A stretch of DNA of 33,241 nt from Candidatus Magnetocorallium paracelense (GTDB lineage Bacteria; Nitrospirota; Thermodesulfovibrionia; Thermodesulfovibrionales; Magnetobacteriaceae): the NCBI GenBank assembly GCA_029001845.1, contig JAREWP010000073.1, positions 1 through 33,241 of the forward strand, written 5' to 3'. A program made the translations under genes and the position numbers. The notes under the pieces are model-generated. The model saw only the letters and a list, made by a program, of their open reading frames with translations. It did no database searches and was not told where the DNA came from. Shown one piece after another: positions 1 through 33,241 of this stretch (positions are counted from its first letter, which is position 1; each line of letters begins with the position of its first letter).

Positions 1-49
1 TTGACAGATTGTGACCCATTTTCTACGAAAACGGGTCACAATCTGTCAA
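1..49. repeat. Near-perfect 49-base hairpin at window edge
   Basis: Bases 1-17 and 33-49 are exact reverse complements. After one mismatch (18/32) bases 19-23 pair with 27-31, leaving a three-base loop (24-26). No T-run follows on the plus strand. It could be a palindromic repeat, a pair of abutted transposon ends, or an inverted repeat belonging to an element that lies outside the window. It stands about 60 bases before a gene that appears to have lost its N-terminal part. Confidence 0.75.
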
Positions 50-106
50 CACAACTCCTGACTATCCCAAAAAAAAGGAGATGCAATTTCAATCGATAGT
101 TGTGAA

Positions 107-829
107 GTGATTGTCATCTCTTCCGATAAGTTGAAATTACGATGCGCTGATGAATGTTTTGTAATTGATTATTCTTGTAGCAATATCGACAAAGATGAGT
201 TGTTAAAAGGTGCTGTCATCGACATCTCCGGCATAATTCTTGACACGAGAGAGGAGAAGCTCGAAACTATTAAAAATAAAATTCTCTCTTTTTTAGAGCC
301 ATATGAATTTAAAGTAATACATCAGCTTCCTAAACCATTAAAGTATTTAAACTCCGCCCTTAACAGTAATATTCACACAAGATCCATTTTACACGGCGAT
401 TTGAATATGAATAATATTATAATCGACGATATGAGAAACCCATGGCTGATAGATTTTGCAAAAACAAGGAAAAACGGACACACGGCCTTTGACTTCATTG
501 TGCTTGAAGTGGACATCAAGAGATTTATACTGTCCGAGTCCATGGAAAATATTGTGGAGTTGTTGACTCTTGAATCTGCTTTAAATAACGGAACGTGGGG
601 AGCTATTGAATCAGGTAAGTGTAAAATTAGAGATACTAAGGCCTTTGAGGTGTTGGTAATGATTAGAGGCAATGCTTCTAAATATGTAAATAAGGAGGAG
701 TATCTGCTTGCTCTGTTTTTATATACGTTAAGTACTTTTAAATTCAAAGATGCATCGGAGAAATCAAGAAAATTTGCCTATTTTTCTGCCGCGCATCTCT
801 GCAGCAGTCTATTTTTATTGGCTGATTAA
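107..829 (+). CDS. TCAD9-like / aminoglycoside-phosphotransferase-fold kinase, probably N-terminally truncated
   Basis: The 240-residue product carries the catalytic part of a kinase-like phosphotransferase: HGDLNMNN at about residues 96-103 (catalytic Asp98, metal-binding Asn103) and WLIDFAKT at 113-120 (metal-binding Asp116), then GHTAFDFIVLEVDI. This pairing of HGD with LIDFA, GH and LEVD is the pattern of ternary-complex-associated domain 9 (TCAD9) and related APH-fold proteins of bacterial conflict systems. Residues 1-90 show no clear nucleotide-binding N-lobe, and TCAD9 is usually part of a larger protein, so a fragment is likely. The start is uncertain: GTG 107 lacks a good ribosome site, whereas an AAGGAG at 75-80 serves an ATG at 81 in another frame that stops at 108-110. 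The reading frame is open back to base 62, which fits a frameshifted or decapitated gene. Followed by a RelA/SpoT remnant on the same strand. Confidence 0.5.
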   Translation: MIVISSDKLKLRCADECFVIDYSCSNIDKDELLKGAVIDISGIILDTREEKLETIKNKILSFLEPYEFKVIHQLPKPLKYLNSALNSNIHTRSILHGDLNMNNIIIDDMRNPWLIDFAKTRKNGHTAFDFIVLEVDIKRFILSESMENIVELLTLESALNNGTWGAIESGKCKIRDTKAFEVLVMIRGNASKYVNKEEYLLALFLYTLSTFKFKDASEKSRKFAYFSAAHLCSSLFLLAD

Positions 830-954
830 TAATAAAATGTTACTTCTCACAAGCTTTATGCTACAGTTCCCTATGTTCCTGTTAAGTGAGGGGTGCAGAG
901 AGAATAGTTCTTTTATTGTCTTTAAATTTGTGAATCTACAAGAATATCATTTTT

Positions 955-1006
955 GCTTGACAAAATAGTTGCGCAACAGTATTGTAGTACAACTGCTTTG
1001 TCAAGC
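955..1006 (+). promoter_or_regulatory. Candidate promoter inside nested palindromes (operator-like)
   Basis: TTGACA at 957-962 and TATTGT at 980-985 are 17 bases apart, a good sigma70-type spacing, and the next ATG is at 1019. The promoter is covered by three palindromes: outer arms GCTTGACAAA (955-964) and TTTGTCAAGC (997-1006); GTTGCGCAAC (968-977) within the spacer; and TTGTAGTACAA (982-992) over the -10 region. Such overlap suggests a repressor operator. No regulator gene for it is visible nearby. Confidence 0.45.
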
Positions 1007-1018
1007 ATCGTAAGGGCG

Positions 1019-1648
1019 ATGGCTTTAAGTGACAAGGATATAAAATTTATAGAGAATAAAATGAAGCCTCCTCACAATTCTCCTGAAATATGCATGGAGT
1101 ATATAGAGGCGCAAACTGTGGAGCATGTGGTCCTGTGTAGCCTTACAAAGGCTATGATTATGGATGAAATTTTGTTTCCTCTGCAAAAACAATTTGAAGC
1201 TCGTTTTTTTTGCAGAGTAGACGATTCGAATACAACTAAAAAGCCTGCCAGTGTTATTGAAAAAATACGAAGATCTCAAGAAAACAGCGATACAGGGAAG
1301 CATATTACCTTGGATGATTTCGTATACAGAATGACCGATCTCGCTCGCTTTCGAATTGTGTGCAATTTTTTAAGTGATGTCAATCTTGTGGCCGAATTGA
1401 GAGATAAAAACACAGAGGTAAAAAGCACCTTTAATATTGAGAAAAAATCCTCTAACTTTATTAAACCGCTAAATCTGACTATTAGTTATTTTGAAGAATA
1501 TGCTTCTTTAGTGTCAACCAAAGGGAATCCAGTAAGAAAGGCGTAGCAAGTCTTGGAGAGGACAACATCAGAATATAGAAAACCAGTAGAGGAGATGATT
1601 GAAAGAGTCAAAAATAATATAAAGTGGCGTGCTGATAAAGAAGTTTAG
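1019..1648 (+). pseudogene. RelA/SpoT-type (p)ppGpp synthetase-like remnant
   Basis: From ATG 1019 the frame reads 175 residues to a TAG at 1544-1546. Residues 74-86 (KKPASVIEKIRRS) and 105-121 (MTDLARFRIVCNFLSDV) match the start of a RelA/SpoT nucleotidyltransferase: the basic substrate-binding stretch and the D-x-x-x-x-R-I-V core. The second half of the domain, with the YR-x-H and E-x-Q-I-R-T type motifs, is absent. The same frame continues past the TAG for 33 helical, charged residues to TAG 1646-1648, so an internal deletion plus a nonsense mutation is the simplest reading. ATG 1019 was chosen over TTG 953, which lies inside the promoter-like palindrome. A GGG at 1014-1016 is very close to the ATG. 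It follows the kinase-like fragment after a 189-base gap. A short intact protein of unknown role is the alternative. Confidence 0.5.
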
Positions 1649-1699
1649 TCGAAGATTTCCATGCTCTATACACTCTGTTAAAATTTTAAAATTTCGCCA

Positions 1700-2857
1700 T
1701 TACCCGTATACTCCCCATATCGATTTATATGGGGTATGCTCCCTGCAGTAGTGTCTTACAACTCCGTAATAGTCGTATATATCGCGAAGTTCGGCTGTTT
1801 TATGACAGCTTGTAAATTCGCAGAGGAGCTCGATTTCGGGCAGTTTTATCTTTGTTCCTATATCGGCGACGACGCATTTTTCAGGAGTAGGAGATGCCTG
1901 TTTTAATGTTGTAATTATATTTCGCCTGCTTTCCCTGAATTCCTCGCCAAATTCACTGATTATCATGAGTTTGCAGCGGTCTCGTTTTTCGTTAAGCAGT
2001 TTGATTGTACCCACGGCAGCCAGATGTTTGTGGTAGGGTTCATGGGTGGAGAGTTCTTTTTCCGTCACAGTACCGATGTGCATGACAAGAAGATCGCATT
2101 TGTCGTACTGCTTATGTACTTCAGGCGTCCATGCCGTGTCCCCGGTAAAAGCGATAGACGCCTTTTTATGGATCATATCTTTGCCAAGAAGTTCCAATAT
2201 AACTCCAATACTGTAACCGGTGGCCATTACCTCATTATGTTCGGCATAGGTGGGACGGATTTTTATTTGCGTGTCCGGAATGATGAATGCCTCTCCGATA
2301 TGGGCGTCCAGTGCGTAAATCCTGCTTATCGGGGATGCGCTGAATTTACTGCCGTGGGCAAGGTCAAGCCAGCCGCTGCACTTTCTGATCGTTCCAAGGC
2401 TGGTATAGATATGCAAAAACTTCTCCTCTGTAAACTCCCCTGTCTTGCCGTCTTTAATATCACGTTTTCTCTGATCGTTGTACTCATAAAAGAGCGTAAG
2501 GAGTGGTTCGAAATTAGCGTAATGATCCAGGTGCGAGTGAGTCAGTACGATGGCGTGGATACAACTTATATTAAAACCGGCGTTTTGAAAATTCTTTATA
2601 AAATCGAAACCAGGGTCTATTACTACTCCCTTTCCCTGCCACAGGATGAAATAACCTCCCCCGAGGCTGCTGTCATCCTTTGTGCAAAGGGCGGGCGTAT
2701 AGGAGTTCCATCGTCTCATGGAGTATAAAATGTTGTCGCTCTGAGGCGGTATCGCGCAGGGGCTTAAGGCCTGGTTGATTTCATCCTCTGTCCTCCTGAG
2801 CCCCGATACAACTCCCTTTGTCCTTAAAATGCTTGCTATCTGCTTAACTTTATCCAT
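1700..2857 (-). CDS. Metallo-beta-lactamase-fold hydrolase
   Basis: This is a 385-residue MBL-fold protein. The zinc-binding signature THSHLDH is at about residues 106-112 (His107, His109, Asp111, His112), a further histidine is in YAEHN (His207), the bridging aspartate is in FTGDTAW (Asp240), and candidate last histidines are in PYHKH (276, 278). About 65 residues precede the first beta strand (GGGYFILWQGKGVVIDPGFD), and a roughly 60-residue C-terminal extension holds a short Cys/His cluster (CEFTSCHKT, HYCREH). No signal peptide, so cytoplasmic. The substrate cannot be told: hydrolases with this DPGFDFIKNF strand differ from glyoxalase II and from beta-CASP nucleases. The start has no clear ribosome site. 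Its stop faces the RelA/SpoT remnant and its start is 48 bases beyond the end of the HD-GYP-like gene, so it may be the last gene of that minus-strand group. Confidence 0.8.
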   Translation of the reverse strand: MDKVKQIASILRTKGVVSGLRRTEDEINQALSPCAIPPQSDNILYSMRRWNSYTPALCTKDDSSLGGGYFILWQGKGVVIDPGFDFIKNFQNAGFNISCIHAIVLTHSHLDHYANFEPLLTLFYEYNDQRKRDIKDGKTGEFTEEKFLHIYTSLGTIRKCSGWLDLAHGSKFSASPISRIYALDAHIGEAFIIPDTQIKIRPTYAEHNEVMATGYSIGVILELLGKDMIHKKASIAFTGDTAWTPEVHKQYDKCDLLVMHIGTVTEKELSTHEPYHKHLAAVGTIKLLNEKRDRCKLMIISEFGEEFRESRRNIITTLKQASPTPEKCVVADIGTKIKLPEIELLCEFTSCHKTAELRDIYDYYGVVRHYCREHTPYKSIWGVYG

Positions 2858-2905
2858 AAATTGTAAGTTAATTGACGACTGTCGATTGACAATTGTTAAT
2901 TAAAA

Positions 2906-4549
2906 TCACTCCAGTTGCTCCAGAGATTCCAGCGCCTGTATGATCTCATCCATCAATTCACTCTCGATCTGGTCGAGCTCGTTCTTAACAGTCATAAGTC
3001 CTCTTGCTTTTTCGTAATTGCCCCTTGCATTTATCTTACTTTCGCTTGCATTTGTAAATAATCCCTTTTCATTAAGAAGAATACATCTTTCATGAAATAT
3101 TCTTCCCCTGCCCAAATAGGCTGCCGCCAGATCAGGGGCGAAATTGATCACTCTTTCAAAGGACTTCATTGCCTCATCAAGGAAACCGCCTTTGTATAGA
3201 ACCTGACCCCTTGACAGATGGGCTTCGATATATGTAGGAATCATGCTTGTGGCAACAGAATAATGCCAGTCGGCTCTCTCCCACATCTCCTGCTGCTCAA
3301 AGGCCAAGCCCCTCTTATAAAAGGCCTCTGCATAACCGGGCCTCAGTTTTATGGCCTTTTTATAGTAATCGGATGCATCTTTATACTGTTTATATTCAAA
3401 AAAGAGGTCTCCAATGGCAATGCAGAAAAAAGCGCCAAAAAACTCATGCTCTCTGTTTATTTCGGCAAGGGCATCATCGCAATATCGCCTGACTTCGATA
3501 AACTTGTTTACCTTCGCCTCTTCCTTGGCCTTTGTAAAAAGCTCGTCAGAATGGCTTAATGGGTCAATCTTCGTAATGTCTCCATCGTCATACACCTGGA
3601 TAAAATAATCGACAACCTCAGGGTCGAGCACACCTGATTTGGCGGATTTTATTATTTTGTTTTTTGCTCTTTCAGGGTCCCTGATCGCCCTGTTGTCAGG
3701 GGGGCTGAAGGCGTGCTCAAAGTCGATCGCTACTCTGGTAATCATGGCGTACAAAGGTATTTCCCTGCCGGAAAGGCCCATAGGAAAGCCGGAACCATCA
3801 TACATTTCATGGTGATAGAGAATTGCATCGAGAACATCGTCGCTTATAAATGGTATGTCCTTAGCAATATCGTATCCTATTCTCGGATGTTCCTCAAGGA
3901 GTTTCTTCTCCTCGTCGGTTCTTCTGCCGGGCTTTGTTATAATAATGTCGGGGATAAGGGCAAGTCCGATGTTACGCAAACGGGCGCCAACCTCCAGATC
4001 GGATAACTGCTGTCTTGTCAGTCCCATGCGTTTCCCCACCAGAACCGCCCACTTGGTAATGCGCGAGGAGTGTCTGTATCGGAACGGGTCTCTGCTTTCG
4101 GACGCCTTGATCAATGCTTCGCTCATATTGGAGAGTACGGATTTACTTTGCCTCTCCCTTATCAGGTTGTGATAATGGGCCGCTTTTTCCACGGTTCCGC
4201 CAAGTATTGCAGCGGTTTCGGGCCTTCCCTTTTCTACAAATGCAAAGGCCCCGGACTTCAGGCATTCCGATGCCTGATCCACTCTGTCTCTGTCCAGCAA
4301 AACGATACATTCCGGCGGGAACTGGGTAAGTTTTTTTGCTCTCTCCAAAATCTCGGTTCCCGAACTTTGAGCGTCTCCAAGGGTGAGGTCCGTTACAATC
4401 ACATCGTATGAGCTTATTCCATCATTGATTGTAGAAAGCACTTTGGATAAGTCGGATACAGTTGTAATGTTAAAAATATCTTTGTTTAAGGCTCCATATG
4501 AATCGACGGCAGATGAATCGCCTGTAATAAACAATACATTTGTTTTCAC
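2906..4549 (-). CDS. Response regulator: receiver + degenerate HD-GYP + TPR
   Basis: The 547-residue protein has three parts. Residues 1-125 are a receiver-like domain with a candidate phosphoacceptor Asp54 (IVTDLTLGD). Residues 140-290 are an HD-GYP-type domain: H160, HPRIGYDIAK (His221), YHHEMYDGSGFP (His246, His247) and a GFP in place of GYP. The defining metal dyad in LHDIGK reads LRNIGL (Arg192, Asn193), and the usual VAD-x-F-D reads VAIDFEH. Residues about 370-500 are TPR repeats. HD-GYP proteins normally hydrolyse cyclic-di-GMP; with the HD pair gone this one is probably a non-catalytic sensor or scaffold. Start GTG 4549 has AAGGAG ten bases upstream. It lies 27 bases after the flavodiiron gene on the same strand, so the two are likely cotranscribed, linking the protein to oxygen or nitric oxide stress by position only. 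Confidence 0.85.
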   Translation of the reverse strand: MKTNVLFITGDSSAVDSYGALNKDIFNITTVSDLSKVLSTINDGISSYDVIVTDLTLGDAQSSGTEILERAKKLTQFPPECIVLLDRDRVDQASECLKSGAFAFVEKGRPETAAILGGTVEKAAHYHNLIRERQSKSVLSNMSEALIKASESRDPFRYRHSSRITKWAVLVGKRMGLTRQQLSDLEVGARLRNIGLALIPDIIITKPGRRTDEEKKLLEEHPRIGYDIAKDIPFISDDVLDAILYHHEMYDGSGFPMGLSGREIPLYAMITRVAIDFEHAFSPPDNRAIRDPERAKNKIIKSAKSGVLDPEVVDYFIQVYDDGDITKIDPLSHSDELFTKAKEEAKVNKFIEVRRYCDDALAEINREHEFFGAFFCIAIGDLFFEYKQYKDASDYYKKAIKLRPGYAEAFYKRGLAFEQQEMWERADWHYSVATSMIPTYIEAHLSRGQVLYKGGFLDEAMKSFERVINFAPDLAAAYLGRGRIFHERCILLNEKGLFTNASESKINARGNYEKARGLMTVKNELDQIESELMDEIIQALESLEQLE

Positions 4550-4576
4550 TTAATGATAACTCCTTAACTCAGTTCA

Positions 4577-5794
4577 TTATTCGTAATTACTATGATATTT
4601 CACCACTTCTTTCGCAAAATCTCTGCCGAATTGGTAACATCTGTCCATATCCTCCGTCGATGGCCTGTACTGTACGCCTATACCCGGCTCTATCGTTTCG
4701 AGTTTCATTTTCTTAAATTCCTCGTACAACCACTTAATCGCTCCGCCGCCCCATCCGAAGCTTCCAAAGGCGCCTGTAATTCTGTCTTTAGGCCTTAATC
4801 CCCTCAGGTGAGTGATAAATTCCGCAACCGAAGGAAAGACCTCGTTATTCAGAGTGGGAGAGCCCACAAGGCAGGCCCTGGACTTCCAGAACTCTTTTAT
4901 GGCGACGCTCATGGGGGTCGCCCTGAGCTTTATGACTTTACAGTCAATACCTTCATCTCTTATTCCCAACATGATAGGATGTGTCATTACTTCCGTACTG
5001 TGCCACATGGTATCGTAGATTATTGTTATCTTTTTGTTCGTCTTACCGGAGGCCATATCGAGATACATATCGATTGCCTTTTGGGGGTGTTTACGCCATA
5101 TAATCCCATGATCGGGTGCTATCATATCGATCGATAATCCAAGCTTTTGGATTTCGGTGATCTTCGCCTTAATGAGCTTGCCAAAGGGCATAAGAATATT
5201 TGCATAATAGTCGACAGTCGAGTCTTCCAGCTCGGACAGGGAGTTTTGCTCGATAAATTCGTCGTCAAATCTTGCTGTTGAGGCGCAGTGCTGGCCGAAA
5301 GCATCCTGAGATATCAGGAGACCTGCTTCTTTTATATAGGTCATCATTGAATCGGGCCAGTGGAGCATGGGAGATTCTATAAAAGTGAGGGTGTATTTTC
5401 CGATAGTAAGGACTTCCCCGGTCTTTACGGTGTTGATTTTCCACTTTGATGTGTCGAAAAATCTGTCCATACCCTGCTTGCCTTTTGCTGTCGTGTAAAT
5501 AGCAGCTTCCGGTGCGAGCTCCATGATTCTGCCAAGAGCGCCCATGTGATCGTTTTCAATATGATTGATCACAATATTTTTGATTTTTGATAGCTTAATA
5601 ATACTGTTTATATTCTCGATCCCCACTTCGGTAAAGTCATATTTGACTGTATCGATGAGTGTCGGCTCCTTATCTATAATGAGGTAATTATTATAGGTAG
5701 TGCCGCTGGGCGTTACATAGCCGTGGAAGTCTCTCACCGCCCAGTCTATCGCACCTGTCCAATAGATGTCCGGCTTTATCTCGATTCCTTTCAT
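4577..5794 (-). CDS. fprA: A-type flavodiiron protein (O2/NO reductase)
   Basis: Flavodiiron proteins reduce O2 to water and/or NO to N2O in the cytoplasm of anaerobes. At 405 residues this has the usual A-type length. The MBL-like diiron domain (1-245) keeps all expected ligands: H78-x-E80-x-D82-H83 (NHIENDH), His145 (SPMLHW), Asp164 (SQDAFG) and His229 (APDHG). A flavodoxin domain for FMN follows from about 253, with the IIYDTMWHSTE phosphate loop, VGSPTLNNEV and GSFGWGGGA. No rubredoxin or flavin reductase domain is fused, so electrons must come from a separate partner not seen here. The start ATG has AAGAGGT about seven bases upstream. It is the first gene of a probable two-gene unit with the degenerate HD-GYP protein and is divergent from the porin operon. 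Confidence 0.95.
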   Translation of the reverse strand: MKGIEIKPDIYWTGAIDWAVRDFHGYVTPSGTTYNNYLIIDKEPTLIDTVKYDFTEVGIENINSIIKLSKIKNIVINHIENDHMGALGRIMELAPEAAIYTTAKGKQGMDRFFDTSKWKINTVKTGEVLTIGKYTLTFIESPMLHWPDSMMTYIKEAGLLISQDAFGQHCASTARFDDEFIEQNSLSELEDSTVDYYANILMPFGKLIKAKITEIQKLGLSIDMIAPDHGIIWRKHPQKAIDMYLDMASGKTNKKITIIYDTMWHSTEVMTHPIMLGIRDEGIDCKVIKLRATPMSVAIKEFWKSRACLVGSPTLNNEVFPSVAEFITHLRGLRPKDRITGAFGSFGWGGGAIKWLYEEFKKMKLETIEPGIGVQYRPSTEDMDRCYQFGRDFAKEVVKYHSNYE

Positions 5795-6102
5795 AATTTA
5801 ATACCTCTTGATGTAATTTAAAATTTACTGTAATGAGGTTTATAATAGTTATTGCTCCCGATTGCTGTAATAATGTCTCAGTATCGCCTGGGGAAGGATA
5901 TTTTAATTAATATAAAACTGAACTGTCTACTTTTTACAGGTAATTTACAAAAATTTGTTTCAATCAGGCTTTTTCTTGTTGCCGGTAACGACATGCATAA
6001 TCCGGATCTCAGGGAAAATAACTTGATTGCATAGGATTTTCATCGTTGTCTTTTTTTTTATTATTATGTTAATTTCTAGTAAAAAGTTAAGGAAAGGTCA
6101 AA
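5795..6102. promoter_or_regulatory. Divergent intergenic region with a motif shared with 20046-20067
   Basis: This 308-base AT-rich gap separates the flavodiiron gene (minus) from the porin gene (plus) and must hold both promoters; I cannot assign convincing -35/-10 pairs. The stretch 6023-6043 (TTGATTGCATAGGATTTTCA plus T) is nearly identical to 20046-20067 upstream of the OprC-like receptor, differing by one substitution and one single-base gap. No gene is supported here; the open frame at 5852-6034 has no ribosome site or recognisable product. Confidence 0.4.
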
Positions 6103-7488
6103 ATGACTTCATTTACAACAAGCAAGCGATATCCTTACCGGTCTTTTTCGTCGGGAGTTTTTTTTCTAAAGAGTCTGCTGTTATTCATACTCATGTTTCC
6201 TGTCTTTTTTGCATGTACGGCGGAAGCTGATTTTAGTATTGGCGATCAGGTCCGTATGAATGCGAATCTTTTTACAAAGTATACTTCCAATAACAATTAC
6301 GCCTTTCTTAACAATAACAGCGATAATCTCTATATCAGAGGAAGAGCGGGAATGGATATTCTGGTAAACAGGTATTTAGGCTTTACTCTCTCCGGTGAAA
6401 CTTACAGCAGCCATGACGATGAGCACTATCACCTTCACGAGGAAGATGAGGACACAGGCCTCCGTTTGGCCTATCTGGATATTATCTCTCCATACTCCAA
6501 CTCCATAAGCCTTCGTTTGGGCAGGCAGGAGATCGTAAAGGGCGGGGAAAGAGTGTTTGGCGCTTTGGACTGGAGCCCTTTGGGACGCACGCATGATGCC
6601 GTAAGCGTGTTGTTTAAGCCGAATTCTTTTATGGATATAGATATTTTTTTAATAAAGGTAGACGATAACAGCATGGCGGATGCAGCCAATGTGGACGGTG
6701 AGGCATATACTGCCTCTGTTTATACACGGCTGTTTACAGGACCTTTTGATTCTTTTGAGGCATATTATGTTTATCAGGATTATGATGAAGATTCTCAGAG
6801 TGCGTTGGCGCCTCAGGTTTTCAGCTCCCACTCTCGGGGAGGCGATTATGAAGTTCACACAGTGGGTCTATTGGCTAAAATCCCGCTCGATAACAATATA
6901 ATTGTCGGTTTTGAGGGTAATTATCAGTTTGGCGATCTCGGTAAAAAACATCTGAGCTCCTATTTTGTGCACTTTGGTATAAAAAAAGAGCTTTTTTTCC
7001 GGTCTCTCAGTTCCTTATCTCTTGAGTATGATCTCTATTCAGGCGACAGTGACAATGACGATAATGATGTAAACACTTACCAGCCGATTTTCCCTTCCTA
7101 TTATAAACAGCTCGGTTTAATCGCCTGGTCAGGCCCTAAAAATATCGTAATATTCAAGGCCGTGGCAGGTGGTGAGATTATAGACAACCTTACATGGCGC
7201 CTCGCTGCCTATGTACACAGACTTCATAAAAAAGATGATTCAGCCTATTTATGGAATATGAGGGCCTGGCACGGCGGAGCGCATGCAGGCGACGATCCGC
7301 TGAATTCGGAATATCTCGCCAAGGGATTTGATATCGAACTTAACTACGATTTTTCCCGATTCGCTTCGTTAAAGACCTCCTATTCGTTGCTTGAGCCTTT
7401 GGATTATATAGACGACTTTTTAAATATGGAAGGTAAAAGCTCCAGAACCATATCCCAGTTTACCTGCTCTTTGGAGGTGACATTTTGA
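6103..7488 (+). CDS. Outer-membrane porin, alginate-export (AlgE-like) family
   Basis: The 461-residue product is an exported beta-barrel. The N-terminus has a long basic stretch and a hydrophobic core ending near FFACTAEA, then a mature barrel beginning with short alternating strands. The SLRLGRQEIVKGGERVFGAL stretch (about residues 136-155) followed by DW and GRTHDAVSVLF is the signature of the alginate-export domain family, and the protein ends in a C-terminal phenylalanine (LEVTF), the usual barrel-assembly signal. Family members pass polysaccharides or small hydrophilic solutes across the outer membrane; the substrate here is unknown. The start ATG has AAGGAAAGG about five bases upstream. 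The stop overlaps the start of the FecR gene, so the two are translationally coupled. Confidence 0.85.
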   Translation: MTSFTTSKRYPYRSFSSGVFFLKSLLLFILMFPVFFACTAEADFSIGDQVRMNANLFTKYTSNNNYAFLNNNSDNLYIRGRAGMDILVNRYLGFTLSGETYSSHDDEHYHLHEEDEDTGLRLAYLDIISPYSNSISLRLGRQEIVKGGERVFGALDWSPLGRTHDAVSVLFKPNSFMDIDIFLIKVDDNSMADAANVDGEAYTASVYTRLFTGPFDSFEAYYVYQDYDEDSQSALAPQVFSSHSRGGDYEVHTVGLLAKIPLDNNIIVGFEGNYQFGDLGKKHLSSYFVHFGIKKELFFRSLSSLSLEYDLYSGDSDNDDNDVNTYQPIFPSYYKQLGLIAWSGPKNIVIFKAVAGGEIIDNLTWRLAAYVHRLHKKDDSAYLWNMRAWHGGAHAGDDPLNSEYLAKGFDIELNYDFSRFASLKTSYSLLEPLDYIDDFLNMEGKSSRTISQFTCSLEVTF

Positions 7489-8153
7489 AGAAGTATATAC
7501 CTTTTTTTCTAATCTCCCTTTTTATATTTATGGGCATCCCTTTCAGTTTCGGCAGCAGTGAGGATAAAGGGGTTGTTGTCGCAATACGAAACGGTCAGCT
7601 CGATCGCAGGTTGGACGAACTGTGGCAACGTATGAAAGTACGTGAAGATGTCTATTTTCAGGATCATCTCAGAACGAGTGAGCGCGCAGTGGCCGTACTG
7701 GATGTTGCAAAGACTGGAAGGATGGTGCTTGGGCCCGGTTCTAATGTAATTTTGGGCAAAAAAGTGGACGAATACGAAGTTTCCACCAAAAGGGGGGCTG
7801 TCTGGCTCAGGACAAAACTGAAAAGAGGATCAAAGATGAAAATCAGAACAGACGTGGCCACCGTATCTGTCAGGGGCACGAAGTTTGCCGTTATTGTGGA
7901 TGACGAAGGCGTTGATGTCTGCACCTGTACGGGAGAGGTGGATGTAACAAAGGAAGACGGTAATGTCATTGAGGTTCCAAGGGGCATGTTCTTGCCGATA
8001 GAGAAAAACGGTACGTCGCCGCAAAGGGCTGAATCGTCACATTTTCTTCTGAAAAGAGTAGGTACAGGAAAAAAAGAACGATACAACTTCTGTATGGAAT
8101 GTCATCTCACCGGGGGGAGAGGTGAGTTAAAGAGAGGCATACGAAGCTATTGA
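7485..8153 (+). CDS. Exported FecR-domain protein with one CXXCH motif
   Basis: The 222-residue protein has a signal peptide (about 1-23, ending FSFG) and a FecR domain at about 60-165: an LRTSERAVAVLDVAKTG strand pair, LGPGSNV, then TDVATVSVRGTKFAV and CTGEVDV. FecR-domain proteins of this soluble exported kind often partner CHASE2 cyclases. Unusually the C-terminus carries CMECH at 203-207, a CXXCH motif that could bind one c-type haem or a metal. The start is TTG 7485, chosen because GGAGGTG at 7472-7478 sits seven bases before it and TTGA overlaps the stop of the porin gene. A terminator-like hairpin follows 8 bases after the stop. Whether the CXXCH is haemylated cannot be read from sequence. 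Confidence 0.85.
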   Translation: MKKYIPFFLISLFIFMGIPFSFGSSEDKGVVVAIRNGQLDRRLDELWQRMKVREDVYFQDHLRTSERAVAVLDVAKTGRMVLGPGSNVILGKKVDEYEVSTKRGAVWLRTKLKRGSKMKIRTDVATVSVRGTKFAVIVDDEGVDVCTCTGEVDVTKEDGNVIEVPRGMFLPIEKNGTSPQRAESSHFLLKRVGTGKKERYNFCMECHLTGGRGELKRGIRSY

Positions 8154-8161
8154 TTCCGAAT

Positions 8162-8204
8162 ACTCACAAACTTTGTGTCTCTGCGCCCTTTTGTGAGTTT
8201 TTTT
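8162..8204 (+). terminator. Candidate rho-independent terminator after the FecR gene
   Basis: ACTCACAAA (8162-8170) pairs with TTTGTGAGT (8190-8198) around a 19-base loop and is followed by a run of T to 8204. It would separate the porin-FecR unit from the cyclase gene. The inside of the loop resembles a common intergenic repeat, so a repeat origin is possible. Confidence 0.6.
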
Positions 8205-8275
8205 ATTATTGCAAATAAACTGTTTTCAATTTCATTGCCGCTAAAAAATTGAGTTAGATTCTCATCCTTCTTCCT

Positions 8276-10585
8276 ATGTTAAATATCAGGAAACCTGCCT
8301 CCCTGTTTTCCAATAAACCTCTGTCAGTAACTTTTATCATTGCCGTAATTATTATACCCTTACTGGTAATTATCGATCCAGGTGGTCAGATCGCCTCTGT
8401 TGAACTTAAAATTATTGATAAAAGATACAAAGTTTTTACCAGGCAAACGGAGAGTACTAAAAAAGTTGTCTTTGTCACTATTTCTGACGAAACCTTACGT
8501 TATTTAGAGCCATTGTACGGCAAATGGCCCTGGCCCAGGTCTATTTTCGGAGAGGTTGTCGATTATATTGCAAATGACGGAGCAAAGGCGATTGTTTTTG
8601 ACATCCTCTTTGCTCAAAGAACTTTTAATACAAGCCTAAACATAGAGGGCCTGGAAACTCTCCGCGCCTATGCCGAGAACTCTGACATTCCGGAAGTACG
8701 GGACGAGTTAAAGCAAGCCCTGGAATATCTCGACCCAAGCCTGTCAGATGACTTTTTTGTTGCAGCAGCCAATGACTACGGCACTGTTTTTCAACCGGCT
8801 TTACTGTTTTCCGATTTTCAGGAGGATAGAGAAGAGAAAGGTGAATACCTTGCCAGGCACTTTATTCAAAACAGGGGCAAAGGAATTTTTCCTGTTTTTG
8901 CCTCTATCGTGACTCCCTTTACGGACCTCATGAATGCCTCCGGCGGTATCGGTCATGTTAATTTTCCGATTGACAGTGACGGTACTTTGAGACGTTTCTA
9001 TCCCTTTGCAGGACTTGAAAAGGAAAACGCCCTTATTCCATCGATATCCGTTGTAACGGCAGCCTTTGTAAAAGGTATAGACTTTCGTGGTATTAAAGTG
9101 GAAAAAGAGAAAGTTATTATTGGTGATGCAACCATTCCCTTAATGGCTGACGGATCAGCTTTTATTTTTTATCAGGGGGGTGAATACAAAGGCGAGAACC
9201 GTGAAGTTTACCAACCTTTTTATGACTCATTCCCTCTTCATCATGTACTGGCAAACATAGATTTATTGTCACAAGGTGAAGAACCCGTAATCAGTGAAGG
9301 TCTGTTCAGAGACAAAGTCGTATTAATAGGAGCCACTGCCACGGGAATAAGCAATGTGAGATCTACGCCTTTGAGTTCTGCAAATCCGGGCATCGAAATT
9401 CATGCAAATATTATTGACAACATCCTGGAAAACAGGTTTTTAAAAAAAACGGGCGCCGGTTATATCATACCTTATCTCTTTTTCCTCTCTTTTCTCATGT
9501 GGCTGCTGACTCTTTTCTCAGGACCCTATAAATCTGCAATGATTTACCTTTCTGCAATCACGTCTCTGTCAGTGGCCCATTGGACAGCCTTTGAATACGG
9601 AACGATTCTTCCAGTTGCCGGTCCTGCCTTTGCCATGACCGGCAGCTACATAACCGGGACCATTTACAGGTTCTCAGGTGCGATTATGGAAAAGGCTTAT
9701 ATCAAAAATATTTTTAGGCATTACCTGTCGCCTTCGGTACTGGACGAAATAATCAGGCGCCCGGAAAAACTCACTCTTGGCGGAAACATCAAATATATGA
9801 CCGTGCTTTTTTCCGACATAGCCGGGTTTACGTCGATTTCCGAAAAACTCCCGCCTGACAAATTGAGTGTTTTGTTGAACGAATATCTTACACAAATGGA
9901 TAAATGCATCCGCGACACCGGCGGAATTGTAGACAAATTTGTAGGCGATGCGGTTATGGCGGAGTGGAATGCCCCGGCTGACCAAAGGGATCATGAGGCT
10001 ATGGCTTGCGAAGCTGCTCTTCTTATGTTAGAGGAACTGAAACAGCTCCGGGAAACATGGGCGAAAGAGGGCAAACCTTTGTTGAATATACGTATCGGTA
10101 TAAATACAGGGGAGATGATCGTCGGGAATATGGGGTCCAATGATATATTCGATTATACGGTTTTAGGCAATGAAGTGAACACAGGCGCGCGTCTTGAGCC
10201 ACTGAACAAAGACTTTGGTACGACAATCGCGGTTTCCGAAAACACATACCAGGGAGCGGTAAAGACTCACCCGGAAAGTTACATTTTCAGAATTCTTGCC
10301 AAAGTGGTGGTAAAGGGCAGAGAAACGCCTTTACAGGTTTACGAACTATATGGCAGAAAGAATTTTGCAAATGAGGAAACGTTACAGATGATCGAACTTT
10401 ATGAAAAAGGAATCTCTCTCTATTTCGAGGGAAACTTTGAAGAATCGGGGGAGTATTTTAAAAAAGCGCTTGCATTATATCCTGGTGACGGCCCGTCGGA
10501 AAAATATCTTTCCCTCTGTGAGCAGTACAAAACCACTCCGCCTTCAGAGGAGTGGAAGGGGCTGTATATTCAGGAATCAAAATAA
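8276..10585 (+). CDS. CHASE2-domain adenylate/guanylate cyclase
   Basis: This 769-residue membrane enzyme makes a cyclic nucleotide from NTP in response to a signal outside the cell membrane. An N-terminal membrane segment (about 17-35) leads into a periplasmic CHASE2 sensor (about 40-390; TISDETLRYL, KWPWPRSIF, IVFDILFA, DKVVLIGATA). Three closely spaced membrane helices follow (about 395-460), then a class III cyclase domain (about 495-690) with both metal aspartates, in VLFSDIAGFTS and FVGDAVMAEW, plus RIGINTGEMIVGNMGS and DYTVLGNEVN. The C-terminus (about 700-750) is TPR-like. The ATG start has no obvious ribosome site. FecR plus CHASE2-cyclase neighbours recur in Deltaproteobacteria, which supports a functional link with the preceding gene in spite of the hairpin between them. 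Confidence 0.92.
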   Translation: MLNIRKPASLFSNKPLSVTFIIAVIIIPLLVIIDPGGQIASVELKIIDKRYKVFTRQTESTKKVVFVTISDETLRYLEPLYGKWPWPRSIFGEVVDYIANDGAKAIVFDILFAQRTFNTSLNIEGLETLRAYAENSDIPEVRDELKQALEYLDPSLSDDFFVAAANDYGTVFQPALLFSDFQEDREEKGEYLARHFIQNRGKGIFPVFASIVTPFTDLMNASGGIGHVNFPIDSDGTLRRFYPFAGLEKENALIPSISVVTAAFVKGIDFRGIKVEKEKVIIGDATIPLMADGSAFIFYQGGEYKGENREVYQPFYDSFPLHHVLANIDLLSQGEEPVISEGLFRDKVVLIGATATGISNVRSTPLSSANPGIEIHANIIDNILENRFLKKTGAGYIIPYLFFLSFLMWLLTLFSGPYKSAMIYLSAITSLSVAHWTAFEYGTILPVAGPAFAMTGSYITGTIYRFSGAIMEKAYIKNIFRHYLSPSVLDEIIRRPEKLTLGGNIKYMTVLFSDIAGFTSISEKLPPDKLSVLLNEYLTQMDKCIRDTGGIVDKFVGDAVMAEWNAPADQRDHEAMACEAALLMLEELKQLRETWAKEGKPLLNIRIGINTGEMIVGNMGSNDIFDYTVLGNEVNTGARLEPLNKDFGTTIAVSENTYQGAVKTHPESYIFRILAKVVVKGRETPLQVYELYGRKNFANEETLQMIELYEKGISLYFEGNFEESGEYFKKALALYPGDGPSEKYLSLCEQYKTTPPSEEWKGLYIQESK

Positions 10586-10597
10586 TGTCACTGGCGT

Positions 10598-10615
10598 TTT
10601 AACTCCGGAGTTAAA
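10598..10615. other. Perfect 18-base palindrome
   Basis: TTTAACTCCGGAGTTAAA lies between the cyclase stop and the next start and is followed by a T-rich stretch. It could be a weak terminator or an operator for the following gene; the stem is short and without a loop, so an operator reads slightly better. Confidence 0.4.
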
Positions 10616-10657
10616 CAATTTCTTTGTTTTTTGTCTTTTCCTGTTGTAGAATAATAA

Positions 10658-11635
10658 ATGCTTTCTTCAGATGTCATAGACGATATTGTTAATGAGAGTG
10701 TCGATTATTACACAACGTACAGAAAGAGGCTTGCAGGCGCCATTCTTTTATTACCAAACACCATATCTTTTGATATAAATAATACTGATAACCGGTTTTC
10801 ATGCTTTTTTTATGAAACGGAAACGGTTTGTAATTGGAAAAAAAGGTTGCTCAATGAATTAGAAATCGTAGATTCATGTTTACTGAAACTGGGGGTAAAA
10901 ACAGTATTGGAAGATTTAAATGAAACAGTAATCTCAGTATTAAAAGTCTTTACAGATAATGGTTTATGGGAGGCCGGCGCGGAGCTGGTCGGCAGTTGGT
11001 GTTTTAATGTTTATCAGAATTATCTGGCTGTAGAACGGTTTCCTTTAAGAACGACAGACATCGATATTGCCGTACCTCTGCCTTATAATGGCGCTGCCCT
11101 GGATTTGGGAGAGCTCTTAAAAGAGCTCGGGTTGGCGGAGAGATTTTATTCCAATGGTGTTGTTTTTTATGAAGGGAACGCCTTACGGGTAGAGTTCCTT
11201 GTTCCTGAAAAGGGCAGGGGGAGTGATTCCGGTAAAATTTTAATAAAAGAGCTAAGTATATCCGCTCAACCTCTTCGCTTTCTTGATATTCTTATTTCAT
11301 TTCCATTCTTTTTAGACGTTCGTGGTGCTGGTCAGGTAAAGATTCCCATGCCTGCGGCTTTTGCCATGCATAAATTATTAATAGCCCCAAGGAGAAAGGG
11401 CAGAGGAAAGTCAGAGAAGGATTATTTACAGGCCTATTATGTGATGAAAATGCTTTTCAGGAATATTGATTATTACAGGGCCGATATTGAGATGGTAATA
11501 AAGAGACTTCATCCACGGTGGATCGAGTCCATAAAAGAATCGATTCAAAACATGAAAAAGTGTGTTCCTTTGTTGGAGGAGGAGACGGCGGAGAGAGTGG
11601 AGGCTTTTTTCAGTCAGGAGATTTTGAAGGTTTAA
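10658..11635 (+). CDS. Nucleotidyltransferase-fold protein (GSU2403/NTP_transf_8-like)
   Basis: The 325-residue cytoplasmic protein has a nucleotidyltransferase core: VGSWCF at about 111-116 supplies the GS turn and RTTDIDIAV at 131-139 supplies the paired metal aspartates, followed by a third beta strand LRVEFLVP that would hold the last acidic residue. The C-terminal half is helical, with a PMPAAFAMHKLLIA segment and a lysine-rich SEKDYLQAYY helix typical of this family. This resembles the GSU2403-type family (Pfam NTP_transf_8), whose substrate is not established. The start at ATG 10658 has no clear ribosome site. The gene converges with the TPR gene, their stop codons overlapping by four bases. 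Confidence 0.7.
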   Translation: MLSSDVIDDIVNESVDYYTTYRKRLAGAILLLPNTISFDINNTDNRFSCFFYETETVCNWKKRLLNELEIVDSCLLKLGVKTVLEDLNETVISVLKVFTDNGLWEAGAELVGSWCFNVYQNYLAVERFPLRTTDIDIAVPLPYNGAALDLGELLKELGLAERFYSNGVVFYEGNALRVEFLVPEKGRGSDSGKILIKELSISAQPLRFLDILISFPFFLDVRGAGQVKIPMPAAFAMHKLLIAPRRKGRGKSEKDYLQAYYVMKMLFRNIDYYRADIEMVIKRLHPRWIESIKESIQNMKKCVPLLEEETAERVEAFFSQEILKV

Positions 11636-12807
11636 TTAATGGCGTAGTCTTTTTCAATGTGGTCCAACATATCGAGGGCATCTCTTTTTTGCATATCAAA
11701 GGAAAGGGCTTTTCTAAAGAATTTCATGGATTCCTTTTTCCTGTCAAGCATATATAAACAGTACCCTGACATGATGTATCCTTCCCCTCTTTTGGTGTCT
11801 AATTGTACGGCTTTTTTAAATGATTCAAGGGCCTTTACGAAATTTTCCGATCTGTAGTATATCTGACCCAGCAGAAAGTGCGTGTGGGAGTCTTCTTTTT
11901 TTGAAACTGCTCTCAATAGTGTATTTATGGCGCTTTTGGTATTGTGGGCCGCTAAATACGTTTGGGCCATTTTTCTGCTTTGGTTAAGAGTGGGAGATGA
12001 ATCGAATGCCTCTTCATAGTATTGAGCCGCATCTTTGGGGATACCCAGGGAGTTTAGTAAATCGCCGAGGATTATTTTTTCTTCTTTACCCAGCTCTTTT
12101 GAGTATGAGAGCAGTTTGAGCGCAGATGCTCCTTTTTTGTACTCTTTTTTGTCTAAATAGATATCTGTAAGAACTCTCCACCACTTACGGCTGTCTGTGT
12201 CTGTTACAATTAATTTTTCCGCTGTTTCCACAGCCCTTTGGGTCATGTTCAGTTTCAAGGAAACCTGTAGTAATGCCTCGAGCCACCTGCTTTCAATAAT
12301 GTCGTTATGCCGGGAGATCAACCGTTCCAAAATGGGTAACGCTTTTTTGTTTTTTCCGGCTATGATATGACAGACAGCAGAGGAGTAAAGAAGAGATGGA
12401 TTCTTTTCATCGTTCAACTCATAACCCTTTAACAGACAGTCGCCTGCTCTGTCATACTCTTTCAAATCGTAGAGAACTTTCCCCAAATTATTCCAGGTGT
12501 CTCCATAGTCAGGATAAAGAATAATCGATTTATCGTAATGTTTTACAGCCTCTTTCTCTTTTCCGGTTTTTACGAGAGTGTTGGCAAGGGTGAACTCGAT
12601 GAGATAGTGACTTTTGTCAGGATTTTTTGTAATAAAGGTGTTGAGGATTTCATATGCTTTGTTAAAATGGCCTTTATCCAATGCCGTCTGAGCTTCATAC
12701 AGAGCCTTGTGTGCAGAATAGCCGAGTTTGGGCGGAGCGGCAAAGATCGATGGTATGAAAGGGAAATAAAGAAAGAACGTTATTATTACTATACTGCGTA
12801 TAAACAT
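11632..12807 (-). CDS. Exported TPR protein of the TonB2-type cluster
   Basis: The 391-residue protein starts with a signal peptide or membrane anchor (about 1-23, ending SIFA) and then consists of TPR repeats throughout, for example ALDKGHFNKAYEILNTFI, HYDKSIILYPDYGDTWNNLG and LESFKKAVQLDTKRGEGY. A TPR protein is the last gene of Vibrio TonB2 clusters, where it is thought to assist the energising complex. It should be the final member of the DUF3450-ttpC-exbB-exbD-tonB set here. However, a hairpin and a B repeat now separate it from tonB, and the repeat ends only three bases before its ATG, so its natural ribosome site has been lost or replaced. Expression may depend on sequence in the repeat. 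Confidence 0.85.
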   Translation of the reverse strand: MFIRSIVIITFFLYFPFIPSIFAAPPKLGYSAHKALYEAQTALDKGHFNKAYEILNTFITKNPDKSHYLIEFTLANTLVKTGKEKEAVKHYDKSIILYPDYGDTWNNLGKVLYDLKEYDRAGDCLLKGYELNDEKNPSLLYSSAVCHIIAGKNKKALPILERLISRHNDIIESRWLEALLQVSLKLNMTQRAVETAEKLIVTDTDSRKWWRVLTDIYLDKKEYKKGASALKLLSYSKELGKEEKIILGDLLNSLGIPKDAAQYYEEAFDSSPTLNQSRKMAQTYLAAHNTKSAINTLLRAVSKKEDSHTHFLLGQIYYRSENFVKALESFKKAVQLDTKRGEGYIMSGYCLYMLDRKKESMKFFRKALSFDMQKRDALDMLDHIEKDYAIN

Positions 12808-12810
12808 ATT

Positions 12811-12963
12811 AACTAAAAACAGCTATCAGCTGTCAGCCCTTTGTTTTCAACGTTTTGCATAATAACCGGCATATCATTTTTGGGTGAGTGCAGTTTTTAA
12901 TGTAATGCTTTGATTTTCCCTGGCTGACTGCTGATAGCTGACCACCGGCAGCTTTTTTAGGTT
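12811..12963. repeat. B element, copy 1
   Basis: It begins AACTAAAAACAGCTATCAGC and ends with GCTGATAGCTG and GGCAGCTTTTTTAGG, so the two ends are inverted repeats with an A-tract outside on the left and a T-tract on the right. The middle includes GGGTGAGTG, related to the core of the other copies, but is the most diverged. It lies between tonB and the TPR gene, three bases before the TPR start codon. Confidence 0.75.
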
Positions 12964-12972
12964 TAAAATAAT

Positions 12973-13013
12973 ACGACAGAGCGACACGTTGTTATATAAA
13001 GTGTCGCTGTCGT
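12973..13013 (-). terminator. Hairpin downstream of tonB
   Basis: ACGACAGAGCGACAC (12973-12987) pairs with GTGTCGCTGTCGT (13001-13013) with a two-base bulge and a 13-base loop. On the tonB strand it is followed by ATTATTTT. It may end the exbD-tonB transcript, which would isolate the TPR gene. Confidence 0.5.
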
Positions 13014-13053
13014 AATAATTGGATCCCCTCAAATTAATTTCCTATCGGAGCTG

Positions 13054-13740
13054 TTACCTTTCATCTAATGTAAATTTTATCTGTACTTTAAGCCATGTTT
13101 TTACCGGTTTTCCTTTGACCTCACCAGGTGAAAATCTCCATGACAATACCGCTCTCTCCACGGAGTCGTTAAATATCTCCGGCGGCGATGACGTAATGAT
13201 CGATATTTGAGATGTCTTGCCCTTTTCGTCTACAAGGAATTTTACTGCTACTTTTCCGGTAATTTCGAATTTTCTTGCTCTATAGGGATATTCCGGTTCT
13301 GTTTTGTAAATTGCCACAGGTTTTCTGTCCACCTCGTCATGCTCATAAAACTCTTTTAATATGGGAGTGGAAATCCCGGTTGAAGGCGTTAATGGTGCTG
13401 AAACAGGCATGCCGCCGGTCAACTTCAGATTCAGTTGAAAAGGAAGATCAGGTATGTCGATTTTTTCTATCTCCTTTGCCCTTTCAGGGGTTGCTCTGAT
13501 TTTTACTTGTGGAATCATTTTTTTCGGTTCTTTTTGTTCCTCCCTTAGTGGTTTTTCTTCTTTTTCAGGAGGAGGAGTCAGAGTTACTGATTTTATAAAG
13601 TTTACGGGAATCGCATTATCGATGATTTCCTTATTGACAGTCGAATTCGTAAAGAGTATCGGTAAAAGCGAAAATATAAGGATATTGGTAATAAGAGCGA
13701 AACAGAAAGCTGCAAAAAAACGTATTTTTATGTTATTCAT
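13054..13740 (-). CDS. tonB: TonB energy-transducing protein
   Basis: TonB spans the periplasm and passes proton-motive energy from ExbB/ExbD to outer-membrane receptors. The 228-residue protein has an N-terminal membrane helix (about 8-31), a proline- and lysine-rich linker (PPPEKEEKPLREEQKEPKK, about 56-74) and a C-terminal TonB domain from about 145 (PEYPYRARKFEITGKVAV, then VLSWRFSPGEVKGKPV, ending VQIKFTLDER). The linker is short, as in TonB2-type proteins. Its ATG overlaps the exbD stop by eight bases, so the pair is coupled. The pair is flanked by B elements on both sides. Likely clients are the two receptors encoded at 20296-22380 and 23554-25572. Confidence 0.93.
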   Translation of the reverse strand: MNNIKIRFFAAFCFALITNILIFSLLPILFTNSTVNKEIIDNAIPVNFIKSVTLTPPPEKEEKPLREEQKEPKKMIPQVKIRATPERAKEIEKIDIPDLPFQLNLKLTGGMPVSAPLTPSTGISTPILKEFYEHDEVDRKPVAIYKTEPEYPYRARKFEITGKVAVKFLVDEKGKTSQISIITSSPPEIFNDSVERAVLSWRFSPGEVKGKPVKTWLKVQIKFTLDER

Positions 13741-14155
13741 CTGAGGAAGGCAGAGATGCCGCTATGCTGATATTTTGCACGCCGGCAAGACGGCATTGAT
13801 CCATCACTTCTATCACTATGCCTGTGATGCTTGTTTTATCGGCAACAATAATTGCCGAAGCTTCGGGATTCTCTGCAAGCGATCTTTCCAAGTGCGCTCG
13901 GATGCCGAGAATATCGACTTCCTTTTTGTCGAAAAAAAGACGACCCTCTTTATCTATTCCGATAAGGATGTTACTTTTTTCCTTATAAACGGCAGTGGCG
14001 GCGGAAGGGCGTTGGACGTCAATGCCGGTCTCTTTCACGAAACTTGTTGTTACAATAAAAAATATTAAAAGAAGAAAGACAATATCTATCAGAGGCGCCA
14101 TGTTGACGACAACCGAATCGGTGCGCTTTCGTCTTTGATGTCTGATATTAATCAT
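13733..14155 (-). CDS. exbD: ExbD biopolymer transport protein
   Basis: The 140-residue inner-membrane protein has one N-terminal membrane helix, APLIDIVFLLLIFFIVTTSF (about 20-39), with the essential proton-carrying aspartate (Asp24), and a periplasmic domain ending in LAGVQNISIA. It forms the proton channel with ExbB. It overlaps tonB downstream. Upstream it is separated from exbB by 485 bases filled with three different repeats, whereas in TonB2 clusters these genes normally abut. The start ATG is 19 bases from a B element, with a weak AGGA about 14 bases upstream, so the ribosome site may be poor. Confidence 0.93.
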   Translation of the reverse strand: MINIRHQRRKRTDSVVVNMAPLIDIVFLLLIFFIVTTSFVKETGIDVQRPSAATAVYKEKSNILIGIDKEGRLFFDKKEVDILGIRAHLERSLAENPEASAIIVADKTSITGIVIEVMDQCRLAGVQNISIAASLPSSDE

Positions 14156-14173
14156 ATGAATGTCATTTATCCT

Positions 14174-14339
14174 AACTAAAAAAGCAGTCAGCTATCAGCG
14201 GTCAGCCTTCAGCTAAGGAAAGAATTGATGCTATGCCAAAATAAGCTTCACCCTATGGGTGAAAGTGTTTTACACCATAAGGTGTTGCAATGAAAAAGCT
14301 GATAGCTGATGGCTGACAGCTAAATGCTGTTTTTAGGTT
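14174..14339. repeat. B element, copy 2
   Basis: Left end AACTAAAAAAGCAGTCAGC, right end GATGGCTGACAGC followed by AAATGCTGTTTTTAGG. The core has AAGCTTCACCCTATGGGTGA, a small hairpin shared with copies 3 and 5. The outer ends pair into a long imperfect stem with T-tracts on both strands, so it could terminate transcription either way. It lies between exbB and exbD, directly upstream of the exbD start. Confidence 0.85.
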
Positions 14340-14341
14340 TA

Positions 14342-14436
14342 TAACTGCTCAGGTATTGAGATTGAAGGCTGAAGCAAAAAATCAAATGACTTTTGTTTTA
14401 CCTGATAGTCTTCAGCCTTCAGTCTATACACCTAAT
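14342..14436. repeat. C element, copy 1
   Basis: It begins TAACTGCTCAGGTATTGAG and ends with TCTTCAGCCTTCAGTC and ATACACCTAA; the ends are inverted repeats around GAAGGCTGAAG / CTTCAGCCTTC. A second copy with the same ends and a longer middle is at 17641-17780. It abuts B copy 2. Confidence 0.75.
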
Positions 14437-14477
14437 CTGGCAAAGCCAGAGCCAAAAAGGTTTCCTCCTGCATATTA

Positions 14478-14606
14478 ATGACAAATGACAAAAACCAAAT
14501 GTCAAATCAAATCCAAATGACTAAATTTCAAAGCCTGCTCACTTCCTTTCTCTTGACATTTGAGCTTTGACATTGATTTGGCCTTTGAGCTTTGAATTTG
14601 ACATTC
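14478..14606. repeat. D element, imperfect inverted repeat of TGACAAA/TTTGTCA type units
   Basis: The left half repeats CAAATGTCAAATC and CCAAATGAC units, and the right half carries their complements (TTGACATTTGAG, TTTGACATTGATTTGG, TTTGACATT). Only one copy is seen. Together with B2 and C1 it fills the gap between exbB and exbD. Confidence 0.65.
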
Positions 14607-14640
14607 AGAAATAATGTTGCTTTTTTGCGCACAATTCCAT

Positions 14641-15231
14641 TTATACATGTCTTTTCAGTACTGAGAGAAACTCTTCCAGATGATTATCCATGTTTTTCGC
14701 CCGTTGATTGAGAAAGGAACTCATGATCAGGCCGGGGATTGCAATGATAAGCCCGCTTTGAGTTGTAATCAGGGCCGTTGAAATACCCCCTGCCATTGCT
14801 TTTGCGTTTCCTGTGCCAAAAAATGAAATGACATCAAAGGTTGTAATCATGCCTGCTACGGTGCCGAGCAGGCCCAGTAGTGGTGATATGGCAGCGAGAA
14901 CGGCTATGAGGGAAAGGTTTTTTTTAATCCCCGATTTCTCGACAGTCGTAGATAATTCAATTCTCCTGATATCGATTTTATGCTCTGTACAGGCGGATTC
15001 AAAGAGGTTTTTTAAGAGTCGTGACTTGATCCCTCTGCTGCCGTCAGGCGCCTTTCCATTACAAAGCAGGGAAACGCCCTCTTCCATGGAGATGTCTCTC
15101 TTTAATAAACCATGGAAAAAAAACAGTCTCTCCATTATAAGCGTCCACATAAAAATCGAGTTAACCAAAAGCACTGCCATGACAATACCGCCTGCATAGA
15201 GATATTCGTATATGAAGTCAAACATATGCAC
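14641..15231 (-). CDS. exbB: ExbB / TolQ-family proton channel protein
   Basis: The 196-residue inner-membrane protein has three membrane helices: about 13-33, 103-125 (LIAVLAAISPLLGLLGTVAG, the conserved TolQ/ExbB core) and 145-170 (ISTALITTQSGLIIAIPGLI). With ExbD it forms the proton-driven motor for TonB. Its short length and lack of a periplasmic extension mark it as the canonical ExbB, distinct from the long TtpC-like protein encoded two bases upstream. The tight spacing implies coupling to that gene. Downstream, repeats separate it from exbD. Confidence 0.92.
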   Translation of the reverse strand: MHMFDFIYEYLYAGGIVMAVLLVNSIFMWTLIMERLFFFHGLLKRDISMEEGVSLLCNGKAPDGSRGIKSRLLKNLFESACTEHKIDIRRIELSTTVEKSGIKKNLSLIAVLAAISPLLGLLGTVAGMITTFDVISFFGTGNAKAMAGGISTALITTQSGLIIAIPGLIMSSFLNQRAKNMDNHLEEFLSVLKRHV

Positions 15232-15233
15232 TG

Positions 15234-16610
15234 TTATCTGCTTCTTAAAATTATATTAACAAGGGCAACGGACTTCTCTTCCAGGTCGTCTGCTATGGAG
15301 TCGACTCTGCCTGACAGAAATGAATGCATTAACATAATTGGTATGGCAACTGATAAACCCAGCATTGTAGTCATCAGTGCTTCGGATATTCCGCCGGCCA
15401 TTAATCTGGGGTCTCCTGTACCGTAGAGAGTAATTGCACGAAAAGTGCCGATCATTCCTGTTACTGTACCAAGGAGTCCCATTAATGGCGCAATCGCTCC
15501 CAATATATTCAAGGTCGGGATAAATCGTTCCAGTCCGGGGAGCTCTTTCAAAATGCCCTCTTGAAGAATGCTCTCTATTGTTTCTTTATCTTCGTTTCTC
15601 GCCTTGATTCCCGATAACAGCACATTAAACAGGGGACGTCCCTTTTTATCGGTAAGTAATTTTTCGCACTCGTTCCACTTTTTATCCATAGCCAGAGTAC
15701 TTAAGCGGTTAATCATAGAAGTGGAATTTTTGTGAACCAGGGAAAGAAAGATAACTCTTTCCAAAATAATCATGACCGCTGCCATCCCAATCGCCAATAT
15801 AGGCCACACAAGAGGCCCTCCTTCACGGATACGTTCAATAATCGCAGGTTTGCCGGTGATTTGTCTGAGAGCTGCGCCTCCGGAAAGATCGATTGCAACA
15901 TCTTCGCTCTTTCCCTCCATATATTTTTTAAGTGTTTTTACAATATCTCCAGGTGGAGGTGGCAGAGCAAAAAACTGCTTCCCAGATTCCGAATATTTTA
16001 ACAGACCGGTATGGCCGCCATTTTTCCAGGCAGCCGTAAACTTTCCCACAGTGAGAATGGTTCCTTTTTCTTCCGATCCCGATTGCGATATATAACTGCC
16101 CTTTTTCAGAGAAACCTCGCCGGAAAGATCGATTTCCCTTAACATGGAATCGCTGATTAGCTGCATATCGTCGATTCCCGGGAAGCGACCTTCTTTCCGA
16201 ATCAATCCGATTCGATCCATCCTCTCTCTCTGTTCTGCTGTAAAATGGGATTGTCTGAAAATCGATTCCAGCTCTCCGGCGGCGATTGCCACGGAACCGG
16301 CCAAGGCGCGGAGATCCATATTTTCATTTGCTAGAGTTTTCGTAAGCTCTGCTTCCTGTTTCGATAATTCGCTGATCTCCTTTTTCATGGTTTCCAGTTG
16401 CAACGCCATTTGCTTTGTTGTTTGCTCCATTTCGGTGATATCTCTTTTAAGGGATTCCCTGTCTTTTTCGATTCTCTCTCTGCTTTCTTCCAGTTCTCTG
16501 ACTGCCTTCCGGTGATCCTCTTGCGCTTTTTTGAAAATCACTCTCATGTCTTCTCCATAAAGGGGTAAAACCTGAAACAGCAAAATAAAAAGGGTAACAG
16601 CAATTTTCAT
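15234..16610 (-). CDS. ttpC: TtpC-like long ExbB homologue with periplasmic coiled coil
   Basis: The 458-residue protein has a signal peptide (about 1-20, ending PLYGED), a long charged coiled coil (about 25-115), a periplasmic domain up to about 255, then a TolQ/ExbB unit with three membrane helices (about 268-288, 370-395 with LNILGAIAPLMGLLGTVTGM, and 410-435 with EALMTTMLGLSVAIPIMLM). This matches TtpC, the extra ExbB-like subunit of Vibrio TonB2 systems, in length, architecture and position. It is needed for TonB2 function there, probably by bridging the inner membrane complex to the cell envelope. Its start overlaps the stop of the DUF3450 gene by four bases and its stop is two bases from exbB. 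Confidence 0.9.
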   Translation of the reverse strand: MKIAVTLFILLFQVLPLYGEDMRVIFKKAQEDHRKAVRELEESRERIEKDRESLKRDITEMEQTTKQMALQLETMKKEISELSKQEAELTKTLANENMDLRALAGSVAIAAGELESIFRQSHFTAEQRERMDRIGLIRKEGRFPGIDDMQLISDSMLREIDLSGEVSLKKGSYISQSGSEEKGTILTVGKFTAAWKNGGHTGLLKYSESGKQFFALPPPPGDIVKTLKKYMEGKSEDVAIDLSGGAALRQITGKPAIIERIREGGPLVWPILAIGMAAVMIILERVIFLSLVHKNSTSMINRLSTLAMDKKWNECEKLLTDKKGRPLFNVLLSGIKARNEDKETIESILQEGILKELPGLERFIPTLNILGAIAPLMGLLGTVTGMIGTFRAITLYGTGDPRLMAGGISEALMTTMLGLSVAIPIMLMHSFLSGRVDSIADDLEEKSVALVNIILRSR

Positions 16611-17383
16611 TTGACCATAATCCTCCCTACAGGCAGTTTTACAAATTCTATGCTTCTCTGTCGTTCAGCGATTTGGACAGCCTTTTTTAGTTCAGATCTA
16701 TATTTTGAAGGAAGGGGGAGCCATTGCTTTTTTGACGGATGATAATGACCTGTGTTTTTATAATCAGTTGTGATGAAAAAGAGAGATATTCGGCCCACTC
16801 TTAAAATATCGGCCATGATTCGATCACCTTGGAAAAGAATTTTTTCAGGATACACTTCAACAGAGCGCCCGTACTCGGTTTCTTTCCGCAGGGCTTCCAT
16901 TACTTTGGCGTATTTTTCTGAAGAATCCTTTTCAGGATCGGCCAGCGTATCTTTCAACGATGAAATAACAGCTTTTCTCTTTTCTAAATGAAAGGGCAGG
17001 CCCCTGTTTATGGAGTCATTCAGTTTTTTTATAACAGAATCGAGGTATGAATGCAACTCCTCTTGTACGCGAGTGCTCTCTTTTATTCTTCTTTTCATCT
17101 CGGAAATTTTCTCACTTTTTATGGAGAGCGATCTGCCGGTCGTTTCAAGCTGTCTATTGAGTCTTTTTTTCTCTTTGAGGAGAGACTTATAGCTGCTTTT
17201 TATATCGGCCATTTCCTCTACCCATTGGTCTTCCTGTTTCTGGCTCCTTTGCTTGATATCCAGAGTTTTTTCCACCTGCTCTCTGACAATGCTGATTTCG
17301 TTTTCCGAATGTATGAAATCGGGAGAGAATAAAAGTGTCACCATTGCTACAGTTATAAATAGTGTTTTTGTTTTTTTATACAT
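16607..17383 (-). CDS. DUF3450 exported coiled-coil protein
   Basis: The 258-residue product has a signal peptide (about 1-26) and a long coiled coil (about 30-115, rich in Glu, Lys and Arg), followed by a globular domain that includes YGRSVEVYPEKILFQGD and the ISLFFITTDYKNTGHY strand pair. This is the DUF3450 family, whose gene is characteristically the first of TtpC-ExbB-ExbD-TonB-TPR clusters. It is presumed to act in the periplasm with the TtpC coiled coil; no biochemical role is established. It is the first gene of the minus-strand run. Only a weak AGAGGA lies upstream of the ATG, and the region before it is occupied by an A repeat. Confidence 0.85.
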   Translation of the reverse strand: MYKKTKTLFITVAMVTLLFSPDFIHSENEISIVREQVEKTLDIKQRSQKQEDQWVEEMADIKSSYKSLLKEKKRLNRQLETTGRSLSIKSEKISEMKRRIKESTRVQEELHSYLDSVIKKLNDSINRGLPFHLEKRKAVISSLKDTLADPEKDSSEKYAKVMEALRKETEYGRSVEVYPEKILFQGDRIMADILRVGRISLFFITTDYKNTGHYHPSKKQWLPLPSKYRSELKKAVQIAERQRSIEFVKLPVGRIMVK

Positions 17384-17410
17384 TTTCGCTATAACATCCT
17401 CTGTTCAATG

Positions 17411-17534
17411 TCATTAACTTAAGGAATAAAGCGCCTTCCGCCTTCAGCGGCTAAACTCGAAGGCTCCGATTAGCTGCGCCTGCTCAGAGATGATCCGCTT
17501 CCGTCGGAAGGTGCTTCACCCCTTAAGTTGATGG
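17411..17534. repeat. A element, copy 1 (124 bp)
   Basis: TCATTAACTTAAGG (17411-17424) and CCTTAAGTTGATGG (17521-17534) are terminal inverted repeats. An inner pair is GCGCCTTCCG / CGGAAGGTGC. Between them is a GC-richer body containing CTAAACTCGAAGGCTCCG. Copies 2 and 3 have the same length, orientation and body. It carries no reading frame of note and has the look of a small non-autonomous element. Confidence 0.85.
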
Positions 17535-17640
17535 TTTAACCATCTGTTAATATCTCATTATGTTGCCTTTACAGCAACAATTATACTGACTTCAGGTTCC
17601 GGGTTCTGTAGAACGATATTAAAAAAAAAATTGTATTTTT

Positions 17641-17780
17641 GTAACTGCTCAGGTATTTAGCTGAAGACTAAAGGCTGAAGCAAAAAATTAAATGACTTGA
17701 GTGCGTCGGCCAATAGAAATCTTAATGATTTTATTGATAATGCATGTTTTACATTATAGTCTTCAGCCTATTCACCTAAT
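17641..17780. repeat. C element, copy 2
   Basis: It has the same left end as copy 1 (TAACTGCTCAGGTATTTAG) and the same right end (TAGTCTTCAGCC then TTCACCTAA), but the middle is about 45 bases longer. It lies between A copy 1 and the small gene at 17810-18130. Confidence 0.7.
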
Positions 17781-17809
17781 GTAGTTACGTAATTTTTGTC
17801 TATGGAGGG

Positions 17810-18130
17810 TTATACTTTGGGAGGTTTATCATTTAAATCGGTCATTAGCGGAGAGGAAAATAATGCACCGGCCACTTGTAATTCTTCGACTTGAGGCGCA
17901 GAGCCGTCGATTATCTCTGTTTCATGGATCACTTGAACTTCATGACCACTGCTTAATGAGGCGCTTCCTTTATGACAAAGATCCAGGGTAAATATATTTT
18001 CAATCGTACTGTTGTTCGATCCGGTTGGTTGAAATTCAAAAGGCGACATCAGGACAGGTATGAAGCCAATTAGGAGAAAGAGAGAAAAGAGTTTTTTTGA
18101 AAAGAGGGTGTTTTTTCTCGATATTATCAT
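17810..18130 (-). CDS. Small exported Cys-His protein, paralogue-like to 18896-19192
   Basis: The 106-residue protein starts with a basic stretch and one hydrophobic signal/anchor (SLFLLIGFIPVLM, about 16-28), then SPFEF, a FTLDLCHKGS motif, an acidic middle, and ends in LNDKPPKV. The pattern hydrophobic helix - P-F - F-[TS]-L-[DN]-hydrophobic-C - PPK end is shared with the protein at 18896-19192, although overall similarity is low. ATG 18130 is preferred over TTG 18166, which adds a charged leader; neither has a strong ribosome site. The gene is enclosed by A elements and is divergent from the DUF2318 gene. I do not recognise a named family. A role in metal handling is suggested only by its neighbours, the CH motif and export. 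Confidence 0.55.
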   Translation of the reverse strand: MIISRKNTLFSKKLFSLFLLIGFIPVLMSPFEFQPTGSNNSTIENIFTLDLCHKGSASLSSGHEVQVIHETEIIDGSAPQVEELQVAGALFSSPLMTDLNDKPPKV

Positions 18131-18206
18131 CTTATTAAGATAAAACAAGGAGATTGAAAAACGCAAATCAAAGAATGTTAAGATTCTGTAATTATGTAAT
18201 CGATGT

Positions 18207-18330
18207 CATTAACTTGAAGGAGCAAAGCACCTTCCGCCTTCAGCAGCTAAACTCGAAGGCTCCGATTCGCTGCGCCTTCTCAAACATGACCCGCTTCGTC
18301 GGAAGGTGCTTCACCCTTTAAGTGAATGGT
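18207..18330. repeat. A element, copy 2 (124 bp)
   Basis: It has the same ends and body as copy 1 (TCATTAACTTGAAGGAGC left, GCTTCACCCTTTAAGTGAAT right) and the same orientation. It lies between the divergent small gene at 17810-18130 and the DUF2318 lipoprotein gene, about 40 bases before the latter. Confidence 0.85.
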
Positions 18331-18367
18331 ATTGATTCTGTAATAATGAATGTTTGCATAATGGGAA

Positions 18368-18838
18368 GTGAATAGGGTAGTATCACAAAGAGTGAGAAAA
18401 CTATATTTTGTATTAATGATGTCTGTTTTTTTGTTGTTTCTTTATTTACAAGCCGGTTGCAAAAAAACTTCCCCATATACTCCGGTGACTTTTTCGGACA
18501 ATGAATTTGTTGTCAATACAGAGCTCTTAATCGAGAAAAAACCTGTTTTTTATAAGTTCGCTGTCAAAGAGAGGGAAATATCTTTTTTTATAGTGAAAGT
18601 AAACGGTGAGGTGCTGTCTTTTTTTAATTTATGCAGGGCATGTAAAGGAAGCGGAGTTGCCGGTTACAGAGGCGAGAGTGAGCATATCGCCTGTAAAACC
18701 TGCAAAATAATAATCCCCTATGAAGGGCTGCACAGCGGTGTGGGGAACTGCATTCCCTTTACGCTTGAGGGGCGTGCTTCAGATGGAACGTACGTAATTA
18801 AAAAAGAGAGTATTTTGAAAGGGATCAGGCATTTCTAA
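18368..18838 (+). CDS. DUF2318-type Cys-rich lipoprotein (metal-uptake associated)
   Basis: The 156-residue protein has a hydrophobic signal and a lipobox, LQAGC (Cys31 lipidated), so it is membrane-anchored and faces the periplasm. The C-terminal half carries the DUF2318 cysteine pattern: LCRACKGSGVAGY (Cys89, Cys92), HIACKTCK (Cys109, Cys112) and GVGNCIPF (Cys128). DUF2318 domains occur with Ftr1/FetM-type iron and copper-linked uptake systems and are thought to bind a metal or an iron-sulfur centre. The start is either GTG 18368 or GTG 18392; both would keep the signal peptide, and only a weak GGGAA precedes the first. It heads the plus-strand block that leads to the OprC-like receptor, which suggests a periplasmic copper or iron redox/binding role. 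Confidence 0.75.
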   Translation: MNRVVSQRVRKLYFVLMMSVFLLFLYLQAGCKKTSPYTPVTFSDNEFVVNTELLIEKKPVFYKFAVKEREISFFIVKVNGEVLSFFNLCRACKGSGVAGYRGESEHIACKTCKIIIPYEGLHSGVGNCIPFTLEGRASDGTYVIKKESILKGIRHF

Positions 18839-18895
18839 AGATAAAGAGTAATCGCCTGTTGACAAAGAACGTTTCTCTGTGTTTTGATATTTTAT

Positions 18896-19192
18896 ATGAA
18901 AATTTTATCAGTTGCCATAATAATTTTTATTTCATGCCAGATTCTATCGGCTCCTCTGTCTGTAAACCCTTTTAGTACATCATCGGAAGTAGGGCCTTCT
19001 CTTTTTAGTCTGAATGTTTGCCAGGGAGATTCTCTCTTTTCACCATCTTTTTCATTTTCTCAGACAATTTGCGAGCCGACTTTCAATATCGAAAAAGCTG
19101 CATCTATTTACACCTTTGGTATGATCGACACAACAATAAAATCCCCTATATTTACTACAAAGACCTTAAAACCTCCTAAATATTCTTCCTGA
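18896..19192 (+). CDS. Small exported Cys protein, paralogue-like to 17810-18130
   Basis: The 98-residue product has a clear signal peptide (MKILSVAIIIFISCQILSA, about 1-19), then PLSVNPF, the FSLNVCQGDS motif, a Ser/Phe-rich middle with a second cysteine (TICEP), and ends LKPPKYSS. The hydrophobic helix, P-F, F-S-L-N-V-C and the PPK terminus parallel the protein at 17810-18130. ATG 18896 was chosen over TTG 18884 because it gives a standard signal peptide. There is no clear ribosome site, but a TTGACA lies at 18859-18864. The family is not recognised. It sits 57 bases after the DUF2318 gene, so cotranscription is likely. Confidence 0.55.
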   Translation: MKILSVAIIIFISCQILSAPLSVNPFSTSSEVGPSLFSLNVCQGDSLFSPSFSFSQTICEPTFNIEKAASIYTFGMIDTTIKSPIFTTKTLKPPKYSS

Positions 19193-19387
19193 ATACTCCC
19201 AATTCAATCTGTTTTTCCTGATCAAAAGCAGGCAATTCCTGACATCTTTCAGCTTCAAAAGATAAGGTATAAGTAATATACCGATGCTTTTCGTTTGGAA
19301 ATAAATGTCATCTGCTTTAAAGAGATTGCCGGTAAGTTTCAGCCGCGATTTCTCCGGCTATGAATCTTCCTGAGCAACCCCCTTTTT

Positions 19388-19510
19388 ATGAATTCAAATT
19401 ATGCTGTCACAGGAGAGACTCTTCTTCTTGAGGAGATCAAAGCACAAGCAAAAAAAACTAAAACAGAGAGTTTTGAAGTCAAGAAGATCAGAGAGAGCAA
19501 TCCGATGTAA
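19388..19510 (+). pseudogene. Relic of a TonB-dependent receptor N-terminus
   Basis: A 40-codon frame contains GETLLLEEIKAQAKK followed by a TESFEV / IRESN stretch. It aligns with residues 21-51 of the receptor at 20296-22380 (GETILLEEIEVKAKK, TESLEV, IRESN), with about 22 identities in 31 positions and one missing codon. A TAA follows at 19508-19510 and no plug or barrel sequence continues in any frame that I can see. The signal peptide is also missing. It covers the TonB-box region and is best read as the remains of a duplicated or replaced receptor gene. The flanking stretch 19193-19387 holds no gene that I can support. Confidence 0.7.
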
Positions 19511-19621
19511 ATGGAGCCGATTTTGCTTCAGTCTTTTATTGCAGTCTTTAATTCTAAACATTTGAGTCGTTACAGATAGAGAACAAAAAAGTGTTTTCAC
19601 AGAAAGGAGGTGACAAGAGTC

Positions 19622-19918
19622 ATGACAAAAAGAAAACTAATTTTAGTGCTTTTCTTTGCTGCGGCAATGGTTTTTTTTATGAGTGCTGAAAATCAGCAGG
19701 CAGAAGCTGCATATTGGGACGAGATTTATGTTGCAGTGTCTCCAAAAGCAGCCGTGCCGATTAATACTGACGGCGGAGTAACTGAAGCCGAATATTGGCA
19801 GGATGCACATGTCGTAATATCCCCCAAAATGAAAGTAGAGATCAATACTGACGGAGGAGTAACTTCAGATATTTACTGGAGTGAAATTTTTGTTTCTGTA
19901 TCTCCGCTTATTTCCTGA
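19622..19918 (+). CDS. Small exported protein of 27-residue tandem repeats
   Basis: The 98-residue protein has a signal peptide (about 1-30, ending QQAEAA). The mature part of about 68 residues is two full 27-residue repeats and a partial third: each starts YW, then [DE]-x-x-[YHF]-V-x-[VI]-S-P-K, then V-x-INTDGGVT. The third copy stops after SEIFVSVSPLIS. Start ATG 19622 was chosen because AAGGAGG at 19604-19610 lies 11 bases before it; the GTG at 19610 overlaps that ribosome site. The strong ribosome site suggests high expression. I do not recognise a family. Alternating hydrophobic residues suggest beta hairpins. It lies between a receptor relic and the OprC-like receptor, so a periplasmic or surface role in metal uptake is possible but only by position. 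Confidence 0.75.
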   Translation: MTKRKLILVLFFAAAMVFFMSAENQQAEAAYWDEIYVAVSPKAAVPINTDGGVTEAEYWQDAHVVISPKMKVEINTDGGVTSDIYWSEIFVSVSPLIS

Positions 19919-19963
19919 AATGCCTGCAATTGCACAATTTTACGGTTCATGATACTTAACAGC

Positions 19964-19999
19964 GCCATGAAGCATGCTTTGAAAAGGGTGCTTCATGGC
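19964..19999 (+). terminator. Strong hairpin after the repeat-protein gene
   Basis: GCCATGAAGCA (19964-19974) and TGCTTCATGGC (19989-19999) form an 11-bp stem with a 14-base loop, 46 bases after the stop codon. No clean T-run follows on the plus strand (AAAAAATGTTTT), so intrinsic termination is uncertain; it could instead protect the mRNA end. Confidence 0.45.
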
Positions 20000-20045
20000 T
20001 AAAAAATGTTTTATAACTCAAATGCTTGAATGAGAAACAGGTTAA

Positions 20046-20067
20046 TTGAATGCATAGGAATTTTCAT
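20046..20067 (+). promoter_or_regulatory. Motif shared with the porin upstream region
   Basis: TTGAATGCATAGGAATTTTC plus AT nearly repeats 6023-6043, with one substitution and one single-base gap over 22 positions. Both lie upstream of outer-membrane protein genes (80 and about 250 bases before the ATG). It may be a shared regulator site or a fragment of a repeat. Confidence 0.35.
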
Positions 20068-20114
20068 TAGTTTGTAAAGAAGAAAACGTGTTATGGAAGG
20101 TGTTCAAGAACACT

Positions 20115-20146
20115 GGATTCCCGCTAAAGGGACTGCGGGAATGACG
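20115..20146. repeat. Short GGATTCCCGC/GCGGGAATG palindromic repeat
   Basis: ATTCCCGC (20117-20124) and GCGGGAAT (20135-20142) are exact inverted arms, followed by GACG. This is the widespread GGATTCCCGC...GCGGGAATGACG intergenic repeat type known from many proteobacterial genomes. Confidence 0.65.
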
Positions 20147-20295
20147 GTATTTTTTCTTTGAAGCCATAGGTGATTATGACAGCTGAATCCGGAGCGTGAA
20201 CAGCCAATCAACTGAATATAAACTCAGGCAACATTAAAGAGTCCAAAGAACGTTAGCTTTATTTCTATTAGATTAACCAAATAAAGGAGGTCCGA

Positions 20296-22380
20296 ATGTT
20301 ACGTTACATGATTCTTTTATTATCTTTTTTTATTATAAATCCCGGTATTTCATTTGGAGAGACGATTCTTCTCGAGGAGATCGAAGTGAAAGCCAAAAAA
20401 GAGACTGAAACGGAAAGTCTGGAGGTCAGGGAGATCAGAGAGAGCAATGCAAGAGATGCAGGGGAGGCTCTTGAAGATGTTCCCAGTATCAATAAAATCA
20501 GAAAAGGCGCTATTGGCAACGATGTTATTTTAAGAGGATATAAAAGAGACGATGTCAATGTCCTGATAGACGGGATGAGAATTCATGGGGCCTGCCTGAA
20601 CAGAATGGACCCCCCTGCTTTTCATCTCGATTTTGCAGAAGTGGATAAAATCGATGTTGAAAAAGGCGCATTCGACGTGAAACATCCCGGTAGTCTGGGT
20701 GGTATGGTGAATATCAAAACCAAGTCTCCTAAAAAAGGTTTTCATGGAGAAGTAAATCTGGGATACGCCTCTTTTGAGAACTTCACAAGTTCCGCCAATG
20801 CATCCTATGGTGCTGACAGATATAGTTTTCTTGCCGGAGTCGCCTATAAGGAGTCCGAAGCATACAGAGACGGAGACGATGATCGTTTTACGGAAGTCTA
20901 TTCCGACAGCGCCGCAAACAGGTATAAGCCTCAACATGAGGATGGTACTGCCTATGAGATGTTAACGGGCTGGACAAAGTTTTCCATTAAACCTTCTTAC
21001 AGTCAGAATATGGAAATATCTTATTCCAGACAAGAGGGGGACGACACCATGTATCCCTATCTGTTTATGGATTCCATAAAAAACGATACAGACCGGTTGA
21101 GCATGGATTATGATATAAAGAATTTTGCCGGTTCGGGGAATGACTTGAAATTTCAGGTATACTACAATTATATAGAACACGATATGTCCGATGAAAGGCG
21201 GTGCAGTTCTCAGACTGACAAAACTTCCTGCACCGGAGATATGCAGAGGCGATACAGTATGCTCAGTGAGGCGAGATCTTATACGACCGGAGGAAAGATC
21301 GAAAGCAAATTAGATCTTATGGGTGAAACCTATATAGGCGTGGATTTCTATCTCAGAAACTGGAATGTACGCAATACAATGTTCAAGCAAATGATGTCAA
21401 TGTATCAGACTCAGATAACCATGCCCGATGTAGATACAACGAATGTAGGAATCTATTTTGAGCAGAAAAATAATCTTACCGACAGATTAACGCTCTCATA
21501 CGGGCTAAGGGCGGACAGAACCAATATGGATACAGGGGAAAACAGGGATGCTGTTTTTCAACAATACTTTAATACAGTCGATACGGATCAGACAGATACT
21601 TATGGCAGCGGAAATATAAAGCTCGATTATAAATTCACAGACTCTTTCAGTTCATTTATAGGCTTTGGCCATACAGTAAGAATACCGGACCCCCAGGAGA
21701 GGTATATGTCTTTCGAAAGAATGGGGACCATGGAAAAACCGGACAGAGTCGGGAATCCCGATCTTGATGAAGTTAAAAATAATGAGTTAGACTGGGGCGT
21801 GAAATATAAGGCTGGGGCGGTTCTTCTTAAAGGTCAGGTATTTTACAGCAACATAGAGGATTATATCGTTTTGAGAAATATATATAACGGTTCCGATTAT
21901 GCCATGTCGTATAAAAATGTAAACGCCACAATGTACGGAGGCGAGGCTTCGGCAAGAGTGGCCTTTCCGAGGGATTTCTACTTTTTGCCAAATGATCTCT
22001 ATTTACTCTCTTCCATATCTTACACCCGTGGTAAAAATGATACGGACGATACGGACCTCCATGAAATTCCTCCCTTCAGAGGCAGTATTGCATTGAGATA
22101 CGACAACGGGAAGTATTTCGGAGAGATAGAGGGTGAATTTGCGGACGAGCAGACAAGGGTGGACGAGCAACTGGACGAGGAAGAGACATCGGGCTGGGGT
22201 ATCGCCAATTTTAAGGCAGGGTATGAGTATAAAAAAATCAAGTTATTTGCCGGAGTCAGCAATCTCTTTGACAAAAAGTATTATGAGCATCTCTCCTATT
22301 TTCGTCATCCCTTTAGCAGTGGTGTTAAGGTGCCTGAACCGGGACGGACGCTTTATGTGAATCTTCAGTATACGTTCTAA
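20296..22380 (+). CDS. TonB-dependent receptor, OprC/NosA-like (probable copper receptor)
   Basis: This 694-residue outer-membrane protein imports its ligand with TonB energy. It has a signal peptide (about 1-20), a TonB-box region (ILLEEIEV, 24-31), a plug domain with ILRGYKRDDVNVLIDGMRI and PGSLGGMVNIKT, and a 22-strand-type barrel ending NLQYTF. Two motifs point to copper: C-x-x-x-M in HGACLNRMDPP (Cys100, Met104), and H-x-M in IEHDMSD (His295, Met297). Together they match the CxxxM and HxM ligands described for Pseudomonas OprC, and their separation (195 residues) is close to OprC. A Met-rich loop (TMFKQMMSMY, about 361-370) could also bind Cu(I). AAGGAGG lies five bases before the ATG. 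Upstream are the repeat protein and the DUF2318 lipoprotein genes. Iron-siderophore transport is the alternative. Confidence 0.88.
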   Translation: MLRYMILLLSFFIINPGISFGETILLEEIEVKAKKETETESLEVREIRESNARDAGEALEDVPSINKIRKGAIGNDVILRGYKRDDVNVLIDGMRIHGACLNRMDPPAFHLDFAEVDKIDVEKGAFDVKHPGSLGGMVNIKTKSPKKGFHGEVNLGYASFENFTSSANASYGADRYSFLAGVAYKESEAYRDGDDDRFTEVYSDSAANRYKPQHEDGTAYEMLTGWTKFSIKPSYSQNMEISYSRQEGDDTMYPYLFMDSIKNDTDRLSMDYDIKNFAGSGNDLKFQVYYNYIEHDMSDERRCSSQTDKTSCTGDMQRRYSMLSEARSYTTGGKIESKLDLMGETYIGVDFYLRNWNVRNTMFKQMMSMYQTQITMPDVDTTNVGIYFEQKNNLTDRLTLSYGLRADRTNMDTGENRDAVFQQYFNTVDTDQTDTYGSGNIKLDYKFTDSFSSFIGFGHTVRIPDPQERYMSFERMGTMEKPDRVGNPDLDEVKNNELDWGVKYKAGAVLLKGQVFYSNIEDYIVLRNIYNGSDYAMSYKNVNATMYGGEASARVAFPRDFYFLPNDLYLLSSISYTRGKNDTDDTDLHEIPPFRGSIALRYDNGKYFGEIEGEFADEQTRVDEQLDEEETSGWGIANFKAGYEYKKIKLFAGVSNLFDKKYYEHLSYFRHPFSSGVKVPEPGRTLYVNLQYTF

Positions 22381-22503
22381 GGAATGTGTAATATCCCTGG
22401 GATAGAGTTCATGTTACATATAACTATTTTGTGCATTCAGTAAAGAGCATTCGGGTGGCATGGATAAACTTGTTTAATCCCGAAAACAGACGAATTCGCA
22501 CCG

Positions 22504-22589
22504 GAAGTAGTAGTGAGGTCCCGCCAAAACAAGCTGAAACTCGTAAACTCAAACACCACCTTGTTTTGGCGGGACATCACTGCTACTTC
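22504..22589. repeat. 30-bp inverted repeat (palindromic intergenic element)
   Basis: Arms 22504-22533 and 22560-22589 are inverted repeats with 28 of 30 positions matching, around GTCCCGCCAAAACAAG / CTTGTTTTGGCGGGAC. The 26-base loop contains ACTCGTAAACTC. It is a REP- or MITE-like element, single copy in this window. Together with A copy 3 it fills the 460-base gap after the receptor gene; no gene is supported there. Confidence 0.75.
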
Positions 22590-22665
22590 TTAATATTTTT
22601 GTAATTATTCAGCGAAGAGCATTAATCGATGTAATTGGAGAATATTTACAAATGAGGAGTCAATG

Positions 22666-22789
22666 TCATAAACTTAAGGAGCAAAGCACCTTCCGCCTTC
22701 AGCGGCTAAACTCGAAGGCTCCGCTTTGCTGCGCCTTCTCAAACATGACCCGCTTACGTCGGAAGGTGCTTCACCCCTTAAGTTAATGG
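22666..22789. repeat. A element, copy 3 (124 bp)
   Basis: It has the same terminal inverted repeats and body as copies 1 and 2 (TCATAAACTTAAGGAGC left, GCTTCACCCCTTAAGTTAAT right), in the same orientation. It ends about 50 bases before the start of the secreted four-cysteine protein. Confidence 0.85.
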
Positions 22790-22840
22790 TATCGAATGAG
22801 GAGTTTTACTCCGCTACCCTGAGAGATGAGGTGTTTAAAA

Positions 22841-23326
22841 ATGAAGAAAACAGTGTTTAGAACCGGCAGGATGACAGTTATTACTTTTTTGGCATTCATT
22901 TTTTCGTTATTCGCTGCTCTGCCGGCTGTCTATGGAGAGGATATCTCCTTTAGCAGTCAATGCGCAGGCGGCGGCTCCAGATCGGCGACAGGTACTTATG
23001 ACGAAACGTCAGGCGAGTTCTATCTTGAGTTCATTGTACAAGATTGTGTTATTCGTAATACCATTTTAAACGGAACGATAATAAGCAGCGGCGTTTTTAA
23101 ATATTCTATCCTTGGAAGTACTGCCAATATCGACAGCAGCACGGAATTTACAGGTACTGCCATGTCCGAGGGAAACTCAGCCGATTTAGACTGCACTCAT
23201 ACGGGAGCCGGGTCCTATGATCTGAAAGAAAAAATATTAACCGGCAATATGAGTACAACCTGTAACAGCTCCGGTAACTTCTCGATCCCGCTAACCGACT
23301 TACTGGCAGGGGCCTTTCCATTTTAA
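22841..23326 (+). CDS. Secreted four-cysteine protein of unknown function
   Basis: The 161-residue protein has a signal peptide (about 1-32, ending AVYGED) and a beta-rich, Gly/Ser/Thr-rich mature part with four cysteines (in SSQCAGG, VQDCVIR, LDCTHTG and STTCNSS), which could form two disulfides. Repeated phrases with a T-G-T or L-N-G-T pattern (ATGTYDETSG, LNGTIISSG, FTGTAMSEG, LTGNMSTT) suggest a small beta sandwich or barrel. I do not recognise a family. ATG 22841 was chosen over ATG 22826 because GAGGTG (22828-22833) then lies about seven bases upstream. It sits between A copy 3 and B copy 3, between the two receptor genes. Confidence 0.65.
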   Translation: MKKTVFRTGRMTVITFLAFIFSLFAALPAVYGEDISFSSQCAGGGSRSATGTYDETSGEFYLEFIVQDCVIRNTILNGTIISSGVFKYSILGSTANIDSSTEFTGTAMSEGNSADLDCTHTGAGSYDLKEKILTGNMSTTCNSSGNFSIPLTDLLAGAFPF

Positions 23327-23384
23327 ATTCGTTTGCAACAACAACAGACTCTTTTTATTTAAAAATTCGTGTTATAATGAATAT

Positions 23385-23546
23385 CCTAAATACAGCTATC
23401 AGCTATCAGCTATCAGCTATCAGCCAAGGAAATTTCTGACATAATGATAATAATATTCACCTTGCAGGTGAGTGTAATTCAAGCTGTCAGCTGTAGTCAT
23501 TAAAGAGCTGACAGCTGATTGCTGACTGCTAAATGCTTTTTTAGTT
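23385..23546. repeat. B element, copy 3, with AGCTATC heptamer array
   Basis: The left end carries four tandem copies of the heptamer AGCTATC (23394-23421). The core has TTCACCTTGCAGGTGA, and the right end has GCTGATTGCTGACTGC and AAATGCTTTTTTAG. It ends only seven bases before the start codon of the second receptor. A TATAAT at 23373-23378 lies just outside the left end. Confidence 0.8.
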
Positions 23547-23553
23547 ATTATTT

Positions 23554-25572
23554 ATGAATATATCAGTCAGACAACGAATTTTTTATCCATTATTTCTTAC
23601 CATACTTTTCCTTGTAAGCATAAGTTCCCGGGCGTGGTGTCAGCTGCAGCACGAATTTGAAGCAACCGAGGAAGAGTTGCTTTTTGTGGAAATACCCATC
23701 GTTGTTACGGCATCAAGGAAAGAACAATACATCACGGAAGCTCCGTCCAATATTACTGTAATCACTTCAGAGGAGATAAGACAATCCGGCGCCCGTACAA
23801 TTGGAGATATTTTGAAGAGAATTCCCGGTATAGAGATTAACATGCACCGCAAAGGATTGGGCAGAATATGGATTCGGGCGGTAACCGGTCGTTATAATGA
23901 CAAAATCCTCTTTATGATCGACGGTTATCCCTGGCGTGAACTGGTGTACGGGCAATTTCCCGTAGACGAACAACTCCCGCTTGCTCATATAAAAAGAGTC
24001 GAGGTTATTAAAGGTCCCGGCTCTTCTCTTTACGGTACAAACGCCTTTGCCGGTGTCATTAATGTAATTACCAAGGATGCTTCCGATATTGATGGTTGTG
24101 AAATGGAAGGCGGAGTGGGAAACTGGGACACCCAGAGCCATCATCTGCTTTGCGGCAAAGAAAAGAAATCCGCCGGTTTTGTTTTCTTTGCAAACTATTA
24201 CAACAGTGAAGGCGATAAGCATGAGAGAGACAGGAAGGGAGAATCAACGGACAGACGAGACCCCAAAAAACAGATCGAGCTGAATCTGAAGGGATATTGG
24301 GGCGATTTTACGTTCGGCGTCAAACATCTCTGGTATGACTGGGAGTATCTTATGTATCCAGATTCAAGAGACCGATATGATGATTGGGAGAATTCTTTTT
24401 TTCATATTGGTTACTCGAAATCCCTTTCCGATCAACTCCATCTCATGGTAAGCTCTTACTACAACCTCTTCGATCACAATACAGAGAAAAGAAAGAGAAA
24501 AAACGATTCACTGACTAAGGTCGCCGACCGACAGGAGAGAACCGATGTGTTTGGCGCAGGAATACAAGTGGATTATAACCCCTTTAAAAACCATTTCATT
24601 ACGGCAGGTATTGAATACGAAAGAGAAATGGCGGACAAACTCCTTGAAACATACTATAAAACAGATGACCCCGACCAGGAGGAGCAAACCGCTCGTTGGG
24701 CGGAGCCGGCAAGACCCCATAATTCCAATTGGGGATTGTATTTGGAGGATACCTATAAGATCCTGCCCTGGATAAATATTGTGGCCGGTGTTCGCTATGA
24801 CAAACATGAGGAGTATGGAGGCGCCTTAAGTCCTCGGGGCGCGATCATTCTCAAGCCTGCGGAGAATCTGGTAACAAAAATTTTATATGGCCAGGCCTTT
24901 CGTGCTCCAAGCTATCGTGAGATGTACATAAGAGAAGATAATGACGAGAATAACGGTAACAGGAACCTTGACCCCGAATATATACGGACAGCGGAATTGA
25001 ATGTATCTTATGCGCCAATGAAACAAATGAAGCTGGATGTCAGTCTTTTTTTTCAGGAAATCGATGACGCCATAGGGAGCAGGGAAACAGAGGACGGAAG
25101 CATGTATGACAACCTTGGCGAAATCGATATTCATGGTATAGAACCTGGTATTGAAGTGGAACTTTTCAATAAAAAACTGACTGCATTCGCCAATTACACC
25201 TATTATTTCAAAGCGGAAGACGACAATGGCGACAATTTACCGAATATTGCCAGACAGATGGCCAATGTCGGATTAAATATAAAGACCGGGAAATATCTTA
25301 CTATCAATACAACGTTAAGCTATGTAGGGAGAAGAAATAAGCCCGACGATTATCAGGGGCAAGTGGACGATGCAGACAGAAAAGACAATCTGGGAGGATA
25401 TGAAAGAGTCGATTTGGTCCTTACAGGCAGGAATCTGCCTGTCGACATTTCTCTTGGAGTTTACAATATTTTTAATGTTCAGTCCTTCAACCCATCCTAT
25501 GAGCCGGGCAGCTATTATGACATCGAACATCCCGGCAGAAGCGCTCTGTTGAAAGTCGCCTATACGTTTTAA
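23554..25572 (+). CDS. TonB-dependent outer-membrane receptor
   Basis: The 672-residue receptor has a signal peptide (about 1-29), a clear TonB box (EIPIVVTASR, about 47-56), a plug with ITVITSEEIRQSGARTIGDI, ILFMIDGYPW and VEVIKGPGSSLYGTNAFAGV, and a barrel ending LLKVAYTF. The plug is of the BtuB/CirA/iron-complex type; it lacks the CxxxM motif of the first receptor, so a different ligand is likely (siderophore, haem, cobalamin or a related chelate). No cobalamin riboswitch was found upstream. The ATG has no ribosome-site match because B copy 3 ends seven bases before it, and B copy 4 begins at its stop codon. The gene is thus enclosed exactly by two copies of one repeat. Energy probably comes from the TonB cluster at 11632-17383. 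Confidence 0.92.
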   Translation: MNISVRQRIFYPLFLTILFLVSISSRAWCQLQHEFEATEEELLFVEIPIVVTASRKEQYITEAPSNITVITSEEIRQSGARTIGDILKRIPGIEINMHRKGLGRIWIRAVTGRYNDKILFMIDGYPWRELVYGQFPVDEQLPLAHIKRVEVIKGPGSSLYGTNAFAGVINVITKDASDIDGCEMEGGVGNWDTQSHHLLCGKEKKSAGFVFFANYYNSEGDKHERDRKGESTDRRDPKKQIELNLKGYWGDFTFGVKHLWYDWEYLMYPDSRDRYDDWENSFFHIGYSKSLSDQLHLMVSSYYNLFDHNTEKRKRKNDSLTKVADRQERTDVFGAGIQVDYNPFKNHFITAGIEYEREMADKLLETYYKTDDPDQEEQTARWAEPARPHNSNWGLYLEDTYKILPWINIVAGVRYDKHEEYGGALSPRGAIILKPAENLVTKILYGQAFRAPSYREMYIREDNDENNGNRNLDPEYIRTAELNVSYAPMKQMKLDVSLFFQEIDDAIGSRETEDGSMYDNLGEIDIHGIEPGIEVELFNKKLTAFANYTYYFKAEDDNGDNLPNIARQMANVGLNIKTGKYLTINTTLSYVGRRNKPDDYQGQVDDADRKDNLGGYERVDLVLTGRNLPVDISLGVYNIFNVQSFNPSYEPGSYYDIEHPGRSALLKVAYTF

Positions 25573-25710
25573 CTAAAAACAGCAGTCAGCAATCAGCTGT
25601 CAGGCTTCAGCTAAGGAAACTCCTGATGTTATGCCAATAATAAGCATCGAATGTGTTTTTAATCGTATAGTGTTGCTATTAAAAAGCTGACTGCTAAATG
25701 CTGTTTTTTA
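25571..25710. repeat. B element, copy 4
   Basis: It begins AACTAAAAACAGCAGTCAGC, whose first bases are part of the receptor stop codon, and ends GCTGACTGC then AAATGCTGTTTTTTA. The core CTTCAGCTAAGGAAAC and TTATGCCAATAATAAGC match copy 2. It separates the converging receptor and cheA genes and could act as a bidirectional terminator. Confidence 0.85.
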
Positions 25711-25740
25711 AAGATTGATTGCTTTCATTGGGGCACTGTT

Positions 25741-27864
25741 TCAGCTATTGTTCAGACTCCCCAGTTCCTCTTTTTCAACGAACTGCGTCATTTTTTGAAT
25801 ATCCAAAATAAGAGCAACCGTTCCGTCTCCAAGAATGGTGGCCCCTGACAGTCCTTCTACATTTTTATAAATGCTTCCCAGCGATTTTATCACTGTCTGA
25901 TACTCTCCTACAACGTAATCCACTACAAATCCCGTTCTTCGACCGCTTTGTTCGGTAATGACAATCTGCTCGATCTCCGGCTCTTTACCGCTGATTCCAA
26001 ACCACTCCCTTAATCTTATATAGGGAACAAGTTCACCTCTTACATTCACCATATGGCGACCGTGGGACTTTGCTACATCGGCCTGAGTCAGCTCAATACA
26101 CTCTTCCACAGAGGAGAGAGAGATCACGAAATTCTCATCCTTTATTCTCACCAGTAATCCGTCAATGATGGCCAGTGTGAGAGGAAGCTTTAAAGTCATC
26201 GTCGTTCCCCGGCCAATCGTACTCTCCACATCGACAGTACCTCGTAAGGCGTCTATGTTCCTTTTTACAACATCCATCCCCACTCCGCGCCCCGATACGC
26301 TTGTTACTTTCTCGGCAGTAGAGAAACCCGGCTCGAATATAAGACCATATATTTCATTGTCCGACAATTCGGTGTCAACCGTTATCAATCCGTTTTTAAC
26401 GGCCTTCGCCTTTATTGCCTCTGTGGATATGCCTTTTCCGTCATCTTTTATACGTATCAACACATTGGCGCCGGAGTGCTCGGCTGAAAGGTGAACTGTA
26501 CCTTCTTTGGGTTTTCCCTTTTTCACTCTCTCATCGGGAGATTCTATGCCGTGATCGATGCTGTTTCTTATAATATGCACCAGGGGATCGTTTAACTTTT
26601 CGATGACTGTCTTGTCCAGTTCGGTGTCTCCTCCGTCAGTTAGCATTATTACTTCACGGCCCAGCTCATTCGAGAGATCCCGTACAAGTCTTTTGAACTT
26701 ACTGAATGTCGTACCTATGGGAAGCATTCGTATGCTCATCGTATCATCGCGCAACTCGGAGGTCAGTCTCTCGACTTCCTCGGAGATTAATATGATTTCG
26801 GGATCGTTCTTAATGACTGCCGTCTGACTGAGACGGGCCTGTACGGTTACCAGTTCTCCTACGAGATTGACGAGGGTATCGAGCTTCTCCGAAGGCACTC
26901 GTATACTTGAAGCAGAATCCTTTTTCTGGCTCTTCTCCCTCACTTTTCTGACATGCTGCTGCTCTACTAGGGCTGCCTGCACTTCATCGGGCTGTACCAG
27001 GCCGGCATCGACAATCAGGTCTCCCAAACGTTTTTTGTTGTTCAATATCCTTTGCAACTCTTCTTTTGATACATCTCCCCTTTCTATGAGGATCTCTCCG
27101 AGTTTCTTGTAATCTCCTTCGTCGTCAAGGGCATCCATTGTGTCAATTTTTTGAACGGTTATCTCACACTCGTCTTCTACAAAAATAAAGACATCGTTTA
27201 TCGCATTTTCTCCATTGGTCGTGGTTAGTATGATATCCCAATATGTATAACACAATTCGGAATCGAATTCGTCAAGCAAAGGGATGTCATGTACATGGGC
27301 CACAATCTCACACTCTCCAAGTGTTCGAAGTTCATTTAACAGAGGCATGGGATTCGTGCCGTTTGCAAAGAGCTCTCTGTTTGGTTTGAAGCGAACCCTG
27401 TATGTAACGGCTCTTTCTTCAATCCTTTCCTGAGAAATGGTTTCCTGTGCAGGCGCTACGGACTGTTCGCCGGAGTCAGGCAGAAGTTTTCTCAGTCCTT
27501 CGGTGATCTTACCGGCGCCGGTTTCATCGACGGCCTCTCCGGTTTCAGCCGAATCTATCAGCGCTCTTATGTGGTCCCTTGCCGACAGCGTAAGGTCTAT
27601 CAGCGTTTTTGTCACTGTAATTCTACCGTTTCTTACTTCGTCGAATACGGTCTCTACATCATGTGTAAAAGCAGCGACATCGTCAAAACCGAACATGGCC
27701 CCGGAGCCTTTGATTGTATGCATGGCGCGAAACACGCGGCCAATCAGATCTTCGTCATCAGGGGCCTCTTCAAGCTCGAGAAGCGAGGTCTCAAGCTCAG
27801 TTAACAATTCTGACGCTTCAACTTTAAAAGCCTCTCTTCCGGGGTCTGTATCGACATTACTCAT
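25741..27864 (-). CDS. cheA: CheA histidine kinase with an inserted MshEN/GspE-N-like segment
   Basis: CheA phosphorylates CheY in chemotaxis-type signalling. The 707-residue protein has an HPt domain with His49 (AMHTIKGSGAMFGF), a P2-like region (about 155-240), a dimerisation helix pair (about 320-390), an ATPase domain with the N box (IIRNSIDHGIES) and G boxes (DDGKGIS, GRGVGMDVV, GRGTTMTLKLP), and a C-terminal CheW-like domain. Residues about 254-304 hold two short repeats, KLGEILIERGDVSKEEL and RLGDLIVDAGLVQPDEV, that resemble the N-terminal MshEN-type motif of GspE/PilB ATPases, which can bind cyclic-di-GMP. The gene overlaps cheY by four bases, with AAGGTG before the ATG. Confidence 0.95.
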   Translation of the reverse strand: MSNVDTDPGREAFKVEASELLTELETSLLELEEAPDDEDLIGRVFRAMHTIKGSGAMFGFDDVAAFTHDVETVFDEVRNGRITVTKTLIDLTLSARDHIRALIDSAETGEAVDETGAGKITEGLRKLLPDSGEQSVAPAQETISQERIEERAVTYRVRFKPNRELFANGTNPMPLLNELRTLGECEIVAHVHDIPLLDEFDSELCYTYWDIILTTTNGENAINDVFIFVEDECEITVQKIDTMDALDDEGDYKKLGEILIERGDVSKEELQRILNNKKRLGDLIVDAGLVQPDEVQAALVEQQHVRKVREKSQKKDSASSIRVPSEKLDTLVNLVGELVTVQARLSQTAVIKNDPEIILISEEVERLTSELRDDTMSIRMLPIGTTFSKFKRLVRDLSNELGREVIMLTDGGDTELDKTVIEKLNDPLVHIIRNSIDHGIESPDERVKKGKPKEGTVHLSAEHSGANVLIRIKDDGKGISTEAIKAKAVKNGLITVDTELSDNEIYGLIFEPGFSTAEKVTSVSGRGVGMDVVKRNIDALRGTVDVESTIGRGTTMTLKLPLTLAIIDGLLVRIKDENFVISLSSVEECIELTQADVAKSHGRHMVNVRGELVPYIRLREWFGISGKEPEIEQIVITEQSGRRTGFVVDYVVGEYQTVIKSLGSIYKNVEGLSGATILGDGTVALILDIQKMTQFVEKEELGSLNNS

Positions 27865-28226
27865 CCCAGCACCTTCTTTACCACTGCCAGCAACTGGTCA
27901 GGTTTAAAAGGTTTCACGATCCATCCCGTGGCTCCGGCTGCTTTGCCTTCCTGTTTCTTTGCATCCTGCGATTCGGTCGTCAGCATGATGATAGGCACAA
28001 ACTTATATGAAGGGTTCGCCCTCACTTCTTTCATCAACCCAATGCCGTCGAGATTGGGCATGTTGAGATCGGTTATAATCATTTGCACCTGCGCACTGTT
28101 TAATTTAGTTAAGGCATCTTTGCCGTCTACGGCTTCAACGACTTCGTATCCCGCTCCTTTTAATGTAAAACTGACCATTTGACGTACACTTGCCGAGTCG
28201 TCTACAGTCATAATTGTCTTGCTCAT
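27861..28226 (-). CDS. cheY: CheY response regulator
   Basis: The 121-residue single-domain receiver keeps all key residues: the acidic pair in TVDDSAS (Asp9, Asp10), phosphoacceptor aspartate in IITDLNMPN (about 53), threonine in LTTESQ and lysine in IVKPFKP. With no output domain it must act by binding another protein, probably the motor or one of the coiled-coil proteins encoded just upstream. GGAGGT lies five bases before the ATG. It is coupled to cheA downstream; a B element and a hairpin separate it from the CheZ-like gene upstream. Confidence 0.95.
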   Translation of the reverse strand: MSKTIMTVDDSASVRQMVSFTLKGAGYEVVEAVDGKDALTKLNSAQVQMIITDLNMPNLDGIGLMKEVRANPSYKFVPIIMLTTESQDAKKQEGKAAGATGWIVKPFKPDQLLAVVKKVLG

Positions 28227-28255
28227 CTATACCTCCCTGGTAATATGTATATTAT

Positions 28256-28395
28256 CCAAAAAAACGGCAGTCAGCTGTCAGCGATCAGCCTTCAGCAAAA
28301 GAAAGTATTGATCTTACGCCAAAATAAGCTTCACCTTACGGGTGAATGTAATTAAAAGCTGATAGTTGATGACTGACGGCTACATGTTTTTTTAG
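28256..28395. repeat. B element, copy 5
   Basis: The left end is AAAAAAACGGCAGTCAGC, the core CTTCACCTTACGGGTGA, and the right end GATGACTGACGGC then ATGTTTTTTTAGG. Orientation is that of copies 2-4. It interrupts the chemotaxis operon between the 473-residue CheZ-like gene and cheY, starting 30 bases before the cheY start. Confidence 0.85.
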
Positions 28396-28409
28396 GATCA
28401 TTGTTTATG

Positions 28410-28466
28410 TAATTTTAATCGGCTTAAACCACTACCATAAGCAGCGGATTAAGCCGATTAAAATTA
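28410..28466 (-). terminator. Perfect 18-bp hairpin at the end of the CheZ-like gene
   Basis: TAATTTTAATCGGCTTAA (28410-28427) pairs exactly with 28449-28466 around a 21-base loop. The distal arm includes the stop codon of the gene at 28464-29885. There is no T-run after the stem on that strand, so it may attenuate or protect the transcript instead of ending it. Confidence 0.45.
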
Positions 28467-29885
28467 AAAAAGTTCTACATTATCTCCCAATTCGTCTCCG
28501 CCGTTGTCTTCTGCAGCCTCATTATCTGAGGATTCGCCGGTTTCGTCCATTCCAAATAAATCGATCTCTCCCAGGTCAACACCTTCCATAACAGCTTCAT
28601 GCACTTGTCTCTCGCTCTGCATTGTGTACCTCTCAAGCAATTCGGCAAGGTCCGGAGTAAATTCAACAGGGCATGCACTGTCCGATATACATTGGTTTAC
28701 TTCAAACCGTATGTTATCAATTTCCGTTGTTATTGTACCTATTCGGTTTTTTATCGTCTTATCGAAGGAAATCATCGATATGACACCCAATATTTCGGTA
28801 TTGAGCTTTTCGGCCTCTGCAAGAATTTCATTTATTGAATGTTTTAACTCGCCGCTGTGACGAAACAGTTTTTCCACTGCCTCATTCGTGTCCCTGCTGA
28901 AATCATGGATCAATCCCGCCAGGTTGTCAAAGTTGTTCTTTACTATCTCCTTCATCTCTTCTGTTGTTCCGCCCGAATTGTTCGTTTCATTAGATTCTTT
29001 AACATTCATACAGGCTTCTTGAACGGGAGTATCCGCTATGGTAAGGCTCATCTCTTTAATATTGGAAGATATATCGGAGAGGAGTTTTGATAATTCTTCC
29101 GCTTTTTGGGTACTGTCCTGCCCGCTCTCTCCAAGAATTGCATTTGCATCCTCTGCCTGTTCCAATATGAGACCGGATACTTTTAAAAGATGGCTTGAAA
29201 TGTTTTCAGCGGCCTTTGTTGTTTCCTTCGCTACATTGTCAAGTTGCGCTTTTTGTATCTCAAGGGCTTTGGAAATCCAATGATTAAGCATAATTCTTTC
29301 ATCTCCGTCTCTGCCTTGGAGAGATGCTGTCTTTTCTGCAATGTCCGATAAAGACTTCCCTGCATGTTCCATTTGCTGTCTGGTTATATCATGGAATTGA
29401 ATGGCGGAAACGACTTCTCCTATCTCCGGCGTTATTCGGGAGGCGCGATCGGCCGTTCTGTTGCAGAAAAGTTTCGCCTCTTCGAAACTTGTCGATATCT
29501 CATCGATTAGGAGAGATGTCGAATCATTTATTACCTCAAGTTTTACTTTCAGATCGTTTTTTTGAATCAATGTATTCGATTGCAAAAGCGCTTCAGATAT
29601 GGTGCTTATAAAAGTTTCATTTTCCTGTTGTAGCTTTTGTAATAATATTTCTCTCTGATCTTTATTGGCGTCGCTGTTAATTGCTTCCAACAGGGATGTC
29701 ACATGATTAGAACATTCCATGCCTGCAAAGGAACAGGCATAGAGGTTTTCTCCTACCTTAAGAAACTCATTCTCCGTTTCCATGGCAATGGTTCCCAACT
29801 GGATCGCCAACTGTCTTAATGTTGTAATCATGTTTGAATAATTCATATCGATGAAAGTCTCTTTTTTCGTCTGCTCTCCATTCAA
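28464..29885 (-). CDS. CheZ-like soluble coiled-coil chemotaxis protein (473 aa)
   Basis: This soluble, almost all-helical protein has no membrane segment. Residues 161-174, AIQFHDITRQQMEH, carry D166-x-x-x-Q170, the same spacing as the catalytic D-x-x-x-Q of CheZ phosphatases (D-L-T-G-Q in E. coli). The C-terminus has YTMQSERQVHEAV and an acidic tail ending DNVELF, which recalls the CheY-binding C-terminal helix of CheZ. The 567-residue neighbour has the same layout. The likely role is CheY-P dephosphorylation or scaffolding; a methyl-accepting receptor is less likely because no HAMP or signalling hairpin is seen. The start is TTG 29885 (AGGGA upstream) or ATG 29846. It lies 20 bases after the neighbour. 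Confidence 0.7.
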   Translation of the reverse strand: MNGEQTKKETFIDMNYSNMITTLRQLAIQLGTIAMETENEFLKVGENLYACSFAGMECSNHVTSLLEAINSDANKDQREILLQKLQQENETFISTISEALLQSNTLIQKNDLKVKLEVINDSTSLLIDEISTSFEEAKLFCNRTADRASRITPEIGEVVSAIQFHDITRQQMEHAGKSLSDIAEKTASLQGRDGDERIMLNHWISKALEIQKAQLDNVAKETTKAAENISSHLLKVSGLILEQAEDANAILGESGQDSTQKAEELSKLLSDISSNIKEMSLTIADTPVQEACMNVKESNETNNSGGTTEEMKEIVKNNFDNLAGLIHDFSRDTNEAVEKLFRHSGELKHSINEILAEAEKLNTEILGVISMISFDKTIKNRIGTITTEIDNIRFEVNQCISDSACPVEFTPDLAELLERYTMQSERQVHEAVMEGVDLGEIDLFGMDETGESSDNEAAEDNGGDELGDNVELF

Positions 29886-29905
29886 TGGGTGACATCCCTG
29901 TTTTG

Positions 29906-31609
29906 TTAAAACAACTCTATATCCCCAAAGCTTTCTTCTGCATCGGAGTCTTCTCCTACTGCGGCCTGATGTATGTTTCGCTCGCTTGCCATTGTATAGA
30001 AATCCTTTAAATCTTCAAATTCCTCTGTCAGTTCATCTGTTTTTTTATCTCCGGCGTCTGCCTGCTTTTTACTCTCCTTTTTAACGATTTCCTCCAATCT
30101 TTTAATTACTTTTTCCAGCATATTTTGAATTTCCTCTCCAAAGCGGGTCTCCGATACAAGGAGTTTTACCTGAATCGCAATTGCCTGTGTGTTGGCCATG
30201 ATGTTGTTCAACGATCTGGAGAGGTCTTCAATATTTGTTTCCATCCGCTGTGTCGATAACGGGACCCGCCTGAGCATGCTTCCTGTTCGTATGATTTGGG
30301 GAGTGACTTTGTCTGAGTAATCGAGATTTATTTCAGTTAACAGCTCATAGGTGCCTGAAAGCAGTTTTTGTTTGTCAGGCGCTTCCTTGTTAATACGTTT
30401 AGAGTATTCATCTATCATCTCGGAGAGTGCTTTTAAGCGATTATTAGAAAAGGTTTTGAGTGTTGTCACCAATTGTTCCAGTCTTTCCGTGGTCATTGTG
30501 AGCATGGAAATCGCTTTCTGAGCCTGGTATATGTTGTTCTCGGCCTGAGACAGGCTTCTCATTACTTCAGATGTCAAAGAATCATTAAAAAAACTCAGGC
30601 CCAGGATGGTTGTCAGATTATATTTAATCTCCTCTGTGTCCTGCAGTAACTGCCTCTGCGTCTCTCTGAGGTTGTTTATTGCTTTTATCTGCTCCACGGC
30701 GTTTTCCAGGATTTTATTAAAATTACCTTGTATTGTCTTAAATGCATTATGGAAATCCTTTAAACACTCTTTAAGCTGATCTGCCGTTATACGAAGAGCC
30801 GTTATAAACCATAATTTATCTCTGTCCGTTTCCAGTTTGTCATATCTCTCCTCAACTTTTAAAAGAATCTCTACGGCATGTTGAATTCTCTGGGTGTTTA
30901 TATCGTCATATTGAATGGCGCCAATTATCTCGAATACGATTCCGTTTACTTTGTTCGAACGAGACTCTGCATCGTCACATGCTTTTGAGATATTTTTTGT
31001 TGATGAGAGCATTCGCTTCGCAGCCGTTGAAATTGTACGTTTATACGCTTTTAGAGCAGCGATTGAACTCTCCAGATCAGTAGTGATTCGTAATGTAAGA
31101 TTGTTCATCGTGCCTGAGGCGTGTTGAGTTACGGTTACGATTTCATGTGTCAGGGGATGTGACTGTAAAAGAAGGCTGTCTACGATCGATCCTATTGTCT
31201 GCGCTTCAAGATGTTTGCCGGTATCTCCTTTTAACTGATCAACCGTTGGCGGCAGAAAGGCGTCCTGTTCAAGTGTATATGACCAGGTAAGTATTTCTTT
31301 CATGTTTTGATTAAACTCCGCCTTGCGCTCTATTAATGAGTTCATTTCTCTTGTGGAGTTGTCTATTTCATTGTATACTTTATCCAGTGTTGTCCTCAAA
31401 TCCCCAAGACCCATATCGTTTCCGTTTTTGATCCTGTCCTGTATCAAATTCGCTTCTGTGGCGCTTTTGGCAAAACCGCCGGAAAAGTTTCCGATATGTT
31501 CGCCTATACTAAAAAAGCCTTTTTTACTTACCTTAGGAACTCTTTCAAGAGCTTTTATAATGTTTTGAATTTTTGTCAGGTTGGTTGTTTTATTTTTTTT
31601 GGACTTCAT
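29906..31609 (-). CDS. CheZ-like soluble coiled-coil chemotaxis protein (567 aa)
   Basis: It is a paralogue of the 473-residue protein encoded downstream. It is helical and soluble, and AIQYDDINTQRIQH at 231-244 carries D236-x-x-x-Q240, aligned with the D-x-x-x-Q of its paralogue and of CheZ. Two further segments of similar flavour (LGLSFFNDSLTSEVMRS and ETRFGEEIQNMLEKV) suggest internal repetition. The end is FYTMASERNIHQAAV followed by an acidic tail ending GDIELF, nearly the paralogue's tail. AAGGAGG lies about 11 bases before the ATG. It lies between cheV and the paralogue, so it is probably part of the same CheV-CheY-CheA signalling unit. Confidence 0.7.
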   Translation of the reverse strand: MKSKKNKTTNLTKIQNIIKALERVPKVSKKGFFSIGEHIGNFSGGFAKSATEANLIQDRIKNGNDMGLGDLRTTLDKVYNEIDNSTREMNSLIERKAEFNQNMKEILTWSYTLEQDAFLPPTVDQLKGDTGKHLEAQTIGSIVDSLLLQSHPLTHEIVTVTQHASGTMNNLTLRITTDLESSIAALKAYKRTISTAAKRMLSSTKNISKACDDAESRSNKVNGIVFEIIGAIQYDDINTQRIQHAVEILLKVEERYDKLETDRDKLWFITALRITADQLKECLKDFHNAFKTIQGNFNKILENAVEQIKAINNLRETQRQLLQDTEEIKYNLTTILGLSFFNDSLTSEVMRSLSQAENNIYQAQKAISMLTMTTERLEQLVTTLKTFSNNRLKALSEMIDEYSKRINKEAPDKQKLLSGTYELLTEINLDYSDKVTPQIIRTGSMLRRVPLSTQRMETNIEDLSRSLNNIMANTQAIAIQVKLLVSETRFGEEIQNMLEKVIKRLEEIVKKESKKQADAGDKKTDELTEEFEDLKDFYTMASERNIHQAAVGEDSDAEESFGDIELF

Positions 31610-31707
31610 AATGAGTAATGCCTCCTTATTGTCAGGTTATTGAAAGCAAAAGGGCAATAACTTTTTTCATTTTAAATCAATAACGGCTCACTGTTTGCTG
31701 TGAATCG

Positions 31708-32637
31708 TTACTTCTTTTTTCTACCGATTACATCTATGATTTTTTTTGCAAGTATATCCGGTTGAAATTTGGCGATAAAACCATCGGCCCCTACCTGCTC
31801 CGCCTTGATTTGATTTGTGGGGTTACTCATCGAACTGTGCAGTAGTACAAAGGTGTCCCTTACATCGGGAGTCGATTTGATCTCTCTTGTAAAAGTAAAA
31901 CCGTCCATGCCCGGCATCTCTATGTCGCAGATGATCATGCAGTATCTGTTTTTGGCGTCAGCATCGTTTTTCAGTACTTCTATCGCTTCCGTCGCCGATT
32001 CGAAACTTTCATATGTCAGGTTAAGTTGGTCTAATACGGATTGTATAGCTATTCGCGCCGGCTTCGAGTCATCGACGAGTAAAACATGGCGACTGCACGC
32101 CTCTGAAGAGATTACCCGGTTGAGTACTTCTTCCGATACATCGGCATCGAGGCCAAGTATTTCGATGAGCATTTTTTCTATATCAAGTATCTGGATCATC
32201 TCGTTTTCATCTGTATAGGCGATTGCCGTTAAATATCCGCTGTCGGAAAGTATATTGTTAGGGCTCTTTATATCGCTCCAGCTCCTTGTGATCAGTTTGT
32301 CGGGGTTGGTTATTAACAGTCCCTGGATATTCGTATTGTATTCGCATACAATTATATAACTGAGGTTGTTTTTATAGTCCTGTGCAGGCATTCCGAGAAA
32401 CTCGGACATGTCTATTGTAATGACAGCTTTGCCTCGAAAGTCGATCGTACCCTTTACGGTATGGTGGGCATTCGGTATTTTTGTGATGACATCGGGACAC
32501 TCTATCACTTCTATTATCTTAAATACATTGATACCATACATCTGACTGTCGGTAAGCGAAAACACAAGCATCTCCATCTGATTGCTGAATGCGAGTTGTG
32601 ATCTTTGTCCTGCCTCGATTAATGTACTGTCTTTCAT
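31708..32637 (-). CDS. cheV: CheV: CheW domain fused to a receiver
   Basis: CheV couples receptors to CheA through its CheW-like domain and is tuned by phosphorylation of its receiver. Residues 15-155 of the 309-residue protein form the CheW part (QMEMLVFSLTDSQMYGINV, GTIDFRGKAVITIDMSEFLG); residues about 180-305 form the receiver (LLVDDSKPAR, IICDIEMPGMDGF with the phosphoacceptor aspartate, LLHSSM, FIAKFQP with lysine). The start is placed at ATG 32637 because a strong GGAGGAGG lies eight bases upstream; reading from 32733 would add 32 residues without a ribosome site. It is the first gene of the minus-strand chemotaxis run. Confidence 0.92.
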   Translation of the reverse strand: MKDSTLIEAGQRSQLAFSNQMEMLVFSLTDSQMYGINVFKIIEVIECPDVITKIPNAHHTVKGTIDFRGKAVITIDMSEFLGMPAQDYKNNLSYIIVCEYNTNIQGLLITNPDKLITRSWSDIKSPNNILSDSGYLTAIAYTDENEMIQILDIEKMLIEILGLDADVSEEVLNRVISSEACSRHVLLVDDSKPARIAIQSVLDQLNLTYESFESATEAIEVLKNDADAKNRYCMIICDIEMPGMDGFTFTREIKSTPDVRDTFVLLHSSMSNPTNQIKAEQVGADGFIAKFQPDILAKKIIDVIGRKKK

Positions 32638-32771
32638 TTTGTCAGCCTCCTCCATCATTTTTTTATAAAGAACAGTTTCCCTATCCTCAGACAAAAGCGG
32701 GGTGAGGATAGGATTTATAAGTGTGATATACATTCATAACAGTCTGAAAAAGTTAAAACTCACAGCGCCCT

Positions 32772-32800
32772 TTGACAGATTATGTTACATAAAGAATAAT
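32772..32800 (+). promoter_or_regulatory. Candidate plus-strand promoter
   Basis: TTGACA (32772-32777) and AATAAT (32795-32800) are 17 bases apart. It would fire rightward toward the transposase-like gene 240 bases away. It directly overlaps the opposite-strand promoter, so the two would compete. Confidence 0.4.
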
Positions 32801-32805
32801 GAACT

Positions 32806-32834
32806 ATTATAACGATTTAAAATGGTTTTAACAA
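32806..32834 (-). promoter_or_regulatory. Candidate promoter of the cheV operon
   Basis: On the minus strand TTGTTA (32829-32834) and a perfect TATAAT (32806-32811) are separated by 17 bases. Transcription would begin near 32799 and give a leader of about 160 bases before cheV. The spacing and perfect -10 make this the best promoter candidate in the window. Confidence 0.6.
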
Positions 32835-33043
32835 CACATTAATTATTTACCAAAAAAAAACATAAAAGCTGAAATTAGGGCTATTTTTGTGATAGAATGG
32901 TACATACTCAGACTGACAGGTTTCGCCGTATCGCATGTCGACTTTGCGTAAGTTCTGTTTTTTTGTTTCAGCTTTTTACTCTTCAACTATTAACCTGGCG
33001 AATAAACATATCGAAAAGAAGTAAAGAAATGTTATAATATTTG

Positions 33044-33241
33044 ATGGAAAAAACAGATGCCCGCAAGCATACACAAGAAGTCCAACAGGAATTAAGAAAG
33101 CAGGCAGTACGCCTGAGAAAACAGAAGAGAAAATACAGGGAGATATCAGAAATAACAGGAGTCCATATAGACACCGTATGCAGATGGTGTAAATCATATG
33201 AGAGAGGAGGATCAAAAGCATTACAGCAAAAGAGGCGAGGC
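33044..33241 (+). CDS. IS630-family transposase, N-terminal part (cut by window end)
   Basis: From ATG 33044 an open frame runs off the window (66 codons). It is basic and holds a helix-turn-helix, KYREISEITGVHIDTVCRW then CKSYERGGSKAL, with the V-x-R-W...Y...G-x-x-x-L pattern of IS630/Tc1-type transposase N-termini. The catalytic DDE part would lie beyond the edge, so intactness is unknown. No ribosome site is obvious. The left end of the element should lie between the cheV promoter and this start; I could not define its inverted repeat. Confidence 0.75.
   Translation, partial: MEKTDARKHTQEVQQELRKQAVRLRKQKRKYREISEITGVHIDTVCRWCKSYERGGSKALQQKRRG

Follow-up and report, generated by a model that had tools for sequence, protein, structure and literature searches.

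An OprC-like locus in a Nitrospirota bacterium suggests copper uptake under the control of putative nascent-peptide sensors

TonB-dependent import of copper is represented by OprC/NosA of Pseudomonas (TIGR01778), in which the metal is ligated by Cys143/Met147 and His323/Met325 (PMC8610252), and by CrtA (BfrG) of Bordetella pertussis, which forms a distinct subfamily importing chelated copper and is encoded after a leader ORF (PMC12914433). Few nascent peptides are known to sense copper, the described ones being of the DUF2946 kind. CruR of B. pertussis (BP2923, DUF2946) requires the motifs CXXC and RAPP at fixed spacing (PMC9426467) and arrests ribosomes in vitro (PMC12992588). CutF of Rhodobacter capsulatus is a nascent exported copper sensor with a CxxxC motif and a proline-rich C-terminus. 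It acts on the downstream gene via a stem-loop that masks a Shine-Dalgarno sequence, with copper raising expression; the survey of its relatives found His-rich motifs in some that serve nickel/cobalt genes (PMC9973294).

Here we compare with these systems a locus lying within a window of 33,241 nucleotides, namely the whole analysed stretch of DNA from Candidatus Magnetocorallium paracelense. The balance of the evidence leans towards copper uptake under leader-peptide control. The relevant features are as follows.

11632..12807, minus strand: TPR protein, last gene of the TonB cluster (TPR models)
13054..13740, minus strand: TonB (PF03544, E 3e-20)
13733..14155, minus strand: ExbD (PF02472, E 1e-30)
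14641..15231, minus strand: second ExbB-type protein (PF01618, E 3e-26)
15234..16610, minus strand: ExbB-type protein with an N-terminal coiled-coil extension (PF01618, E 3e-31)
16607..17383, minus strand: DUF3450 protein, encoded at the head of the TonB energiser cluster (PF11932, E 9e-63)
17810..18166, minus strand: putative leader ORF 1, likely ATG start at 18130 (family homology)
18368..18838, plus strand: FtrD-like (DUF2318) lipoprotein (PF10080, 47.4 bits versus a Pfam gathering cut-off of 26.3)
18884..19192, plus strand: putative leader ORF 2, likely ATG start at 18896 (family homology)
19352..19504, plus strand: decayed copy of the first ~50 codons of the receptor (translation; direct repeat D3)
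20296..22380, plus strand: OprC-like TonB-dependent receptor, probable copper importer (phmmer, TIGR01778, Foldseek, ligand alignment)

The receptor (694 amino acids) is well supported as a relative of OprC by its sequence, modelled fold and ligand conservation. It matches OprC in phmmer with E 4e-40, and in this alignment, which was built blind to the motifs, Cys100/Met104 and His295/Met297 fall on the CxxxM and HxM columns of OprC. The earlier note, which had singled out these four residues and the near-equal separation of their motifs, is thus borne out on both points (195 residues here vs 180 in OprC). In an alignment with 27 relatives, the Cys and the His never vary and 21 sequences keep both Met, all four ligands being retained in these 21 down to approximately 25% identity. 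The structure model (pLDDT 85.6) retrieves OprC in all of its best 28 Foldseek matches, with E values down to 4e-49, the first different protein being PhuR (3.5e-38). The likeness to OprC/NosA covers the fold, the TonB-dependent architecture, the positions of CxxxM and HxM and the presence of a leader-type ORF upstream, whereas identity in the fold match is about 23%, the organism group differs, and the neighbouring genes include that of an FtrD-like lipoprotein and a complete TonB cluster. With CrtA it shares the position after a leader ORF, but its site is of the OprC type. Because its score with TIGR01778 (255 bits) lies below the NCBI equivalog cut-off for copper receptors (472), we term it 'OprC-like, probably copper', copper being its probable substrate. 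This low score, the matches (weaker than that of TIGR01778) which heme and siderophore receptor models also produce, and the presence of Lys and Pro in place of both Met in six relatives could all be accommodated if the protein imported a ferric siderophore, heme or zinc and its ligand residues were leftovers. We consider this distinctly unlikely, given the clear gap that separates OprC, the best match by both sequence and fold, from the next one, and the conservation of the four ligands among distant relatives.

The lipoprotein, for which the presence of DUF2318 cysteines had been correctly noted before, has two CxxC motifs plus a fifth Cys and is encoded between the two leader ORFs by the sole gene of its kind in the genome. 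FetA of Campylobacter (FtrD-like/DUF2318, PF10080; PMC10783030) has the same cysteines, but the protein considered here stands alone and is tied to copper-type leaders, not to an iron permease. FtrD-like genes occur near leaders 24 times versus 0.65 expected, and the search for the gene set in other genomes, which the earlier note had proposed, shows that the combination of leader, FtrD-like lipoprotein and OprC-like receptor recurs.

The same note had also placed small exported proteins of the plus strand among the accessories of a copper importer. An OprC-type copper receptor is well supported, and 18884-19192 indeed is a small ORF of that strand; 17810-18166, however, lies on the minus strand, a third candidate (19610-19918) is devoid of Cys, and the small ORFs are better read as cis-regulatory leader peptides, probably not as helper proteins. 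The ORFs at 17810-18166(-) and 18884-19192(+) are homologous and belong to an unnamed family with members in 94 out of 230 class genomes. These members have one invariant Cys and a Pro-Pro at the extreme C-terminus, typically within [ED][RHKQ]PP[RKQ]; judged by eye, their N-termini seem positively charged and hydrophobic. In ORF 1, LDLCH is followed by 50 residues and then PP, the protein ending with NDKPPKV; ORF 2 has a hydrophobic N-terminus, LNVC, again 50 residues before PP, and ends with LKPPKYSS. The C-terminal Pro-Pro is found in all 47 leaders compared (background, 4.7%); the first class-wide profile included the Pro-Pro columns, and a profile blind to the C-terminus recovered 31 leaders, of which 30 have the motif. 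The distance from Cys to Pro-Pro is 48-51 residues across the family, 49-51 in 47/47 members and exactly 50 in 34/40, while the median identity of the spacer is about 22% despite its constant length. Many leaders contain an extra Cys or His 14-23 residues past the invariant Cys, at variable position. The invariant Cys was also considered as a lipobox residue and rejected from the sequence, since LDVC lies ~20 residues past the hydrophobic stretch and its D and V occupy sites that need small residues.

The next gene is on the strand of the leader in 58 of 61 cases, at a median gap of 192 nt, whereas the previous gene is so in 29 of 59; the leaders thus head operons, which encode copper receptors, NosL, TonB receptors and cytochromes. 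Mature periplasmic copper-binding chaperones co-made with the receptor would likewise have hydrophobic N-termini suited to export, as well as Cys and His residues. This reading we hold to be unlikely: the invariant features are one Cys and Pro-Pro alone, the latter without evident role in a mature chaperone, and the leader is the first ORF with a long gap after it. Moreover, a spacer of fixed length and low identity suits the ruler of a ribosome sensor better than a folded chaperone.

If the small ORFs are leader peptides, the signal they perceive has to be considered. A leader lies directly upstream of five of the six related receptors in the class, three of these leader-preceded receptors exceed the copper-receptor cut-off, and NosL is found behind other leaders. 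Many leaders, on the other hand, start cytochrome or other redox operons that lack a clear link to copper, the following genes often encoding split-Soret or multiheme cytochromes, 4Fe-4S proteins and TlpA-like proteins. Together with the nickel/cobalt genes served by some His-rich CutF relatives (PMC9973294), this would fit arrest-type regulators responding to iron, heme, the periplasmic redox state or Sec export, a reading that appears rather unlikely in view of the bona fide copper receptors and NosL directly following several leaders and of the window pair flanking the OprC-like receptor set. Copper sensing by the translating ribosome, with consequent switching of downstream genes, is the likely function of the family.

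The resemblance to CruR consists of a small exported-type ORF lying first in copper-uptake operons, a C-terminal Pro-Pro motif, a long gap before the next gene and a fixed distance from Cys to motif, which is 45 in CruR (PMC9426467) and 50 in the leaders. However, the leaders have a single invariant Cys instead of CXXC, the copper motif of CruR, and their Pro-Pro is preceded by R/H/K/Q, not by R-A or R-G as in RAPP/RGPP. They have no Pfam match to PF11162 (DUF2946), and hhalign against DUF2946-type leaders gives a probability of 12.6, with no detectable profile similarity; shared descent with DUF2946 was therefore considered and finds no support in the profile comparison. With CutF the leaders have in common a Cys motif and a proline-containing C-terminus, and they would likewise be nascent exported copper sensors acting on the downstream gene via RNA structure. 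Many members are linked to a terminator RNA, whereas CruR uses Rho (PMC9426467) and the CutF stem-loop covers a Shine-Dalgarno sequence.

This structured RNA follows the leader in many relatives, including L012 and L096, and forms a terminator, the 5' arm of which can pair with the strand beside the leader stop (5' strand of the pairing, UUCCGAAG). Rfam 15 gives no gathering-level match to the RNA behind leaders at 19 loci. Within the aligned core, the antiterminator hardly varies and hence yields weak covariation, while the terminator itself shows no excess over shuffles. An independent riboswitch, with the ORF as a mere neighbour, might be suspected from the strongly conserved structure with its terminator, from one strong match (G069:C244) that lacks an upstream leader, and from another match retained behind a leader with broken frame. 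We find it very unlikely, since 61 of 63 RNA matches lie directly after a leader, the two inner hairpins vary freely, and many leaders, both window copies included, are without the RNA. A covariance-model search of the window did not retrieve it, Rfam yielded a single chance-level match in the window, and promoter and terminator scans of the window gaps did not exceed about chance level.

Combining these data, copper would be bound by the receptor at its CxxxM-HxM site and then imported with energy from the adjacent TonB/ExbB/ExbD system, with the FtrD-like lipoprotein probably handling or reducing the metal in the periplasm. Each leader ORF would act as a nascent sensor during its own translation, with the Pro-Pro at its C-terminus slowing or arresting the ribosome; since the Cys lies 50 residues before Pro-Pro, it would then be near or beyond the tunnel exit and able to bind metal, which would alter the arrest and switch the downstream genes. 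We infer ribosome arrest, copper as the ligand and, by analogy with CruR, the polarity: low copper would mean arrest with the genes on, copper would mean release with the genes off. ORF 1 faces the TonB/ExbBD cluster across a gap of 427 nt and ORF 2 faces the receptor, which starts 1.1 kb behind it with the decayed copy in between. The two leaders point apart and may jointly regulate the receptor and the TonB cluster that would energise it, control of both being part of the proposed scheme. As for the family at large, the chances seem evenly poised that it constitutes an undescribed, phylum-wide group of metal-sensing nascent peptides in Nitrospirota-type bacteria, with no detectable similarity to CruR or CutF and a different putative arrest motif, governing operons for copper uptake and for periplasmic redox functions, in many members via a coupled intrinsic terminator/antiterminator RNA. 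If true, a family in more than 90 genomes that lacks detectable similarity to the DUF2946 kind, with its fixed Cys-to-Pro-Pro ruler and matching terminator RNA, would suggest that metal sensing of this kind arose more than once or has diverged much further than supposed. It would also flag copper operons that lack annotation in a phylum little studied so far, and predict the exact residues and bases to be mutated, while at the locus itself 'unknown accessory proteins' would give way to a testable control mechanism.

Two additional ORFs were considered as members of the copper set and rejected. The ORF at 19610-19918(+) is left out because, besides missing Cys, it encodes a short repeat protein with relatives confined to this genome; that at 22826-23326 is regarded as unlinked because, in the closest genome that carries a receptor, the related ORF sits on a separate contig. 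The decayed receptor copy starts ~160 nt after leader ORF 2 and retains 54% identity to receptor residues 2-52, with an internal stop. A NosZ search found no match in the genome, but control genomes gave none either. The genome does code for an aa3-type oxidase block (COX1, COX2, COX3 and a SCO-type protein) and for a cbb3-type oxidase block. The description of the organism as an anaerobe consequently is unsupported, and the claim that a copper importer would be unusual in it is weakened, for a need of copper is not odd in an organism with copper-dependent oxidases. CrtA serves heme-copper oxidases (PMC12914433), and the present receptor may do likewise.

The OprC-like receptor and two small ORFs, which we regard as putative leader peptides, lie in a genome of 6.0 Mb and are arranged in the window as follows:

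11632-17383 (-), TonB cluster, DUF3450-ExbB-ExbB-ExbD-TonB
17810-18166 (-), small ORF (leader 1)
18368-18838 (+), FtrD-like lipoprotein
18884-19192 (+), small ORF (leader 2)
19352-19504, receptor remnant, a decayed copy of the receptor N-terminus
19610-19918 (+), repeat ORF
20296-22380 (+), OprC-like receptor
22826-23326 (+), Cys-containing protein of exported type, downstream of the receptor and matching no known family
23554-25572 (+), second TonB receptor

The small ORFs had been taken in the earlier note for exported accessory proteins, a claim that we propose to replace, since their Pro-Pro end, fixed Cys spacing and operon-first order fit leader peptides. An exported-type small ORF that aligns with both window leaders lies directly upstream of five of the six related receptors in the class Thermodesulfovibrionia, with about 40 to 640 nt between its stop and the receptor ORF as called. 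A profile built from seven sequences, Pro-Pro columns included, found members of this family in 94 of 230 class genomes, some of which have several; the window genome has two in total, both inside the window. Pro-Pro lies 1 to 7 residues ahead of the stop in all 47 members examined, in which the invariant Cys precedes it by 49-51 residues. Because this first profile held the Pro-Pro columns, a second one blind to the C-terminus was run, which recovered Pro-Pro among the last eight residues in 29 of 31 cases and at nine in one more, even if it was built from members that the first profile had found. With the same blind profile, members appeared outside the class too in a phylum-wide sample, and further loci from other lineages likewise end with Pro-Pro; as background, 4.7% of ORFs with 60-200 codons have a C-terminal Pro-Pro. 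In the final alignment of 40 members the distance from Cys to Pro-Pro is 48-51 residues, exactly 50 in 34 of them, and the median identity of the spacer is 22%. The following gene shares the leader's strand in 58/61 cases (median gap 192 nt) and the preceding one in 29/59, as counted on ORFs called by a simple script. These features of the sequences make it rather likely that the small ORFs are cis-acting leader peptides working as nascent-chain sensors, and copper appears, on balance, their most likely signal.

In many relatives of the window organism, gaps behind leaders carry an attenuator-like RNA. Leader-to-gene gaps are more stable than their shuffles (mean z -2.7 vs -1.8 for other same-strand gaps), and terminator-like hairpins occur in 30 of 49 gaps vs 19.3 in shuffles, a count that is by itself not clearly above. 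At 14 loci a T-run starts 140-156 nt past the leader stop, and most of these have strong hairpins. The shared order of the RNA is UUCCGAAG..CGAGU roughly 7-12 nt past the stop, two variable hairpins, CUCCCC and ACUCGGCUCCGCUUCGGAA, the last being the 5' arm of the terminator. The first strand is able to base-pair with this arm, in which case the terminator would not form. As read from the alignment, the pairing is kept with altered bases in some divergent members (UCGAAG/CUUCGA in locus L131, CCGAGG/CCUCGG in L121 and CUGAAG/CUUCAG in L092); within the aligned core, formal tests gave weak covariation.

Searched with a covariance model of the terminator (R1), 51 out of 229 class genomes contain the RNA. 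Of the 63 matches, 61 come directly after a leader; of the other two, one is strong and lacks a leader, the other is weak, partial and probably due to chance. The RNA has no match in Rfam. Examples directly past the leader stop, outside the window, are L012:11444-11605(-), where it separates the leader from the OprC-like receptor, L096:5086-5240(-) and L114:4966-5119(-), besides other loci. The covariance-model search detected the RNA neither in the window nor in any listed genome of its family; for these, one has to assume an output of Rho type or of another kind. Locus L203 (G069:C244) contains the RNA without any leader upstream, and the leader that precedes it in L205 (G071:C103) has its reading frame broken; both are possible cases of decay.

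The leaders recall CruR of Bordetella, which comes first in copper operons with a long gap to the next gene and has a CXXC 45 residues ahead of a C-terminal RAPP, the spacing being conserved within one or two residues (PMC9426467). Changes of CXXC abolish the copper response of CruR and changes of RAPP abolish expression (PMC9426467), while ribosome arrest by CruR has been seen in vitro (PMC12992588); CutF is a related exported case (PMC9973294). The present family shares the logic of a Cys at fixed distance from C-terminal Pro-Pro, the operon-first position and the long gap, but has neither CXXC nor R-A/G-P-P. It shows no match to PF11162 and no similarity, in profile comparison, to eight DUF2946-type leaders; in Klebsiella, a DUF2946 ORF occupies the equivalent place before a TonB copper receptor. 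By analogy, it looks as if our leaders work like CruR, without being identified as CruR. In Desulfuromonadales, Cys-rich exported-type ORFs ending in PPDPPP (L023:6478-6969(+), L028:6609-7115(+) and L031:6596-7111(+)) precede a TonB-like gene and then a receptor, and may be another type of leader ending in prolines.

The receptor can with good confidence be considered OprC-like and probably a copper receptor, on the basis of both sequence and model. Its best PDB relative by phmmer is OprC (E 4e-40), PhuR being second (3e-9), and in NCBIfam the TonB copper receptor scores best (255 bits, below the 472-bit cut-off). GACLNRMD aligns to GACPNRMD of OprC and EHDM to DHIM, placing Cys100, Met104, His295 and Met297 in the columns of OprC Cys143, Met147, His323 and Met325, the published site (PMC8610252). 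The first 28 structure matches of its AlphaFold model (pLDDT 85.6, pTM 0.85) are all OprC. With the motifs on OprC columns and OprC on top by sequence and fold, the earlier recognition of an OprC-like receptor with CxxxM and HxM ligands was right in substance. Among 27 receptor relatives, the site Cys and His are invariant and both Met are kept in 21, the remaining six showing a joint change to Lys and Pro. These six (L037, L038, L041, L042, L043 and L048, from Omnitrophota-type genomes and others) may differ in their metal; several have a Fur-like regulator, named by eye, upstream. The closest receptor (51%) is in G006, a genome of the same family, and receptors with 41-48% identity are present in Deltaproteobacteria and Aquificota. 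Just 7 of 120 relatives, own genome counted, have one at 1e-30. Such a patchy occurrence suggests that the gene may have been transferred between lineages. On two deltaproteobacterial contigs without leader, a protein weakly similar to NosL lies two genes before an OprC-like receptor (L018:3756-4382(+), E 0.012, below cut-off; L019:660-1292(+)).

A leader-controlled copper locus would find wide support across genomes. Receptors directly behind a leader in L014, L015 and L016 score 740, 718 and 686 bits, above the copper-receptor cut-off, and NosL (PF05573) follows other leaders, as do TonB receptors, split-Soret cytochromes, multiheme cytochromes, 4Fe-4S proteins and TlpA-like proteins, some of these assigned by eye. 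An FtrD-like gene occurs no more than 5 kb from a leader in 24 cases vs 0.65 expected at random, related genomes being a non-independent sample. When the gene set was sought in other genomes, leader, FtrD-like lipoprotein and OprC-like receptor were found together in L011 and L014. The argument that copper import would be unexpected in an anaerobe does not hold for this organism, because its genome encodes one block with COX1, COX2, COX3, an SCO-type protein and a UbiA-family protein (likely heme O synthase), a second with cbb3-type COX1 and FixO adjoining a P-type ATPase, and also NosL.

In the window, leader 2 faces the receptor, and the remnant about 160-190 nt behind it indicates that it formerly stood directly ahead of a receptor; as the intact gene starts 1.1 kb away, control of the receptor by leader 2 today is less secure. 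Leader 1 faces the TonB cluster across a 427-nt gap containing one copy of a 131-nt element, which folds as a long hairpin, has three window copies (17405-17535, 18201-18331 and 22660-22790; 65-91% identical) and is probably a small mobile palindromic repeat. Near the TonB cluster, 7485-10585(+) encodes a FecR-domain protein and then a CHASE2-adenylate/guanylate cyclase. Three genomes out of 59 others have relatives of the protein at 22826-23326(+), and the best of these lies on a different contig of G006. The small exported-type repeat protein at 19610-19918(+), with units YW..I.V.VSPK....INTDGGVT, has no paralogue among 59 relatives and two elsewhere in its own genome.
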